Of a stretch of DNA of 64,000 nt, positions 1 through 64,000 are shown piece after piece. A program made the translations under genes and the position numbers. Numbering within the stretch: the first letter of the stretch is position 1; every line of letters starts with the position of its first letter. Source of the stretch: Verrucomicrobium sp. BvORR034 (lineage in GTDB: Bacteria > Verrucomicrobiota > Verrucomicrobiia > Verrucomicrobiales > Verrucomicrobiaceae). The DNA lies in the NCBI RefSeq assembly GCF_000739635.1, contig NZ_BATQ01000136.1:1-64000 (forward strand), written 5' to 3'. The notes under the pieces are model-generated. The model ran no database searches. It was not told the origin of the DNA and saw nothing but the letters and a program-made list of their open reading frames with translations.

Positions 1-335
1 GCCATCTCGACCGGACAGCCACACACGCTCCCCTCCTCATCCAGGGCCACCAACTGGCCATCCATCAGCGCCTGGTCACAAGGGAGAGTCTGCAATGAGT
101 TGATGATCCCCGGAAACTGGGCACCCAGGGACAAATGGTTCCTGGAAACCAGCCATGCTTCCCCTTCTGATTTCAGGGCTGTGACTCGAAAACCCTGCCA
201 CTTCATTTCATAAATCCAGTCTGGACCACCAGGCAGCTCCGTCACCTGCCGGCAACACATGAGGTCCAGCGAGGTCATCCGTTCCGGGAGAACCGGGACG
301 CGACTTGCCCGGAGGAGATCAGTGGGAGGTTGCAT
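1..335 (-). CDS. LigD-type ATP-dependent DNA ligase-like protein, N-terminal part (cut by window edge)
   Basis: Only the first 111 codons are inside the window; the gene continues beyond position 1. The translation follows the adenylation domain of LigD-family ATP-dependent ligases (non-homologous end joining): a WIYEMKW block holding the expected nucleotidyl lysine, then SRN, then an FPGI-NSL segment and a DGQLVALDEEG block. Two canonical residues differ. Motif I reads KWQG where KxDG is expected, and the motif III region reads DGQ where DGE is expected. The lysine itself is present. The ATG at 335 gives a short N-terminus typical of stand-alone ligase domains. The protein could be a divergent active ligase, a degenerate paralogue or a decaying gene; the rest of the gene is not visible. 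Family assignment is fairly sure, activity is not. Confidence 0.62.
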   Translation of the reverse strand, partial: MQPPTDLLRASRVPVLPERMTSLDLMCCRQVTELPGGPDWIYEMKWQGFRVTALKSEGEAWLVSRNHLSLGAQFPGIINSLQTLPCDQALMDGQLVALDEEGSVCGCPVEM

Positions 336-497
336 GTCGGTTAATCGCCGACGACCCGGAAACCGCGCTTTAAAAAGTTTTCCCCGCCGCGCTCAGATGG
401 ACAGCGCCAACCTCGGATTCGAGGAAATATTAGCTGAAGAACCGGGTTTGTTTTACTCCGGATCGGGCATCTTATTGATGCCCTCGATTGCGAAGGT

Positions 498-574
498 TGG
501 CGGAACGGACGGGACTCGAACCCGCAACCTCTGCCGTGACAGGGCAGCGCTCTAACCAATTGAGCTACCGCTCC
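498..574 (-). tRNA. tRNA-Asp (anticodon GUC)
   Basis: Read on the minus strand the 77-nt sequence folds as a canonical cloverleaf. The acceptor stem pairs GGAGCGG with CCGTTCC (one G-T), the D arm is GCTC/GAGC, the anticodon stem is CTGCC/GGCAG around loop CTGTCAC, and the T arm is GCGGG-TTCGAGT-CCCGT. The anticodon is GTC (Asp), the discriminator base is G, and CCA is encoded. It is very close to other bacterial tRNA-Asp sequences. Confidence 0.97.
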
Positions 575-708
575 AACCTTCGCCCCGTTCGTTGCCGTTC
601 GGGAAGGTCAGAAGAGTACATGAACTCCTGATTTGTGCAAACTCAAAATGCATCTTTTTCGACATTTTTTCCCGCCCCCCTCTTTCATCTCTAGAAGCCT
701 GAACGGAA

Positions 709-746
709 ACACCTTCGGGCGGATGGAGGTCCGCTTCCGAAGGTGT
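709..746 (-). terminator. Hairpin terminator downstream of the 770-1414 gene
   Basis: ACACCTTCGG pairs with CCGAAGGTGT, extended by GCGGA/TCCGC across a 2-nt bulge, giving about 15 bp. It lies just 3' of the minus-strand gene ending at 770. The downstream T tract on the minus strand is short (TTTCC), so it is a plausible but not ideal intrinsic terminator. Confidence 0.55.
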
Positions 747-769
747 CTCAAGCGCTATGATAGTGAGGC

Positions 770-1414
770 CTACTCCACTTCGACTTTCACATCATCAAAG
801 AGGATCGGCGTGTTGGAGAAAGGGGTGCCCCAGATGGAACATTTCCCCTGCCCTTTGAGGGTGGTGTCTTCCACTGTGAACTGTGCTTCTGCTGGCTCCG
901 CCTCGGTCGCAGGCCATACCTTGCCAGTTACTGTCCACTTGCCTTCTGCAACCTTCTTGGCTTCCAGTTTCATCTTCAGCCAGGCGTCGCTGGTCCAAGT
1001 GTAGGGGATGGACTTCACTACTTCCTCTTGTTTGATCAATTGGAGTTCCTTCTTGGCAGGAAACACCGTCAGGCGGTAGCCGCTCTGGCCATGCACGCCA
1101 ATCGCGAAACGGGGAAAGCTTCGTCCTTGCTTGGTCGCAAAGACTTTCGCTTCGATGCTGGCGCTGCCGCGGGCAGAATCACCCAGCAGCGCATTGGCCT
1201 CCACCAGCTCCCCCACCCCGATTTGAATGCCTTTGTTGCCATCTTTGGCTGCGATGCTGAACTTGCCCTCCACCACAAAAACTTCTGCGGGCGGTTCCCC
1301 TTCTTCCCAGGCTTCGCTGTCGAAGACAAACTTCTTGGGTTCAGCCGACAAGGTCAGAGGCAGCAAGAGGGCTGCGAGCAGAGCAGAGGTGCGGGAGGTC
1401 CGGTGGTGTTTCAT
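770..1414 (-). CDS. Secreted beta-rich protein, unknown function
   Basis: 214 aa starting MKHHRTS, with a signal peptide (basic start, then ALLAALLLPLTLSA, cleavage probably after LSA). The start at 1414 was chosen because the open frame extends about 100 codons further upstream only as sequence without signal-peptide character. The mature part alternates short beta-like stretches (FVVEGKFSI, YRLTVFPAKKELQLI, WLKMKLEAKKV) and ends with ILFDDVKVEVE, the pattern of concanavalin-like jelly-roll domains such as LamG or DUF1080. No catalytic signature is evident. Probably exported to the periplasm or surface. A terminator hairpin follows at 709-746. Fold assignment is an inference from pattern only. 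Confidence 0.75.
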   Translation of the reverse strand: MKHHRTSRTSALLAALLLPLTLSAEPKKFVFDSEAWEEGEPPAEVFVVEGKFSIAAKDGNKGIQIGVGELVEANALLGDSARGSASIEAKVFATKQGRSFPRFAIGVHGQSGYRLTVFPAKKELQLIKQEEVVKSIPYTWTSDAWLKMKLEAKKVAEGKWTVTGKVWPATEAEPAEAQFTVEDTTLKGQGKCSIWGTPFSNTPILFDDVKVEVE

Positions 1415-1663
1415 GGCGGAAAGGTATGAGGAAGAAGAAGAGAATCCTTGGGGATGCAAAAGCCTGCGTACAGCCGCAGTCCACACAGATCCAAATCGGG
1501 GTGCGGAAACGGGGACGAGGGAAACGCGTGGAACAGCCTGGACCTTGCGGGCCAGCCCCACTCCGAGAAATGACACCCCTATTACATGCTCATTTGGACA
1601 TATTGCATCGTGATTTTCGCAGCAAAGTTGACCCGATGCCGGAATGCCCTTCCTGTTTCCAGC

Positions 1664-2350
1664 ATGCGAGCACGTCTGGTTGAGCCCGAAATTCTGGATT
1701 CCCTGCCCCACGATCATCCCGATGCCCTGGTCAGCCGCGGAGACATCCGTTTTCTAAACACCATCATGGGCAGCTTCCGCTGGATCCGGAAAGAACTGGG
1801 AAGAAACACCAAGCCCGGAGAAAAGGCGGTGGAGCTGGGCGCAGGAGACGGCGGGCTGGTGCGCTACATGGCCCAATCTCTCCCAGACCTGGCCAGCCGT
1901 TGGACCGGACTGGATCTCGCCCCGCCCCCGGTCGACTGCCTTCCTGATGGGGCAGGCTGGCTCCAAGGGGACTTCTTGGCGGAAGGACCGGCCGCGGATG
2001 CTCTGCGCGGGGCGGACATCGTGGTGGCCAATTTGATCCTGCATCATTTTCAGGATGATCAGCTCGCGCTTCTGGGCCGCCGGTTGCACCTCGCCCGTCT
2101 CCTGGTCGTCAGCGAGCCCGCCCGCCATCCTATCCATCTGTGGAAGGGACGCCTGGTGAATGCCGTGCTGGGCTTCAACTATGTGACCATGTTCGACATG
2201 GCCCGCAGTATCCAGGCGGGATTTAGAGTCGGGGAGCTTCCCGAGCTTCTGCATCTGGATGAAAAGATCTGGACCGTGCGGGAGAGCATGTCCCAGCTGG
2301 GCGCCTATCGGTTGGTGGCGGAGAGGAGGGCGTTAGACGTTAGGCGTTAG
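1664..2350 (+). CDS. SAM-dependent methyltransferase, class I
   Basis: 228 aa starting MRARLVEPEILD. The SAM-binding motif I is clear (KAVELGAGDGGL, residues about 55-66), followed by an acidic strand end (WTGLDLA) and a post-motif VVANLILHHF, the usual Rossmann-type methyltransferase layout. ATG 1664 was chosen because the sequence from there (MxxRxVEPExLDxLPxDxPxAxxSRxDxxxLN) resembles the conserved N-terminus of small methyltransferases often found beside type III polyketide synthases and FAD-dependent oxidoreductases. No such partner is adjacent here. Substrate unknown. The 3' end carries a short GCGTTAGACGTTAGGCGTTAG direct repeat that includes the stop codon. Confidence 0.85.
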   Translation: MRARLVEPEILDSLPHDHPDALVSRGDIRFLNTIMGSFRWIRKELGRNTKPGEKAVELGAGDGGLVRYMAQSLPDLASRWTGLDLAPPPVDCLPDGAGWLQGDFLAEGPAADALRGADIVVANLILHHFQDDQLALLGRRLHLARLLVVSEPARHPIHLWKGRLVNAVLGFNYVTMFDMARSIQAGFRVGELPELLHLDEKIWTVRESMSQLGAYRLVAERRALDVRR

Positions 2351-2455
2351 ATACCACGATGCTTGGTGCTTGGTGGGCGCATTTGACGTTTGAATCTTCC
2401 TTCACTCTCAACACCGTCAACCAAGTGAGGCCGCAACAACATCAACCCCCGTACA

Positions 2456-2571
2456 TTCCTGAACCCGGAGGGTTCGCCGTGCGTAACCATGGGTCGATCG
2501 AGCCTGGCGAGGGCTACCCATGGAAATCTGACGCGATCAAGCTACCGCGGAGTGGTAGGCCCATCGGGTGA
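2456..2571 (+). repeat. Dispersed ~115-bp palindrome-rich repeat, copy 1 (plus orientation)
   Basis: The unit starts near CCTGAACCCGGAGGGTT (itself an inverted repeat), contains two CCATGG boxes about 40 bp apart, and ends with a hairpin CTACCGCGGAGTGGTAGG followed by CCCATCGGGTG. The same order of blocks occurs at 9915-10031 and, inverted, at 2622-2735. No conserved reading frame links the copies, so I call it a non-coding repeat. Confidence 0.75.
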
Positions 2572-2621
2572 CCGGCGCGGTTGGCGGTCTCTGTCGAGGA
2601 GACTACCATGGGACTGGCAAC

Positions 2622-2735
2622 GCGATAGGCTTACCGCTCCGCGGTCAATTCTCCTTGGGCGGCAATCCATGGGCAGTCCTCGCTCCACTCGACCGGCCCA
2701 TGGCTACTCATGGGGAACCCTCCGGGTTCCGGGAG
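2622..2735 (-). repeat. Dispersed ~115-bp repeat, copy 2 (inverted relative to copy 1)
   Basis: Read on the minus strand this shows the same blocks as copy 1: GGAACCCGGAGGGTTCC, AGTAGCCATGG, GCCCATGG, then ACCGCGGAGCGGTAAGCC. With copy 1 it forms a head-to-head inverted pair separated by about 50 bp. The remaining gap sequence up to 2910 shows only a short further CCTCCGGGTTTGAG fragment and no gene. Confidence 0.7.
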
Positions 2736-2910
2736 AAGGACCGTCGTTGGCCGAGGCTCGTTGCTCGTTTGAAGCTTGCCTGTACCCAGGGTCTTCGTCC
2801 ACTTCGCGGCCTTCCCTCCGGGTTTGAGCCCGAGTCGCCATTCGTAGTTGGAACAAACTTGCCAGCCTGCTTCCTAGAACCCTCATATCGACACACACCA
2901 CTCCACTGGT

Positions 2911-5900
2911 TTACTGAGTCACCGACAGCTTCCCCCACATGATGACCCAATGCCCGGGGAAGGTGCAGACATAGTCATACGTACCAGGCTGGGAAGGCGC
3001 GGTGAGCTGCAGGCGCTCTTTCTGGCCGGGCTCCAGCATCTTGCTGCTGGCAAAGATGCCTTTGCCTTCTGGCACGTACATCTGCCCTTTTTTGTCCGGC
3101 ATGGCGGGCATGGTCTGGGCGGCAGTGCCTATGGCGGTGCGGGAGTCGCCGGGAGCAAAGACAATGTTGTGCGGCATGATGTCGTTGTTCTCAAAGATCA
3201 CCTCAAACGGCTTGCCGGCCTGCACGACCAGCTCCGTGGTGTCGTAGCGCATCTGCTCACGCACAGTCTTGATGACATAGACACTGACGCCGAGATCCTG
3301 AAGGGCCTTACGCGCGATACCAGCATCCGCTTCTGGCAGCAATGAAGCGAGTTCCTTCCCGAGTTGCACCACCTCCACATACGCCTGTTGCGTCCGCTGA
3401 TTCACGGGGATGCTGCCAGCATACTTCAAAATAGACGCCACCACACTCGGGGCCTGAGCCTTGTCCCACGAGGTGCGCGGCAATGCCAACACGGCCCGTG
3501 CGGCGCTGTCCCGGTACTGCCCCTTCACCAGCACCTCGCTCAGCAATCCAAAGTTCCGAGACGCGGCAGCCGCACCCGTGAGAGGAGCCGCCGCAAGGGC
3601 TGCCTTGCGCGCAGGGGCAGGCAGAAGGTCGCTCGGCAGCGCCTGCTCAATGAACGGCTGAAACTTCTCCCGCAATGCCACATCTGGCACGAGGTGAATG
3701 CTTTCCAGTAGCACCGCCAGCGTCTCGTGGTTGTCCTGGCGGCTGGACCACACTTCGGCGGGGTTCTGCGTCATGGCCACATACGCGGCCATCCCGGCAA
3801 TGCGGGCGCTGCGCACGCCGTGGTCCTTGAATGCCAGGCGCGTGATGAGATCGCTGGCCTTCTTCAGCTTCTCAGGTGAACTTCCGGCCAGCAGCTTGCC
3901 CAGCTCTGCCGAGGCCGGGGTATCTTTCTCCTGGTCGTCCAGACGTCTGATGGCCGCAGCCAGTTCCACCTCCCGCGTGGACTTGTGGAGTTTCGCCAGC
4001 TCCACCGCCGCCTGATCCCGTGTTCCCACATCCAGACCTTTGCGTTCGAGTTGCGCCGCGAAGACAGCCTCTACCGCCGGAGCGGCCTTGAGTTCCTCAT
4101 TGCTCATCTTCTCCAGCACATAGGGCAGGGCCTTCGGGTTCGCGGCAATATCGATGTCCTTGGGCGACGGCTTCAGAGCCCGCATGGTTTCGCCCAAGGT
4201 GTACTCGAGGTAATAATCCATCGGGTGCTGGAGGATCGTGAGAGCCACATTGGCCGCCTCCTTCTCGCCGGGGAAGAAGCTGGCCGCACGCACTGCCTCC
4301 AGCCGCACCAGAGGGTGTTCATCATTGGCCTGCTCATGCAGCAGGGCGATGGCATCTGGCAACCGGTCGCGCCAGTAACACAGCACCCGGGTGGCGGCCG
4401 CACGGACCTCATGTTGCGGGGAACGCAGCGCCTCCTTCAGCAGAGGCTCATTCACCTCGTTGAGCCACTGATGCACCCACAGAGCTTCCAGCCAGTACCG
4501 TTCTTTTTCAGGTGAGGTCTCATCCACGCCATCTGCCCAGAGTTCCAGGGCCTGTAGCACTTCTTGACGCGGTCTGAGGCTGAGCTCCTGCTTCACCCGT
4601 TCCCGCGTGCGGATCTCCGGCTCCTCCAGCAACTTCACGAGTTGTTTCACACTGGCCTCGGCCAGATTGGACACCTCGAGAAGCGGCCGCCCAGGATACG
4701 TGATGCGCCAGATGCGGGCGTGCTTCTTGTCTCGCAGGGGGTCGCGCAGGGAGTACTGCATGTGCCCCACCAGGGCATCCTGCCAGTCGATCACATAGAG
4801 GGCACCATCCGGGCCGAACTGAAGGTCCACAGGACGGAAGTTCGGGTCCGAGGAAAGCAACAGCGGCTCAATCTCCCTGCCCTCGAATCCACTGCCCACG
4901 GGCTTCACCTCATGTTGCAGGATGCCCTGCACGCCGATGCAGTTATTCAGCAGGAACCGGCCCTGTGCTTCATCCGGGAAATGGCGGCTGCTTACAAACT
5001 CACACCCACTCGTGGGGCGCACGCGCTTGGGGAAGAACTGCTGCATGCTGCTGTGCTTGTCCGGGTACGGCAGGTGGCCTGAGAAGGCAGTAGCAAAGTA
5101 ATTGGCCCCGCCGGAGGCATCACTGATGAACGTCTGCCCCCACTTGTCAAAAGAGATGCCGTGGGGGTTCGCGTAGTTGTAGCTGACGAAGACGTCCAGC
5201 TTCTGGCTGAGCGGTTCATAGCGATAACTTCCCGCGTTCTTGCAACGCACCGGGCCATAGGGCGTCTCCACCTGCGTGTGATGGAAAGTTCCCTCCTGAA
5301 AGTAGAGATCGCCTCCCGGGCCGTAGGTGAAGCAGTTGATCACGTGATGAGAGTCGGCCGAGTCAAAGCCGCTCAGAATGACCTCGCGAGAATCCGCCTC
5401 GTCATCGCCGTTGGTATCCTTGAGGAAGAGCACCTCACGCTGGTTGTTCACAATGACTCCGCCGTTGGCCAGCTCCAGGCCGATGGGGCACTGGAGGCCT
5501 CCGGCGAAGGTGTTGCAGTAGTCCGCCTTCCCGTCGTGATCGCTATCATCCAGGATGAGGACCTTGTCGTTCATCTCATCCCCCGGCCGCCATTGCGGAT
5601 AGCTGGGCATGGTGGGCACATACATGCGACCCCGGGAATCGAACGCCATGGACACGGCGTTCCCCAGTTCCGGAAACTGCTCCTCACTGGCATAGAGGTT
5701 GACGGCATAGCCTGGGGCCAGTTTGAAGGATTTCAAGGTCCCGGCGCTGGGCAGGATGTCCGCGCTCTCCCCTTCTGCGGTCTTGCTGGTCTGCCCGGTG
5801 TTGGCTCCTGCATCCTTCTTGCGGTTCACGCCAAAAGAGGTCTGCACCGTGAGGAAGGGCGGTAGACTGGAATCCTCCAACTTGTCACTCACCTGCTGGC

Positions 5901-6828
5901 CCTGGGCGAGCTTCCAGATGCGTGCGTCCCGGTTCGCGCACATCACATCCAGCACCTCGCGCTCCCGCTGCATCACGTCGCGGTTGGTCTGGTCGCCATC
6001 GGCAAACTTCAGCCCCGCACGACCACCGTACACGTAGTAACTGTCCACGATGCGATAGCGATGATACCAGTGCCAGGACTTGTCTTCCACCTCCTTGCGG
6101 AGGTCGTCCTTCACCACCCCGGGCGCACCAGCAGGACCAAAGAGAGACTTGTCCAAGAGGGGCGCGAAGGCCTCATCCCCCTGCGCAGTGAAGTGCACGC
6201 CATTGAGGGTGTAGTGCCCCTTCCCGGCCGCATACAGTTCCCGGCTGGGCGCGAAAACGTCGGCAAAAGTGATGCCAGCCTTGTCCGCCACCTCTTTCAT
6301 CGCCTGGGTGTACAGCTCGATGTTGCGATTATTGGCCGCACCGTCAGGCAGGTTGAGATTGTTCAGATTCTCGTGAGCCACGGGCGAGACGAGAGCAACC
6401 CGCGGGGCTCCTTTGCCGCTGTAATTTTGCGAGCGGGTGTCCGCGATCCATTTCTCCAGGTCCGCCTTGAACTTGGGAAGCCCCTCTGGGCCGCCAAAGG
6501 ATTCGTTGAAGCCGAAGAAAGCGATGACGACGTCCGCCTTGCTGAAGCTGAGATGCTCGTCCGGCGAGCCAAAGCCCTCAGCACGCGGGCGCAAGTCCAC
6601 CTCATCAGCCGGCCAGGAGAGATTCCGCACCACCAGATGGTGCTGGGGAAAGCGCTGATGCAGCAGCGCCTCCCAATGGTTGTGCCCTTCGAACTGCATG
6701 CGCTCGGCCAGCGTATTGCCGATCAGGCAAACGTGATCCCCTGGCTGGAGTTGCAGTGGAGCAGCCCAGAGACCGCCGCTGATCACGGCAGTCAGAGTCA
6801 TCAAGGCGAGAGGGGTAAACCGGTTCAT
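2911..6828 (-). CDS. SGNH-like / membrane-bound-dehydrogenase-type propeller / HEAT / azurin multidomain protein
   Basis: 1305 aa. Residues 1-22 are a signal peptide. Residues about 25-240 are an SGNH-hydrolase-like domain with IGNT and NGVHFT at the usual GDS and DxxH places, so catalytic residues may be lost. Residues about 360-690 match the putative membrane-bound dehydrogenase propeller family of Planctomycetes/Verrucomicrobia (SMAFDSRGRMYV, GADGALYVIDWQD-like blades). Residues about 715-1170 are HEAT-like helical repeats. The C-terminal 125 residues form a plastocyanin/azurin domain with copper ligands MPHN (His), YVCTFPGH (Cys, His) and WVIMWG (Met). No CxxCH is present, whereas many relatives end in a c-type haem domain. 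Likely periplasmic electron-transfer or sugar-oxidising protein. ATG 6828 was chosen for the signal peptide. Confidence 0.88.
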   Translation of the reverse strand: MNRFTPLALMTLTAVISGGLWAAPLQLQPGDHVCLIGNTLAERMQFEGHNHWEALLHQRFPQHHLVVRNLSWPADEVDLRPRAEGFGSPDEHLSFSKADVVIAFFGFNESFGGPEGLPKFKADLEKWIADTRSQNYSGKGAPRVALVSPVAHENLNNLNLPDGAANNRNIELYTQAMKEVADKAGITFADVFAPSRELYAAGKGHYTLNGVHFTAQGDEAFAPLLDKSLFGPAGAPGVVKDDLRKEVEDKSWHWYHRYRIVDSYYVYGGRAGLKFADGDQTNRDVMQREREVLDVMCANRDARIWKLAQGQQVSDKLEDSSLPPFLTVQTSFGVNRKKDAGANTGQTSKTAEGESADILPSAGTLKSFKLAPGYAVNLYASEEQFPELGNAVSMAFDSRGRMYVPTMPSYPQWRPGDEMNDKVLILDDSDHDGKADYCNTFAGGLQCPIGLELANGGVIVNNQREVLFLKDTNGDDEADSREVILSGFDSADSHHVINCFTYGPGGDLYFQEGTFHHTQVETPYGPVRCKNAGSYRYEPLSQKLDVFVSYNYANPHGISFDKWGQTFISDASGGANYFATAFSGHLPYPDKHSSMQQFFPKRVRPTSGCEFVSSRHFPDEAQGRFLLNNCIGVQGILQHEVKPVGSGFEGREIEPLLLSSDPNFRPVDLQFGPDGALYVIDWQDALVGHMQYSLRDPLRDKKHARIWRITYPGRPLLEVSNLAEASVKQLVKLLEEPEIRTRERVKQELSLRPRQEVLQALELWADGVDETSPEKERYWLEALWVHQWLNEVNEPLLKEALRSPQHEVRAAATRVLCYWRDRLPDAIALLHEQANDEHPLVRLEAVRAASFFPGEKEAANVALTILQHPMDYYLEYTLGETMRALKPSPKDIDIAANPKALPYVLEKMSNEELKAAPAVEAVFAAQLERKGLDVGTRDQAAVELAKLHKSTREVELAAAIRRLDDQEKDTPASAELGKLLAGSSPEKLKKASDLITRLAFKDHGVRSARIAGMAAYVAMTQNPAEVWSSRQDNHETLAVLLESIHLVPDVALREKFQPFIEQALPSDLLPAPARKAALAAAPLTGAAAASRNFGLLSEVLVKGQYRDSAARAVLALPRTSWDKAQAPSVVASILKYAGSIPVNQRTQQAYVEVVQLGKELASLLPEADAGIARKALQDLGVSVYVIKTVREQMRYDTTELVVQAGKPFEVIFENNDIMPHNIVFAPGDSRTAIGTAAQTMPAMPDKKGQMYVPEGKGIFASSKMLEPGQKERLQLTAPSQPGTYDYVCTFPGHWVIMWGKLSVTQ

Positions 6829-7021
6829 GAGTGCAGCGGTGAAGAGGAAAGCGAAATCAGGTAGGTAAATCGGCGTGGGAGACCAGTTTCCTTCAAACAC
6901 CGGTGGCCGGGAGAAATCGATGCCTTTCCGGTCACACCAGTTCGCAAGGTTACATACAAACGGCAAAACCCTCTCACACCACCGCCTCGCCACTGATCCA
7001 CCACTCGACTCCGACTCGCAC

Positions 7022-7795
7022 ATGAACCAAAATCCGTCCCAGCCCTCCCCTCCTCCATCCCCCAAGAAGAAAGGCATGTCCGGGCTCGCCGTGGCGGGAA
7101 TTGGCTGCGGAGCGCTGCTCCTGCTCACCGGCGTTGCCGGTGGCCTACTGGTCATGAAGGGGTGCCAGAAGTTCAAAGAGGTGGCAGGCGATCTCGACTT
7201 CGAGAAGAACCCGACCAAGGCGGCGGCCCTCATGGCGCTGAGGCTCAACCCCGACCTGGAGATCGTCACCGTCAATGACGCCACGGGCGAAGTGACGGTG
7301 AAAGAAAAGAAGTCCGGCGACACCATCACGATGTCGTTTGAAGACATCGCACAGGGCAAGTTCACCATCAAGAATGCCAAGGGAGAGACCGTCACCATGG
7401 ATGCCTCCAACGCGCAAAAGCAAGGTGTGGTGGTGACGGGCCCGGAAGGTCAGACCGTCATTGGCGGAACTCAGAGCGCGCCACCAGAGTGGGTGCTCAT
7501 TTACCCCGGAGCCAGTCACACCGGCGGCATGCGCAATGAAAAGGGCAAATCCGTGAATGGCACCTACGCCATGGAGACGGCGGACAACAATGAGAGCGTC
7601 AGCAAGTACTACGGCGATCAACTGAAGGCCGATGGCTATGAAACCAGCTTCACCGCCACCAGGACGGCTGACGGCGACATGACGATGATCAATGCCACCA
7701 AAGACGCTGGCAAACGCACCCTCACTGTGATGGTCCAATCCACTGGCGGAAAGACGCACATAGGCCTGAGCTACTCTCTGGAAACAGAGAACTGA
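7022..7795 (+). CDS. Membrane-anchored protein of unknown function
   Basis: 257 aa. A proline- and lysine-rich cytoplasmic N-terminus (PSQPSPPPSPKKKG) precedes one transmembrane helix (residues about 22-42, glycine/leucine rich) ending in LLVMKGC. The outer part has a repeated strand pattern around residues 75-125 (EVTVKEKKSGDTITMSFEDIAQGKF), followed by a globular C-terminus resembling small domains found on verrucomicrobial and planctomycetal membrane proteins. The gene is divergent from the 1305-aa propeller gene across 193 bp and is closed by a strong terminator. Function unknown. Confidence 0.85.
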   Translation: MNQNPSQPSPPPSPKKKGMSGLAVAGIGCGALLLLTGVAGGLLVMKGCQKFKEVAGDLDFEKNPTKAAALMALRLNPDLEIVTVNDATGEVTVKEKKSGDTITMSFEDIAQGKFTIKNAKGETVTMDASNAQKQGVVVTGPEGQTVIGGTQSAPPEWVLIYPGASHTGGMRNEKGKSVNGTYAMETADNNESVSKYYGDQLKADGYETSFTATRTADGDMTMINATKDAGKRTLTVMVQSTGGKTHIGLSYSLETEN

Positions 7796-7821
7796 TCCTT
7801 TTCCCCACCCCCCAAAACCGG

Positions 7822-7859
7822 GACCTGGAGTGAGCTGCATGCCCACTCCAGGTCTTTTT
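7822..7859 (+). terminator. Intrinsic terminator after the 7022-7795 gene
   Basis: Perfect 11-bp stem GACCTGGAGTG / CACTCCAGGTC around an 11-nt loop, followed by TTTTT. It sits 26 bp after the stop codon. Confidence 0.93.
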
Positions 7860-7931
7860 GCGTGGCGAGATTTCATCACGCGAGGGATTGCATTCAGAAG
7901 ACGGCTTGCCAGAGGCAAAATCAGCCCCGCT

Positions 7932-8975
7932 ATGTTCTCACTTCACCATCTTCTTCCGGCCGGCCTTTGGCGATTCGCCGCTGTCGTGACCCTCTGCCTG
8001 CTTGCCCCGGGAACCAGTCAGGCACAGAGCCCGCCCAAAGATCCGAAGAACCTCCCTTGCGTCACCGGCATCCGCACCTGGAAGTTTGTCGATGGCACAT
8101 CGGCGAGGTTCGCGGTGAAGGACGTGCGCGGCAACGTAGTAGAGTGCTTTTTCGGCCAGCGCGAGCGTATCATGCGGCCCTTCACGGCGTTTGCACCAGA
8201 ACACCAGAAGGAATTGGAGAAGATCCGAAAGCGGCAGGTGCGAGTGGTGGACTTCAACGATGCGAGAATCGGGTTCGACCTCGTCACTCCGGTGGGCATT
8301 CCTCCTTACCCATCCAATCCCAAACAGCGGCCGGAGGAGTTTTTCACGGAACACCCTGCGGGCCTGCCGCGCCAATGGACACGCACAGATGGCAAAGCGG
8401 TGGAAGGAAGCCTGCTCAGCGTGGCCGATGATCAACTGGCCATCTGGATCGGCAGTCGCTCCTACGCGGTGCCAGTGGAGTTTCTGGACCAAGAGTCTCT
8501 TGACTACGTGCAACGCGTCCTGAAGCGGGAGGAAATGCTGATGCCGATCCGATTCCTCTGGGGACATGCGAGTATGGATGCCCCTGAGGGGATGTGGAAC
8601 TTCCGCGCTCACGTCCCGCCCGACCGGGCCCTCGCGGGCTACAAATCCCCAACCACGTTTGAGGTGGCTGTGACCAGCGCCCGCGAGTTCATGGAGGAGA
8701 AGTTTGGAGACTTGAAGCACTGGGAACTCGACGAGGTTCAAGAGTTCAACTGGTGGAATCATCCCAATCCCTCTGACCAGCCCGAAGCCTGGAAAGACGC
8801 CACCGTGCGGCCTGCGGCGGGGAGGATCTTCTGGTTTTCCACCAAGGATGCCAAGATCATCAAACTGGCTGCGCAGAAGCTACCTCTAAACTGCATGGCT
8901 CTGCGACAGATAGGCTACGTACTCGTGCCGGTGTTTGCAGATGGGCTGGTGTCACCTTCTGATTTCCAACGCTAA
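7932..8975 (+). CDS. Secreted protein with two SLA1-homology-like (SHD1) domains
   Basis: 347 aa, signal peptide at residues 1-33 ending in GTSQAQ. Two segments share the SHD1-like pattern seen in many secreted planctomycetal and verrucomicrobial proteins: RTWKFVDGTSARFAVKDV...FTAFAPEHQKEL (about 50-100) and RQWTRTDGKAVEGSLLSV...VEFLDQESLDYV (about 150-200). The C-terminal half (about 200-347) has no recognised motif. The next gene starts 8 bp later, so both probably share one transcript. No enzyme signature is visible. Confidence 0.82.
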   Translation: MFSLHHLLPAGLWRFAAVVTLCLLAPGTSQAQSPPKDPKNLPCVTGIRTWKFVDGTSARFAVKDVRGNVVECFFGQRERIMRPFTAFAPEHQKELEKIRKRQVRVVDFNDARIGFDLVTPVGIPPYPSNPKQRPEEFFTEHPAGLPRQWTRTDGKAVEGSLLSVADDQLAIWIGSRSYAVPVEFLDQESLDYVQRVLKREEMLMPIRFLWGHASMDAPEGMWNFRAHVPPDRALAGYKSPTTFEVAVTSAREFMEEKFGDLKHWELDEVQEFNWWNHPNPSDQPEAWKDATVRPAAGRIFWFSTKDAKIIKLAAQKLPLNCMALRQIGYVLVPVFADGLVSPSDFQR

Positions 8976-8983
8976 ATTCTCCC

Positions 8984-9484
8984 ATGCATCTCCCATCACG
9001 ACGTCACTTTCATTGGGCGATCCTCACAGTCGCTGCGGTCCTGCTGGGGTCATTTACCAGGACGCAGCTTCTTGCCCTGCCGCCCGATCCGGTGCTGGTG
9101 AAGAGCGTTGGCACGACGAATGCCCAAGGGCAGTCCATCGGTTTCTATTACATGGGATCGCTCTCCTCCCTCCGCAAGGTCGGTCCGTGGTCCATCAAAA
9201 GCCGGACCCTGCCTCCCCTAAGCCGGAATGATGCCCTGGCCATCGCCGTGGCGTGGTTTCGAAAGTCCACGGGATACACTGGCAGAATCGAGAACATGAC
9301 GTGTGAGATGAGATGGTTTCATGATGAGACCACCCCCAAGGACATCTGCCAATATGCGTACAATTTTTCCCTGACCGGAACGTCCCCGAACAACGTCTCA
9401 GACGATGTGGTGGTCACCATGGACGGCCAGGTGGCGGAGAGAATTACTGAGGAGGAGTACGAGAAGCTCCGGAAGAACAAGTAG
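8984..9484 (+). CDS. Small secreted protein of unknown function
   Basis: 166 aa with a signal peptide (HWAILTVAAVLLGSF, residues about 10-24). The mature protein has no recognised catalytic or binding motif; its centre (WFRKSTGYTGRIENMTCEMRW) and acidic/basic tail (ERITEEEYEKLRKNK) suggest a small folded domain. It follows the SHD1-like gene by 8 bp and probably shares its transcript. The leader is CT-rich with no Shine-Dalgarno. Confidence 0.72.
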   Translation: MHLPSRRHFHWAILTVAAVLLGSFTRTQLLALPPDPVLVKSVGTTNAQGQSIGFYYMGSLSSLRKVGPWSIKSRTLPPLSRNDALAIAVAWFRKSTGYTGRIENMTCEMRWFHDETTPKDICQYAYNFSLTGTSPNNVSDDVVVTMDGQVAERITEEEYEKLRKNK

Positions 9485-9914
9485 TGGCGGGGATGGCATC
9501 GCTGGAAGAGATGAGTTAGGAGTTCCGCTCTCACAGCGCTTGTCACCAACCGTCACTCGGAGACTGCGTGACGCCAGTCCATCCCCCCCAGCACCTTGCG
9601 GCAAAGGCGCTTTGGGGCTGCGGTGAGCATCATCGCTTTCGGTAATCCTGTATCGAGCGGTCGAGGGTTGAGTGGAGCGGAGGGAAGGGAGGCTGGCGAT
9701 GTGGGCTTCGGAGAATGGCGAAGGGTTCGAGACGTCACAAGCCGCAGCGAAAGCGGCGGTTCCCGCACGCACTCCAAAGATGCTTCGCATCCAGAGGGAG
9801 ATGGTTCTTGGGTGTAGGGGCATTCACCCGGCCTCTGATGTCGGAGGCCTTCCAGTCTTCAGGTTGAATCCCCCTGCCCAACCAACACAACGCCCCACCG
9901 CCACCCCACGCGAT
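9485..9914. other. 430-bp intergenic stretch without a supportable gene
   Basis: High-GC, with several short open frames on both strands that show neither protein-family similarity nor a plausible start signal. I see no RNA gene. The dispersed repeat copy 3 begins at its right end, so the stretch may be decayed repeat-associated DNA. Confidence 0.5.
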
Positions 9915-10031
9915 TTCCTGAACCCGGAAAGTTCGCCATGAATAGCCATGGATCAGGCGCGTTTAGCGAGCCTTACCCATGGTATCTCAAAGGGGAGCTT
10001 CTACCGCGGAGCGGTAGGCCCATCGGGTGGC
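9915..10031 (+). repeat. Dispersed ~115-bp repeat, copy 3
   Basis: Same block order as copy 1: TCCTGAACCCGGAAAGTTCGCC, AATAGCCATGG, a GAGCxTTACCCATGG box, then the hairpin CTACCGCGGAGCGGTAGG and CCCATCGGGTGG. The right-hand 28 bp are nearly identical to copy 1 while the interior has diverged. Confidence 0.75.
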
Positions 10032-10065
10032 CCATACTATTGGCAGACAACTACAAATCCCCCAT

Positions 10066-11568
10066 TCAACTCCCACCCACCGCTCCGCGCACGCGTTCCA
10101 CCAACTCATTGTCCCGCTCACCCGACCCCCGGAAATAAAACACACTCGAGGCCAGCAACTGATCCCGCCACGGGCGGCTGAGCTGCCCATAGTCCTCCAG
10201 CACGGCGGAGCTAAATTTGTAGTCGTGGGAGTTTGTACCTTTCATAAAAACCAGCCTGCGTGCGGCATCCGCAAACGTCCGCGCATCGGGACGGTCTTTC
10301 AAATAGCCTAGAACCTTCCTCGCCGCTACGAGACGGTCCTTGCCGATCTCGGCAAAGATCTCAGTCACCGCTTCATCACCCTTGGCTGAGGGCATCACGG
10401 GCTCCAACTGATCAATGTGCACGCCGTTGTCCGCACGCCCACCGCGATACAACGGAAGGAAGGCCGCGTTCTGCAGCAGCAGCAAACGCCTTGTTTCATC
10501 GCTCCGCACCCGCTGCCAGGCGTAGTGAACCGCGTTGGTAAAGGTCATGGCATGCAGAGACACAATGCCCGGAGCCTGGATCAGATACTCCCCTGCCCCG
10601 TCAAAGCAGCCTTCAAAGAGCGATTGCGGCGACACACCGCGATTCAGCAGGTCCAGGGTCAACTGACTGGCATCCGAGGACGATCCCGCTCGCAGCGTTT
10701 GCAGCACTTCGCGGGTGGCTCCGTCATCCATCTTGCCAGCCGTCCAACCGTCCCGGACCTTGGCGAGTCGCTCTTGATTCTCCCGAAATGGCCGGTCCGC
10801 CGGAAGATCCGCTTGAGCGGGATTCACATTCGCTCCCGAGCGATCAAGCAACGCGTATGCGAGCGAACGCAGCACCGGCTCGGCATGCTGCCAGCCGATC
10901 ACCTCTAAGGTGCGGAAGCTGTTTGCCACATAGATGGCCTTATGCCCGATATCGCGAAAGTCCCGCACTCCGTAGCGGGTGAAGAGCTCAAAGAGATCAT
11001 GCGCACTGCTGTGCCGCACCAGGCTGACAATGGCGGCATCCGCCGCGGATTCATCCCAGTTGTCCATTGCCTCGATGAATGCCTTGCGGGCGGCATGGGC
11101 TGGAGGGAGCTTGGATTCCTCCACCGGCTCCATCACCCAGTTGCCCTCCCGCACATTCGCAGCCTGGGAGGACTTGAACTGGTCCAGGGCCCAAAAGATG
11201 GGCAGCCATCGATCCGAATCCGGCGAGGCCAGACTGGCCAGATGTGCGGAGTTCACCACGAGCACGGCGTGAAACTTAAACCCCACCGGGCGCGGTTGCA
11301 CACTGCGCACACCGGCCAGCATGAGCGCGGCGAGGACCTCGCGATAACTGAGTCCCCGTTGGATCCGCGAACCAAACTCCTCCAGCACGCGTTCCCTGGG
11401 AGTCTCTTCCAACAGGCGTACCAGCGGCTCAATCTCTGGATCGAACCGCACCATATGAGTGGGCAGGGTCGCCTCCTGGGCAGAGACAACAGGCAACCGG
11501 GAGAGAAAGCCCAGCTCCCCGAGCGCGGTCAGGGCGGCGCTGTGGCCCAGAAAGGTGCGACGTTTCAT
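10066..11568 (-). CDS. Tat-exported protein of unknown function
   Basis: 500 aa with a twin-arginine signal at the very start (MKRRTFLGHSAALTALG), so it is probably folded, perhaps with a cofactor, before export. The mature protein is mostly helical. Several histidines fall in conserved-looking helices (VRHSSAHDLFELF, HKAIYVANSF, WQHAEPVLRSLAYAL, SLHAMTFTNAVHYAW), reminiscent of metal-binding helical oxidoreductases such as questin-oxidase-like proteins; that comparison is weak and by eye. It sits alone between repeat copy 3 and the SBBP propeller gene, 82 bp downstream of the latter on the same strand. Confidence 0.8.
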   Translation of the reverse strand: MKRRTFLGHSAALTALGELGFLSRLPVVSAQEATLPTHMVRFDPEIEPLVRLLEETPRERVLEEFGSRIQRGLSYREVLAALMLAGVRSVQPRPVGFKFHAVLVVNSAHLASLASPDSDRWLPIFWALDQFKSSQAANVREGNWVMEPVEESKLPPAHAARKAFIEAMDNWDESAADAAIVSLVRHSSAHDLFELFTRYGVRDFRDIGHKAIYVANSFRTLEVIGWQHAEPVLRSLAYALLDRSGANVNPAQADLPADRPFRENQERLAKVRDGWTAGKMDDGATREVLQTLRAGSSSDASQLTLDLLNRGVSPQSLFEGCFDGAGEYLIQAPGIVSLHAMTFTNAVHYAWQRVRSDETRRLLLLQNAAFLPLYRGGRADNGVHIDQLEPVMPSAKGDEAVTEIFAEIGKDRLVAARKVLGYLKDRPDARTFADAARRLVFMKGTNSHDYKFSSAVLEDYGQLSRPWRDQLLASSVFYFRGSGERDNELVERVRGAVGGS

Positions 11569-11650
11569 GGCAGAATGGCAGGGGTTGTGCCCTGATTCTA
11601 CGAAACCCGCACCCTTCTGAACAGCGTTACTTTACCCGCACCAGAGCGGG

Positions 11651-13033
11651 CTACTTCAGCCTCACCTTCACTGCGTAGGCATCTGCCCCCTGAGTGACGC
11701 TCATAGACACCTGACCGAACGTGGTGGGAGCCATCGCCGCCCCGCCCAAAATGGCCGCGCCTTTGCCGTCGGCCACAATCGTGTACGCATTGCCCGCCTT
11801 CTCCCCGGACGCCAGCTGATGCCACTGCAACGCGCCTGAGCCATCCAGAGAAGCCAGCAGCACGCTCGTGCGGGCGGCACCCTCCAGCTTCTGCCCGCCT
11901 GCGAGGATGGCACCAGGGCTGGACTCACCCGTCACCAGCACACCTCCAGAACCATTGGGAGCCACCCCCAGCAGATAGTCTGTGCCCGCCCCCTGCAAGG
12001 TCTGGCACCACTTGAGCTTTCCATCGGTGCCAAACTGCGCCACCCAGCCATCGCTGTCCTTGTCTCCAGTAGTGATCCAGCTTTTGTCGTCAGCCTGAAG
12101 GCGTCCTTTAAAAATGCCCGCCACCCAGACCGTGCCCGCGGCGTCAGCCGTGATTTCATGAACCACCGCACTCGGGGCCCCTGGCACGGTACTGAGCCAT
12201 TGCACCTCTCCTTGCGAATTGAGCTTCGCCACCAGCGCATGCGTCTCCCGTCCGGCGTTCAGCTCCCGCCCGGCAAAGTTGCCTGTGCCAGAGACCAGGC
12301 CGCCAAGATAGATGTTGTCCGCCGCATCCAGCGCCACGCCGTGGCCACTGCAAGCCGCCTTGCCCTCTGTACCCTTCACCCAGAGCAACCGGCCGCTGGC
12401 ATCGTACTTGGCACAGAAGATGGGACGCGTGCCAGTCAGCACTGTCTCGCCAAACTTGGCAGGCCCTACCACCGCTCCCGTCACCACAATGTCACCCTTG
12501 CTGTCCACTGCGATCCCGTGACCATAGTCATAGCCGCTGCCTCCCGCGGTGCGCACCCAGAGCAGCTCTCCCGCCGGGCTGTATTTGGCCACAAAGACGT
12601 CATAGTCCCCGGCATTGGGCAGAGGCTGGCCGAGCGCTTTGGCGTCTGTGCTCTGATGATGCCCCGTGACATAGAGATTGCCCTCCGCATCCGCCGCGAC
12701 GCCGTAACCGCGATCCACCAGACTGCCGCCCAGAGACTTCGCCCACAGGAACTTCCCATCCGGCGACACCTTGGCAACAAAGCAGTCCGTGCTGTCCGCT
12801 CCGGGCACGGTGATCTCCCCGAACTTCAAATCGCCATTGGCCTCACCCACCAGCAGCACATTGCCCTGGCGATCCACATTCACGGCCCGCGTCTTATCAG
12901 ACTGCGCACCACCCCCAGAGGCCACCCACTCAAAGGTCTGGCTGTGCGCAGCATAGGGAATGAGCAAGGCAAAAATCCCCACCCGGGTGAAGGTGGAAAA
13001 AGAGCGGGGCAACAACGATGCGGTCAGGTTCAT
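11651..13033 (-). CDS. Secreted SBBP-type beta-propeller protein
   Basis: 460 aa, signal peptide at residues 1-31 (FALLIPYAAHSQ). It contains repeated blades of the form G-VAVDxxGNxYVTG and DxFVAKYSPxGELLWVRTAGG, typical of the SBBP (beta-propeller) repeat. I count about seven to eight copies from residue 35 to the end. Such proteins are usually extracellular scaffolds or carbohydrate-associated proteins with no catalysis of their own. There is no C-terminal anchor. It is divergent from the NTF2-like gene across 149 bp that contains a GACATAGGGC...GCCCTGTC hairpin at about 13144-13170. Confidence 0.85.
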   Translation of the reverse strand: MNLTASLLPRSFSTFTRVGIFALLIPYAAHSQTFEWVASGGGAQSDKTRAVNVDRQGNVLLVGEANGDLKFGEITVPGADSTDCFVAKVSPDGKFLWAKSLGGSLVDRGYGVAADAEGNLYVTGHHQSTDAKALGQPLPNAGDYDVFVAKYSPAGELLWVRTAGGSGYDYGHGIAVDSKGDIVVTGAVVGPAKFGETVLTGTRPIFCAKYDASGRLLWVKGTEGKAACSGHGVALDAADNIYLGGLVSGTGNFAGRELNAGRETHALVAKLNSQGEVQWLSTVPGAPSAVVHEITADAAGTVWVAGIFKGRLQADDKSWITTGDKDSDGWVAQFGTDGKLKWCQTLQGAGTDYLLGVAPNGSGGVLVTGESSPGAILAGGQKLEGAARTSVLLASLDGSGALQWHQLASGEKAGNAYTIVADGKGAAILGGAAMAPTTFGQVSMSVTQGADAYAVKVRLK

Positions 13034-13182
13034 GCAGGCGATACGGCCAGGTGGCCCGGAGATTTCACCGCGACCAAGACACGATCACGAATCTACCAGA
13101 GTCTGTCACGACCGGTGATTTTTCGCGCTCAGCCTTACCCTGCTGACATAGGGCTGTCAGTGCCCTGTCATAGACTGCTTCC

Positions 13183-13557
13183 ATGAATGCAACTGCCTGC
13201 GAAGCCCCCCGCCCCCTGCCAGCCCACTCCCCCGCGGAACTGCTGGCCAACAAATACGTGGCCGCCATGAATTCCCAGAATCCCGACGCGGTCGCACGCT
13301 GTTTTGACCCCGATGCCTTGGTGGAGGACGAGCATCGGCGTCACACGGGCACCATCCAGATTCACGCCTGGATCTCGGAAGCGTTTGAGAAATACCACCC
13401 AATGCTGGACGTGCGCGAGTTGACTGGCGGCGATGGCCGGATCACCATCACAGGGCTGGTCTCCGGCTCCTTTGACGGCAGCCCGGTGATGCTGCAGCAC
13501 CAGATGGAGCATGACGGCTGGCTCATCACCCACCTGGCAATCCACCCGGCGGAGTGA
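13183..13557 (+). CDS. SnoaL/NTF2-like domain protein
   Basis: 124 aa, cytoplasmic. The layout fits the NTF2-like superfamily: an N-terminal helix with AxKYVAAMNSQNPDAVARCFDPDA, a loop VEDEHRRHTG, helix IHAWISEAFEKY, then beta strands ending LQHQMEHDGWLITHLAIHP. Members bind small hydrophobic ligands or act as isomerases; the substrate is not predictable. It converges on the aldehyde dehydrogenase gene, with a shared hairpin between them. Confidence 0.82.
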   Translation: MNATACEAPRPLPAHSPAELLANKYVAAMNSQNPDAVARCFDPDALVEDEHRRHTGTIQIHAWISEAFEKYHPMLDVRELTGGDGRITITGLVSGSFDGSPVMLQHQMEHDGWLITHLAIHPAE

Positions 13558-13593
13558 ACCTTTCCCAGGCGCTGGGTTCATGAGCCAACAAGA

Positions 13594-13618
13594 ACGCCCC
13601 TCCGACTGGGAGGGGCGT
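13594..13618. terminator. Bidirectional hairpin between convergent genes
   Basis: ACGCCCCTCC-GACTG-GGAGGGGCGT forms a perfect 10-bp stem between the plus-strand gene ending at 13557 and the minus-strand gene ending at 13636. The T tract is weak on either side (TTCTTGTT on the minus strand). Confidence 0.65.
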
Positions 13619-13635
13619 CGCAAACTCTGCCAGGC

Positions 13636-15234
13636 TTAGTGGAGAGAATCCTGGGTCATCGCCCCATCCACCATGCGCCACATGGCGGCGGGGTTGGCAT
13701 TCTGCAGTGGGGCTGGGAGGCAATCGTCTGGGAAGCCCTGATAACATACCGGACGGACGAAGCGATAGATCGCTGCGGTGCCAATGCTGGTGAAGAAGCT
13801 GTGGGTGGACGATGGGTAGGGACCGCCATGATGCATGGACGGGCAGACCTCAATGCCGGTGCCGAAGCCGTTGAAGATGATGCGACCAACCTTCCGCTCC
13901 AGAATGCGGATGAGGCGGGAATGCTCGCGCAGATCCTCGGGCGTGCCGTGGATGCTGGCGGTGAGCTGCCCCTGCAGGGATTCCGCCACCTGCTCCAGCT
14001 CCTCCTTGCTCTGGCACTGGGTGACGATGGAGGCAGGGCCGAACACTTCCTCGTGCAGATCTTCGTTGGCGCGGTAGGTCTCCAGATCGGTGGAAAACAC
14101 CATGGCCGAGGCCTGGGCCGCAGTTCCACGCGCCGTGCCTTCAGACATACCCAGGAGATCGATCCCCTTCACACTGCTGATGCGCTTGAGCCCGTCCTTG
14201 AAGGCCTGGGAGATGCCAAAGTGCAGCATCGTGGACGGCGGCCACGCGCGCACCAGGGAGGCGGTCTTTTCTGTAAAGTCCTGAAACCCGTCGCTCTTCA
14301 CACCGAAGACCACGCCGGGATTCGTGCAGAACTGGCCGACGCCCATGGTGAGGGAGCCGACAAAGCTCTCTGCGATCTGCGGACCGCGCTGCTGAAGCGC
14401 GCCGGGAAGGAGGAACACCGGGTTCACACTGCCCAGTTCACCGTAGAATGGGATAGGAGTGGGCCGGGCACTGGCGGCGTCAAAGAGCGCCCTGCCGCCG
14501 CGGAGGGAGCCTGTAAAGGCCACCGCGGTGGTGAGAGGATGCTTGACCAGCGCCATGCCGATCTCCACACCACGGCCGTGCACCATGGAGAAAGTGCCAG
14601 AAGGCATGCCGGCTCGGTCCGCCGCTTCGGAAATGACCCGGGCGATCATCTCACAGGTGCCAGGGTGGCCGGGATGGGCCTTGACCACCACCGGGCAGCC
14701 CGCGGCGAGGGCACTGACGGTGTCCGTACCGGCCACGGAGATGGCGAGGGGGAAGTTACTGGCACCAAACACCACCACCGGCCCTACCGGCTGCATGAAG
14801 CGTCGGATATCCGGCTTGGCCAGAGGCTGGCGGTCAGGGATGGCGCGATCAATGCGCGCCTCCTGCCAGGAACCTTCTCGAATGAGGCGGGCGAACAGGC
14901 GGGCCTGCCCCGTGGTCCGGCTCCGCTCCCCGGCGAGCCGTGCGAGAGGCAGACCGGTTTCCGCCTGGGCGCGCTCCAGCAGGACGTCCCCCAGGGCCTC
15001 GATGCCGTCGGCAATGGCATCCAAAAAGGCAGCCCGCTCGGCCGGAGACTTGCTCCGCAGAATATCAAACGCCTCATCCGCTGCCACCAGTGCCTGGTCG
15101 GCCAGTTCCACCGGGGCCTCGTGCACGGGAGGGGCCAGATCAGCACCCGTGGACGGGTTGACCGGAAGAAACGTCACACCCGACTCGGAGCGGGTGACCT
15201 TGCCTGCGATGATGGAATGGCCGTGGAGGGTCAT
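13636..15234 (-). CDS. Alpha-ketoglutarate semialdehyde (2,5-dioxovalerate) dehydrogenase, ALDH family
   Basis: 532 aa, NADP-dependent aldehyde dehydrogenase superfamily. Oxidises 2,5-dioxopentanoate to 2-oxoglutarate, the last step of pentose/uronate and hydroxyproline breakdown. Visible hallmarks: GPVVVFGASNFPLA (cofactor strand), VVKAHPGHPGT, FTGSLRGGRAL, the general-base segment PFYGELGSVNPVF, and the nucleophile in VGQFCTNPG. HPGHP and the long C-terminus are typical of the KGSADH subgroup, not of generic ALDHs. No sugar-acid pathway genes are adjacent, so the physiological substrate is inferred from the family. A full-length antisense open frame on the plus strand is a GC-skew shadow. 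Confidence 0.92.
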   Translation of the reverse strand: MTLHGHSIIAGKVTRSESGVTFLPVNPSTGADLAPPVHEAPVELADQALVAADEAFDILRSKSPAERAAFLDAIADGIEALGDVLLERAQAETGLPLARLAGERSRTTGQARLFARLIREGSWQEARIDRAIPDRQPLAKPDIRRFMQPVGPVVVFGASNFPLAISVAGTDTVSALAAGCPVVVKAHPGHPGTCEMIARVISEAADRAGMPSGTFSMVHGRGVEIGMALVKHPLTTAVAFTGSLRGGRALFDAASARPTPIPFYGELGSVNPVFLLPGALQQRGPQIAESFVGSLTMGVGQFCTNPGVVFGVKSDGFQDFTEKTASLVRAWPPSTMLHFGISQAFKDGLKRISSVKGIDLLGMSEGTARGTAAQASAMVFSTDLETYRANEDLHEEVFGPASIVTQCQSKEELEQVAESLQGQLTASIHGTPEDLREHSRLIRILERKVGRIIFNGFGTGIEVCPSMHHGGPYPSSTHSFFTSIGTAAIYRFVRPVCYQGFPDDCLPAPLQNANPAAMWRMVDGAMTQDSLH

Positions 15235-15405
15235 CAGTAACTAAGCAGCGAACTCCCATAGAAATAAAGCAGTTTTGTGGGATGCCCCATCCGCTTTTTC
15301 GCAAGGAGTGGCCCGTACTCGGACCGGCACATAGAAGCGCAGACTTGAACCTGCAGGCGAATCAGGAAAGACGGTCCCAGCGGAGCGTCGCAACATCCCT
15401 CCCTC

Positions 15406-16398
15406 ATGCCTGCCCCCGCCCCCTGCCGTTGGACCCGTCCTGTAGTGATCCTCAACCGTGAATCCGGAACGATCTCCTCACTGGGGCCTGAGCACGTCGC
15501 CCAGCGCCTGCAGGAAATCTTCGCCGAACTGGGCGCTGAGGCAGACATCCGGCTCGTCCGGGGGGCGGAAATCGAACCCACGTTGGTAGAGGCTCGCGAC
15601 GGGGAGGCAGACGCGGTCATCATCGGCGGCGGGGACGGCTCCGTGGCCACAGCGGCAAGCGTGCTGGCAGGACATGAGAAGCCCCTCGGCATCCTGCCGC
15701 TGGGCACGTTCAATCTCGCCGCACGAGATGTGGGAATGAACCTGGACTGGGAGGAGGCAGCCCAGCAGCTCACCCAGGCGCCCGATGGGGCCATGGACCT
15801 GCTGGATGTGGATGGCAGCCTGTTCTTCTGCGTGGTGGTGCTGGGTTTCTACCCGGCCCTGGTCTTGGGCCAGCCTGAGTATCACGGCAATTGGTTGGTG
15901 AAGGCCTGGCGCACGGCTTCCGCGTCCCTCAAGAGCGTCGCCACTTTCCCACCTCTGGATCTGGTGCTGAAAGACGATGATGGCCGGGAGGTGCGCCGCC
16001 GCACCCGCATCGCCCTCATAGCCAACAATGACTACGAGGATCTGTTCGGCATCATCCCACGTCGTCGCTCGCTGGATGCAGGCTATTTCACCGTGTATGT
16101 TTCCACGCACCGCAGCCGCTGGGGGCTGCTGAAGTCCAGCCTGGCCTGGCTGATGGGACGCTGGAAGGAGGACAAAGAACTGACCGTGCTGCACACCACG
16201 GAGCTGGAGGTGCAGGTAAGACGCAAGTCCAGGATCCCGGTGATGCGGGATGGCGAGATCGACAAACTGCGAGTTCCCTTCCGCATCCGCATCCGGCCCA
16301 AAGCACTGCGCGTCATAGCTCCCCGACTGGAGGAAGCCGTTGACTCAGGAAACAACCCGCCGGAGCATGCCGACCATGAGGCTGGTGCACCTGTCTGA
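15406..16398 (+). CDS. Diacylglycerol/lipid kinase-like protein
   Basis: 330 aa of the diacylglycerol-kinase/NAD-kinase-like (DAGK_cat) fold. The nucleotide-binding GGGDGSV lies at residues about 73-79, followed by LPLGTFN (in place of the common GTxN), DLLDVDG, and a C-terminal beta domain with MRDGEI. The family phosphorylates diacylglycerol, sphingosine or related lipids at the inner membrane face. The stop overlaps the next gene by about 23 bp, implying translational coupling with the phosphoesterase. ATG 15406 follows a CT-rich leader. Confidence 0.88.
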   Translation: MPAPAPCRWTRPVVILNRESGTISSLGPEHVAQRLQEIFAELGAEADIRLVRGAEIEPTLVEARDGEADAVIIGGGDGSVATAASVLAGHEKPLGILPLGTFNLAARDVGMNLDWEEAAQQLTQAPDGAMDLLDVDGSLFFCVVVLGFYPALVLGQPEYHGNWLVKAWRTASASLKSVATFPPLDLVLKDDDGREVRRRTRIALIANNDYEDLFGIIPRRRSLDAGYFTVYVSTHRSRWGLLKSSLAWLMGRWKEDKELTVLHTTELEVQVRRKSRIPVMRDGEIDKLRVPFRIRIRPKALRVIAPRLEEAVDSGNNPPEHADHEAGAPV

Positions 16399-17281
16399 CC
16401 TGCACTTCGGCGCCATCACGATGGGGCGGCCCGAGGCGCTGCGCGAGGCTGTCCAGGCTGTCGGCGCAGATCTCACCGTCATCAGCGGGGATCTGACGCA
16501 GAAGGGCCGGTATCGCGAGTTCGTGGCCGCCCGGGAGTTCCTGGAAACCCTGCCAGGCCCCCGCTTCGTGGTCCCAGGAAATCACGACATGCCCCACGGG
16601 ATCCACCTGTGGGCCCGGTTTGAGCATCCCTGGCGAACCTTCCGTGAGGTGATGGGTGAGGAGTTGGAGCCCACCCTGCACGTCCCCGGCATGGTGGTGG
16701 CAGGCATGAACTCGGGCCGCCCCGGCGGGCTCTACGTGGACTGGTCACGCGGGCGGCTGTCTGCGGGCCAGCTCATCCGGCTGCGCCAGCAGTACCTCGA
16801 AGCCGCTCCGGAGGCCCTCAGGGTGCTCGTGGTCCACCACCCGCCGGCGGCACCTCCGCAGGGAACCCGTCGCCACCTGATCGACAAACGGCCAGCCCTG
16901 TTCGGCGCATTGAATGAGGCTGGCGTTGACCTTGTGCTCTCCGGCCACTTCCACCTCAGCTACGCCGTGCCGGTGAAGCTGCCCGGGGTGCACCCCCGTC
17001 ACTTCGTGCTCTCCGTCACCTCCACCGCCACCTCCCACCGGCTCAAAGGGGAGCCCAATGGATTTCACGTGATCGAGGGTGACCGAGAGCACTTGCAAGT
17101 ACAGGCCTGGACCTGGACGGACGCGGCCTATGTGCCCACCCGGACATGGCAGTTTTTCCGGGGCGATGACGGCGACTGGACTGAAGCCAAGCCTCCGCCC
17201 AGAGACCACAAGTTGATCCAGATCCAGCGGGACAGGGACAAGCAACGCGTGGTGACCGATGGCGATCAAAGCGTCGTTTAA
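16376..17281 (+). CDS. Metallophosphoesterase (calcineurin-like, class III phosphodiesterase type)
   Basis: 301 aa. All five calcineurin-family metal motifs are visible: LSDLHFG (near the N-terminus), ISGDLTQ, PGNHDMP, VVHHPP and SGHFHLS. The N-terminus MRLVHLSDLHFG at ATG 16376 is characteristic; GGAG lies 10 bp upstream. ATG 16367 or TTG 16340 are possible alternatives. The gene overlaps the lipid-kinase-like gene in another frame, so the two are probably made together. A phosphodiester or phospholipid-derived substrate would fit the pairing, but this is inference. Confidence 0.9.
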   Translation: MRLVHLSDLHFGAITMGRPEALREAVQAVGADLTVISGDLTQKGRYREFVAAREFLETLPGPRFVVPGNHDMPHGIHLWARFEHPWRTFREVMGEELEPTLHVPGMVVAGMNSGRPGGLYVDWSRGRLSAGQLIRLRQQYLEAAPEALRVLVVHHPPAAPPQGTRRHLIDKRPALFGALNEAGVDLVLSGHFHLSYAVPVKLPGVHPRHFVLSVTSTATSHRLKGEPNGFHVIEGDREHLQVQAWTWTDAAYVPTRTWQFFRGDDGDWTEAKPPPRDHKLIQIQRDRDKQRVVTDGDQSVV

Positions 17282-17729
17282 TACTCAGGGAGCCACAAAC
17301 AAACACAGACACTCAGGGGCGCTGCCCCGGCTGCCTTGATAGGAATGGAGCCCACGGACTTCCCGTGTCTTTCTCTTCCACTTCCTCTTTCTATTCCCGT
17401 TTCCTTTTCTCTTCCTATTACGTTCAACGGCGCGACCAATTCCGTTGAACGTAATTCCAGATTCTGTTCAACAGGTGTTCAGGCCATCCTCCCTACTCCC
17501 AGGCCGATTCCAACCCCATGCATTTTCAGAAGTGGTTTGCACGTTGATCTTTCCCGCCGTCGGCGAGCCCGGCCGCTCTTACAACATTTGAGCGTCGTTC
17601 GCATCCTTTTCGGAGTCGGAATAAGTCAGGACAGCCGGGCATCCGCGGTCACGGTCGCCGTCGTCATGGTCCGCCAATCCCGCCAGACACCGGATTCATG
17701 AGCCAACTCGCAGCAGAATTCCCAATCCC
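17282..17729. other. Intergenic region with a perfect 14-bp inverted repeat
   Basis: No gene seen in about 450 bp. It has a pyrimidine-rich tract (about 17366-17416) followed by ATTACGTTCAACGG (17417-17430), an 11-nt spacer and its exact complement CCGTTGAACGTAAT (17442-17455). No T-run follows, so it does not look like an intrinsic terminator. Confidence 0.6.
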
Positions 17730-17996
17730 CTACCTTCTCCGGAACCAGACCTCTTCCATCCGGTCCTCTTTTTTGCCAGCCAGCATATGGTAAAGCAACA
17801 CGCCTCCAAGCACGAAAAGTCCCCACCGTTTCCAGCCGCGCTGGGCTACCCCGCTTCGTAGCATGCCCACACCGGTGGCCAGTGAGGCCAGCTTCCCGGC
17901 CCCGCTCGCAAGCTGAGTCGCACCGGGGTGCTGTTGCTGCCATCGTCCGCTCCCGATGTGGGGAGCCACCTTGGAAATGAAGTCAGACACGTTCAT
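17730..17996 (-). CDS. Small membrane protein, unknown function
   Basis: 88 aa starting MNVSDFISKVAPHIG. One probable transmembrane segment lies at residues about 57-73 (WGLFVLGGVLLYHMLAG), flanked by basic residues and ending EEVWFRRR. The N-terminal half is glycine/alanine rich. It lies 60 bp downstream of tlyA on the same strand, beyond a probable terminator. No family recognised; it could also be a spurious open frame, though the membrane segment and clean start argue for a real gene. Confidence 0.5.
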   Translation of the reverse strand: MNVSDFISKVAPHIGSGRWQQQHPGATQLASGAGKLASLATGVGMLRSGVAQRGWKRWGLFVLGGVLLYHMLAGKKEDRMEEVWFRRR

Positions 17997-18020
17997 GCGT
18001 CTGAATCGATCCCCGGAAAG

Positions 18021-18038
18021 AGCCCGGACGTCCGGGCT
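18021..18038 (-). terminator. Palindromic terminator-like hairpin after tlyA
   Basis: AGCCCGGACGTCCGGGCT is a perfect 18-bp palindrome, followed on the minus strand by CTTTCC. It lies 18 bp beyond the tlyA stop. The T tract is weak. Confidence 0.5.
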
Positions 18039-18056
18039 TGCCGCCAGACACCCGAA

Positions 18057-18794
18057 TCACGCCACCTTCCCAATCCAGGCCAGGAACTCGCGGTTCCCAT
18101 CGGTGCCTTGAATTGGGGAATCAGTGAGCCCCTTCCAGACCCAGCCGGGCTGGCTTTTCACAAAGGTCTCAATCTTCAGACAGGCCTTCTCGTGAAGCTC
18201 TTTTTCGCGAACGATCCCACCGCGGCCAACCTCCTCGCGACTCAGCTCGAACTGGGGCTTGATCAGCACCAGGGCCTCCCCACCCACCTTCAACACCTGA
18301 AACGCAGGGGACAGGACGAGCGTAAGGGAGATGAAAGAGACATCGGCGACAATGAGGTCCACCTCCTCGCCCACATCCTCCGCCTTCAGATGCCGGACGT
18401 TGTAGTTCTCACGTGAGACCACTCGCGGATCGCTGCGGAGCTTCCACACCAGCTGATTCGTCCCGACATCGAAGGCAAAAATCTTGACCGCACCATGCTG
18501 GAGAAGGCAATCGGTGAAGCCTCCCGTGGAAGCCCCCACGTCAAAACACACTTTCCCCTCAGGTGAAACGCCAAAGGCGGTAAGAGCTCCTTCCATCTTG
18601 AAGCCACCCCGACTGACGTACTTGGGTGGCTCCTTGACGCGGATGACGGAGTCCTCTGGCACGAGCTGGCCCGCCTTGGTGACTGGCACATCGTTCACCA
18701 GCACATCGCCAGCGAGGATGAGCCGCTTCCCCTGCTCCCGGGAAGCACAAAGTCCACGTGCCACCAGGAGGTGATCAAGCCGCTGCTTTGCCAT
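18057..18794 (-). CDS. tlyA: TlyA family rRNA (cytidine-2'-O)-methyltransferase / hemolysin A-like
   Basis: 245 aa. An S4 RNA-binding domain at residues about 4-60 (RLDHLLVARGLCASREQGKRLI, GDVLVNDVPVTK) precedes an FtsJ-like SAM methyltransferase domain: YVSRGGFKMEGAL, CFDVGASTGGFTDCLLQHGA (motif I), FAFDVGTNQL, LIVADVSFISL, LIKPQFE. Family members 2'-O-methylate ribosomal RNA. The lysine in SRGGFKM and the DVSF and KPQFE segments are at the places of the K-D-K-E catalytic set. Length and architecture are normal. Confidence 0.93.
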   Translation of the reverse strand: MAKQRLDHLLVARGLCASREQGKRLILAGDVLVNDVPVTKAGQLVPEDSVIRVKEPPKYVSRGGFKMEGALTAFGVSPEGKVCFDVGASTGGFTDCLLQHGAVKIFAFDVGTNQLVWKLRSDPRVVSRENYNVRHLKAEDVGEEVDLIVADVSFISLTLVLSPAFQVLKVGGEALVLIKPQFELSREEVGRGGIVREKELHEKACLKIETFVKSQPGWVWKGLTDSPIQGTDGNREFLAWIGKVA

Positions 18795-18847
18795 TCGCCG
18801 GAGTCAGACTGGGGGAGAAAAAACGATCTTTGCTTTATGAGAGAAGA

Positions 18848-19534
18848 TCAAAGAGGAGGCAAATCCTGAATGACGTCATCCCCCTGCTGGAGGGTCACGC
18901 CCACCGGGACGCTCTCCCGCACGATGTCCGCCACCGCGTTCCCTTCTTCCACGAGGGTAATCTTCACCCGGCCGACGATGGCATCACCACGACGGATCGC
19001 GAAGGGCATTCCTTTTTCAATCTTGCGACCTGAGCCTGAACTGATGATCACAAAGCCGGACTCGACCTGAACCTCGCTCACCTTGGCGATGGCCGGGGCG
19101 GACATCACCTGACGTTGACGCGGAGTCGGCGGCAGCGGGGCCACGGGCGCCGGGGCGGCACCGGGAACAGTGCCCAAGCTTGGGGCACCCAGGGTGCCGG
19201 GAGCGCCAGGAGCGGGAGCACCGAGAGAACTGCCTGGGGGCATCGTAGGGATGCTGGTGGCGGCACCCTGCACGAGGGCTTCGCTCTCACGAGCGGCGGC
19301 AGCCAGCTGCTCTGGCGTCGGGGCCGGACGTTTACCTTTGCCCGGAATCTGGTCCGCAGCGGGTGCAGTGCCAGCCTGTTGCTCGGCGGCCCGCTCAGCC
19401 TGGGCTGCAGCCTGCTGACGACGAATCAACTCCAGCTCATTGGTCACCCCTTTGGCTTGGTTCCGGGCGTCCATCATGAGATAACCCATGCCCCCGAAGA
19501 GGACGAGCGTGATGAAAATAGCGACGAATTTCAT
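18848..19534 (-). CDS. Signal-anchored proline/alanine-rich protein with a C-terminal beta domain
   Basis: 228 aa. An N-terminal hydrophobic anchor (KFVAIFITLVLFGGMGYLMM, residues 2-21) is followed by a charged helix likely to form a coiled coil (NELELIRRQQAAAQAERAAEQQ, about 31-52), a long low-complexity Pro/Ala/Gly linker (about 60-150) and a C-terminal strand-rich domain with FVIISSGSGRKIEKGMPF and DAIVGRVKITLVEEGNAVADI. The last part resembles the small barrel domain of verrucomicrobial envelope proteins. Function unknown. ATG 19534 was chosen because the anchor follows immediately. Confidence 0.8.
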   Translation of the reverse strand: MKFVAIFITLVLFGGMGYLMMDARNQAKGVTNELELIRRQQAAAQAERAAEQQAGTAPAADQIPGKGKRPAPTPEQLAAAARESEALVQGAATSIPTMPPGSSLGAPAPGAPGTLGAPSLGTVPGAAPAPVAPLPPTPRQRQVMSAPAIAKVSEVQVESGFVIISSGSGRKIEKGMPFAIRRGDAIVGRVKITLVEEGNAVADIVRESVPVGVTLQQGDDVIQDLPPL

Positions 19535-19665
19535 GTAGGAAGGAACTGATTTCAGATGTCGAGCCAAAGGGCTGCGGAGATTGAGCCCGCTATTTTGCCC
19601 GTTTGGAAGACAACTGAAAACCAAAAACTCTCAATTAGGCGAAAGAGATATTGCTCGACGGACCC

Positions 19666-21093
19666 TTAGAGGATGGCACCCGGTTCATAAGCAGCACCTT
19701 CCGGGCAGTTCGCAGCCACGGCATCCACCCGGGCAGCGAACTCGTCCACCTGAGCGCCAGCGTCGCCAGAGTTGGCGCGTCCCTGCTCAAAGACCACCTC
19801 GAACTGCGCCGGCGTGAGACCGAGACGAGCATCGGCGGCGAGACGATCAAAGAGATCATTGGCCCGGACCTTGCCAGTGCGGAGATCCTTGGCCACTGCC
19901 ACAGCATGCTCCTTGATGGCTTCATGGGCACCTTCACGACCCGCGCCAGACTTGACCGCCTCCATGAGAACGGTGGTGGTGAGCAGGAAGGGCAGATAGC
20001 GCTGGAGCTCGGTGGCCACAACGGCCTCGAACACTTCCATCTGATTGAGGATGGTCAGGAAGGTCTCCAGCAAGCCGTCCATCGCCAGGAAGGCATCGGG
20101 CAGCATGACGCGACGCACCACGGAGCAAGAGACGTCTCCTTCGTTCCACTGGTCACCCGCCAGGCCGGAGGCCATGGTCAGGTAGCCTTTCAGCACCACG
20201 TGCAGGCCATTCACCCGCTCGCAGGAGCGGCTGTTCATCTTGTGCGGCATCGCGGAGGAGCCAACCTGCCCCTTGGCAAAGCCTTCGCTGGCCAGCTCCT
20301 GGCCGGCCATCAGGCGGAGGGTGCGGGCAAAGTCGCCAGGACCACTGGCAAGATCCACCAGGGAACCCACGACGCGAAGATCGAGACTACGGGGATAGAC
20401 CTGACCCACGGCACCCAAAGCCAGCGGCAAGCCGAGGTAAGCCACCACCTTCTCATCCAGCGCACGGGCCTTGGCGGCGTCGCCTTCAAATAGACTGATC
20501 TGGTCCAAACGAGTGCCAACCGCCCCTTTCAAGCCGCGGGCGGGGTAGCTGCCGAGCACGGTCTGAAGCTGGTGGTAAGCGCCGAGCATCTCCTCACCAA
20601 ACATGGCGATGCGCTTGCCCACCGTGGTGACCTGGGCGGCAACGTTATGGGTGCGAGCCGTCAGCGGAATGTCCCGGGTCTCTTTGGAGCGGGCGGCCAG
20701 CTTGACGAGAGCGGCCACGCTCTTGCGCTGCACCACCTGCAGACTGCGGAAGACCTGAAGCTGCTCCACGTTCTCCGTGAGGTCGCGGCTGGTCATGCCC
20801 TTGTGAATATGCTCGTGACCGGCAAGGTCGCAGAACTCTTCGATGCGAGCTTTCACATCGTGGCGGGTCACCCGCTCACGCTGCATGATGGAGTCCAGGT
20901 TCACCTGGTCCTTCACCCGCTCGTAGCTCTCAATCACGCCGTCCGGAACCGGAATGCCGAGGTCCCGCTGGGCCTTCATCACGGCGATCCAGAGTTCACG
21001 CTCGAGCCGCACTTTCCCCTCTCCCGACCAGATGGCGCACATCGAGGAGGAAGCGTAGCGTTCGGCAAGGACATTCGGGATGGCGTCGGACAT
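19666..21093 (-). CDS. purB: Adenylosuccinate lyase
   Basis: 475 aa, fumarase/aspartase superfamily. Catalyses fumarate release from adenylosuccinate and SAICAR in purine synthesis. Visible: the superfamily signature GSSAMPHKMNSRSCE, the upstream catalytic region KGMTSRDLTENVEQLQ, and RTHNVAAQVTTVGKR. ATG 21093 (MSDAIPNVLAERYAS) was chosen: this is the normal PurB start, and the open frame extends 26 codons upstream only as pyrimidine-rich leader. The leader has no Shine-Dalgarno. Its promoter probably lies in the AT-rich gap to the right. Confidence 0.96.
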   Translation of the reverse strand: MSDAIPNVLAERYASSSMCAIWSGEGKVRLERELWIAVMKAQRDLGIPVPDGVIESYERVKDQVNLDSIMQRERVTRHDVKARIEEFCDLAGHEHIHKGMTSRDLTENVEQLQVFRSLQVVQRKSVAALVKLAARSKETRDIPLTARTHNVAAQVTTVGKRIAMFGEEMLGAYHQLQTVLGSYPARGLKGAVGTRLDQISLFEGDAAKARALDEKVVAYLGLPLALGAVGQVYPRSLDLRVVGSLVDLASGPGDFARTLRLMAGQELASEGFAKGQVGSSAMPHKMNSRSCERVNGLHVVLKGYLTMASGLAGDQWNEGDVSCSVVRRVMLPDAFLAMDGLLETFLTILNQMEVFEAVVATELQRYLPFLLTTTVLMEAVKSGAGREGAHEAIKEHAVAVAKDLRTGKVRANDLFDRLAADARLGLTPAQFEVVFEQGRANSGDAGAQVDEFAARVDAVAANCPEGAAYEPGAIL

Positions 21094-21199
21094 GGGGAGC
21101 GAGAGGGACTTGGGGTAAGGGACGAGAAGAAAGGGGGATGACAGGGATAAGAGAAAAGGGGGCGGGGTCAAGAAGGAAGCAAGGACTCAAGGCCATGGG

Positions 21200-21822
21200 T
21201 TCCGTCTGCCCAGCCCCTGCAAACTCTCAATGAACCCCTCCCCCACCCAACCGCTCAAGGCGAGGACAAAGGGCCAATTCGTTTTCACGTATATTGTGTA
21301 GATACCCCTATTAGGAGATGCCTTCCCCTCCCTAGCAATTCCCTGACCAAATGCATTGAGGCTGTGAATAATAACTCGCTCACAGAAGTTCGCAGAAGTT
21401 CTACACTTGTTCTTCCCACGATTTAACACGTGATTTACGTGTAAATACTTACTCACACGCTCCCTACCTCAATGTGAGTATCTTTCTTCTTCTGCTGCTG
21501 TCCGCCCAGAGGAACAGATCGGCACCCTGTTTAACATTGGTCTTGCATGTTTAAGAGGTCTATTGCTCTCTAAACCATACACTTAAATAATTTTAACACG
21601 CACCAGTTGTGCATCGTAAATTCACAACCTGCCCCAGTGGGAGGACTGTCTTCGTCTCTTTTCACCCGCTCAATCGCCTGAAATCTGAACTCATTAACAG
21701 GCCATTTGTGAATAACCTTAGCGCTCTTAAGCCACTGCAAAAGTAAAAATATTACCTTGAAATTCAAAGTTACTTAACAAATTAGCTATGTCAACTTCTT
21801 AGAATTACGAAGTTAAATCAGA
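21200..21822. other. AT-rich intergenic island upstream of purB
   Basis: About 620 bp with markedly lower GC than all neighbours and no convincing gene; two small minus-strand open frames here (about 21187-21456, 21570-21767) show no family similarity or start signal. It contains a near-palindrome TTTAACACGT-GATTT-ACGTGTAAA (21422-21444) and a short ATCAG tandem at 21818-21833 running across the stop codon of the next gene. It may hold the purB promoter or be a foreign remnant. Confidence 0.5.
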
Positions 21823-22722
21823 TCAGATCAGATCGGAAAGCGTCTGGGCAGCAACGCCCAATTTCGACCGCACGGCTTGGGCGGCATTGGCTAGATTCTG
21901 CTGAGCGGCCCGGTAATCAGCGCGACCGGATTCGGTTTCGATCCGGATAGGTTCGAAGCCCAGATCAGTCAACTGATAGGGGCTGGCTCGCATGTCCATG
22001 GCCCGGCCCATGAGCGCCACCTCAAAGGCATCGGCCACCAGATCGCTGCCGATCCAGGGCCAGAGTTTGTAGGCCCATTTATAGAGATCCATGTTCGCAT
22101 GGAGGCAGCCCCCCTGCTCCATTTCCTGCCGCGTTTCGAAGGTAGGATTGAAGGTGTTGAGCGGCCGGGCTTCCGGTGTGTAAAAACGGTAGGCGTCGAA
22201 ATGGGTGCAACACACCGTCTGGCTTTCGACAAAGGCCGCCAGTTCCTCGGCTGACAATCGGAGGTCATACCCCGAGTGGCGCACCTGTTCAGCGCTCTGC
22301 TTGTACACCATCGCCCACTCGTGCAGACCGTGGCAGGCAAATCTGGCGGGGCGGGAGGTGATGTTCTGGCAGAGCTGAGCCACCCACCGAGCCTCGCGCT
22401 GCACGCGGGCTGGCATCGGCGGAGCATCCCAAGTCACGGTCTCAGTTCCCTCCGCAGACACACAACCGCCCGCCAATCCGGGCACCCAGGTCATGAGCTT
22501 GTTCGGCGAGAAGCTGTAGTAGGTGAAGAGGAAGTCCCACACCGGGTGTTTCGCATTCTGGCTCCGCCGCTGTACGAAAGCCTCAGCGTGATCTGCCACC
22601 CGAGCCCGATGGCGTTGGGTCTTGGCCTCCCACATCTCTCTTGTCACCACGATCTGTCGCGCCCCCGCCGAATCCTCGACGGGAGGCAGGGCGATGGGAA
22701 GATCGGGGACGGACGGGCTCAC
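21823..22722 (-). CDS. Conserved protein resembling proteins annotated as 3-methyladenine DNA glycosylase
   Basis: 299 aa, cytoplasmic. Conserved-looking blocks: NAKHPVWDFLFTYYSFSPN, ACHGLHEWAMVYK, CCTHFDAYRFYTPEARPLN, GGCLHANMDLYKWAYKLWP and DMRASPYQLTDLGFEPI. These match, from memory, a family often labelled 3-methyladenine DNA glycosylase in actinobacteria; there is no AlkA helix-hairpin-helix, so that label is doubtful. Several His/Cys residues (CHG, CCTHFD, GCLHAN) might bind a metal. Start taken as GTG 22722; an in-frame ATG at EMWEAK is an alternative. Function uncertain. Confidence 0.72.
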   Translation of the reverse strand: MSPSVPDLPIALPPVEDSAGARQIVVTREMWEAKTQRHRARVADHAEAFVQRRSQNAKHPVWDFLFTYYSFSPNKLMTWVPGLAGGCVSAEGTETVTWDAPPMPARVQREARWVAQLCQNITSRPARFACHGLHEWAMVYKQSAEQVRHSGYDLRLSAEELAAFVESQTVCCTHFDAYRFYTPEARPLNTFNPTFETRQEMEQGGCLHANMDLYKWAYKLWPWIGSDLVADAFEVALMGRAMDMRASPYQLTDLGFEPIRIETESGRADYRAAQQNLANAAQAVRSKLGVAAQTLSDLI

Positions 22723-22876
22723 AGAGTCCCTACCCTAGCTCAGGTGACGACATTTTCCAGCAATCCGGTCATGGCAGGCATGGAGTTCCCCGGGAGCCCA
22801 CGCAACAATACCCTTCCACATCCCGTTGCTCTTCATCATGCTGGCCCCAGAGCCGCACGCTTCCGACATCTTCACC

Positions 22877-25396
22877 ATGCCTGGATTCCGCAAGCCCCAC
22901 CCCATCCTGATTCCAGCCCTGCTCTGCGCAGCCACCTCATCGTGGGCTGCGGCACCTCTGGACTTCAACCGGGACATCCAGCCGATCCTCTCGGAGAACT
23001 GCTACCACTGCCACGGGCCGGACAAGGCAGAGCGCAAGGGAGGTCTACGCTTGGACGAGGAAGCCGCCGCGAAGGCGCTAGTGGACGGGCACATTGCGAT
23101 CCACCCTGGCGACAGCAGTCAGAGCACCGCGATCCAGCGGATCTTTTCCAACGACCCTGAGGAGGTCATGCCCACGCCCAAGAGCAATCGCAAGCTCACC
23201 GCTGCCCAGAAGGAACTGCTGAAGCGCTGGGTGGAGGAAGGCGCCCCCTGGGGCAAGCACTGGGCGTTTGTGAAACCCGCTAAGGCCACTGTCCCTGTGC
23301 TGCCCCCCGACATCACCGATGGAAACACCATTGACGCCTTCGTCATCGACCGACTGAAACGAGAGAACCTTGCTCTCAGTACTCAAGCCAGCAGGGAGAC
23401 CCTGATTCGCCGGGTGACGCTGGATCTCACGGGGCTGCCTCCAACGACGGAGGAATTGACCGCCTTCCTCGCCGACGCCTCCCCCCAAGCTTATGAGCGC
23501 GTGGTGGACCGTCTACTGAAGTCGCCCCGGTTTGGCGAGCGCATGGCCTGGGACTGGATGGACGCGGCACGATATGCGGACAGCAATGGCTACCAGGGCG
23601 ATCCCGAACGCACCATGTGGCCCTGGCGGGACTGGGTGGTGCAGGCCTTCAATGCCAACATGCCCTACGACCAGTTCACCGTCTGGCAGATGGCGGGCGA
23701 TTTGTTGCCTGGGGCCAGCCCGGAGCAGAAGCTGGCCACCGGGTTCCACCGGAATCACATGATGAATGGCGAAGGCGGCCGCATCCCAGAGGAAACCCGG
23801 GTGGAGAATGTGATGGATCGCGTGGACACCACGGCCACTGTCTGGCTGGGGCTGACCCTGGCCTGCGCGAAGTGCCACGACCACAAGTTCGATCCCCTCA
23901 CCCAACGGGAGTACTACGCGCTCTACGACTTCTTCAACCAGACCTCCGAGGATGGTGCGATCCGAGGTGGCAAGGCCGCGCCGGCCATGGACATGTCCAC
24001 CCCCGCCGAGCTGGAACGGGTGAAGAAGGCGGAGGCTCGGGTCGCTGCCGTCGCGGCGGAGGTGGAGGCCTATGAGCTCAGGAAATTTCCCCGGGCTGAA
24101 GGCGCACCGCTTCTCGAGTCCGATGCCGCAAAGCTGCCCGGGAATCTTCCCGCCACGCTGGCGAAGGTGCCCCCGGTCAAACGCGGCGTGGACGGCCTGC
24201 TCGAAGCGGTGGCTCACTTCAAAAATGAAGGCACCGATCCGGAGTATGTGAAGGCACTGGAGAAGCTCCTTTCCGCGAACCGGGAACGAACTGCAGCCGC
24301 CAGCGGCGTGACCAAGGTGATGATCATGGACACGCTGGCGCAGCCCCGGCAGACTTCCATCCTGGCAAAAGGCGCGTACGACAAACCCACGGACAAGGTC
24401 CAGGCGGGCACCCCCGCCATCCTCCCTGCTCTGCTCATCTCGGGAGGCACCGGCCCCACCCGGCTGGATCTGGCAAAATGGCTCGTCTCGCCTGATCATC
24501 CCCTCACCGCCCGGGTCACCGTGAACCGTTTCTGGCAGAGCTTCTTCGGCATGGGCCTGGTGAAGTCCACAGAGGACTTCGGTCTGCAGGGAGCCAAGCC
24601 CTCCCACCCGGAGTTGCTGGACTGGCTGGCGGTCGATTTCATCGAATCCGGCTGGGACGTGAAGGCGCTCTGCAAACAGGTCGTGATGAGCCACACCTAC
24701 CGGCAGTCCTCCCGCGTCACGCCGGAGTTGCTGGAGCGGGATCCCGAAAACCGCCTCCTGGCCCGCGCCTCACGGCATCGGCTCCCTTCCTGGATGATCC
24801 GCGATCAGGCCCTCTCTGCAGCCGGGCTGCTCAATGAAACCCAGGGAGGTCCGCCGGTTCGCCCTTACCAGCCAGAGGGCATCTGGGAGGAGGCCACGTT
24901 CGGCAAGATCAGCTACAAGCAGGATCACGGCGATGCCCTCTACCGGCGCAGTCTCTATATCTTCTGGCGACGCATCGTCGGACCCACGATGTTCTTCGAC
25001 AATGCCGCGAGGCAAACCTGTGATGTGCGCTCCCTTCGCACGAACACGCCCCTGCATGCTCTGACCACGCTGAACGACATCACCTATGTCGAGGCCGCCC
25101 GGGCCATGGCCCAGCGGGTGCTCCAGGCCCCTGTAACCCCTGACGATCGCGCCAAACTGAGCCTCGCCTTCCAATGGGCAACCGCCCGCACTCCGACGGC
25201 AGAGGAAACGGACATCCTCCTAGGCCGCTTGGACTACCTGCGCACGCAGTTCCAGGAAACCCCTGCAGAAGCCGCAAAACTGCTGGCCGTGGGAGAGTCC
25301 CCACGTGACAAGAGCCTTCCCGAAATCGAACACGCCGCGTGGACCGCCCTGTGCCAGCTCCTGCTGAATCTGGACGAGACGATCACACGGGAGTGA
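22877..25396 (+). CDS. PSCyt1/DUF1549/DUF1553 secreted cytochrome
   Basis: 839 aa with signal peptide (residues 1-24, LCAATSSWA). Order of domains: planctomycete cytochrome C domain with haem site [16 protein letters not shown] (about 40-55) and [14 protein letters not shown]1549 (about 150-360, [40 protein letters not shown]), then DUF1553 (about 540-810, [46 protein letters not shown]). A second CxxCH occurs in CAKCH. The family is very common in Planctomycetes and Verrucomicrobia, usually beside a DUF1501 protein; no such partner is next to it here. Probably periplasmic redox function. The downstream adhesin gene converges 22 bp away. Confidence 0.93.
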
Positions 25397-25418
25397 TTGA
25401 GTTGAGCTGAACCGTCCG

Positions 25419-28400
25419 CTACTTCCTCCTTCTGCGTGCCAGCATGAAGCAGAAGCCCACCAGCACCAGCATCATGCGGCCAGGCTCGGGGGCGATGGAA
25501 ATGGACCCATCAACATAGAGACGACTCAGATCCCACTCCTTCCCCGTGCCCAGGAGGATCGTGGTAAAGCTGGTGCCAAGTACGAAAGACCCGCTGACAG
25601 GGGGAGAGCTGAGACCGCTCCAGTCAAAGAGCTGCCAAGCGTCCCCTGCCACCCAGTTCGTAAGGGCCGTGGGATTAGCCACCTGCAGGGTCACTGTGCC
25701 CACCATCTCCAGCTGAGAGGAGCCTGCTGACCCGAAGGATAGCTTGTCCGCTGCATTCCACGTGCCGGATCCCGCGCCCAGAAGGTCGAACTCCACGGTG
25801 CTGCCAGAGTTCAGGACCATGGCACCGCCGCCGCTGGTACCAATCGTCAGCGTGCCCGCCTGTGGGCTGGCCAGAGAATTGTCCCCAACCACCAACCGTC
25901 CGTTCACCACCACATCCTGGCCAGTGGTCGGTGTGATCTGCCCCGTTCCTCCGAGCACTGCCCCGCTTGCGACTGTGTATTGTGAGCCGCCTGTGTGGGA
26001 GCCATTCACCAGATACATCCCTTCGTTCACCTGAGTACCACCGGTATAGGAACTCGTTCCCGTGAGCTTGAGAATGCCGACCGTGCTCTTCACCAGATTG
26101 CCGCCTGCATTGAGCTCTCCCAGAGAGGCCAGTGATCCAGAACGGACATTGAAGGTGATCGCGTTCGCCCCTGCTCCGCCGATGCTTCCGCCCGTCATAT
26201 CCAGTGTCCCACCATCGAGCGTGACCGTCGCCGCACCGCGATTCAGGGCATCATCCGCATGCGTGATATTTCCCTGCACCGTGAAGGTTCCACCCGTGAG
26301 CTGCAGAAGCCCCGTGGCCGAGAGATTGGCATTGGTGGAACCACTCGTTCCAATGGTCGCCAACTCGACGTTGCCCCCCACATCAAAAGTGCCGCCCGCC
26401 ATCGACAGAGTGCCGCTGCCAAAGGTGACGGCTGAGGTTTGGGCTCCCGCTATGTAACCAATGACGACATTTCCTGAAACTGAAACCTGGTTCCCGGCAT
26501 GGCTGCTCAGAATCAGCGAGCCCGTGGAAGAGCCCGCAGTGGCTCCGCTTCCGCCGCTCTTCCAACCGATGGTCAGCGAGCTGAGATCCGCCACCAACCT
26601 GCCTCCGGTCATGTCCAGAAAGCTCACCGTCGCGGCCCCGGTATTGACGGCGCTGTAGCCCACGTAGAGCGCAGACTTCGCGCCAGCCCCCACACCGCGA
26701 ATCTCCAGGCTGCCACCCGACCGGATCGTAGCCTGCCCGCTTCCCTTGCGATAGCCCACATAGAGCAGCGGGGTGTTCACGACATTGTTTCCCTCCCCGA
26801 ACTGCAACTTGTGTATGCCTCCCACGCTCGCAGACTGCGCGTCCGCGAGAATGAAGCTGCTGGTCGCGGTGATGGTGTTGTTCGTGGCCAGATAGACCTC
26901 CGTACTGGACGGACTGACGGAGGATGGGGTGGCAAGACCGTCAAGCGAGGGGGCCTGGGGCACACCGTCGCTGACACCCGTGGACGTATGCACCCCGAAC
27001 CGCACTCGCCCCACGTTGACATTGAACTGCTGAGAACCCCGCAGATCCATGATGCCCACGCCGGAGGCGTAAGAGTACGCTTGGGCGTTTACCACCACCC
27101 CGACATCGAGCACATCTGCCGAGTTTCCGCTCCCCACACTGAGCGTTCCTCCAGAGGTGCCATAATAGAGCGAACCGCTATTGTTGAATCCAACCTGTAA
27201 ATTTCCGGCGACAGTATTGGCCAAGCCTCCGAGATCCAACCGTCCGACGTTCACCTGGATATTTTTGATGGAAAGGCCCTGAGTGAGCACCATCCGACCA
27301 CTCCCCGCCTTCATCAGCGTCGCTTGAGCAGTACCCGTGAGGGCAGACGAGATCGTCAACTCCGGGTCGGCATTGGAGCTGTTGTTGACCACAAACAACC
27401 GGAACTCGTTGCCAAGATCGAGATTTCCTCCGGAAATCGTCGCAGCGAGGTTGTTCCCCGTGCCGAGGAAACCAACATGACTCTTCAATTGAAGCGTTCT
27501 CCCGGCATCGATTTCCACGCTGGACGCAGAGGCCGTCGCCCCACCACCCAGGAGCAGCGCATAGCTGACCAGATCCGATGCCAACACTTTGACCGAGGCG
27601 TCGCCGGCCAGTGACAAGTCCAGGTTTCCAGAAATAGCCAGCGTTCCGTTCTGGATTTTGACCGCTGGGCTGTCGAGTGTCCCATCCCCCTCCAGTTTCA
27701 GTATCCCGCCATTGATGGTGGTGACACCAGTGTAGGTATTGTCCCCCTCCAGTACCCAGGTGCCCGCACCAGACTTCTCCAGGGTGGTGACTCCGCCGTC
27801 CGTGGCATTGCTTATGCCGCCCTTGAGGGTGTTGTCGGCCGTGCTGGTGCCGTTGAGTACGATGGTTCTGGCGCCAAGACCGACAAACTCCAAGGCATTC
27901 TGCCAAACCACCGCACCCGACCCCGAGGCGCCCAACGTCACCGTGCCAGTTGTTCCCATGAGACGCAGCACCTTGTCCGTGGTCTCGCCGGTGCCTGCAT
28001 AGATCAGCCCTGCCGCGACTGTCCCGCCGCCCACGAGGATGACACCCTGGCTCCCCAGATTGGAGCCGCTGGAGACGCCAGCCATCCCGATCTTCTGCAC
28101 CTGCACGGCTCCCTCAAGAATCGAGGTGAGACCTGAGTAGCTGTTCACCCCAGTCAGTGTCAGTGTACCGGCTCCCATTTTGTTGAGCACCCCGGCACCG
28201 TTGATGTTACCCGAGAACGACGTGGCATTGGACCGATGAAACTCCAGGATGGACTGGTTGATGACGTCTCCCACGATGCTCCCGCTCGTGCTTCCAGCTC
28301 CAATCCGGAGCGTGCCTTCCTGGATCGTCGTCCCGCCTGTGTAGGTGTTGGTCCCGGAAAGGATCAACATCTGCGCCCCAGCCTTGATGATGCCTCCATT

Positions 28401-29450
28401 CTGAATGATGACTTCGATCGTGGCGTCGCTCAAAGGCGATACGGGCACGGCCTGACCCGCCACCGTGATGGTCCGCACTCCGCCTCCGAGGTCCAGGTAT
28501 CCGCTATCTGGTGCCACCAGCCCCCTATGACCGCTGCCGGAAATCAGCACATCCCGCGCCGTGTTGGGACTCAGATCACTCCCACCTCGATTGTTGTGCA
28601 GGTAGATGTCCCCCAAGACTGTCAGCACCCCGCCAGCTCCCGTTTTCACACCGACGTCATTGGTACCAGTGAAACTCTGCAGCACGAGGCCTCCGATGGT
28701 TTCCTTAAACCCGTTCAGATCCAGCAGAGAGCCATTGTACTGGCGGCTGGCCACCGTGATCACCGCACTGTCACTTATCTGGTCATCCGCCAGGAGTTTC
28801 AGGATGGTGGGATTCAACCCGGAGCTGTTGCCGCCCGTCCCCTCCACCAGCACATTCCCCACCCCAGTGACCGCGCCTCCCGTGGTGCCCAGCTCCATCG
28901 TCCCCCCGCGAACAATCAAGCCGGAGTAGGCCGTCGCCATGTCGCCCGTCAGGGTGAGTTTCCCCTTCCCCGACTTCGTAAGGACGTAATCTCCCAATAT
29001 ACCCACCCCCTCAAGCACCGCGGTGCGTGACTCCGCCACCTCAAGCGTCGCGTTCTGGGCCAGGGACAGCAATCCTCCACGCAGCGTGACTGCCCCATCC
29101 TCAAACTTCAATCCGCCAATGCTGAGCACCCCGCTCAGGTCCACCGTGCCAGCATCCCCGGTGCCTGCACTGAACACCGCAACGCTGCCCGACACCCAGG
29201 CGACCGTTCCTGAAGTTCCATCGGCACTGGTGGTCCACCACGCATTCGCCCCATCGTTGCTCCAAATGAACCCTGTGCCGTCTGTCCCCGCGCTGGACCC
29301 ATTGGTATCCCAATAGTATGAGGTCTGCGCCACTCCTGTTCGGGCTCCAGCCAGCAGGCCAACGATCATTACCCACAACGACAACGCACGGATGCCCGGC
29401 TGGAACGAGAGGTCAAGACGCTGCTTCACAGCAGGTTCTTGGAACAACAT
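25419..29450 (-). CDS. Giant PEP-CTERM beta-strand-repeat (PATR) surface protein 2
   Basis: 1343 aa. Signal peptide-like N-terminus (LSLWVMIVGLLAGARTGVAQ), then an AutoTns repeat array: many copies of GxGxLTLTGxNTYTGxTTIxxGTLxxG (e.g. LILSGTNTYTGGTTIQEGTLRIG and LEGDNTYTGVTTINGGILKLEG regions), typical of the autotransporter-associated beta-strand repeat (TIGR02601/PATR). No beta-barrel follows; the protein ends in a PEP-CTERM tail APEPGRMMLVLVG...ARRRRK, so it is probably sorted by an exosortase-like system. Start at ATG 29450 is uncertain: a sigma-54-like element overlaps it, so GTG 29429 is an alternative. The neighbouring giant adhesin gene and this one share the tail motif. Confidence 0.85.
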   Translation of the reverse strand: MLFQEPAVKQRLDLSFQPGIRALSLWVMIVGLLAGARTGVAQTSYYWDTNGSSAGTDGTGFIWSNDGANAWWTTSADGTSGTVAWVSGSVAVFSAGTGDAGTVDLSGVLSIGGLKFEDGAVTLRGGLLSLAQNATLEVAESRTAVLEGVGILGDYVLTKSGKGKLTLTGDMATAYSGLIVRGGTMELGTTGGAVTGVGNVLVEGTGGNSSGLNPTILKLLADDQISDSAVITVASRQYNGSLLDLNGFKETIGGLVLQSFTGTNDVGVKTGAGGVLTVLGDIYLHNNRGGSDLSPNTARDVLISGSGHRGLVAPDSGYLDLGGGVRTITVAGQAVPVSPLSDATIEVIIQNGGIIKAGAQMLILSGTNTYTGGTTIQEGTLRIGAGSTSGSIVGDVINQSILEFHRSNATSFSGNINGAGVLNKMGAGTLTLTGVNSYSGLTSILEGAVQVQKIGMAGVSSGSNLGSQGVILVGGGTVAAGLIYAGTGETTDKVLRLMGTTGTVTLGASGSGAVVWQNALEFVGLGARTIVLNGTSTADNTLKGGISNATDGGVTTLEKSGAGTWVLEGDNTYTGVTTINGGILKLEGDGTLDSPAVKIQNGTLAISGNLDLSLAGDASVKVLASDLVSYALLLGGGATASASSVEIDAGRTLQLKSHVGFLGTGNNLAATISGGNLDLGNEFRLFVVNNSSNADPELTISSALTGTAQATLMKAGSGRMVLTQGLSIKNIQVNVGRLDLGGLANTVAGNLQVGFNNSGSLYYGTSGGTLSVGSGNSADVLDVGVVVNAQAYSYASGVGIMDLRGSQQFNVNVGRVRFGVHTSTGVSDGVPQAPSLDGLATPSSVSPSSTEVYLATNNTITATSSFILADAQSASVGGIHKLQFGEGNNVVNTPLLYVGYRKGSGQATIRSGGSLEIRGVGAGAKSALYVGYSAVNTGAATVSFLDMTGGRLVADLSSLTIGWKSGGSGATAGSSTGSLILSSHAGNQVSVSGNVVIGYIAGAQTSAVTFGSGTLSMAGGTFDVGGNVELATIGTSGSTNANLSATGLLQLTGGTFTVQGNITHADDALNRGAATVTLDGGTLDMTGGSIGGAGANAITFNVRSGSLASLGELNAGGNLVKSTVGILKLTGTSSYTGGTQVNEGMYLVNGSHTGGSQYTVASGAVLGGTGQITPTTGQDVVVNGRLVVGDNSLASPQAGTLTIGTSGGGAMVLNSGSTVEFDLLGAGSGTWNAADKLSFGSAGSSQLEMVGTVTLQVANPTALTNWVAGDAWQLFDWSGLSSPPVSGSFVLGTSFTTILLGTGKEWDLSRLYVDGSISIAPEPGRMMLVLVGFCFMLARRRRK

Positions 29451-29511
29451 TCATGCCACACGCCCCTGACGGCAGGCCACAACGGTCACCACATGCTGTA
29501 GTATTGTGACC
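29443..29511 (-). promoter_or_regulatory. Weak fourth copy of the dyad plus sigma-54-like module, upstream of PATR protein 2
   Basis: A perfect dyad GGTCAC-N16-GTGACC (29484-29511) has the same 6-16-6 geometry as the dyads upstream of cassette genes A, B and C. It is followed after 25 bp by TGGCATGAATGTTGTT, where -24 GG is kept but the -12 GC reads GT. Spacing is 25 rather than 23 bp. The -12 half overlaps the assumed start codon at 29450, so either the start or this promoter is wrong. Confidence 0.45.
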
Positions 29512-29563
29512 CCGCCATCAGGACGACCATCCGTTCGATGAAATTGCAAACACCATCCTGCAT

Positions 29564-32500
29564 TCACACACCTGCCCGTGCCCTCCGACGGCGCAGCGCC
29601 CAGGCCGCCCAGGCCACCATGACCAGCATCACCCGGCCGGGTTCCGGCGCCGTGGTGACGATAAGGATGCCGTGGTTGGTGAAGAGCGAGGTGTCCCAGG
29701 CCAGTCCGTTACCCAAGGTGGGCAGGAGCAGATTGCTCCCCGACTCGCCCCCCACGCGATAGGTCCCGCCGGCATTGAAGCCCGTTCCGTTCACGCTGGC
29801 CCAGTCAATGAGATTGAAGACATCTCCCGCCTTGGCTGTGCTCAGATAGTTGAGATCCACCAGAGAAATGGTGCCCGCCCCCAGGCCGCCACCGGAGAGG
29901 TCCATCTGACCGTTGATCTCCAGATGATCGTGCATGTCCAGACCGATCGTGCCGGACAGCTCGCTCGCGCTCGGGAGGGCCAACAACGCGGCACTGTAGG
30001 CACTCGTATTGGTCACGTCTGACAAGCCGCTCACCCAGTGAGTGGCCTTGGAGATCTGGAATTCCAGCGTGCCGCCCGCATTCAGTACCAGACCGCCATC
30101 CATGAAGAGAGTCCCCAATGAAGATCCGCCAGCATCCCCCGGAGCAATCTTGCCGCCGCTGTTGACACTGTGAACCACTCCCGAACGAGCCTGCACCACC
30201 CCGGTGCCGGAAAGCACCCCGCCATTGTTGACGGACAAAGCACCCGTGCCAGTGCGGCCCACTGCATCAGCCGAGGCCCGGGTTCCCACGCCGCCCCGCC
30301 CCACCTGCAAATTGCCCGTCTCCACCACCGTCGTGCCGGTATAGGTGTTCAACTGCGTCAGCACCGCAGTCCCGGCCCCAGCCTTCACAAGATTGAGCCG
30401 GTTCGAGTAAACAGCCGCTGAAGCAGAGCTGTACCACTCCGGCGTCACGCCGTCCTGGAAGAGGATGTCCCAGTCAGTGTTGGCGGTCTGCACGACCCTC
30501 AGCGTGCCTTCGTCATTCGCGGCGTTCTCCACATAGATCTTGTTGGTACTGGCATTGCCCGTCACTCTAGCCTTGAGATCCCCAATGGACACCGTCTTCC
30601 CGCCCAGTTGGAAGGCACTGTTGTAGCCCAATTCCACCTTGTTCGCCGCGGTCATCGCCAGGTTGTTGCCCATGCGGATGAAGTGCTCCTGCAGGTTGTT
30701 CAGGGTGGCATTGCCGGTTGTCAGAGTTCCGGTCCATGCAGTCTGCCCATTGGCACTGGAGTTGTCCCCATTAATGAGGAAGGTCACCTTGGCGCCGTTG
30801 GTGGCGACACCAGTAAGAGTGACATCCGTGTACAAATTTCCCGATCCGCTGAAATGGCCGTTGAAGAGCAAATTCCGGTAGGCACCCGTGACGTGAGAGT
30901 ACTGCAGTTCGCCAGCAACGGGGGCAAGCGACGTAGCGGCACTGCTCTCAATGAATACCAGATGGGCATCCCCATTCAAGGTGATATCGCCTTCAAAGAA
31001 AAATGAATCCTGGTTGCGACCGCTCGCCGTGACAGGCGAGAGCCCTGCGCCAATGTTACGCACCTGACCAGTCACGTTAGCCCTCACAACGATGTCCTGA
31101 GTGACCCGGTATTGTGAGGTGAACAACTGATTGGCAGAAAGCAACAACGAGGCTTCACCGCTCGTGGCGGTGGGGCTGCCAAGTGTAATGGTACCACCTG
31201 CACCAAGCGTCATGCCCTGACCATAGCCGTTGACCCTTCCTTGCTGGATATCCCAGTTACCCGTGAAGGTCATGTTGTTTTGGTACAGAAAGAGTGTCCC
31301 CGTTCCCGTCTTCAGCACATTTCCCGTACCGGTCAAAAAGCCATCGGCCAGGGCACCTCCATTCACTCGCAAATTGCCCGTGCCTGCGATGTCAAACGTA
31401 GCCCCCTTGGAGGTGATCGTCATCACGCCGTCGATATAGCCGTCTGAGTGAGCGGCCGTGGTGCCAAGCGTGCCGCCATCGAGAGTGATCCACTCTTTCG
31501 TACCAGCGCCCGAGTTCGTGATCTGAACATCCAGCCTGGCCCCCTCTTCAACGATGGTTCCATCAATCGTGGAGTCATTGCTCCCCAAAATGCCAGAGTC
31601 TCCGATGTTCCCGATGTTCACCTGTAGAGTTCCCGCCTTCACGATGGTAAGCCCGTAGTAGGCGTTCCAGAATTGCTGTGAATTGGGCGTGGTGGCAAAG
31701 GTCGCAGGAATCGCTTCATTCTTCGTGAGAATGAGCCTTCCTGCCCCCTCTTTAATAAGATCGCCCACTCCGGGATTGGCCGCCATCTGAGTGGAGGCAA
31801 TATTTCCTGAAAGGACGTTGTCTTCAGAGCGAAGATACCCGCTGATGGTCAAGGTAGTGCCCGAATGCGTCACATCAAAGTAACCACCGTTCCCGCCCAA
31901 CGTTACAGATCTGCTAAAACCAAGACTCCCCAAACTCTGAGCTTGCGGCGTCGACGTATGCGCAAACCGCAAACGGCCTCCATTAAGGTGCAGCCCCCCG
32001 CTCCCGAGAGACTCCACCGATCCCACCCAAAGCGTTCCCACCTCCCACTGATTGTTATCGGCCATGGCCCCACCGCTGACATAGGTGGTGCCGGTGTAGT
32101 AGTTGGTCGCCTTTTTCAACAGGGTGGTACCCGGCCCCGCCACGACGAGATTCAGCTTGGTCACGGCCGCTAACGCAGTGGGAGTTTGGTTTGTATTGTA
32201 GTCATGGTTCTCAGTGTAGTCCACGATGGTCGAGTCAATCGTGAACACGCTTCCCATGTTGTAGTTATGGATGATCAAGTCACGAGCAGTCGGCCCCGGC
32301 AATGCCGACATGCTGCCAGGGGCGACGGCGGCGGTGAAGTAGGTGCTGGGGAGCGCGGATGTCAGATAGCCCCCACTGATCCCCGCCGAAGCCGCACCGA
32401 CGGAGTTCGAAACCAGTATGGCCCCACCATCCTCGGACGTCCACCCAGCTCCATCCCAGCCATTCGGCCCTTGTGTTCCTAACACCAGGCGATCCGCGCT

Positions 32501-35500
32501 CCCGGCACCTGACCCGATGGTGATCGTGCTGCCGCCTGCAGCGCTGGCGGCGAATCGAATGGCGCGCACGCCCACGATGTCATTATACGACGCATCGCCA
32601 GTACTGTACCTGTTTCCTGTAACGTTGCCGGAGTAACCATTGACCCCACTAAAGTCATCGTCGGTGAAATAGCCGTTGACATTCTCGTCGTTCACCAGCG
32701 CGGTCCAAACACCTACGTCCGGCGCGCCAGCGCCAGAGTTCACGGAATAGACGCTGGCGGAATTGGCGACATAGCCCGCCGCATCGACGATGCGCGTATT
32801 CCCGTTCATCTCAAAGAGAAATGCAGCAAAGTCCACGTAAGCGGTGCCGTTTTCGTCCAGATACTTGTAAGTACTATAGGGTATGATCGTCCCCGTTCCG
32901 AGTCCAACTCCACCGAGGCCTGCGCCTTCCGGAGCGTATTGGGAATAGTAGAAGTTGGCAGCCCCCTTGACCCGAGTGTTAGAGAAGAAGTTGACGGTGG
33001 CTCCGGCAAAGCGGTCCGGAGCCCGCCAGTACCAGCCGGGATTCGGCCTGTTGTCTATGATCTGAACACCGGTGTTGACCAGGCCCAGGTGCAAATTCAA
33101 CGTTTTCTCGTCGCCGGGATTCAATGTAACGGATGAGTTTCCGGCGCGGAGGGTCAGGACGCCCCGCATGTACTCCGTGTTCGTGTCTCCAAGCGAGCCT
33201 TCATTCGTGAGGCGCAATTCCCCCCCCGCCATGGTGAGCTGATAGGGATTGTTCTGGTTGGTAGTGAGACCGCTGATGTGGGAGTATCCGTCCGCCTTTC
33301 CGCTGTAGTTCAGCACGAGAGTGCCGCCGAAGACATTGATGCCACCATTGATGTCAGAGCTGCTGGTGCCACCATTGAGCACCACCGTACCCCGACCCAC
33401 TTTGGAGAGGGCACCCGTGGCCAGGTCGGCCCTGTAACCGGCGCCATCCGTGAAGGTTGTATTGAACTCTGCGGTCCCACCAGCCATCTGGTACAAGCGG
33501 GCTTCTCCAAAATTTTGCGTTCTGGTCGTCCCTGCGATGGTCACCGGTGTTGCCGTGGTAAAATTCAACGCAGCAGAGCTAATGGCCGCATTCACCGGAG
33601 CACTCAGTGTCACGGTGCCTGTGACCGCATCTATGGCAGTGATCACCGTACCTGCACGGATACCTGTACCGCTGATGCCCATGCCAACCTGTAGATTCGT
33701 CACATCGGCAAGCTGGATCGTGTTGACCGGGCTGGCAAAAGTGAGCGAGGTGGAGGTTGTCACTCCTGTTCCGGTCAACGGTTGATTCAATGTTATGGAA
33801 CCAGCCTGCACAGACAGCACCTGAGTCCCGGCAGGCACACCTGTGCCCGTGACAATCATCCCGACGACTATATTGCTCGTGTCGATTGCAATTACCCTGG
33901 TATTTTGCGCACTGCTTGCCGTTGGCTGCTTCGTCGCCACGACGTTGGTCCAGTTTGTCGCCTTCGCCTTGTTGACCGGGGTGTTGTGCATGCCGAACGT
34001 GAAGGTGGTGGAACCGTTGCTGTTGCCAAAATAAACGGTGCCTGAAGTGTTCTCCCCACCGATCAAGAGCGTGGAATTGGATGAATATGCAGCATTCGTA
34101 TTGCCATAGAGGAATGCTCCGGTCCGGTAGGCGGCCCCGTCAGAGCCCAGCAAGATGGCACTGATGGCACCGGCACGATCAAACGTCGTACTACCGTCAT
34201 TCTGGCGGATCACGGTGCGGTTAAAGGTCGTCCCGTCCACACCCAAACCTTTCTCCAGGTGCAGGTATCCCGATGTGATGCCCACTGAAGCATTGCTGTT
34301 CCTGGCGTCGTCAATGAGCAGGTTGAATTTGTTGTGGACCCAGTTCGTTGAGATGTAACCCGAGATGCTCAGCACCAGTTTTTCACTGGAGTTCAGGGCA
34401 GCTCTTCCGTCGATGTCCGCCAGTTCCCCGTTGATCACGAATGTGCCGTTGGTCGAACGGACACTGGTCGTCGTGGTATTGTCATTCTGAATTGTAATCG
34501 TCCGTCCACTATCCACCCCCGTGTTGAGGGCCGGGTTGGTTGACCCGGTACCCGTGACGTCCCCATTGATGATCATGCTCGCGTTTGCACGGACCGTGAA
34601 GGTCAGCGCCCCGTACTCACCGGATTCCAGGGTGCTGTCCAGAATGATATCACCATTCCATGAATTGGCCTTGGCCCCCGCACTGAAAAAAGTCCCAGCA
34701 CGAAACAGCAAGTCCTTGCGCAACGTCGAATCGGTCACGGACCCGATGTTGATGCCACTGTTAATCAAGAACGTTGCGTAGTTGACTACTTCATTGCCCA
34801 CGCCCCCCTTCCCTAGAGCGGTGTCCGTATAGACCCACAGTTCGTTTAAGGCTTGGGTGGTGATGCCGCTGTAATTGTTCCATCCAAAGAAGTGAGCTTG
34901 CCCGCCCCCTGTTTTTGTGACCCCTCCTGTACCAGTCATCGTGGAGTAAATACTGGCTGAATTTGTCACATCTAAGTAGAGGAGCGCCTCCCTGCTGCCG
35001 AAGTCCAATGTCCCACCCCTGAGGGTAAGGCTGCCATAAAGCCCGACGCTACTGGCGTTGAGCCGCCCGCCATCCAGAAAAATAGTTCCAGATCCGCCCG
35101 TCACCGCTGCGTGCAACTCATCCCCGGCGTAGTCGCCCAGATGCACCACGTTAAAGTCGGCCAGCCTGATGGTGACACTTGCAGCCACCGTGGCGCTAGA
35201 CGGGGCCTCTACCCACAGCGAATTGAAGGCGAGGTGCCCAGCCAGCGCATTATCAACAGGACCAACCCGGATCGTCAACGGGCTCACAGCCGTCCCGCTG
35301 ACACCCGTCACCTTGACATTGTCATCCGGCTGGATCGTAAGCGTGCCCCCTGCAAGGTTGCCTGAGGAGATCACCTTCGTCGTCGCACCTCCGCCAAGCT
35401 CTCTAAACTCCGAGCTGTCCAATGGGCGGATATAGTTCACATTGTTGATCGTTTCCACCGTCATCAAGCGATTGCCGAACCGGTTCAGGACCGAGTTTTC

Positions 35501-36295
35501 CGACAAGTTACCGAACGCACCGATGAGCACCTTGCGATTGTATCCACTCGCCCCATCACCGCCCACCAGCCATTGACTCGGCAGCGTGTTAAGGATGATC
35601 TTGGTCAGTGTCTCAGCTGCGGCTGGGGCTGCGCTGCTGAAGTAGCTGTATCCCCCTGGCGCAGCCGCAGTGGCAAACTCCGTGAAGGCCACCGTACCTC
35701 CCACGCCACGGGTGTAGTTGTTCATTTCCAATGTCAGCACATTGGCCAGGATGGAGGCCGCGCTCCCTCCTGCAGAATGGTCAAACCGCACCACATTGTG
35801 CCCGTTCTGCACGGAAAGGGTGCCTATTTCCTCGTGAGAATTCACGCCAGCGACACTGTTGCGGCGCATCACGAGACCGTTGCTGCCAAACCCCTGAGCA
35901 AGTGAAACCGTAGCCGTGTCGCTGATCCTGTCATTGTTGTTGTTGGCAGTGTTGTCCAGCAGGAGCGACCCACGCACCATTTTGATCAATTGAGTATCCA
36001 CAGATCCCGTGGCACCTCCCAGAGCCAGTGTCCCACCCAACACTGCCAAGTCCCCCGTGAAGGTGTTCTCGCCCGTGAGCGTCAAAATAACCCCTCCGAC
36101 TTTACGAACAGAGAGAATCCCGTTCCCATCCTCAATGACCCCGCCAAATGTTGTGTTCGCAGCCACTGACTCACCGACTGCAAGGACAGATGTAGAGGCC
36201 GCAATCGAGTTCCTCACCTTCCCCGTTCCGAGCAATTGCCCAATGCTTTCACTGTTGCCATTCAAGTCCAGGGTTCCGAAAGCGTTCAACGTCAC
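29564..36295 (-). CDS. Giant PEP-CTERM beta-strand-repeat protein 1, C-terminal fragment after frameshift
   Basis: 2243 aa in this frame, beginning without signal peptide in the middle of a repeat (MTLNAFGTLDLNGNSESIG). The true gene starts at 37032; the two parts are joined by one missing G in a G7 tract at 36400-36406. It holds many PATR/beta-strand repeats (VLKTGTGTLFLYQNN, VKAGAGTAVLTQLNTYTG, YSGITTQ) and two tandem copies of a module GTGVPAGTQVLSVQAGSITL / GTGIRAGTVITAIDAVTGTV around residues 830-930. It ends in TAPEPGRVMLVMV...RRRRARAGV, a PEP-CTERM tail like that of the 1343-aa neighbour. Repaired length would be 2489 aa. No autotransporter barrel is present. Confidence 0.8.
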   Translation of the reverse strand: MTLNAFGTLDLNGNSESIGQLLGTGKVRNSIAASTSVLAVGESVAANTTFGGVIEDGNGILSVRKVGGVILTLTGENTFTGDLAVLGGTLALGGATGSVDTQLIKMVRGSLLLDNTANNNNDRISDTATVSLAQGFGSNGLVMRRNSVAGVNSHEEIGTLSVQNGHNVVRFDHSAGGSAASILANVLTLEMNNYTRGVGGTVAFTEFATAAAPGGYSYFSSAAPAAAETLTKIILNTLPSQWLVGGDGASGYNRKVLIGAFGNLSENSVLNRFGNRLMTVETINNVNYIRPLDSSEFRELGGGATTKVISSGNLAGGTLTIQPDDNVKVTGVSGTAVSPLTIRVGPVDNALAGHLAFNSLWVEAPSSATVAASVTIRLADFNVVHLGDYAGDELHAAVTGGSGTIFLDGGRLNASSVGLYGSLTLRGGTLDFGSREALLYLDVTNSASIYSTMTGTGGVTKTGGGQAHFFGWNNYSGITTQALNELWVYTDTALGKGGVGNEVVNYATFLINSGINIGSVTDSTLRKDLLFRAGTFFSAGAKANSWNGDIILDSTLESGEYGALTFTVRANASMIINGDVTGTGSTNPALNTGVDSGRTITIQNDNTTTTSVRSTNGTFVINGELADIDGRAALNSSEKLVLSISGYISTNWVHNKFNLLIDDARNSNASVGITSGYLHLEKGLGVDGTTFNRTVIRQNDGSTTFDRAGAISAILLGSDGAAYRTGAFLYGNTNAAYSSNSTLLIGGENTSGTVYFGNSNGSTTFTFGMHNTPVNKAKATNWTNVVATKQPTASSAQNTRVIAIDTSNIVVGMIVTGTGVPAGTQVLSVQAGSITLNQPLTGTGVTTSTSLTFASPVNTIQLADVTNLQVGMGISGTGIRAGTVITAIDAVTGTVTLSAPVNAAISSAALNFTTATPVTIAGTTRTQNFGEARLYQMAGGTAEFNTTFTDGAGYRADLATGALSKVGRGTVVLNGGTSSSDINGGINVFGGTLVLNYSGKADGYSHISGLTTNQNNPYQLTMAGGELRLTNEGSLGDTNTEYMRGVLTLRAGNSSVTLNPGDEKTLNLHLGLVNTGVQIIDNRPNPGWYWRAPDRFAGATVNFFSNTRVKGAANFYYSQYAPEGAGLGGVGLGTGTIIPYSTYKYLDENGTAYVDFAAFLFEMNGNTRIVDAAGYVANSASVYSVNSGAGAPDVGVWTALVNDENVNGYFTDDDFSGVNGYSGNVTGNRYSTGDASYNDIVGVRAIRFAASAAGGSTITIGSGAGSADRLVLGTQGPNGWDGAGWTSEDGGAILVSNSVGAASAGISGGYLTSALPSTYFTAAVAPGSMSALPGPTARDLIIHNYNMGSVFTIDSTIVDYTENHDYNTNQTPTALAAVTKLNLVVAGPGTTLLKKATNYYTGTTYVSGGAMADNNQWEVGTLWVGSVESLGSGGLHLNGGRLRFAHTSTPQAQSLGSLGFSRSVTLGGNGGYFDVTHSGTTLTISGYLRSEDNVLSGNIASTQMAANPGVGDLIKEGAGRLILTKNEAIPATFATTPNSQQFWNAYYGLTIVKAGTLQVNIGNIGDSGILGSNDSTIDGTIVEEGARLDVQITNSGAGTKEWITLDGGTLGTTAAHSDGYIDGVMTITSKGATFDIAGTGNLRVNGGALADGFLTGTGNVLKTGTGTLFLYQNNMTFTGNWDIQQGRVNGYGQGMTLGAGGTITLGSPTATSGEASLLLSANQLFTSQYRVTQDIVVRANVTGQVRNIGAGLSPVTASGRNQDSFFFEGDITLNGDAHLVFIESSAATSLAPVAGELQYSHVTGAYRNLLFNGHFSGSGNLYTDVTLTGVATNGAKVTFLINGDNSSANGQTAWTGTLTTGNATLNNLQEHFIRMGNNLAMTAANKVELGYNSAFQLGGKTVSIGDLKARVTGNASTNKIYVENAANDEGTLRVVQTANTDWDILFQDGVTPEWYSSASAAVYSNRLNLVKAGAGTAVLTQLNTYTGTTVVETGNLQVGRGGVGTRASADAVGRTGTGALSVNNGGVLSGTGVVQARSGVVHSVNSGGKIAPGDAGGSSLGTLFMDGGLVLNAGGTLEFQISKATHWVSGLSDVTNTSAYSAALLALPSASELSGTIGLDMHDHLEINGQMDLSGGGLGAGTISLVDLNYLSTAKAGDVFNLIDWASVNGTGFNAGGTYRVGGESGSNLLLPTLGNGLAWDTSLFTNHGILIVTTAPEPGRVMLVMVAWAAWALRRRRARAGV

Positions 36296-37032
36296 AACTG
36301 TCGCAGCCGTGATTTGATCACGGTAGTTCGGGAGATGAGTACTCCCCAGTCCTGCATAGGATCCACCAATCTGGACCGTCGCCGTGTCAGCCGCAGTCGC
36401 CCCCCCACATTCAATGCCCCGGTGACAGCCCGAACCGCTGCCGAACTGCTCTTCGCAAGCACCACCGTCCCCTGCTGTGCATTCAGCAGATTGAGCGCAT
36501 TGTTTGCAGTACCCGTGATCAGCAACTTGCCAGCGCCAGTCTTGGTCAGAGTGCCCGCCCCAATCACGCCATCGAGCTGCAAAGCCCCAGCTCCATCCAC
36601 AACGTTTACGTTCAGAGCGGTAGAGAGCGTGAGCGTGTTGCGAATGACGTCCAGCGCCATGCCCTGTTTCGTCAGGGCATTGCCTCCAACCTTGCTGAAG
36701 GTGATCGCCGCCCCAGTCAGCTCGAACCCACCCGCATCCACCGCCGTCAAATCCCCGATCGTCAAATCACCCAGGATAACCGGATTGGCCACGTTGATCT
36801 GGTACGCCCCGGTGTGCGCCACATCGATCATCCCCGCCACCGTCGCAGAGGGCACCCCACCGCTCCAGTTCGGGATGGCGTTGAAGCTGGAACCGGGTGT
36901 TCCCACCCACACGGACTGTGCCTGGATGGCGGCGCCAGAAGCCATCAAGATCAAGCTCGCGACGAACCCCTTCCACAGGGTTAGGGATGGGCGGGAAGCC
37001 TCACGTGCTGAACAGAAGAAGGTGCGGATCAT
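36292..37032 (-). CDS. Giant PEP-CTERM beta-strand-repeat protein 1, N-terminal fragment before frameshift
   Basis: 246 aa starting MIRTFFCSAREASRPS, with signal peptide (LWKGFVASLILMASGAAIQAQ). It continues as a normal repeat protein (GTLTKTGAGKLLITGTANNALN) up to ALNVGGRLRLT, then runs through about 30 nonsense residues to a stop. Reading the same DNA with 8 instead of 7 G at 36400-36406 gives GGATAADTATVQIGGSYAG, which leads straight into the frame of the downstream fragment. The gene starts 61 bp after Verru_Chthon D and is probably in one transcript with C and D. Confidence 0.75.
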   Translation of the reverse strand: MIRTFFCSAREASRPSLTLWKGFVASLILMASGAAIQAQSVWVGTPGSSFNAIPNWSGGVPSATVAGMIDVAHTGAYQINVANPVILGDLTIGDLTAVDAGGFELTGAAITFSKVGGNALTKQGMALDVIRNTLTLSTALNVNVVDGAGALQLDGVIGAGTLTKTGAGKLLITGTANNALNLLNAQQGTVVLAKSSSAAVRAVTGALNVGGRLRLTRRRSRLVDPMQDWGVLISRTTVIKSRLRQL

Positions 37033-37093
37033 GAACTCTTTTTGTCTTTGGGATTTTCTAAAAGGATCGACTAAAACGAAACCTCGGAGCACA

Positions 37094-37831
37094 TCACGGC
37101 CGGTAGATGGAAAGACGGGTGGTCACTGGATCGATGAGCAGCGTGTAGTAGTTGGTCACTTGTGCGGGCGGGCGGGCCGCATCTGCCAGGGGCACCACTG
37201 CGAGGTGCCACTTGGACTCAGAGTCGAGACTGGTGGTCTCGGGATAGAGCACAAATGCCCGGTATTCCTCGGACGACGGATCAAAGTTTGAATATCCGGC
37301 GGTCGTTTTCATCACTGTCTCCACCAAGCCAGCCCCTTTCTTGTCGCTGGGCTTGGTCGCATCACCCAGTAACGTGGACATTTGCGGATTTTCTGACACC
37401 GCCGTCCCTTCCGGCAGCACCACCATCGCCTGTCTCACCACCGCGAGCGGTTTGCCCAAAGCTGCCGTACCGGTGCGCGGATCCGTCTCACCTGGCTGAA
37501 AGTACTCCAGCATCAAGCCACCTCGAAAGAAGCCACCATTCGGAGCTCCGTTCATCACATCGTCAACAGAAGGCACTCGATAAAAACGAACCTCCACAGG
37601 TCGCCCCTGACCATAGGCCCGGCTCTGCGCCTCGGAGAGGAACCCTGCCATCTTGTCCCCCGCCTGAGTGAGCTTGGACGCCCCAAGCGTCCCCATCAAC
37701 CCAGGCATGACCAAAGCCAGCAACAGTGCCACAACCGCCACGACAGCCATCAGCTCGATCAACGTAAATCCTTTGGCGGGTTTCCACTGGCTGAAGGATC
37801 TGGAAGAATAATGTGATTTCATCATAACCAT
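37094..37831 (-). CDS. Verru_Chthon cassette protein D (GspH-like pseudopilin)
   Basis: 245 aa. Prepilin N-terminus KG|FTLIELMAVVAVVALLLALVMPG with cleavage after Gly21 and Glu at +5, then a hydrophobic helix and a globular domain with PVEVRFYRVPS and FVLYPETTSLD. Size and N-terminus correspond to Verru_Chthon cassette protein D; by position and shape it is GspH-like. AAGG lies 10 bp upstream of ATG 37831, one of the few Shine-Dalgarno-like sites here. It is 43 bp downstream of C and 61 bp upstream of the giant adhesin gene. Prepilin peptidase and an assembly platform must be supplied from outside the window. Confidence 0.88.
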   Translation of the reverse strand: MVMMKSHYSSRSFSQWKPAKGFTLIELMAVVAVVALLLALVMPGLMGTLGASKLTQAGDKMAGFLSEAQSRAYGQGRPVEVRFYRVPSVDDVMNGAPNGGFFRGGLMLEYFQPGETDPRTGTAALGKPLAVVRQAMVVLPEGTAVSENPQMSTLLGDATKPSDKKGAGLVETVMKTTAGYSNFDPSSEEYRAFVLYPETTSLDSESKWHLAVVPLADAARPPAQVTNYYTLLIDPVTTRLSIYRP

Positions 37832-37874
37832 GTGAGTTTTGCCTTGAAGTGTCCGGATCATTTGACGGAACCTC

Positions 37875-38978
37875 TCAAGTCCCGGTACCCGCGCCCCATT
37901 TGGACGAGCGGATGGGGACCGTGGCCGTGAAGACGCGGAAGTTGACCTTCCGATCCACCAGCAGACCCGTGAGCGTCTCCATGTCTGCCGCATAGCGGGC
38001 TGCATTTCGGAACAGCGATGACTGGGACAGTTCCTGCTGGAGCGGCGGATTGGATCCCGCATCCAGTTGCAGGTTGATCGCGGATCCTTCGTCCATGGCC
38101 ACCAGCGTGATCATCACCAGCGGTGGAAGCTGGTAGTCAGTGGAAAGCTGGGGCCGGCTGGGAAGAGTGCTGCCGTACTGGCTGTCATAGGTGTATGCCG
38201 GTGCGATGCTCGTAGGAGCCACTTTGGCGGCCTCCGCATCACTGGGTGAGAGCTGGGGAGAGACCACCAACATGAGGATGTTGTTGGCGATCGCCCGGCT
38301 ACGCAGCGGTGCGTTCTGATCAAAATCCCCATACCAGGTCCCGGATCCCGTTTTGAGAGTGGGATCGTACACCCGGTTCCTCTCTGTGGGCGACCGGTAC
38401 TCATACATCCGGTACCGGTAGGACGGAGGCTTGCCCAGTGCGGCCAGGAAGTCCGGTCGGAGCGCGGAGTCATCCCCAAACTTGATGTAGAACCCGCAGC
38501 CATTGAGGGAGGTCGGCAGCCGGTAGTCCTTGGAATCTCCCAGCGGAGCCTGGAAGAATACCGCGTGCCCCGGTGACAGCGACTCCGCCAGTGCAGTGAG
38601 CTTGGGCGACGCCCCGGATGAGGAAAGCCCCGTGACGAACTGAAGCTCGGAGTAGCGTACGTAGCCCGAGGGCGCTTCGTTGGCCCCCTTCCCCGGCGGC
38701 AGCAGCGGATTGCTGCTCCCGTCAAAGCGATAGCAAAGATAGGGATTTAGCTCCGCCTGGCTGAGGGCATGCGTGATGCGGTCAAAGGCACGACGGGCCT
38801 CGCGGAAGGAGGAAACCTTGGCCGTGCTCTGCCGCCAGGCACGCTGCACATGCTCGAGCATCGATGAAATCACAATTAGCAGGATGGCCAGCACTGTGAA
38901 TGACACGAGCAGCTCCACCAGGGTGAACCCTCGGGATGGACCAGGACCGTGCGACTTGAAGGAGATGGGGATCGGCAT
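37875..38978 (-). CDS. Verru_Chthon cassette protein C (GspJ-like pseudopilin)
   Basis: 367 aa. Prepilin motif RG|FTLVELLVSFTVLAILLIVISSMLE (cleavage after Gly17, Glu22 at +5), followed by RAWRQSTAKVSSFREARRAFDRIT, the long helix continuation typical of GspJ/PilW-like minor pseudopilins. The rest is a large beta-rich domain. ATG 38978 (MPIPISFKS) was preferred to the longer frame from 39023, because the sigma-54 -24/-12 element at 39007-39022 would lie inside the longer version; predicted transcript start is about 38996. Cotranscription with D and the giant adhesin is likely. Confidence 0.88.
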   Translation of the reverse strand: MPIPISFKSHGPGPSRGFTLVELLVSFTVLAILLIVISSMLEHVQRAWRQSTAKVSSFREARRAFDRITHALSQAELNPYLCYRFDGSSNPLLPPGKGANEAPSGYVRYSELQFVTGLSSSGASPKLTALAESLSPGHAVFFQAPLGDSKDYRLPTSLNGCGFYIKFGDDSALRPDFLAALGKPPSYRYRMYEYRSPTERNRVYDPTLKTGSGTWYGDFDQNAPLRSRAIANNILMLVVSPQLSPSDAEAAKVAPTSIAPAYTYDSQYGSTLPSRPQLSTDYQLPPLVMITLVAMDEGSAINLQLDAGSNPPLQQELSQSSLFRNAARYAADMETLTGLLVDRKVNFRVFTATVPIRSSKWGAGTGT

Positions 38979-39006
38979 GGTGGGAGTTAGAACCGCCACT
39001 CTGCAA

Positions 39007-39073
39007 AGCAGCCCGCGTGCCACCGTTTCCCCACCTCACCCTTACTGTCATATTCGTACCATTTGCTGTGACT
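39007..39073 (-). promoter_or_regulatory. Sigma-54 promoter with upstream 28-bp dyad, gene C
   Basis: Minus strand, 5' to 3': AGTCAC-N16-ATGACA dyad (39073-39046), 23 bp, then TGGCACGCGGGCTGCT with -24 GG and -12 GC exactly 10 bp apart. The total of 67 bp and every internal spacing equal those at genes A and B; spacer cores (GGTACGAAT) are shared too. Predicted transcript start is about 18 nt before ATG 38978. Confidence 0.8.
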
Positions 39074-39288
39074 AGTGATCATTTTGCCGCCTCAAATCCA
39101 CCGCGCCAACAGGAGAGCGCACCATGAGACACTCCCCTATTCAAGATGACCTCATGGCCTCTCTTCGCCGCTTTTCTCTCAAAAATGACGTAAAGTTCTG
39201 CACACCCTCATGCCCCATCAGGAGATACCCACACAAACCCACTCCGATTCCACCATCCAAACAGTCAGCACATAAAGAGGCCCACTTC

Positions 39289-39330
39289 AAAAAAAATAAC
39301 CCCGCCGTCTGCACAGCGGCAGAGGCGGGG
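39289..39330 (-). terminator. Intrinsic terminator after Verru_Chthon A
   Basis: Minus strand: CCCCGCC ... GGCGGGG stem with a further TCTGC/GCAGA pairing inside, followed by TTATTTTTTTT. It lies 34 bp past the A stop and separates A from the C promoter. Confidence 0.9.
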
Positions 39331-39363
39331 CCAGGTTGGAATCGCAAGTTTCCGGCAGGCTTG

Positions 39364-42300
39364 CTAGGGCATGAACCGCTTTACTTCCAGCACGCGGAAC
39401 CGGTAGAATTCCTCCAACGAAGGCAGATCCAGCGGATTGGCACTGGCACCATAGTCAGGAATGCGGGTATCGGCAGGATCGATGCGCCGCTCGATCACGG
39501 TGGAACCGCGAAAATCGGTGAGGACATTGTCGCGACTGGCATCAAACTCTGTGGAAGTGGATGACCGGGCCTTGCGAATGACTTGAGCCCGATAGTGCAC
39601 GCGGAAGGTGTTGCTCTGCGTGGTGATCTTTCCGTAGATATTGGCATAGGGTCTCTCTCGCGTGTTGTCGCCAGTGAGGCGGCGCTTCTTCCAAAACTCC
39701 TCCATATCTGAGACAGTGTAGGCAGGCGTTTGAGCATCTGCAGTTCCGTCTCCCCCGGTAAGCTCCACATCTCCTGAAGAGCCAGCAATCTTTTTGGGGA
39801 TGAGGTGGATTTCGCAGATCTGGCTGGCGGTTCGGAAGAGCCCCCGCGTCGCAGCCGGCGTGGTTGGCAACATGGCAAACCGATCTTCGAACTGCTTGAG
39901 CACGCCGCCCACAATCTCACCACTGGCCCCACGTTTTTCCGCCTCAATTTCACGGTGCCAGTACTTCTTGGCGGCCTGCCCGGTTTCAGACAGCCTTCCC
40001 TCCTGATCCGTCCAAGGCTGCTTGTAGGTGTAGCCATCTGAAGTGTCGACGAATTTGGAAGCTGCAGGCACCGACAAGTAATTCGGAGCATCTGCCGTGG
40101 GCACGGCCTTGAGCATCTCGCCCTTCAGCAGAGCGTGGAGTCCCGTCGCCCGCCTGATGTAATGAAACGGAACGATTTGATAGTTGATGTTCACCTTGCC
40201 CGCCGTCGAAAATGGCTCGCTAATGGCGTAGGGTTCCACCACCGGCATCCAAAATAGATCCATGATGTAGTGATCTGCCGGGCTTACTCCTCCCTGCCAT
40301 GCCGCCGCACCTGGGTGCTTCATCGGATCGCCCGGGGCACCATTGGCCGTCACCACATTGGGACGGAAGAGCAGGGTCCGCCAAGGATCTCCGGCACGCA
40401 CCCCTGTAGGCAGGGACCCAAACATACCCGACGAGGGCATCATGCGGTTGGGCGACATGAAGCTCTCTCCAGATGCGGACGAAAGCTCACCGTACGTCCA
40501 CGTGCCCATGTAGGCCAGCGGCATGCGGATGGTGGAGGCCGAGTCATTCGTGATGCGGAATGAGATGTGAGTATTCCCCTCATCAGGCTTGTTGATGTAG
40601 GGCCCGTCGCGCAGATCGCTGATACCATTATCGAAGTCTCCATACCTGCCAGCCAAATCTGTGGCAGAGGCGTTGGTGGGAAGATCAGGTATGCGGGCGG
40701 CCCCGTAGTTGGCTCCGGGCACCAGACGGGTGCTCGTGGTTCCACGATCATAGCCAGGTTCGCGATCAGAATAGTAGCGACTCAGACTGTGGGCGACATA
40801 CTGCTTGTAAGTTCCCACATTCCCTGGACCCGTGCCAATCTTCCCCAAGTTGGCAGTACGGGGGTGAGGAGCCCAGTCACTGGCGGTGACTTCTGTTTTG
40901 GCAGCAAGAAGGCGCGAGTCCCCGTGGGATGCCACCATGGTAAACACTGTGTCCTGCCCGCGGGAGTCACGCACGCCCCCGTCCGGTTGCGTGTCAGAGT
41001 GCCTAGTATCGGACATGCAATCTGTAGGCGAATCTGCCGCCGGACTGCTCGGATTGAGCAGCGCATTGCTGAAAAAGCCGCTGCTCGGATCAAACGCCCA
41101 GAGAGTGCTGGCCCAACGAGGCACCCCGTCCAGCCCCACCGGCGCATAGGTCGCAGGGGTTGACGACACTGTTGGGACAAAAAGCCGTCCGTTGGTGATG
41201 AAGTCGGTCGTATAGGACGTGAGTTTATCATCCACCCGTGAGGTCACCGTCCAACGCTTCTTGCTATTGTCCCAGAAGCCCGTCAACCTCCGCAAGGCAC
41301 CGCAGTAATTGAACGCCCACCACCTGGGAGCATGGATCGCTTCTTGTTTATAGAGCGTGCCTCCACTGAGAAATTGTTTGTAGTCAGTGCTCACAGTCAC
41401 GAGTTGCGGCACCGGCACACTGGTTCGCGGAATCTCCACGTTCACCGTCTGGACCAGATCCTCAGCCTTCGCATTATGGCTGGAATAGATCTTGATGGTG
41501 AGACGCCCACCGGAGAAGTCCATCATCCCCTCATTTCCCGAGCCGTCCACGACGGGCACCGTGAGAAACTTGGTCGTAATGTCCAGATTCCGGGTGCCAA
41601 AGTGCGGTGCTGGCGCCACTCCTGTAGAGCGCGACCCACCCGCGGACGCGTATTTGGTATCGGCAGTCACCCCCAGGGTCTTGGATCCAACCCGCCGGTT
41701 GAACGTCATGGCATAGCTGCTGGCCGCTCCGCCGAATGGACGGCTGTCTTGTGCACTGAAGAATTCGTGGTTGGACTTCCACTCGAACTCCGCTGCACCC
41801 ACCCTGTCATAAAGGTCCATGCCGGCGAGCTGCATGTTTTTCAATCCCTCCACCTTCACGGTAAACTCAGGGTTCATCAGGCTGAAGCCGGGAGCTGGCA
41901 TGGAGAACTTCATCACCAGCATGCCCTGCACTCGCCTCTCCGTGGGCCCCAGAGGAGGAGCACCAGATTCCAACGTGACATTCCAGTTCTCTGGTTTGCA
42001 GCCCGGGTGGTTGTAGACACTATTCGGCTTCTGGTCGTCCAAATTGGTATCAACACCGTAGTAGTTTTGCATCGTGTCGACGGTCGGCCGCGGTGGATAG
42101 TTCGAGTACCAGAACTGCTTCTTCATGGTCTTGTACCAAGGATCCATTTCCTCCTTGGGCACCGCCGTTCCCGCCTCTTCCTTGGTGGCATCCTTCGGAT
42201 TGTATCGTTCAATCTTCAGGGCCGTTCGCCCCCCGCTCACCTTGCGGTCAGGAGCCCCTGCGGCAGGCTCTTTCCAGTTCGCACCGTCTGCGACAGGATT

Positions 42301-44478
42301 CACATAGCTACCCTTGTCCGTCGCACCGTCTGCCGTGCAGATGAACTGGAAGCCGACTTCAGACAATGCCACAAAGCGCCCAAATCCAACGTAAGTTTCT
42401 GTCCCGTCCTTGTAGAGTGAAGGGGCCACCATGCCATGGCCTGGGAATGAGGTTTCCACGAGACGCTCAGTGTACGACTGTCCCGTTGCACCACGAGCGA
42501 CTCCGTAGCTAGACCGGTCATAGGTAAAGGTCTTGAACGTTTTGGGGCGCTCCGCATAGACGAATCCATCATAGGTGGACTCAGCCAGCCCCATTGGCCC
42601 CATGCCCGCGGCGGTAACGTACTTGTCCCGGTCATAGAGACCACCGACCTTCTGCAACTCTTCCTTAGAAGGTGCCAAGAAGCCGTCGTACAGGTTCGTG
42701 GAACGCACGTAGTCGAAGATCTCCACCAGGATCTGCTTGTAGTCCTGGGGGTACTTGTCCTTGAACGAAGCTCCTCCCGGATACTTCTGCTCCATGAGAC
42801 TGAAGAGATAACCAATCAGAGCCTTGTTGCGAGCCAGCTCAATGTCCCGCGTCGGGCTGTAGGCGCACTTTCTACGGAAAAAGTAGCTGTCTTCTCCGCT
42901 GTTTCCCGTCCTGCCCATGGATGAGCAAAAGGCGATCAACTGGTCAAAGCCCGTACGAAAATCCTTGGGATTGGTCACGCCGACCACGGGCTTGCCTGCT
43001 TCATATTCCAACCCACCCTCATCTGCCACCGGCCACGCCGCAATGCGTGGCAGACCAAAGAGGTTCGTCTCCGGCATCCGGCTCTGGGCGGTGAGGAAGA
43101 AACGCAAGCGCTCCAGGTCCACCTTGCCATCAGCGGATTGCCCCGGCTGGACAAAGAAGGGATCGGCCGTCGCTGCGCCATTTGAGCCATTCACGTACGA
43201 GCTCAGCTTCCGGCGGCCGTTCTCAAACCCATCGGCAAAGTACAGCTCGTCCACCGACGCATAGAGACGCTCCTGGATGGAATCCACCAGCGAGAGGTAC
43301 TTGTTGTAGAGGGACGAATCTTTGTAGGTGCCCCCCGTTCCCGTGTAGTTGTCCACAAACTTCCAGTAGGGCACCGTGCCCGCCTTGGACCCACCAAAGT
43401 TGATCTTGGGGGTGAGCTTGTAGATCGTTTCCTTGCGTTGCAGAATCGCCCGGTAGTTGGCATCAGTGCCACTCATTCCGTAGAGGTCCATCGGCAGGTT
43501 GGGGAAGAACACCGTGCTGAGTGCCACAGTGGCGGGATGCCCGGGATACCTCTGAAACTCGTGTGACGTGGGCTGGTAGTACGCCCACCACAGGTCTCGA
43601 TCATGAAACAACGAAGGCACCGTCCAGTAGGTGGGTTCACTGGCCGTGTTGATGTTGAGCTTGCAGGATTCATCATCCGTCCAGAAGGCCACTCGCCCGG
43701 AGATCGGGTTCACGCGCCCCTCGGCGTCACTGAGCTGGCTGCCATCGGGCTTGATGAACCGGTTGGCACTGTCCAGCACCCCAAAGGTGCCATCCTTCAG
43801 CACATACATCCACTCCACCGGCATGGGCAGGCGGGCATCCAGGCTGGTGTCCGCGGCGTTCGGGTCATAATCCACCACGCCATTCACCCCTGCGGAATAG
43901 TAGAAGCCCTCCACGTTGTTATTGTTCTCCACTGCTTCTTGGGACCGCACATAGGCGCGCGGATCCAGAATGGGGAAGTAGAGATGCGGCGTACCCGCCC
44001 CATCTGAGGCGGGCCGGATGATGGGTTCATTGAGATCCACATACCGGTTCGGGCTCATGTTCCAGCTTACGGGCGGCTTGTCATCCACCATGGCGCGCTC
44101 AGCACCCCGTACGACCATCTGAGAGCTGGAGTAGAGCTTGTAGCCAGAGTCAAACGCGCCCTCGGTAGTGTACCGCCGCACGGCCCCCGGTTGGGAGGAC
44201 CACAGATAGCGTCTGCCATTCGCCGCCCCTTCATCCTTGCGTTTGGTGGCCTGCCATACCTGATCCATGACCACGTTCACCGCTGAGTCTGCGAGTTCAC
44301 GGGAACGCTCTTGATACGTCTGTTGATTCGAAGAGGCTAGTTCCGTTTGCGATACGGAAAACATGGCCACCGTCAGCAGCGTCATGAGCGCCAGCACGGA
44401 GACCACTGTGATGAGGGCGATGCCGCGCCGTCTTTTTGCTCCGAAGACTCGTTGATTGGCAGGGATGATTTCTTTCAT
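39364..44478 (-). CDS. Verru_Chthon cassette protein A (giant GspK-like pseudopilin)
   Basis: 1704 aa. N-terminus RRRGIALITVVSVLALMTLLTVAMF has the pseudopilin hydrophobic helix but lacks Glu at +5 (Thr instead), as GspK does. Near residue 270 WTDDESCKLNINTASE matches the GspK signature region (DE-GKLNLNT). A second related element, AGKVNINYQIVPF, occurs near the C-terminus. The protein is several times larger than GspK (about 330 aa), with long insertions rich in aromatic and Gly/Ser residues. It has its own promoter (44525-44591) and terminator (39289-39330), so it is transcribed alone. Assignment to Verru_Chthon A rests on cassette context, start motif and size. Confidence 0.88.
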   Translation of the reverse strand: MKEIIPANQRVFGAKRRRGIALITVVSVLALMTLLTVAMFSVSQTELASSNQQTYQERSRELADSAVNVVMDQVWQATKRKDEGAANGRRYLWSSQPGAVRRYTTEGAFDSGYKLYSSSQMVVRGAERAMVDDKPPVSWNMSPNRYVDLNEPIIRPASDGAGTPHLYFPILDPRAYVRSQEAVENNNNVEGFYYSAGVNGVVDYDPNAADTSLDARLPMPVEWMYVLKDGTFGVLDSANRFIKPDGSQLSDAEGRVNPISGRVAFWTDDESCKLNINTASEPTYWTVPSLFHDRDLWWAYYQPTSHEFQRYPGHPATVALSTVFFPNLPMDLYGMSGTDANYRAILQRKETIYKLTPKINFGGSKAGTVPYWKFVDNYTGTGGTYKDSSLYNKYLSLVDSIQERLYASVDELYFADGFENGRRKLSSYVNGSNGAATADPFFVQPGQSADGKVDLERLRFFLTAQSRMPETNLFGLPRIAAWPVADEGGLEYEAGKPVVGVTNPKDFRTGFDQLIAFCSSMGRTGNSGEDSYFFRRKCAYSPTRDIELARNKALIGYLFSLMEQKYPGGASFKDKYPQDYKQILVEIFDYVRSTNLYDGFLAPSKEELQKVGGLYDRDKYVTAAGMGPMGLAESTYDGFVYAERPKTFKTFTYDRSSYGVARGATGQSYTERLVETSFPGHGMVAPSLYKDGTETYVGFGRFVALSEVGFQFICTADGATDKGSYVNPVADGANWKEPAAGAPDRKVSGGRTALKIERYNPKDATKEEAGTAVPKEEMDPWYKTMKKQFWYSNYPPRPTVDTMQNYYGVDTNLDDQKPNSVYNHPGCKPENWNVTLESGAPPLGPTERRVQGMLVMKFSMPAPGFSLMNPEFTVKVEGLKNMQLAGMDLYDRVGAAEFEWKSNHEFFSAQDSRPFGGAASSYAMTFNRRVGSKTLGVTADTKYASAGGSRSTGVAPAPHFGTRNLDITTKFLTVPVVDGSGNEGMMDFSGGRLTIKIYSSHNAKAEDLVQTVNVEIPRTSVPVPQLVTVSTDYKQFLSGGTLYKQEAIHAPRWWAFNYCGALRRLTGFWDNSKKRWTVTSRVDDKLTSYTTDFITNGRLFVPTVSSTPATYAPVGLDGVPRWASTLWAFDPSSGFFSNALLNPSSPAADSPTDCMSDTRHSDTQPDGGVRDSRGQDTVFTMVASHGDSRLLAAKTEVTASDWAPHPRTANLGKIGTGPGNVGTYKQYVAHSLSRYYSDREPGYDRGTTSTRLVPGANYGAARIPDLPTNASATDLAGRYGDFDNGISDLRDGPYINKPDEGNTHISFRITNDSASTIRMPLAYMGTWTYGELSSASGESFMSPNRMMPSSGMFGSLPTGVRAGDPWRTLLFRPNVVTANGAPGDPMKHPGAAAWQGGVSPADHYIMDLFWMPVVEPYAISEPFSTAGKVNINYQIVPFHYIRRATGLHALLKGEMLKAVPTADAPNYLSVPAASKFVDTSDGYTYKQPWTDQEGRLSETGQAAKKYWHREIEAEKRGASGEIVGGVLKQFEDRFAMLPTTPAATRGLFRTASQICEIHLIPKKIAGSSGDVELTGGDGTADAQTPAYTVSDMEEFWKKRRLTGDNTRERPYANIYGKITTQSNTFRVHYRAQVIRKARSSTSTEFDASRDNVLTDFRGSTVIERRIDPADTRIPDYGASANPLDLPSLEEFYRFRVLEVKRFMP

Positions 44479-44524
44479 TGCGAATAAACAGGGGTTGCCT
44501 GGTCTCGTATGTCACCCCTGCCAA

Positions 44525-44591
44525 AGCACCCACCATGCCACCCCTTTTCTCTGGCCAGCACACAGTCACTAATGTATCAGTTACTATGATT
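44525..44591 (-). promoter_or_regulatory. Sigma-54 promoter with upstream 28-bp dyad, gene A
   Basis: Minus strand: AATCAT-N16-GTGACT (44591-44564), 23 bp, then TGGCATGGTGGGTGCT with GG-N10-GC. Predicted transcript start about 44514, about 36 nt before ATG 44478. The leader contains CAACCCCTGT (44488-44497), also found before the start of gene B. The 230 bp between this module and the pectate lyase stop hold no gene. Confidence 0.8.
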
Positions 44592-44824
44592 ACTGCACGA
44601 TACAGCGGGCAAATCCCACCACGAAACGCCCTCTGAATCGCTCCAGAAATCTCGCAACACGATGAATCTACGCCACCCGAATCACTTTGTGTCTTGCGGC
44701 AGTTTCATACCCAACCGCCGGTTCGACCATCCTTTGTAAACACAAGGAGCCGACCCACGGCATCATGAAGGGGAATTCGATGAAATTACATCGTCACCCC
44801 TTTGTCACAAGGTCAGCGATCTTC

Positions 44825-46336
44825 CTATTTGCCCTGTTTCCAGCGCTTTTCCCACTTGGCCCACTCCTTCTCCTTCAGATCGCGCGGTTTGTTCGTGAAG
44901 TAGTCGTAGGCCACCTTGTTGTGCTGTGCCATTTCGTGATACGTGGCATACACCACCCCGTCCCCGGCGCCAGGAAAGATCGGCAATCCGCTCTCCAGGT
45001 CGTAGAACCGGGCCCAGAGCACTTCGGTGCTGGAGGGATCCTGCACATAGTCCGTACGCCCCTTCTCATTCTTGATCCTGCGGAGACCAATGATCTTTTT
45101 GGACTCCAACCAGGCAATGCCATCATTCACCACCCCGCGCATTTCTTCATTGAGCGGACCTTTGCGCATCAGGAAACGAAGCATCACGGCACTTTCCCCA
45201 CCACTGAGGGATGGGGGCTCTTTCAACCGGGCCGCCGCGGGCACGAGTGTCAGCGGATCATGCTGGGCGCACCACACCGTACGCACGTCATTCAGCCGCA
45301 CCTGGCAGGCCAGAAGGCAGTTCAACCCGCGATCAAATGCCGCTGTCGCCCTTTGCTTGAACTCCGCCGGTACCCAGGCAAACGGCGCATCGCCGTGGCT
45401 CACGGCGTGCAGTACCTCCAGCGCATGGGTCACGGCCCCGTCATTGAAGGTGATGCCCTCATGGTAGCCGGGTTCGAGGGGATAAACCTGGGGCCATCCC
45501 CCGTTGGGAAACTGCGCCGCGAGCAGCCAGTCGATGCCACGGAGCGTGGCGGCCCGGCAATCCTCCCGCCCATGTGCCTGCGCCACCTGGGCCAGGAACT
45601 TGATCTGCTCCGTGGTCGCACGGTTGTCGAGGGTGCCACAATAGTGCCAGCCCTTCCCGTCTTGACTGGTCCAGTGCGTGCCCGCCTGCCGGGGCCCTTT
45701 GGCATAGTCCACTGCTTTGCTCCAGCCACCAGAAGGAGTTTGGTAGGTCAACACGACGTCGGCGAGCTTCGCTGCCTCTGCGGTGGCGTACCAGGCCACA
45801 TCCATCTTTTCGTCATCAAACTCAAACTCCTTGGAGTCCTCCGGTGCCGGAGTCGAGGCTCTTTGCCCAAGGCGTCGGCACTCCATGGCCAGAAACCTGC
45901 GTTCTTGAAGAGCCAAGCTCCTCGAGCGGGCGAGATACTCCTGCCAGACCTTGCGATCCGAATCTGGGAGAGCGTCAATCCGCGCCGGGGTGAGCAATTG
46001 CAAAGGACCATGGGGTTCGCAAACCCAGGTTCGGCTCAAACGCACCGTCTCTCCCTCTTTCGCCCGTATTTCCAGACTCTCCCACCCCACGTCTGGGATA
46101 GGGGTTACCAGTTTGAACTTCCCCTCGCCGTCTGCCTCAGGCAGAGCCTGCCACGATGCCTGCTCTCCGGCTCCCGGCAGGTTGAGTCGCCACTCCCATA
46201 CGGCAGAGATTCCACTGGCAGTCCCGGTGTAGTGCAGCTCCAGCATGTCTTCACGCAGGTCACTGGTCCAGTCTGGGTCGGCCTTCGCGGAACTGAATGC
46301 AGCAAGAAGGAAAGAGAGCAGGGCGCGAAATTTCAT
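44825..46336 (-). CDS. Pectate lyase, polysaccharide lyase family 10
   Basis: 503 aa with signal peptide (KFRALLSFLLAAFSSAKA). The N-terminal 150 residues are a beta domain; the catalytic PL10 domain covers about residues 180-490: TPSGGWSKAVDY, QFPNGGWPQVYPLEPGYHEGITFND, VWCAQHDPLTLVPAAARLKEPPSLSGGES, WARFYDLESGLPIFPGAGDGV. Cleaves polygalacturonate by calcium-dependent beta-elimination outside the cell or in the periplasm. ATG 46336 has AAGGA 9 bp upstream. It sits inside the Verru_Chthon cassette, between B and A on the same strand, which suggests a link between cassette and plant or algal polysaccharide use. Confidence 0.9.
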   Translation of the reverse strand: MKFRALLSFLLAAFSSAKADPDWTSDLREDMLELHYTGTASGISAVWEWRLNLPGAGEQASWQALPEADGEGKFKLVTPIPDVGWESLEIRAKEGETVRLSRTWVCEPHGPLQLLTPARIDALPDSDRKVWQEYLARSRSLALQERRFLAMECRRLGQRASTPAPEDSKEFEFDDEKMDVAWYATAEAAKLADVVLTYQTPSGGWSKAVDYAKGPRQAGTHWTSQDGKGWHYCGTLDNRATTEQIKFLAQVAQAHGREDCRAATLRGIDWLLAAQFPNGGWPQVYPLEPGYHEGITFNDGAVTHALEVLHAVSHGDAPFAWVPAEFKQRATAAFDRGLNCLLACQVRLNDVRTVWCAQHDPLTLVPAAARLKEPPSLSGGESAVMLRFLMRKGPLNEEMRGVVNDGIAWLESKKIIGLRRIKNEKGRTDYVQDPSSTEVLWARFYDLESGLPIFPGAGDGVVYATYHEMAQHNKVAYDYFTNKPRDLKEKEWAKWEKRWKQGK

Positions 46337-46420
46337 GAGGAGCAATCCTTACAAAAGCCCCTCCCAACGGCGTTGCAAGGCATTCATGTCTGCTGCGGCC
46401 AGCCGCCGCACCCCTGTTAC

Positions 46421-46456
46421 AAAAAAGCGCCCCCATGCTTACCGCACAGGGGCGCT
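46421..46456 (-). terminator. Intrinsic terminator after Verru_Chthon B
   Basis: Minus strand: AGCGCCCC / GGGGCGCT perfect 8-bp stem around a 15-nt loop, followed by TTTTTT. It lies 88 bp beyond the B stop, before the pectate lyase gene. A second inverted repeat CGAACCG-TCACCAT-CGGTTCG lies at about 46461-46481. Confidence 0.88.
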
Positions 46457-46543
46457 CACGCGAACCGTCACCATCGGTTCGCTGGCCTATCACACACATC
46501 CAAGTTACACCATTTAACCAGCACAAAGATCCCCAGTCGCGCC

Positions 46544-47101
46544 TCAAAACTGGCGCGTGACCGTGTAGGCAACCTTCTCATGTTTGCTGTCTGCCTTGTC
46601 GAAATCGAAGTTGGCCTTTGGGCTCACGGCCACATGGAGGATCACCTTTCGGCTGTCGGAGCGCACGGAAACCCCGCCGCCTGGCAGTGTGGGAGCGTTG
46701 CCTGCATCCACGACCTCAAACTTGGCCACGTAGGAGAGAGCCTGGCCTTGGGCACCGGAGAGTCCACCTTCATTGCCAGCGGTGAGGCGGGTGCCCTCGC
46801 CGTCAAAGTAGCGCACAGCTCCGTGAAAATCAGCAAGCTTGCTCCAGCCTACGCCGCTGCCAGTCTTGTCGCCCCAATCAGCGGATTGCAGTTCACCGAT
46901 CATCTGCTGGCAGATGCGGGAGGAGGAGATGGAGTCGCCTGCCTGGCGCAGGTTTTCCAGGCCGGCAGGAATCAGGCCCAACAGCGTAAGCATGCCCATG
47001 GAGGCGATGGCTACCGCGATGGCGACCTCGGGAAGAGAGAAGCCCTCTGCAACAGCGGAGGCACGGTGACGAATGGCACGGGTGAGCAGGGTCGTGTTCA
47101 T
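46544..47101 (-). CDS. Verru_Chthon cassette protein B (GspI-like pseudopilin)
   Basis: 185 aa. Prepilin motif EG|FSLPEVAIAVAIASMGMLTLLGLIPAG, with cleavage after Gly20 and Glu25 at +5; the Pro at +4 and the Gly-containing helix are like GspI/PilV. The globular part is short with one beta domain and ends with KVAYTVTRQF. ATG 47101 was chosen because the prepilin leader follows directly and the sigma-54 promoter at 47191-47257 lies upstream. Terminated by the hairpin at 46421-46456, so B is transcribed alone. Confidence 0.88.
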   Translation of the reverse strand: MNTTLLTRAIRHRASAVAEGFSLPEVAIAVAIASMGMLTLLGLIPAGLENLRQAGDSISSSRICQQMIGELQSADWGDKTGSGVGWSKLADFHGAVRYFDGEGTRLTAGNEGGLSGAQGQALSYVAKFEVVDAGNAPTLPGGGVSVRSDSRKVILHVAVSPKANFDFDKADSKHEKVAYTVTRQF

Positions 47102-47190
47102 GTCTTGTGAGTGATACAGGGGTTGAACGGGTCTGAATTGAAAGGTGCAGCACCGGCCAAGACAGGGCTCGATGCGGCACATTCTCCTCA

Positions 47191-47257
47191 AGCACCCGCC
47201 GTGCCACCGGCGTGCCAACATCTTCGCGCAGTCACATTCGTATCATTAAGCGTGACT
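47191..47257 (-). promoter_or_regulatory. Sigma-54 promoter with upstream 28-bp dyad, gene B
   Basis: Minus strand: perfect dyad AGTCAC-N16-GTGACT (47257-47230), 23 bp, then TGGCACGGCGGGTGCT with GG-N10-GC (-24 GG at 47204-47205, -12 GC at 47192-47193). Predicted transcript start about 47180, about 79 nt before ATG 47101. Dyad spacer core TGATACGAAT is nearly shared with gene C (TGGTACGAAT). Confidence 0.82.
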
Positions 47258-47302
47258 TGCGGACACCGCTGGGCCTCACTCTCACCGCCGGCCCCTGCGA
47301 AG

Positions 47303-48316
47303 TCAGCTTCCACTGACCACAATCTTGCCAAAATGTGCTCCTGCCGCCATGTGCTCGAAGGCCGCTGGTGCGTCTTCAAACGCAAAGGTGCGGTCCAGCA
47401 CAGGTTGGATGCCATTCTGCACAATGGCGCGGTTCATCTGCTCGAAATGCGCACGGCTGCCCACGTAGATGCCCTGGAGGGTGACGCTGCGTGCGATCAC
47501 CGGCCAGGGATTGACAAGCCCCTCAAAGCCCGTAAGCACGCCGATGAGGCTGATGCGCCCGCCGTAGCGCACGGCATCCAGTGACTTCTGCAACGTGCCA
47601 GCACCACCCAGTTCTATGACCTGGTCTGCCCCTGATTTCTGAGTTAGTTCAAAAACCCGACGCTCCCAGTCTGGAGTCGTCTTGTAGTTGATGCCTTCAT
47701 CCGCGCCCAGTTCCCTGGCCCGCGCAAGTTTGTCATCGCTGCTGGAGGTGATGATGACACGTGCCCCGTGCGCTTTGGCAAACTGGAGGGCAAAGATGGA
47801 CACTCCGCCCGTCCCCAAGGTGAGAACTGTCTGACCGGCCAGCATCTGACCCTGACCCACGAGGGCGTTCCAAGCTGTGACGCCTGCACACGGCAGCGTG
47901 GCCCCAGCAGCAAAATCCAATGTGGTCGGCAGATGCACCAGTGCATCCGCCTTCGCAATCATGTACTCCGCCAGCACTCCCTGTAGCGCGCCGCCCAGAG
48001 CACTCTTCATGATGGCGTGCGTCATCCCACCCGCAGGCCAGCTTTGAAAGAAGGCCGGGATCACGCGATCCCCTTCCTTCCACTGGGCGACACCTGCCCC
48101 AAGGGCAGCGACTTCACCCGCGCAGTCTGATCCGATCGTAAACGGCAGCGGAAGATTCCCCGGGCGTTCGCGCCGGGTGGTGCCCAGATCACGATAGTTC
48201 AGGGAAACGGCACGGACTCGCACCAGCACCTCTCCCGGTCCGGGGGTTGGGGTGGGTACTTCCGTGAGCTTCAGTCCTTGAGGTCCAGTTGGTTGTGCGA
48301 TTTGCCATGCTTTCAT
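47303..48316 (-). CDS. Zinc-independent medium-chain alcohol dehydrogenase / quinone oxidoreductase-like
   Basis: 337 aa. MDR superfamily: N-terminal GroES-like domain (GPGEVLVRVRAVSLNYRDLG, GSDCAGEVAALGAGV, GDRV) and a Rossmann domain with TLGTGGVSIFALQFAKA (nucleotide-binding) and GARVIITSSSDDKLARARELGAD. The catalytic-zinc Cys/His ligands of classical alcohol dehydrogenases are absent, as in quinone oxidoreductase-like proteins. NADPH-dependent reduction of an enone or quinone is likely; substrate unknown. It lies upstream of the Verru_Chthon B promoter on the same strand but is probably unrelated. Confidence 0.9.
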   Translation of the reverse strand: MKAWQIAQPTGPQGLKLTEVPTPTPGPGEVLVRVRAVSLNYRDLGTTRRERPGNLPLPFTIGSDCAGEVAALGAGVAQWKEGDRVIPAFFQSWPAGGMTHAIMKSALGGALQGVLAEYMIAKADALVHLPTTLDFAAGATLPCAGVTAWNALVGQGQMLAGQTVLTLGTGGVSIFALQFAKAHGARVIITSSSDDKLARARELGADEGINYKTTPDWERRVFELTQKSGADQVIELGGAGTLQKSLDAVRYGGRISLIGVLTGFEGLVNPWPVIARSVTLQGIYVGSRAHFEQMNRAIVQNGIQPVLDRTFAFEDAPAAFEHMAAGAHFGKIVVSGS

Positions 48317-48520
48317 GCTGATGGAAGGTACGATGCCGACGGTGGGAGCGAACTCTCAGGCACCAGATTTTACTGACATTGCGAGCCCTCGATAGGGGTC
48401 AGGCCTACGTATTCGAAGGGATCTTCCTGAGATGCCAGATGAATCTTTGGGAATTGAGATGCTGAAAGGTTGAGCATTGCACTCAGCCCGCTAAGGTGCC
48501 GCCCCTCATTCTCTTCAGTC

Positions 48521-51310
48521 ATGTCTATGGATCTGCCAGTCTCCGGTCAACGTTGGGTTAGCGATACTGAACCTGAACTTGGACTCGGCATCATATTAAA
48601 GGCGTCATTCGGACGGCTCGAAGTGCTCTTCCCCGCTGCGGCAGAGACCCGTCAATATGCGCTGAAGTCCGCTCCCCTCCGCCGTGTCCGCTTTGCGGAA
48701 GGTGATGTTGTGCAATCTCACGCGGGTGAGGACTTCACGGTTGTCAGTGTGGAGGAAGCCAACGGCCTGCTCGTGTACAAGACAGACAAGCGGGACTTGC
48801 CTGAGGCGGAGCTGTCTGACTCCATCAGCTTCAGCAAGCCGGAAGACAGGCTGACTGCCGGGCAGGTGGATGAGCTGGGCAGCTATGATTTGCGGATCAA
48901 GGGACTCCAGCACCGCAGCCGCATGCGCCAGAGCCCGGTGCGAGGCTATGTGGGCGGCCGGGTGGATCTCATTCCGCACCAGATGTTCATCGCTGGCGAG
49001 GTGGGCGGCCGCTTGGTCCCCCGCGTGCTGCTGGCGGATGAAGTAGGCCTGGGCAAGACCATCGAGGCGCTCCTCATTCTGCACCGCCTGCACCTGACCG
49101 GGCGCGCGGGACGCATTCTCATCCTGGTGCCAGAGGCGCTCGTGCACCAGTGGTTCGTGGAATTGCTGCGACGCTTCCACCTTCTCTTCCACATTTTTGA
49201 TGAGGCGCGCTGCGAGTCTCTTGAGTCGCATGATGAGTCCGCGAACCCCTTCCTGGAAAGCCAGCTTGTCATTTGCAGCCTGGGCTTCCTCTCAAGCGAC
49301 GAAAATCGCTCCCAACAGGCGCTGGAGGCTGGCTGGGACCTCGTGGTCGTGGATGAGGCCCACCACCTGGAGTGGACCCCGCAGGCCGCCAGCCCCCAGT
49401 ACACACTGGTGGAATCGCTCGGCGCCAAGTGCCCCGGCCTGCTCCTGCTCACCGCCACCCCTCAGCAGCTTGGGCCTGAGGGCCACTTTGCCCGGCTCAG
49501 ACTCCTCGATCCCAACCGGTATCAATCTCTTGAGAAGTTCCTGCAAGAGGCGGAGCACTATGAAGTGGTCGCGCAAGCGGTGGACCGGCTGCAATCCGGC
49601 CAGCCGCTCAGCAAGACAGACGTCAAGCTCTTTGGCGGACAGTCCGAGCGGGTGAAGAAACATTGCGAAGCGCTGGCAGGCGGTGATGAGGAAGCCCGCC
49701 CCCTGCTCATCACCGAGTTGCTGGACGAGTTTGGCACCGGTCGCGTTATGTTCCGCAACACGCGAGCTGCGCTCAAGGGTTTCCCCCTGCGCGAGGCCGC
49801 TCTCTACAAGCTGACGGTCAAGGCCTCAACCGCCCAAGACGATAGCGAGGACGACAGCACCACTGAAGACGCATCCGATCTCGGCCTGATCGCCAAAGTA
49901 AAGTGGCTCGCCGCCAAGCTCAAGGAGCTGGACCCGGCCAAGGTGTTGCTCATTTGCAAGACCAAGGACCTGGTGGAGGAGATCCACACGTTGTTGATTC
50001 ATGAACTGAACGTCAACGTGGCCCTCTTTCATGAAGGGCTCTCCATGCTGCAGCGTGACCGCAACGCGGCCTATTTTGCCGAGGAGGACGGTGCCCGCGT
50101 GCTCATCTGCTCTGAGATCGGCAGTGAAGGACGGAACTTCCAGTTTGCCCACCATCTGGTGCTCTTTGACCTGCCGGAAAATCCGGAGCTGCTGGAACAG
50201 CGCATCGGACGTCTGGACCGCATCGGCCAAACGGACACGATTCACATTCACGTGCCCTATATAGCAGGCACCCAGGCCGAGGTGTTGGCCCGCTGGTATC
50301 AGGATGGGCTGGATGCATTCCAGAACATCCTGCACGGGGCCAATGAAGTCCGCGCCGCCGTAGCAGCTGATCTCAATCCCCTGCTGGAGAGCTTCAACGC
50401 CAAAAAGCTGACTTCGCTGATCACGAAGTCGAAGAAGCAGCGCACCCTCATCACCAAGAAGCTGGAGAAGGGGCACGACCGGCTCCTCGAACTCAGCTCC
50501 TGCCGCATCCCACAGGCCACCGCTATCATTGAGCAGATCCAGGAGCTCGACACTGATCGCGAGTTCGAGGAGTTCTTCATCCGGATGATGGACCACTTCG
50601 GCCTTCAAGTTGAGGAGCTCACCCATCGCACCTACCTTATCTCCCCGGGGCAGAATGTGGATGTGGCCCTGCCTGGCCTGCCGGAAGAGGGGCTCTCCAT
50701 CACCTTTGACCGCTCAAGGGCCCTCACGCACGAGAACACCGCCTTCATGAGCCAGGACCATCCGCTCGTGCGCGGAGCCCTGGACCAGTTGCTGGGCAAA
50801 GAGACCGGCAATTCTGCCTTTGGGATCTGGAAGGGCTCCGGCAATGAAGGCCTCCTCTTGGAAACCTGCTACATCCTGGAGTGCACCGCCCCTGCTTCCC
50901 TGCACGCCGACCGCTTCCTGCCCGCGACTCCCGTGCTGGTGACGGTGGACCACGCCCAGGCTGACCGCACGGGCGACCACGGCATCCGCCCCGCCCGTCT
51001 GGACCGTGGCGACATCGCCAAGCTGCTCGATCGCGGCGTGGTGAAGAAAAAAGTGCTGCCAAGCATGCTCTCCACGTCAAAGAAACTGGCCGCCACCCAG
51101 ATGGAGAAGCTCACTGCCAGTGCCGTGGAGGCCATGGAAGCCCAGTTGCAGAGCGAAATCGACCGCCTCGAAGATCTGCAAAAGATCAACGACCACGTGC
51201 GTCCCGAGGAAGTCGAAGCGTTGCGCAAGGAGAAGGACGAACTGACCAAGGCCATTGCAGGAGCGACGCTGCGCCTGGACGGGCTACGCCTCGTTTGGAA
51301 GATGGGTTGA
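48521..51310 (+). CDS. rapA: RNA polymerase-associated SNF2 ATPase RapA
   Basis: 929 aa, full length compared with E. coli RapA (968 aa). Similarity to E. coli RapA is visible along the whole protein: GQRWVSDTEPELGLG at the N-terminus, LIPHQMFIAGEVGGR, LLADEVGLGKTIEA (Walker A), VVDEAHH (DEAH box), LLLTATPQQLGPEGHFARL, VMFRNTRAALKGFPLREA, CSEIGSEGRNFQFAHHL, EQRIGRLDRIGQ, and a RapA-specific C-terminal region with ITFDRSRALTHE. RapA recycles RNA polymerase. ATG 48521 was chosen from the MxxDLPVSGQRW alignment; 48527 is an alternative. No other transcription genes are nearby. Confidence 0.94.
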   Translation: MSMDLPVSGQRWVSDTEPELGLGIILKASFGRLEVLFPAAAETRQYALKSAPLRRVRFAEGDVVQSHAGEDFTVVSVEEANGLLVYKTDKRDLPEAELSDSISFSKPEDRLTAGQVDELGSYDLRIKGLQHRSRMRQSPVRGYVGGRVDLIPHQMFIAGEVGGRLVPRVLLADEVGLGKTIEALLILHRLHLTGRAGRILILVPEALVHQWFVELLRRFHLLFHIFDEARCESLESHDESANPFLESQLVICSLGFLSSDENRSQQALEAGWDLVVVDEAHHLEWTPQAASPQYTLVESLGAKCPGLLLLTATPQQLGPEGHFARLRLLDPNRYQSLEKFLQEAEHYEVVAQAVDRLQSGQPLSKTDVKLFGGQSERVKKHCEALAGGDEEARPLLITELLDEFGTGRVMFRNTRAALKGFPLREAALYKLTVKASTAQDDSEDDSTTEDASDLGLIAKVKWLAAKLKELDPAKVLLICKTKDLVEEIHTLLIHELNVNVALFHEGLSMLQRDRNAAYFAEEDGARVLICSEIGSEGRNFQFAHHLVLFDLPENPELLEQRIGRLDRIGQTDTIHIHVPYIAGTQAEVLARWYQDGLDAFQNILHGANEVRAAVAADLNPLLESFNAKKLTSLITKSKKQRTLITKKLEKGHDRLLELSSCRIPQATAIIEQIQELDTDREFEEFFIRMMDHFGLQVEELTHRTYLISPGQNVDVALPGLPEEGLSITFDRSRALTHENTAFMSQDHPLVRGALDQLLGKETGNSAFGIWKGSGNEGLLLETCYILECTAPASLHADRFLPATPVLVTVDHAQADRTGDHGIRPARLDRGDIAKLLDRGVVKKKVLPSMLSTSKKLAATQMEKLTASAVEAMEAQLQSEIDRLEDLQKINDHVRPEEVEALRKEKDELTKAIAGATLRLDGLRLVWKMG

Positions 51311-51393
51311 TGGGAGGCCCCAGGCTGCCGGATGCCAGACATCAGACCTGATTTGACGAAAACACCCTGTCGGGTGGAAGGTAATGGACATCC

Positions 51394-52434
51394 ATGCCCC
51401 TCACTGAATCCACCTTCCGACCGCATCCTCTGCTGGCGAACGGGCATGTCCAGACCATCTGGCCGGTGCTCCTTCCACATGGGATTTGCATCCCTTGGGT
51501 GCAGGAGCGGTTGGAACTGGGCGACGGAGATTTTCTGGACCTCAACTGGCTCAGACATCCTGCGGGCCATGGATCAGGGCGCTTGGTCGTGCTGTCCCAT
51601 GGGCTTGAGGGGTCAGCGGACGGGCTCTACATTCGCACGATGGCGGCGGCCCTTCACAAGAAGGGCTGGGAGGTGTTGGCTTGGAATTTTCGCGGTTGCA
51701 GCAGCGAGCCCAATCGTCTGCTTCGCTCTTACCACAGCGGGGAGTCTCAGGATCTGCGCACTTTGATTGAGGCCAAGGCGGGCGACTACGATCAGGTGGC
51801 CTTGGTCGGCTTCAGCTTGGGCGGCAACATTACCCTCAAGTATCTGGGCGAGCAACCACCCCACCCCAAGGTGGCGGCCGGCGCGGCCATCTCCAGCCCA
51901 GTTGACCTCGCTGCGAGCGCCCGCACGCTGGACCAGCTTTGGTCCAACAAGCTCTACCTGCATCGCTTTCTCGTCAGTCTGATTGCCAAGATCGAGGAAA
52001 AACACCAGCGATTCCCCGGCAAACTGGATGTGCGGGGTCTGCACCGCATCCGCACCTTCCGGGAGTTCGACGACCGCTACACCGCCCCTCTGCATGGATT
52101 CGCCGATGCCGCAGACTACTGGGCCCGCTGCAGTTCCAAACCTCTCCTCCCTCGCATTTCCGTGCCTGCACTCATCATCAGTGCGCGCAATGATCCGTTC
52201 CTGCCCGCAGAGTGTTTCCCTTTCGCCGAGGCGGAGGCCAACGCCCTGATTGAGCTGGATGTCCCGGCCTCTGGTGGGCACGTGGGGTTCGTGGAAAGCA
52301 ACTACAGCACGACCTCATGGCTGGAGGGTCGGGTCGCAGGTTTTTTAGATCGGGCCCTCGGCCCATGCAAAACAATTGCCGGAGCTACCAACATGTTTAT
52401 TCCCCCGCCTCCTTTTTTTGAGCGGCAGAAATGA
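51394..52434 (+). CDS. YheT-type alpha/beta hydrolase
   Basis: 346 aa of the YheT/ABHD1-3-like hydrolase family, predicted esterase or lipase. Seen: HPLLANGHVQTI (characteristic N-terminal block), VVLSHGLEGSADGLYI (oxyanion), nucleophile GFSLGGNITLKYLGE, acid in SARNDPFLP and histidine in ASGGHVGFVES. The C-terminal tail IPPPPFFERQK may be disordered. The gene follows rapA by 83 bp on the same strand, perhaps cotranscribed. Substrate unknown. Confidence 0.9.
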   Translation: MPLTESTFRPHPLLANGHVQTIWPVLLPHGICIPWVQERLELGDGDFLDLNWLRHPAGHGSGRLVVLSHGLEGSADGLYIRTMAAALHKKGWEVLAWNFRGCSSEPNRLLRSYHSGESQDLRTLIEAKAGDYDQVALVGFSLGGNITLKYLGEQPPHPKVAAGAAISSPVDLAASARTLDQLWSNKLYLHRFLVSLIAKIEEKHQRFPGKLDVRGLHRIRTFREFDDRYTAPLHGFADAADYWARCSSKPLLPRISVPALIISARNDPFLPAECFPFAEAEANALIELDVPASGGHVGFVESNYSTTSWLEGRVAGFLDRALGPCKTIAGATNMFIPPPPFFERQK

Positions 52435-52528
52435 GTCTTTTCCTCGCGGGCCTTTTCTGCAACTGATCATGGTGTGACTAGCCCCATCCCTCCCCTATTG
52501 CTCTCCACCGCTCACCTGCCCCTCCAGA

Positions 52529-53510
52529 GTGTCCGCTGACTACGAACCTCCTTTCACGCTGACGCCAGAGATCCTTGATCTCGTGGCACAGGTCAGCGAG
52601 GAGATTGGACGGCAGGGCTTTCACCAGGAGTCCTCGGTCACGCCAGCACTTCATAGAAGCAACCGGATTAAGAGCATCCAGGCATCGCTGGCCATCGAGA
52701 ACAACAGTCTCACGCTCGAGCAAGTGACGGCAGTAGTGTCAGGGAAACGCGTTCTGGGCCCACCGCAAGAGATCCATGAAGTCCAGAATGCTTTCGCGGC
52801 CTATGAAGCCATGGGCTCTTCGAACCCTGCAAACGAAAAGCACTTGCTGGCTGCCCATCGAGTGCTCATGGGCGGGCTGATCAAAGATTCAGGGCGCTAC
52901 CGGTCAGGTGGCATTGGCATCGCGCAAGGGGATGTGATTGTGCACTATGCTCCGCCAGCGGCCCGCGTCCCGGGCCTGATGAAAGATCTGCTCCACTGGC
53001 TCAAGAAGACCAAATTGCACCCCCTCATTGCCAGCTCGGTTTTCCACTACGAGTTCGAGTTCATTCTCCATTCTCCGACGGCAACGGCAGGATGGGGCGC
53101 CTCTGGCAAACGTTGGTGCTGAGCCGTTGGAAACCTCTGTTCGCTTCCTGCCGGTGGAGAGCGTGATCCGGGACCGACAATCTGACTACTACCGGGCTCT
53201 AGCTCTAGCGGACAAGCAGGGCCAGTCCACCCGATTCATAGAGTTCCTACTCTCGGCGGTGCTCGCAGCCCAGCATGAAGCGGCCTCGACCGACCAAGCT
53301 ACCGACCAAGTCAAAGCCCTGCTCAAGTGTTTAGGATCCGCGGCTCTTACGACCTTGGAATGCATGGCCAAGCTTGGTCTCTCCCATCGGCCAACCTTCC
53401 GTCAGAACTACCTTCAACCGGCCTTGGACGCAGGATTGATCGAGCGGACGCTGCCAGACAGACCAAACAGCCCTCTGCAACGCTACCGTCAGACGCGGCA
53501 GCGGTCCTGA
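52529..53510 (+). pseudogene. Fic family AMP-transferase, disrupted by two frameshifts
   Basis: The first frame (52529-53122) gives 197 aa with a Fic N-terminus including SLAIENN, matching the inhibitory [S/T]xxxE[G/N] motif of class II Fic proteins. At 53064-53070 one A is missing from the expected CAT, and the frame shifts so that HPFSDGNGRMGR (the Fic catalytic motif) is read in another frame, 53068 onward. About 75 bp later, near 53143-53147, a second single-base deletion is needed before LPVESVIRDRQSDYY and a winged-helix tail (to 53510). Fic enzymes AMPylate target proteins. As read, the catalytic histidine is lost. Two sequencing errors are possible but less likely than decay. Start GTG 52529. 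Confidence 0.82.
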
Positions 53511-53572
53511 TTTGTCTGAAGGGGTGAGAGGATCAGCCAAAAAAAACTTGCCGCAGCCCTCCGGAGGCAACG

Positions 53573-53953
53573 CTATCTCGCCAGCCCACCACTCCGATCG
53601 CGGACCTCGAATCGATCATTTACCCAGTAGGTGGCCAGGAAGTCCGGGGTGAGTTTGGGCATTCCATTCACAAAGTCCGTGCCGTACCAAATGACCACGG
53701 TGTATTCGGAGGCACGCCGCTTTATTTGATAGTGATAGTCCACCGTCATTCTGCGGAGGATTTTCGCTTCAAAGCGCTTTACCGCATCCAACGCCCTTTG
53801 CTCATCTGGCTTCAGCGGACCCTGTTTTGCGTATGGGTACCACGTCCCTGTTGCAAAGGTCTCGTTTGCTGGCCGGGATGTCGCTGGTGTCCAGCACCCC
53901 ACCAACAGCCACATTGCAGCGAGCGCCACTCCGATTGCTTGAACACCATTCAT
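53573..53953 (-). CDS. Small lipoprotein of unknown function
   Basis: 126 aa. An N-terminal hydrophobic stretch ends in the lipobox LLVGC (Cys20), so it is probably lipidated and anchored in the inner or outer membrane. The mature part is basic and strand-rich with DYHYQIKRRASEYTVVIWYGTDF. No family recognised. Convergent with the Fic pseudogene. Confidence 0.68.
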   Translation of the reverse strand: MNGVQAIGVALAAMWLLVGCWTPATSRPANETFATGTWYPYAKQGPLKPDEQRALDAVKRFEAKILRRMTVDYHYQIKRRASEYTVVIWYGTDFVNGMPKLTPDFLATYWVNDRFEVRDRSGGLAR

Positions 53954-54199
53954 GAATCCTTAGACAGTGCTGAAGGAACCAGTCAGGTCAAATGCTGGAT
54001 CCGCACCTCTGATAGCGCAATTTGCGCTCGCACGGATGGCAGCAGGCCAGGAGCACCTCCTGTGATACAGCAATCCTGAAGTCATCCGCAAGATGCAGAA
54101 GGCAGCACGGACTACGGAGAAATCGTACACCAAGCCTCCCACCATCCAGCTTCCGCAGGCTGAAGCCTGTACTCCGTACAACTTCGCCCCCTACACCCC

Positions 54200-54234
54200 G
54201 CCAACTGCCAACTGCCAACTGCCAACTGCCAACT
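54200..54234 (+). repeat. Five tandem copies of a 7-bp unit, in a gene-free stretch
   Basis: GCCAACT is repeated five times without error (54200-54234). The surrounding stretch 53954-54311 has no gene; it also contains the hairpin AGGCTGAAGCCT and GTACTCCGTAC near 54150-54178, a combination that looks like a genome repeat, though no second copy is in the window. Confidence 0.85.
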
Positions 54235-54311
54235 GACTTCCCCCTCACCCGCACTTGACCCTCTCCCCGCCCAAGTGTTCCCTTCCTGTCCCGCCCCTCT
54301 CACCTCCCACC

Positions 54312-55793
54312 ATGCAAACCTTCTCCGAAAGCCTGCTTCGCGAAATCCGCGATCTGGCGTTCTTCCGCGTCTTAAGCGGGAAGAATGCGATGGTGTATGT
54401 GGACGTCTTGGAGGCGCTGGACAGGGAATCGGAGGAGCGGCCTGACGGGCTCGCCAGGGAGGAGGCGATCGCCATGATCGCCGAAATCCTGACGGATCAT
54501 CCTGAATTTCAGCCAGATACACTCACGCCTGAAGGAGAGCCCGCCCCGGCAGCGTCGTTTTCAGACCTCGAAGCCCTAAGCTTGACCGCCCGGGAAAAGG
54601 CCCGCCAGGTCCTGGACCACCTCGTCCGCTGCCGCTGGCTGGAGGAACCACCCCGTCGAGACTGGCAACGTCGGGTGTACTTCGACGCCCACAGTTCCAC
54701 CATGATGATGGCGCTGCGGAAGATCGCCTTCCCAGACGCCGCCGTCTTCACAGACAAGCTCCTGGCCGTGTGCGCCCTCCTCTTCAACGAGGTGGAGATC
54801 ATCGAGCGCCCCTGGCAGACGGTGGAGAACTGCCTCAGCTACGCCCGCCAGGGTCTCAATGAGCTGCGCACCATGCAGAAGTCCGTGCAGCGCCTCACTC
54901 GCAGGCAGTTGGAGGAAGACACCCTGAAGGGCAACCTGGAGATGGTCTTCGACCGGTATGCCGAGGAGGTGGCCCACACCTGCTACGCCGAACTGGTCCG
55001 CGCCCGCCTGCCCACCCGTCTGCCAGATGCCGTTCGCCGTATCGGCGAGCGCTTGATGGACTCTTTCGATACCATGTCTGCCATGCAGACGGAGTACCTG
55101 CGCCGCCACGACGGCATGAGCGCCGAAACCGCCCGGGCGAAGGTACGCAACACCTTGGACGAGCTTTCCCGCCTGCTGGAAATGGTGCTGCCCATGGCGG
55201 ATGAAATCGACCGCCGCACCGCCGACTTCACCCGCCGCTCGCTGGCCCGGTTCCGCTATCTCCAGGAAGTCACCGGCGAACGTCGGGGCGAAATGCGCGA
55301 ATTCTTCGAGCAGGTGAACCGCATGCTGAAAGGCCGCCGGTTCACCGGCAATTGGGAGCTCGAACCCGAGTTGCCCCCCTGCCGCATGCCGGAGGCCCAG
55401 ATCCCGGCGGGCCGTGACTCACTCTACGAGCCGCCTCAGCGTCGCACCGCCCAGGAGCAGGAGGCCATGGCGGATGAGGAACTCTCCGATGAGGATCGCG
55501 ATGCTGGACTGAGGGACATGGAGCGCGCTCTGAAAGAGTCCCTCAGCGTCCGCCGGGCCAACGCCTTCGTCGCGGACATGCCCGGCAGCAAAGGTGCAGC
55601 CATTTCCAGCGCCGATCTGCCGTGGGAGGAGTCGCGCAGCACCGCCGATCTTCTCGCGCTCATCCTCCACGCGGAGTCTCCCGACGCCCGCTACCGCCTC
55701 GAAACCGACCGCCAGATCGAGGAAACAGAATCCCCCACCCTCGATCCCTTCCCCGGTGGCCGAGTGGAGCGATTCCGGCTCATCAAAAAGTAG
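54312..55793 (+). CDS. jetA: Wadjet-type JetA-family protein (kleisin-like subunit)
   Basis: 493 aa, cytoplasmic, mostly helical. N-terminus MQTFSESLLREIRDLAFFRVLSGKNAMVYVDVLEAL matches the JetA winged-helix start. Central helices (QKSVQRLTRRQLEEDTLKGN, MVFDRYAEEVAHTCY) and acidic C-terminus (EELSDEDRDAGLRDMERALKE) agree with the JetA/MksF kleisin role. It starts the row jetA-jetB-jetC, spaced by 60 and 35 bp. Leader is C/T-rich without Shine-Dalgarno. Assignment rests on order and length; homologues are also called DUF5716-type. Functions in plasmid or phage DNA restriction by loop extrusion when complete. Confidence 0.85.
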   Translation: MQTFSESLLREIRDLAFFRVLSGKNAMVYVDVLEALDRESEERPDGLAREEAIAMIAEILTDHPEFQPDTLTPEGEPAPAASFSDLEALSLTAREKARQVLDHLVRCRWLEEPPRRDWQRRVYFDAHSSTMMMALRKIAFPDAAVFTDKLLAVCALLFNEVEIIERPWQTVENCLSYARQGLNELRTMQKSVQRLTRRQLEEDTLKGNLEMVFDRYAEEVAHTCYAELVRARLPTRLPDAVRRIGERLMDSFDTMSAMQTEYLRRHDGMSAETARAKVRNTLDELSRLLEMVLPMADEIDRRTADFTRRSLARFRYLQEVTGERRGEMREFFEQVNRMLKGRRFTGNWELEPELPPCRMPEAQIPAGRDSLYEPPQRRTAQEQEAMADEELSDEDRDAGLRDMERALKESLSVRRANAFVADMPGSKGAAISSADLPWEESRSTADLLALILHAESPDARYRLETDRQIEETESPTLDPFPGGRVERFRLIKK

Positions 55794-55853
55794 CGCGTAG
55801 CGCCAAAGCGGCCCCTTCTCCCTTACCCCTCTTCCCTTTTCCCTCTCTCATCC

Positions 55854-56549
55854 ATGCCTACCCACGATCCCGACTTCCTCCACGTGGACCAGCCGCCGGA
55901 GACTCTCCTGCGTCTGCCGGAGGCGGATCGTGCCCAGCTCGGAGATGCGCTTCAGGAGCTGCTCACCCACGGCTCAATCCTCGGGCTGGAGGCAGGTCAA
56001 TCGGCCCTCTATCACTGGTGCCGGCAGAACTTCGAATGGCTGCGGGAGACCGCGACCCTGCTGGGGCTGGATGTGGCCCTGCTGCATGAGGAGCGCATGG
56101 TCCAGGCCCTGCCGCGCATCGCCAGCCTGCAGCTCCGGCTTCGTCAGGATGCCACCCTCATCTGGCTGGCCCTCTGGTACGCCGGGGACGTGCGCTGGCG
56201 TGATGAAGGCCAGACTCAGGCACTGCTGAGCGTGGGCGAGCTCAATTCCCTCCTCAAGGACCAGCTTCTGCCCGATCTCGCCAGCCTGCCCACCCGCACC
56301 CGCATGCGGGAGATCCTGCGACAGTCGGCGCGGTTCAATCTCATCCGTTTCACGCTGGCCGAGCCATTTGAAGATTCCGGCATAGAGGTGCTGCCCGCCA
56401 TCCGCCGCGTGGTCCCGTTTCAGGACCTGGCAGACTGGACCCGCAGTGCGGCCGTCTTCAAGCGCGAGGAAACTACCGATCTGGAAGGCTCCGTGGCAGA
56501 CACCTCCCCCGGCTCGCTTGAGGCAGCGGAAGATGACTTCGCGGCCTAG
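55854..56549 (+). CDS. jetB: Wadjet-type JetB protein (DUF4194, KITE-like)
   Basis: 231 aa. DUF4194 is suggested by size, place, and the pattern LHVDQPPETLLRLPEADRAQLGDALQELLTHGSIL...W(F/L)RE, ending ILRQSARFNLIRFTLAEPF...EVLPAIRRVVP. The C-terminal 40 residues are acidic and probably disordered. JetB corresponds to MukE/MksE: a KITE dimer that bridges JetA and the SMC protein. Start ATG 55854 follows a long CT-rich leader; the gene lies 60 bp after jetA and 35 bp before jetC. Confidence 0.85.
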   Translation: MPTHDPDFLHVDQPPETLLRLPEADRAQLGDALQELLTHGSILGLEAGQSALYHWCRQNFEWLRETATLLGLDVALLHEERMVQALPRIASLQLRLRQDATLIWLALWYAGDVRWRDEGQTQALLSVGELNSLLKDQLLPDLASLPTRTRMREILRQSARFNLIRFTLAEPFEDSGIEVLPAIRRVVPFQDLADWTRSAAVFKREETTDLEGSVADTSPGSLEAAEDDFAA

Positions 56550-56584
56550 CTCCTCCCCCCACCCTTTTCTTCCCCTTACCGACC

Positions 56585-59500
56585 ATGCCCGCCGCCACTG
56601 GAGCCCCCGCCTTGGATGACCCGGACTTTTCCGGAGCCGCCCTGCCCGGCACCTCCTCCCGCAACAGCCGCGCCATCCGGCTCACGCGCATTCATGCGCT
56701 GAACTGGTACGGCTACCAGGACAGCCTTGCGGTTAAAGGAAACCTCGTGCTCGCCGGCCTCACCGGATCCGGCAAGTCCATCCTCATGGACCTGGTCATG
56801 CTCGTGCTCGTGGGCCCGGAGAAAGCGCGCCACCACTTCAACCGCAGCGCCACCGGCACCCAGAGTGATCGCACGCTCAAGGGCTACTGCCTGCTCGATA
56901 CGAAGCGGGAGGAGAATGGTCAGCCCACCTACTATCGCGACAAAGGGGCCACCACCTACGTGGCACTGGAGTTCACCTGGCCGGGCGGCCAACGCATTGA
57001 GACCTGGGGACTGCGCATCGAGTTCCGCAACGCCAGTGAGAACGACGGCCAGATCACCCCCTTCTTCTGCAAGGGCAGTCTGGAGCGGGCCGACTTCCTC
57101 ACTGCCTGGCTGGATGGCAAGAAACGCCCCAGCGAGCTGCCCGCCTTTCGTGCCCTCATTGACGCCCGCGCCGGCCGCACTTTTGCCTCCTCCCGCGAGT
57201 ACCTGCGGGACATGAGCAACCCGGAGCACCTGAATTTCAACCGCGAGGTGCTGGACCGCCTGCTGCCCAGCGCCATGTCCTTTACCAACCTCAAGAGCTT
57301 CGACGACTTCTGTCGTCGCTTCGTGCTCCCTGGGGAGTCGGTGCCTGTGGAGGACGTCACCGCCAGCTATCGCGACTTCCAGTCCTATGAGCAGGAACTG
57401 AAGTCCCTCCGTGCACAGCTCGAACGCTTGCAGCGCATTCGCGATCTTTCCCAGAAGCTGGAGTCCTCCATCCGCGATCGCGATGTGGCCCGCTATCTCC
57501 ACGGCGAGCTCTCTCATGAACACGCCAAACAACTGGTGGAGAGCGGTGAGAAACGGCTGGCGGAGTTAAAAGTGGCCCACGCCGCTGAGCAAGCGCAGCT
57601 GGATGAGCTGGACCGCCAGATTCAGCAAGCCACCGCCGAGCGTGAGCGCCTGCTGGCCGTGCTGAACGAGACCTCAGAAGGTCGCCTCTATGGCCAGCTC
57701 AGCGCCCAAGTGAAAGAGCTGGAAGGCCGCGTGGAAAGCCTTAGCAGCCTGCAAGCACGCGTGGAAGACCGCCTGCGCCGCCGCGTGGACAATGCCCGCG
57801 AATGGCTGGAGAAGATGCGGGCCGCCTCCATCGTGGCACCCTTGGACGGCCGTGCCATGGAAAAAGCCATCCGCACCCTGGATGATTGCGAAGCCCACGC
57901 CACCTTCAATGCCCTGTCCGCCGTGCGCGCGGCCGCAGAGCAACTCTGCCAGGACCTGCGCCGCTCCGTGAGCAACGAGACGCAGAAGCTCCAAACCCTG
58001 CGTCGCCAGGAGGAGGAACTCAGCCAGCAGCTAACCGCCTTGCGTTCCGGCCTGCCGCCCATCCCACAACCGCTGCTGCACACGCTTAATGAGCGACTCC
58101 CCCGTCTCCCCGGCGAGCCCACCGCCCGGGCTCTGCGCGATCTCTGTGAAGTGAATGACGAACGCTGGCGGGAGGCTCTGGAGGTGGCCTTCACAGACAA
58201 GTTCTCCATCGTCGTGCCCGAGCAGCACTACGAGGATGCACTGAAAATTTACCACGAACTCAAGCCCGCCTCACAGAGCGTGCTCGCAGCGGCGGAGTCC
58301 CTCATCCATCCCCGTCGCGCGCTCGCCCTGTCACGGGAAGTCCTCCCCGGATCCCTGGCTGAGAAGATTGAGACCAACGACGCCGTAGCTCGCGCCATGC
58401 TGGACCACCTCTTTGGCGGCATGATCTGCGTGGAGACTCTGGCTGAACTGGAAAAGCACTCTGCCGCCATCTTGCCAGACGGCTTGACCCTGCGCGATGC
58501 CCAGGCCCGCCGCGCCCGTCACTACGACGGGCTCCCCTTCATCGGTCAACGCGGTCTGCAACGCCAGCGCGACATCAAGGCCAGCCAGTTGAAGGAAGTC
58601 GAGGCGCAGATCCGTCGGCTTGAGCCCATTGAGCGGGCCGTGCAGGAGTCCATCAACCTCCTGCCCCAGATGATCCCGGATCACAACAGCATGGTGCAGG
58701 ATCTCAGCAAGCTGGAAACGCTGCCCGAGATGGAGTCCAACCTCGACAAAGCCCGTCGCACCCTCGCCGATCTGGACACCTCCGCCTACGCCTCCATCGC
58801 CGAGCAGGCGGAAGAATGGCAGCCCCGCATCCGTGCGTGGAACAGCGAGAAGCTCGACATCGTCGGCAAAGGCAGCCACCGCGAGATTGAGCAGACCGAG
58901 AAGATGCTGGACAGGCGCCGCCAGGAACTCAGCGAAAGCCTGGAGGCCTTCACCCGCACCAAGATGCAGGTGGATATTTCCTTGTACCTAGAGCGACTGA
59001 AATCCTGGCGCGACGACATGCGCATGAAGTACCTGGTGCCGGATGTGATGGCCCGGGAGTTCGAGAAAGCCCGCGCCTCCGCCAGTGAGGAGGCCATCCG
59101 CTCCGAGGGCGACCTCAAGCAGGCGATGACGGACTTCAAGAAGACCTTCCAGCCCAAATTCGATGACCTGCCTGAGGACGGTCGGACGGCCGCTCCGTAT
59201 GAGAGGGTGCTCGCCCGCATCGAAGGGGCCAGCATCATCGAGTACGAAAAGAAGGCCCAGTCTGAGAAAGCCCGCTGGGAAACGCTCTTCCGCACCCAGG
59301 TGCTCAGCCGCATGCAACGCGCGCTCAAGCGGGTGGAGGACATCATCTTCCTCCTCAACAAGCAGCTCAAGCGCCCCATTGGTCGCGACCTCTACAAGAT
59401 CCGCCGCGAGCCCAACCCGGACTTCAAGTTTTACCGCGAACTCATCGACCTCAACGCGCTTCACCAGGAAGACGGCCTGTTTTACAACAGCATCGGCGGC

Positions 59501-60043
59501 GAACTCCGCCAGGCCCTTGACTCATTCCTCAACACCCTCGTCCACAACGCCAACACTCCCGAGGCCGCCCGGCTGCTGGACTACCGCCAGTATTACGACT
59601 ACAAGCTCCAGGTCACCGACATCCACAACCCCGACGCCGCTCCCATTGATGTGGACAAGCAGGGCCGCAAGATGAGTGGCGGAGAGAACCAGAGCCCCTA
59701 CTTCGTCGCCATCCTCGCCAGCTACCTCCACGCCTACAACCGGCACGAGACCCGCTGGAAGGAGCCCTCCCTGGCCCTCGTCCCCATTGACGAAGCCTTC
59801 TCCAAGCTCTCCGGCGAGCGCATCCAGGACTGTATTGGAGCGATCGGCGAACTCGACCTCCAGGGCGTATTCTCCATGTCCAGCGGCAACATCCCCTACG
59901 CCTTCAGCCTCTGCGACGAGCTCATCGTCATCACCAAACGCGAAGAACGCTCAGGCAACCGCAGCGGCATCCGCAACGTCCCCAGCGTCCTCTTCAGTGA
60001 CACCACGGAAGGCAAGGAGTGGATGGAGAAGCATAAGGCGTAA
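56585..60043 (+). CDS. jetC: Wadjet-type JetC SMC ATPase
   Basis: 1152 aa, MukB/SbcC-like. Walker A GLTGSGKS at residues 58-65; long coiled coils at about 250-420 and 650-880 (many heptad Leu, e.g. ELKSLRAQLERLQRIRD); hinge in the middle (about 480-600); ABC signature MSGGEN at 1030-1035; Walker B LVPIDEA with D1069 E1070. The ATPase drives loop extrusion of circular DNA. The following gene (60202) is unrelated, and the TOPRIM nuclease JetD is not found within the window, so the set may be a Mks-like housekeeping SMC or a defence system with JetD elsewhere. Confidence 0.9.
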   Translation: MPAATGAPALDDPDFSGAALPGTSSRNSRAIRLTRIHALNWYGYQDSLAVKGNLVLAGLTGSGKSILMDLVMLVLVGPEKARHHFNRSATGTQSDRTLKGYCLLDTKREENGQPTYYRDKGATTYVALEFTWPGGQRIETWGLRIEFRNASENDGQITPFFCKGSLERADFLTAWLDGKKRPSELPAFRALIDARAGRTFASSREYLRDMSNPEHLNFNREVLDRLLPSAMSFTNLKSFDDFCRRFVLPGESVPVEDVTASYRDFQSYEQELKSLRAQLERLQRIRDLSQKLESSIRDRDVARYLHGELSHEHAKQLVESGEKRLAELKVAHAAEQAQLDELDRQIQQATAERERLLAVLNETSEGRLYGQLSAQVKELEGRVESLSSLQARVEDRLRRRVDNAREWLEKMRAASIVAPLDGRAMEKAIRTLDDCEAHATFNALSAVRAAAEQLCQDLRRSVSNETQKLQTLRRQEEELSQQLTALRSGLPPIPQPLLHTLNERLPRLPGEPTARALRDLCEVNDERWREALEVAFTDKFSIVVPEQHYEDALKIYHELKPASQSVLAAAESLIHPRRALALSREVLPGSLAEKIETNDAVARAMLDHLFGGMICVETLAELEKHSAAILPDGLTLRDAQARRARHYDGLPFIGQRGLQRQRDIKASQLKEVEAQIRRLEPIERAVQESINLLPQMIPDHNSMVQDLSKLETLPEMESNLDKARRTLADLDTSAYASIAEQAEEWQPRIRAWNSEKLDIVGKGSHREIEQTEKMLDRRRQELSESLEAFTRTKMQVDISLYLERLKSWRDDMRMKYLVPDVMAREFEKARASASEEAIRSEGDLKQAMTDFKKTFQPKFDDLPEDGRTAAPYERVLARIEGASIIEYEKKAQSEKARWETLFRTQVLSRMQRALKRVEDIIFLLNKQLKRPIGRDLYKIRREPNPDFKFYRELIDLNALHQEDGLFYNSIGGELRQALDSFLNTLVHNANTPEAARLLDYRQYYDYKLQVTDIHNPDAAPIDVDKQGRKMSGGENQSPYFVAILASYLHAYNRHETRWKEPSLALVPIDEAFSKLSGERIQDCIGAIGELDLQGVFSMSSGNIPYAFSLCDELIVITKREERSGNRSGIRNVPSVLFSDTTEGKEWMEKHKA

Positions 60044-60201
60044 AAAGTTCTTGGTTCTTAGTTCCTTGTGCTTGGTTCAGGCCCCTAGACGCGCTCGGAG
60101 CTCTGCTTATCCCTCTTCCCTTATCCCTTGACCCTTCATATCAGACCGGCATAACACCCATGCCAAAATATCATTTCCGGCATTAAAGCTCCTGCCCCAC
60201 A

Positions 60202-61491
60202 ATGTCCCGCATGAGCACCTCATACGATGTCATTGTCATTGGCGGCGGTCCGGCAGGTTCCAGTTCATCGGCTATCCTTGCGGAGGAGGGTCACAAGGTG
60301 CTCCTTCTGGAGCGGGAGAAGTTCCCCCGCTACCATATTGGCGAGTCGCTCATCCCTTTTACCTACTTTCCGCTGGAGCGTCTTGGCCTGGTGGAGCGCA
60401 TGAAGAAGTCCCACTTCGTGAACAAGTACAGCGTCTGCTTCGTGCCGCCCCACGGTCGCACCAGCCAGCCGTTCTACTTCTTCAACCGCTACGACAAGGA
60501 CACCGTCGCCTCCACCTGGCAGGTGCTGCGCTCAGAGTTTGACCAGATCCTCCTCGACAACTCCCGTGAGAAAGGCGTGGAGGTGAAGGAGCAGACCAAG
60601 GTTCTCGAACTGCTGCGTGACGGAGATTTGAAAGTCATCGGCGTGCGTGCCCAGAGCCACGACGGCACCATCACTGACTACTACGCACGCATCACGCTGG
60701 ACTGTACGGGCAAGGAGGCCTTCACCACCGTGCGCAACGGCTGGAAGGTGCGTGACCCCTACCTGAACAAGGTGGCCGTATGGACCTACTACAAGGGATC
60801 CCGCCGCGAACCGGGCATCGATGAAGGCCAGACCACGGTCGCCTTTGTGAAGGACAAGGGCTGGTTCTGGCACATCCCCCAGCACGACGACATGGTCAGT
60901 GTGGGCGTGGTGGCAGAGGGCAAATACCTCTCCCGCGACGGCATCAAAGATGCGGAAGGCATCTTCAAGCGTGAAGTGGAGGAGAATCTGTGGATCAAGG
61001 AATCTCTCTCCCACGGCCAGCAGGTCGGACAATACTACATCACCAGTGAGTACACCCACCACGCGAAGCATTGTGGCAGCGATGGCCTCCTCCTGGTGGG
61101 CGATGCTTTTGCTTTCCTCGATCCCGTGTTCAGCAGCGGCCTCATGTTCGCGATGAAGAGCGGCGTGCTGGCTGGTGAGGAGGTCAGCAAGGGCCTTAAG
61201 GAAAACGACCTCAGCCCATCCCGCTTCGTCAAATATTCCCAGGAGTTGCGCCAGGGAGTGGAGAACATGCGCAAGCTCGTTTACGCCTTCTACGATCCCA
61301 ACTTCAGCTTCGGCAAGCTCATCCGCAACCACCCTGATGCCCAGGGTTCCGTGACCGACTGCCTGAGCGGCGATGTGAACAAGGACTACAGCGTCCTTTG
61401 GGATCAGATCCGCGAGCTGGTGCCCCTTCCGGACGATCTTCCCCTCGGTGAGCCCGAGGTGCGGACTCAAGAACTGGCCGCTGCGTCCTGA
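60202..61491 (+). CDS. Flavin-dependent halogenase-like oxidoreductase
   Basis: 429 aa. N-terminal FAD-binding GGGPAGSSSS, then KFPRYHIGESLIP, a block characteristic of the halogenase/geranylgeranyl reductase superfamily. GWFWHIP contains the WxWxIP motif of flavin-dependent halogenases. A second FAD block is GLLLVGDAFAFLDPVFSSG. Probably a flavin monooxygenase or halogenase acting on an aromatic or polyketide substrate; a substrate-free flavin reductase would be encoded elsewhere. ATG 60202 was taken (ATG 60211 is an alternative). It is followed by a terminator and the antiporter. Confidence 0.88.
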   Translation: MSRMSTSYDVIVIGGGPAGSSSSAILAEEGHKVLLLEREKFPRYHIGESLIPFTYFPLERLGLVERMKKSHFVNKYSVCFVPPHGRTSQPFYFFNRYDKDTVASTWQVLRSEFDQILLDNSREKGVEVKEQTKVLELLRDGDLKVIGVRAQSHDGTITDYYARITLDCTGKEAFTTVRNGWKVRDPYLNKVAVWTYYKGSRREPGIDEGQTTVAFVKDKGWFWHIPQHDDMVSVGVVAEGKYLSRDGIKDAEGIFKREVEENLWIKESLSHGQQVGQYYITSEYTHHAKHCGSDGLLLVGDAFAFLDPVFSSGLMFAMKSGVLAGEEVSKGLKENDLSPSRFVKYSQELRQGVENMRKLVYAFYDPNFSFGKLIRNHPDAQGSVTDCLSGDVNKDYSVLWDQIRELVPLPDDLPLGEPEVRTQELAAAS

Positions 61492-61510
61492 TCATTTTGA
61501 CGGATTCAAG

Positions 61511-61546
61511 GCTCGCCTTTTCCAAAGGAGGAGGCGGGCTTTTTTT
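61511..61546 (+). terminator. Intrinsic terminator after the 60202-61491 gene
   Basis: GCTCGCCT / AGGCGGGC stem (one G-T pair) with a 13-nt loop, followed by seven T. It lies 20 bp after the stop. Confidence 0.92.
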
Positions 61547-61597
61547 CGCGCTTCTTCATTCAATCTCTCAGCTCACCCTCCCCTACTCTCCCTTCCC

Positions 61598-63076
61598 ATG
61601 AATCGCATCACCGTGATTTATGTTCTGATCCTGACGATCGTCACAGCCGCCATCTTTGCGGTGATTCACGCAGGTGCAGATCTGCCCGCTCCAGCTCCAA
61701 TCAATGGCCCTGCGGGAGTGGTCACCCCAGCCGCGGCCGCCGCACACCCGGCCGCCGCCGTCGCCATCTCTCAGTCCGCCGGAGAGGCCATGGTTGCGAA
61801 TCTGAAGGAGAACTTCAAACACCCCCTCAGCCAGCTCTTCCTCCAGTTGGTGGTCATCATCGCCATCTCCCGCACTGTCGGGAAACTGTTCACCTTCATG
61901 GGGCAGCCCTCGGTGGTGGGGGAAATGGCGGCGGGCATTCTGCTTGGGCCGTCTCTATTCGGTTTGCTTACTCCAGACCTTTTCCAGTTTGTCTTCCCCG
62001 CCAACTCTCTCAACACGATCAAGCTTCTCAGCCAGGTCGGTGTGTGTCTCTTCATGTTCTCGGTGGGCATGGATCTGAACATCTCCCATGTGCGCAACAA
62101 GGCGCACACCGCCGTCGTCGTGAGCCACGCGAGCATCGTATTTCCCTACCTGCTGGGGGTGGTGCTGGCCTATTTCCTCTACACCAGCATGGCGGCCCCT
62201 GGGGCTTCATTCATCGCTTTCGCGCTGTTTATGGGCATCTCCATGAGCATCACCGCCTTCCCCGTGCTGGCCCGCATTCTTCAGGAGCGCGGCATGACGA
62301 AGTCCTTCCTCGGAAGCACCGCCATCACCTGCGCTGCGGTGGATGATGTGACCGCCTGGAGCATCCTGGCCTTCGTGGTTGCCATCGCCCGCTCCACCAG
62401 TTTGGGTGGTTCTGCTTTGAACCTGCTACTCATCGGAGCTTTCATGCTCGTCATGGTGGCCATAGTGCGGCCTGGTCTGCCCAAGTGGCTGGGTGAGAAG
62501 CGGCTGAAGGCGGAGAACCCGTCCAAGGGGGTTATGGCCACCGTGATCTGCGTCGTGGTGGCCTCTGCGCTCTGCACAGAAGTGATCGGCATTCACGCCC
62601 TCTTCGGCGCCTTCCTTGCCGGAGCCATCATGCCAGATCTGCACGGATTCCGCCACAAGCTCCATGTGCGCATCGAGAACTTCAGTTCCGTTCTCCTCCT
62701 CCCCCTCTTCTTTGTCTTCACCGGTCTGCGTACCCAGATCGCCCTGCTGCACGATCTCTCCGGTTGGGGCATGTGCCTGATCATCATCGCTGTGGCATCC
62801 CTCGGCAAGCTGGGTGGCACCGCCCTCACTGCCCGCCTCACCGGCATGGGCTGGCGCGACTCCCTGCAACTGGGAGCCCTTATGAACACCCGTGGTCTCA
62901 TGGAGCTCATTGCGCTGAATATTGGCTACGATCTGGGCATCCTCTCACCCCGCATTTTCACCATGCTGGTGATCATGGCCCTGGCCACCACCGCTCTCAC
63001 AGGCCCGCTTCTCACCTGGTTTGGTGCCCAGAAGTCGCCTGAGCCGGAAGGCCAGCCTCATCCCGCCCAGTCGTAG
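61598..63076 (+). CDS. Kef-type monovalent cation/proton antiporter (CPA2 family)
   Basis: 492 aa. N-terminal signal-like helix (VIYVLILTIVTAAIFAVI), an Ala/Pro-rich linker, then about 12 transmembrane helices from residue 75. CPA2 features: MGQPSVVGEMAAGILLGPSLFG (TM region), VCLFMFSVGMDLN, AVDDVTAWSILAFVVA (the conserved acidic TM motif), IHALFGAFLAGAIMPD and NTRGLMELIALNIGYDLG. It lacks TrkA-N/RCK domains at the C-terminus, so gating is not visible. The gene lies between two halogenase-like genes; a role in ion/pH homeostasis or export is inference. A CT-rich leader precedes ATG 61598. Confidence 0.9.
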   Translation: MNRITVIYVLILTIVTAAIFAVIHAGADLPAPAPINGPAGVVTPAAAAAHPAAAVAISQSAGEAMVANLKENFKHPLSQLFLQLVVIIAISRTVGKLFTFMGQPSVVGEMAAGILLGPSLFGLLTPDLFQFVFPANSLNTIKLLSQVGVCLFMFSVGMDLNISHVRNKAHTAVVVSHASIVFPYLLGVVLAYFLYTSMAAPGASFIAFALFMGISMSITAFPVLARILQERGMTKSFLGSTAITCAAVDDVTAWSILAFVVAIARSTSLGGSALNLLLIGAFMLVMVAIVRPGLPKWLGEKRLKAENPSKGVMATVICVVVASALCTEVIGIHALFGAFLAGAIMPDLHGFRHKLHVRIENFSSVLLLPLFFVFTGLRTQIALLHDLSGWGMCLIIIAVASLGKLGGTALTARLTGMGWRDSLQLGALMNTRGLMELIALNIGYDLGILSPRIFTMLVIMALATTALTGPLLTWFGAQKSPEPEGQPHPAQS

Positions 63077-63097
63077 ACAAAACGGCTTGATTGTGGC

Positions 63098-64000
63098 ATG
63101 AAAAAGACCATGCAAGTCGAGCCCCCCTCTTCTGACTCCACCTACGATGTCGTTGTTATCGGCGGCGCCCTATCGGGTGCCGCCACCGCCACGCTGATCC
63201 TCCGGCACAACCCCGGCGTACGGCTCCTCATTGTAGAAAAATCAGAGAAACTGGGACGCCGCGTGGGCGAGGCCACCGTGGAAATCAGCGCCTACTTCAT
63301 GGGGCGGGTGCTCGGCCTTACCCAGTACCTCAACGAGAACCAACTCGTAAAACAGGGCCTGCGATTCTGGTTCAAGAACGACGAGGTCAAGAACCTCTCC
63401 GAAGCCAGCGAGCTGGGGGCCAAATACCTCTCCCGCATCGCATCCTACCAGCTCGACCGCTCCACTTTCGATGAGGAGGTCCTACGCCGCGCCGGTCTGG
63501 CCGGCGCCGAGATCATCCGCCCTGCCACCGTGTCCAATGTGGTGCTGAACGACGGCGGCATGCAGTCCCTTGACGTGAGTCACCAAGGGCAAAAGCGCAC
63601 CATCAGCACCCGCTGGATCGTGGATGCCTCCGGTTTGGCTGCTGTACTGGCCCGCAAGAACGGCTGGTGGCGCAGCAACACGGAGCACCCCACGGCAGCA
63701 GCCTGGTCACGATGGACCAATGTCAAAGACTGGGACTCACGCGAACTGGCGGTCAAATATCCCGAATGGTCCCGCGCCGTTTACGGTATCCGCAATACCG
63801 CCACCAACCACATCATTGGCGATGGCTGGTGGAGTTGGTGGATTCCCCTCAAAGGCGGCTCCGTCAGCGTTGGTGTGGTGTTTGACCAGCGCATCGTCGA
63901 TTTCCCCCAGGAAGGCGGCAAGGTCGCCGACCGTCTGAAGACCTTCCTCATGAAACACCCGGTGGCCGCGGAAATGCTGGCCGACGCGGAGTATGACGAG
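63098..64000 (+). CDS. Flavin-dependent halogenase-like oxidoreductase 2 (cut by window edge)
   Basis: At least 301 aa; the gene runs past the window. N-terminal FAD-binding VVVIGGALSGAATA, where GxGxxG reads GGALSG, then GRRVGEATVEISAYFM. WWSWWIPL contains WxWxIP as in the first halogenase-like gene, and VSVGVVFD follows in the same way in both. Starts 21 bp after the antiporter and is probably cotranscribed with it. Function likely similar to the paralogue at 60202; substrate unknown. Confidence 0.82.
   Translation, partial: MKKTMQVEPPSSDSTYDVVVIGGALSGAATATLILRHNPGVRLLIVEKSEKLGRRVGEATVEISAYFMGRVLGLTQYLNENQLVKQGLRFWFKNDEVKNLSEASELGAKYLSRIASYQLDRSTFDEEVLRRAGLAGAEIIRPATVSNVVLNDGGMQSLDVSHQGQKRTISTRWIVDASGLAAVLARKNGWWRSNTEHPTAAAWSRWTNVKDWDSRELAVKYPEWSRAVYGIRNTATNHIIGDGWWSWWIPLKGGSVSVGVVFDQRIVDFPQEGGKVADRLKTFLMKHPVAAEMLADAEYDE

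Follow-up and report, generated by a model that had tools for sequence, protein, structure and literature searches.

A probable sigma-54 regulon joining a divided Verru_Chthon cassette to distant PEP-CTERM repeat proteins in the genus Verrucomicrobium

The closest described relative of the promoters reported here is the PrsK-PrsR PEP-CTERM-box regulon. In the accessible part of the original description, a 17-nt motif together with a sigma-54 motif is reported before PEP-CTERM genes of Proteobacteria only, with motif 1, which ends in TTTACA, preceding motif 2 by a mean of 62.8 nt (SD 10.6); V. spinosum is listed in that part without PrsK, PrsR or PrsT (Haft et al., 2006; PMC1569441). An RpoN-dependent PEP-CTERM promoter was mapped in Aquincola and reads TGGCAC/CTGCTT in the excerpt available (Xia et al., 2023; PMC9850573). 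The second system for comparison is the general arrangement of a UAS bound by an NtrC-family activator and a sigma-54 promoter. According to the accessible excerpts, a distance of 100-250 bp to the promoter is found for most UAS reconstructed in Clostridiales (PMC6615313), and a review places the UAS distant from the promoter, so that looping is required (PMC7057263). Our search of the open-licence literature returned no mention of "Verru_Chthon" and nothing for "Verrucomicrobium spinosum" with "sigma 54". The window analyzed here, a stretch of 64,000 nucleotides from Verrucomicrobium sp. BvORR034 (contig NZ_BATQ01000136.1), contains one Verru_Chthon cassette, and we know of no function for cassettes of this type. 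It was compared with its own genome (G000, 8.58 Mb) and with three other Verrucomicrobium genomes, namely G040 (8,220,857 bases), G122 and G162.

The cassette encodes proteins A, B, C and D, all of which exceed their NCBIfam cut-offs, and it is followed by a giant repeat protein. The features of this part of the window are:

46544..47101, minus strand: Verru_Chthon cassette protein B (TIGR02598, 77.9 bits against a cut-off of 51.4)
46425..46457, minus strand: terminator-like hairpin 3' of B, with a similar hairpin readable in both other species
44825..46345, minus strand: pectate lyase between B and A (TIGR02474, 254.8 bits)
39364..44478, minus strand: Verru_Chthon cassette protein A (TIGR02600, 972.9 bits; 1704 aa)
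39302..39319, minus strand: terminator-like hairpin 3' of A, with a similar hairpin readable in both other species
37875..38978, minus strand: Verru_Chthon cassette protein C (TIGR02599, 320.8 bits)
37094..37888, minus strand: Verru_Chthon cassette protein D (TIGR02596, 86.1 bits against a cut-off of 70; start codon provisional)
29564..37092, minus strand: giant beta-strand-repeat protein (TIGR02601), whose reading is divided between the frames 36292-37092 and 29564-36295

The tail of the giant protein is PEP-CTERM-like by eye, and TIGR02595 was not reported for it at E up to 1. The layout B, pectate lyase, A and then C-D is the same in the window, in G040 and in G122, where the pectate lyase is present as well, in G122 in two pieces. 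Similar to ordinary Verru_Chthon cassettes (TIGR02596, TIGR02598, TIGR02599, TIGR02600), the locus encodes the A, B, C and D proteins; however, while the detected genes stand together in the 16 other cassettes of G000, they are broken here into B, A and C-D, with the pectate lyase between B and A. Each of these three units is preceded by a module of a 28-bp block, 23 bp and TGGCAY-N6-TGCTT, the latter with GG-N10-GC:

47257-47190, minus strand: B module
47230..47257, minus strand: upstream element of B, AGTCACGCTTAATGATACGAATGTGACT, the sole copy with perfect 6-bp arms
47190..47206, minus strand: sigma-54-type -24/-12 promoter of B, TGGCACGGCGGGTGCTT
44591-44524, minus strand: A module
44564..44591, minus strand: upstream element of A, AATCATAGTAACTGATACATTAGTGACT, with a poor left arm
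44524..44540, minus strand: sigma-54-type promoter of A, TGGCATGGTGGGTGCTT
39073-39006, minus strand: C module
39046..39073, minus strand: upstream element of C, AGTCACAGCAAATGGTACGAATATGACA
39006..39022, minus strand: sigma-54-type promoter of the unit of C, D and the repeat protein, TGGCACGCGGGCTGCTT

The ATG of B starts 91 bp past the -12 GC. A first-pass annotation had located these three modules and their equal internal spacing, and they are indeed present at the positions claimed and far above chance. TGGCAYN6TGCTT occurs without mismatch three times in the window, each time at one of the modules (mean 0.09 and maximum 1 in 100 shuffles), and the half-site TGRTACN4RTGAC combined with the fixed spacing and the promoter gives three window matches versus none in 100 shuffles. 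Genome-wide, the promoter pattern alone is hardly informative, as TGGCAYN5YTGCTT with one mismatch allowed yields 163 matches in G000 and its reversed control 144. A sixth site, before the repeat protein at 25419-29450, has perfect arms and is kept in G040; it was left out because its gap is 25 instead of 23 bp, its -12 position reads GT and the core of the element is absent.

The modules recur in the same genus. In G040 all three are found in the order of the window, and the B, A and C modules have identical spacing in G000, G040 and G122. A first search model of 70 positions, built from seven copies without any from G122, was applied to 68 family genomes, and its strong matches were confined to G000, G040 and G122 with four in each, the fourth of G040 being weaker (E 2.6e-5). 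The matches in G122, all of them out of the model, reached E 2.4e-16, 2.3e-12, 8.5e-11 and 4.3e-10. With the same model, G162, the fourth genome of the genus (76% complete), gave zero matches, and the 64 family genomes from other genera gave no strong match (best E 0.03). A second model from 13 copies, run on G000, G040 and G122, returned five strong sites in each genome, the next best having E 0.07. Three of the five belong to the cassette genes B, A and C, and the other two, Pep and Pep2, are distant:

Pep site: G000, C137:55893-55961; G040, 5386753; G122, C47:14934
Pep2 site: G000, C129:7459-7525; G040, 5148000; G122, C51:15531

The Pep2 copies of G000 and G122 were outside the second model and were found nevertheless (E 4.1e-7 and 5.4e-9, respectively). 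At all six distant sites the protein encoded on the 3' side measures about 1,680-1,710 residues in the form used for scanning, and each of the six carries TIGR02601 beta-strand repeats and a C-terminal TIGR02595 PEP-CTERM, both above cut-off. In a scan of the phylum, 11 of 387 genomes matched at E up to 0.02; the match was strong in G000 only, and the other ten genomes had best E values of 2.4e-4 to 0.017, all for partial matches. G040 and G122 are absent among these matches and therefore evidently outside the 387 genomes drawn. A single-protein scan of named genomes matched only BvORR106 and, weakly, Akkermansia.

The upstream element had been described as a 28-bp dyad common to the three promoters, and this description was not confirmed: perfect arms occur only in B, and the other copies are less symmetric. 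Of the outer six positions, six are symmetric in B of G000 (p 3e-4) and four each in A and C (p 0.04 each); elsewhere the number drops to three in A of G122 and in C of G040, to three in Pep2 and to one in Pep. When copies of G000 were held out, the right-hand 17 bp scored with p 6e-5 in A and 3e-5 or less in the four other classes, and the left 11 bp with p 2e-4 to 0.05. The element is thus best written, as far as the sequences indicate, as an asymmetric block with a core of about TGRTACRAATRTGAC, from which the A element deviates in the middle. In leave-one-class-out analyses with the G000 copies, the elements of all five classes, as well as the promoters of B, A, C and Pep, lay above all 200,000 random positions; the Pep2 promoter, CGGCAC..TGCTG, was weaker (p 0.0017), and the spacers were unsupported (p 0.04-0.97). 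Alignments of B, A, C and Pep from the three species show invariant columns at 100 of 112 positions of the element (89%) and 67 of 76 of the promoter (88%), compared with 49 of 84 in the spacer (58%) and 192 of 388 in the upstream flank. Spacers of different promoters differ at about chance level, in line with the earlier claim that the DNA between element and promoter is not conserved, so that two elements at one spacing are retained while the intervening DNA drifts. The gap from the element edge to TGGCA is 23 bp at all 15 sites. In the same alignments, the 43 bp downstream of the promoter are invariant at 136 of 172 columns (79%), which shows that outside the two elements not all of the DNA drifts freely. 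The upstream flank of B is unusually conserved (78 of 97 columns), and the coding frame of the preceding gene (47303-48316) stops within this flank.

Taken together, we propose a genus-specific regulon of five sigma-54 promoters with an asymmetric element of about 28 bp, through which the cassette and the repeat proteins would be switched jointly, and we assign this reading a probability of about 0.72; who the activator is and the sign of the control are our inference. Three of the promoters would drive B, A and C-D plus the giant repeat protein, i.e., a rearranged Verru_Chthon pseudopilin cassette, and two would drive the distant beta-strand-repeat proteins of about 1,700 residues with PEP-CTERM tails. 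Sigma-54 RNA polymerase would be held as a closed complex until one trans-acting factor bound to the element starts transcription of all five units at once; this factor would most likely be an activator of the NtrC family that responds to a surface or envelope signal. Pseudopilin-like machinery and its candidate cargo would thereby be made simultaneously. As the cassette and the two distant genes share one promoter type, a single regulator probably activates the entire set jointly. Counted against this explanation were the fixed 23-bp gap, the weak Pep2 promoter, the well-conserved downstream stretch, the lack of a match in G162 and the outcome of the activator searches described below.

The element is a putative activator site, and an NtrC-family activator acting on it in trans is favored at somewhat better than even odds. 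The likeness to the NtrC-family arrangement consists of a conserved upstream site, a TGGCAY-N6-TGC promoter and the presence of rpoN and NtrC-family proteins; however, the Verrucomicrobium element is mostly asymmetric, rigidly placed and close to the promoter, so that the typical looping distance, which is typical but not strictly defining, is not found. Candidates for the activator were searched for with PF00158, which has 18 matches in G000, nine of them strong; these nine include one RtcR and one protein without a GAFTGA loop recognizable on reading. Five NtrC-family proteins are kept in G000, G040 and G122, and none of the five is genus-specific (tblastn, 48 of 54 places); in G000 two of them are encoded in C157 and one each in C18, C102 and C145. 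None stands out as the cognate activator, and relatives of these five occur in other genera of the family, which give no strong module match. Activators C160 and C160 short were set aside, as for each of them either G040 or G122 offers no close match. The CHASE-kinase/activator operon in C102 has a conserved sigma-54-type site, but shows no copy of the upstream element on reading. No activator gene was found among the window ORFs tested, and none was read beside the distant targets. A parallel to the PrsR-controlled PEP-CTERM genes had been suggested for the locus. Its PEP-CTERM half stands, with two distant targets in three species, but its PrsR half does not, as none of the nine activators reaches the TIGR02915 cut-off of 502.6 bits (best C18 at 411.9). 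Both systems place an upstream motif and a -24(GG)/-12(GC) promoter before PEP-CTERM genes; judged by the accessible description, however, the PrsK-PrsR regulon has a variable gap of 62.8 nt on average and a motif ending in TTTACA, whereas Verrucomicrobium has a fixed 23 bp and the core given above, and its set includes, unlike that regulon, genes of a pseudopilin cassette. The alternative that survives best keeps the sigma-54 promoters but lets the element bind a non-enhancer factor, such as a repressor, an architectural protein or a co-activator touching RNA polymerase, with the NtrC-type activator acting from elsewhere or in solution. The rigid spacing at all sites and the asymmetric core, both unusual for looping enhancers, speak for it, but no second conserved block stands out within 97 bp upstream of the element in the three-species alignments, and we consider it unlikely, though a serious contender.

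The sequences also make it very probable that the promoters use sigma-54, and the claim that B, A and C share promoters of sigma-54 type, each linked to a conserved element upstream, is well supported. In sigma-54 promoters the base before TGCTT is usually T. Here it is G or C, which would fit a promoter read by a different sigma factor, or a composite operator of unrelated kind holding GG-N10-GC by chance. This alternative is improbable, as the consensus matches the sites before rpoN (TGGCACGTATTTTGCTT; G000, G040), itself represented by one PF04552 match each in G000, G040 and G122, and before the CHASE-kinase/activator operon (TGGCACGGGTGRTGCTT; G000, G040, G122). Moreover, it agrees with the mapped RpoN site of Aquincola pepA as given in the available excerpt (PMC9850573), and a sigma-70 scan of 36000-48400 found two sites, none at the B, A or C starts, compared with 3.7 in shuffles.

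The promoters had also been taken as a control of such cassettes across Verrucomicrobia, and this generalization is not supported: the module was found only at the orthologous loci of three Verrucomicrobium genomes and not at the 16 other cassettes of G000. C genes above cut-off number 17 in G000 and 18 in G040. In the 16 other G000 cassettes the detected genes are contiguous, in the orders A-B-C, A-B-C-D, D-B-C-A, B-C-D-A, B-C-A and C-D-A (B undetected). Their A genes have upstream sites of at best 11/13 on the promoter scale, and because A lies behind C in six of them the test was repeated over the whole loci (240,837 bp), where one same-strand site of at least 12/13, located after C, and three on the opposite strands amount to chance level. 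The 56%-identical A paralogue in C145 of G000 reaches 8/13. In the 480 bp upstream of 30 A genes of the family, one per genome and irrespective of operon position, none reaches 12/13 (best 10), and stretches upstream of paralogous C genes in G000 and G040 (30 x 330 bp), in which coding-like sequence nearly reaches C, give at best 5/7. Nine loci of other genera, chosen as the presumably closest relatives (A 32-41% identity), score no higher than 9/13, and two of them lack GG-N10-GC in 500 bp; B adjoins A in seven of the nine, with C after B in six of those, and B is undetected in two. The window cassette is the odd one, divided into separate units. The predicted enrichment upstream of homologous cassettes accordingly holds for orthologous loci and not for paralogous cassettes. 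As Pep2 scores only 10/13, a value reached or exceeded by 317 of 2000 random stretches, promoter-only tests could miss weak sites, whereas the whole-module search is independent of this scale. A general sigma-54 control of Verru_Chthon cassettes, to which the modules at B, A and C in three species and the possible escape of weak Pep2-like promoters lend something, is already largely refuted by the family A genes, by the chance level at the 16 other cassettes and by the 64 genomes of other genera, and has very little probability left. Just as little remains for a recent duplication of intergenic DNA without regulatory role, which would explain the identical spacing in all copies but is largely contradicted by the contrast between the two retained elements and the spacers, which differ between promoters about as much as expected by chance, and by element conservation above spacer and upstream flank across species.

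The joint regulon would permit two further steps. That the cassette is an exporter of the giant repeat proteins is a tentative proposal, with the odds somewhat against it, in which the relation of machine and cargo is deduced from the shared promoters. A more speculative and rather doubtful extension is a regulator that binds next to the promoter, at an asymmetric site in fixed position, and would thus need no looping of free DNA for activation; in this view the arrangement arose inside a single genus, when one pseudopilin cassette was split into units transcribed separately and was coupled with the PEP-CTERM giant repeat proteins into a programme dedicated to export. Verru_Chthon cassettes reach 17-18 copies per genome in Verrucomicrobium, and the five-promoter regulon ties one of them to specific PEP-CTERM repeat proteins, which turns the relation of machine and cargo into a testable hypothesis and provides a short list of targets with which the activator and its signal could be traced. 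Furthermore, the findings suggest that sigma-54 control of PEP-CTERM proteins exists beyond Proteobacteria and without PrsR.

Over whole genomes, Verru_Chthon C genes above the cut-off number 17 in the genome to which the window belongs (G000) and 18 in a second genome of the genus (G040), and in G000 the detected cassette genes are grouped together in 16 of the 17 cassettes. The features considered lie in the window or on sequence pieces outside it (L handles):

47217-47190, minus strand: paired TGGCAC elements upstream of B
29438-29510, minus strand: dyad-plus-promoter-like site upstream of beta-strand-repeat gene 25419-29450
about 36290-36330, minus strand: frame break of the giant repeat protein, two reading frames
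54255-60043, plus strand: Wadjet-like defence genes encoding JetA (PF18982), DUF4194 and an SMC-like ATPase
L064:1525-1541, with homologous counterparts on L215 and L217: sigma-54-type site, CHASE-kinase/activator operon
L234:3448-3464 and L233 near 4417, minus strand: sigma-54-type site upstream of rpoN

The two elements upstream of B overlap, lie 11 bp apart and are kept in three species. The site before the repeat gene carries flawless GTCAC-N16-GTGAC arms followed by TGGCATGAATGTTGTTCCAA; between the two genomes, arms and promoter-like part are identical while the spacer is divergent. It differs from the five-promoter module by its spacing, by GT at -12 and by the absence of the shared core, and judged from its sequence it is perhaps a second kind of site.

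The two frames of the giant repeat protein part near a seven-G run, which reflects either a sequencing artefact or a real frame break; the G040 counterpart aligns with gaps, and its listed frames include no short closing one.

The operon encoding a CHASE-domain kinase and an NtrC-family activator has a sigma-54-type site conserved in all three pieces. Since rpoN itself is immediately preceded by a strong sigma-54-type site (TGGCACGTATTTTGCTT) in G000 and G040, autoregulation of rpoN is suggested.
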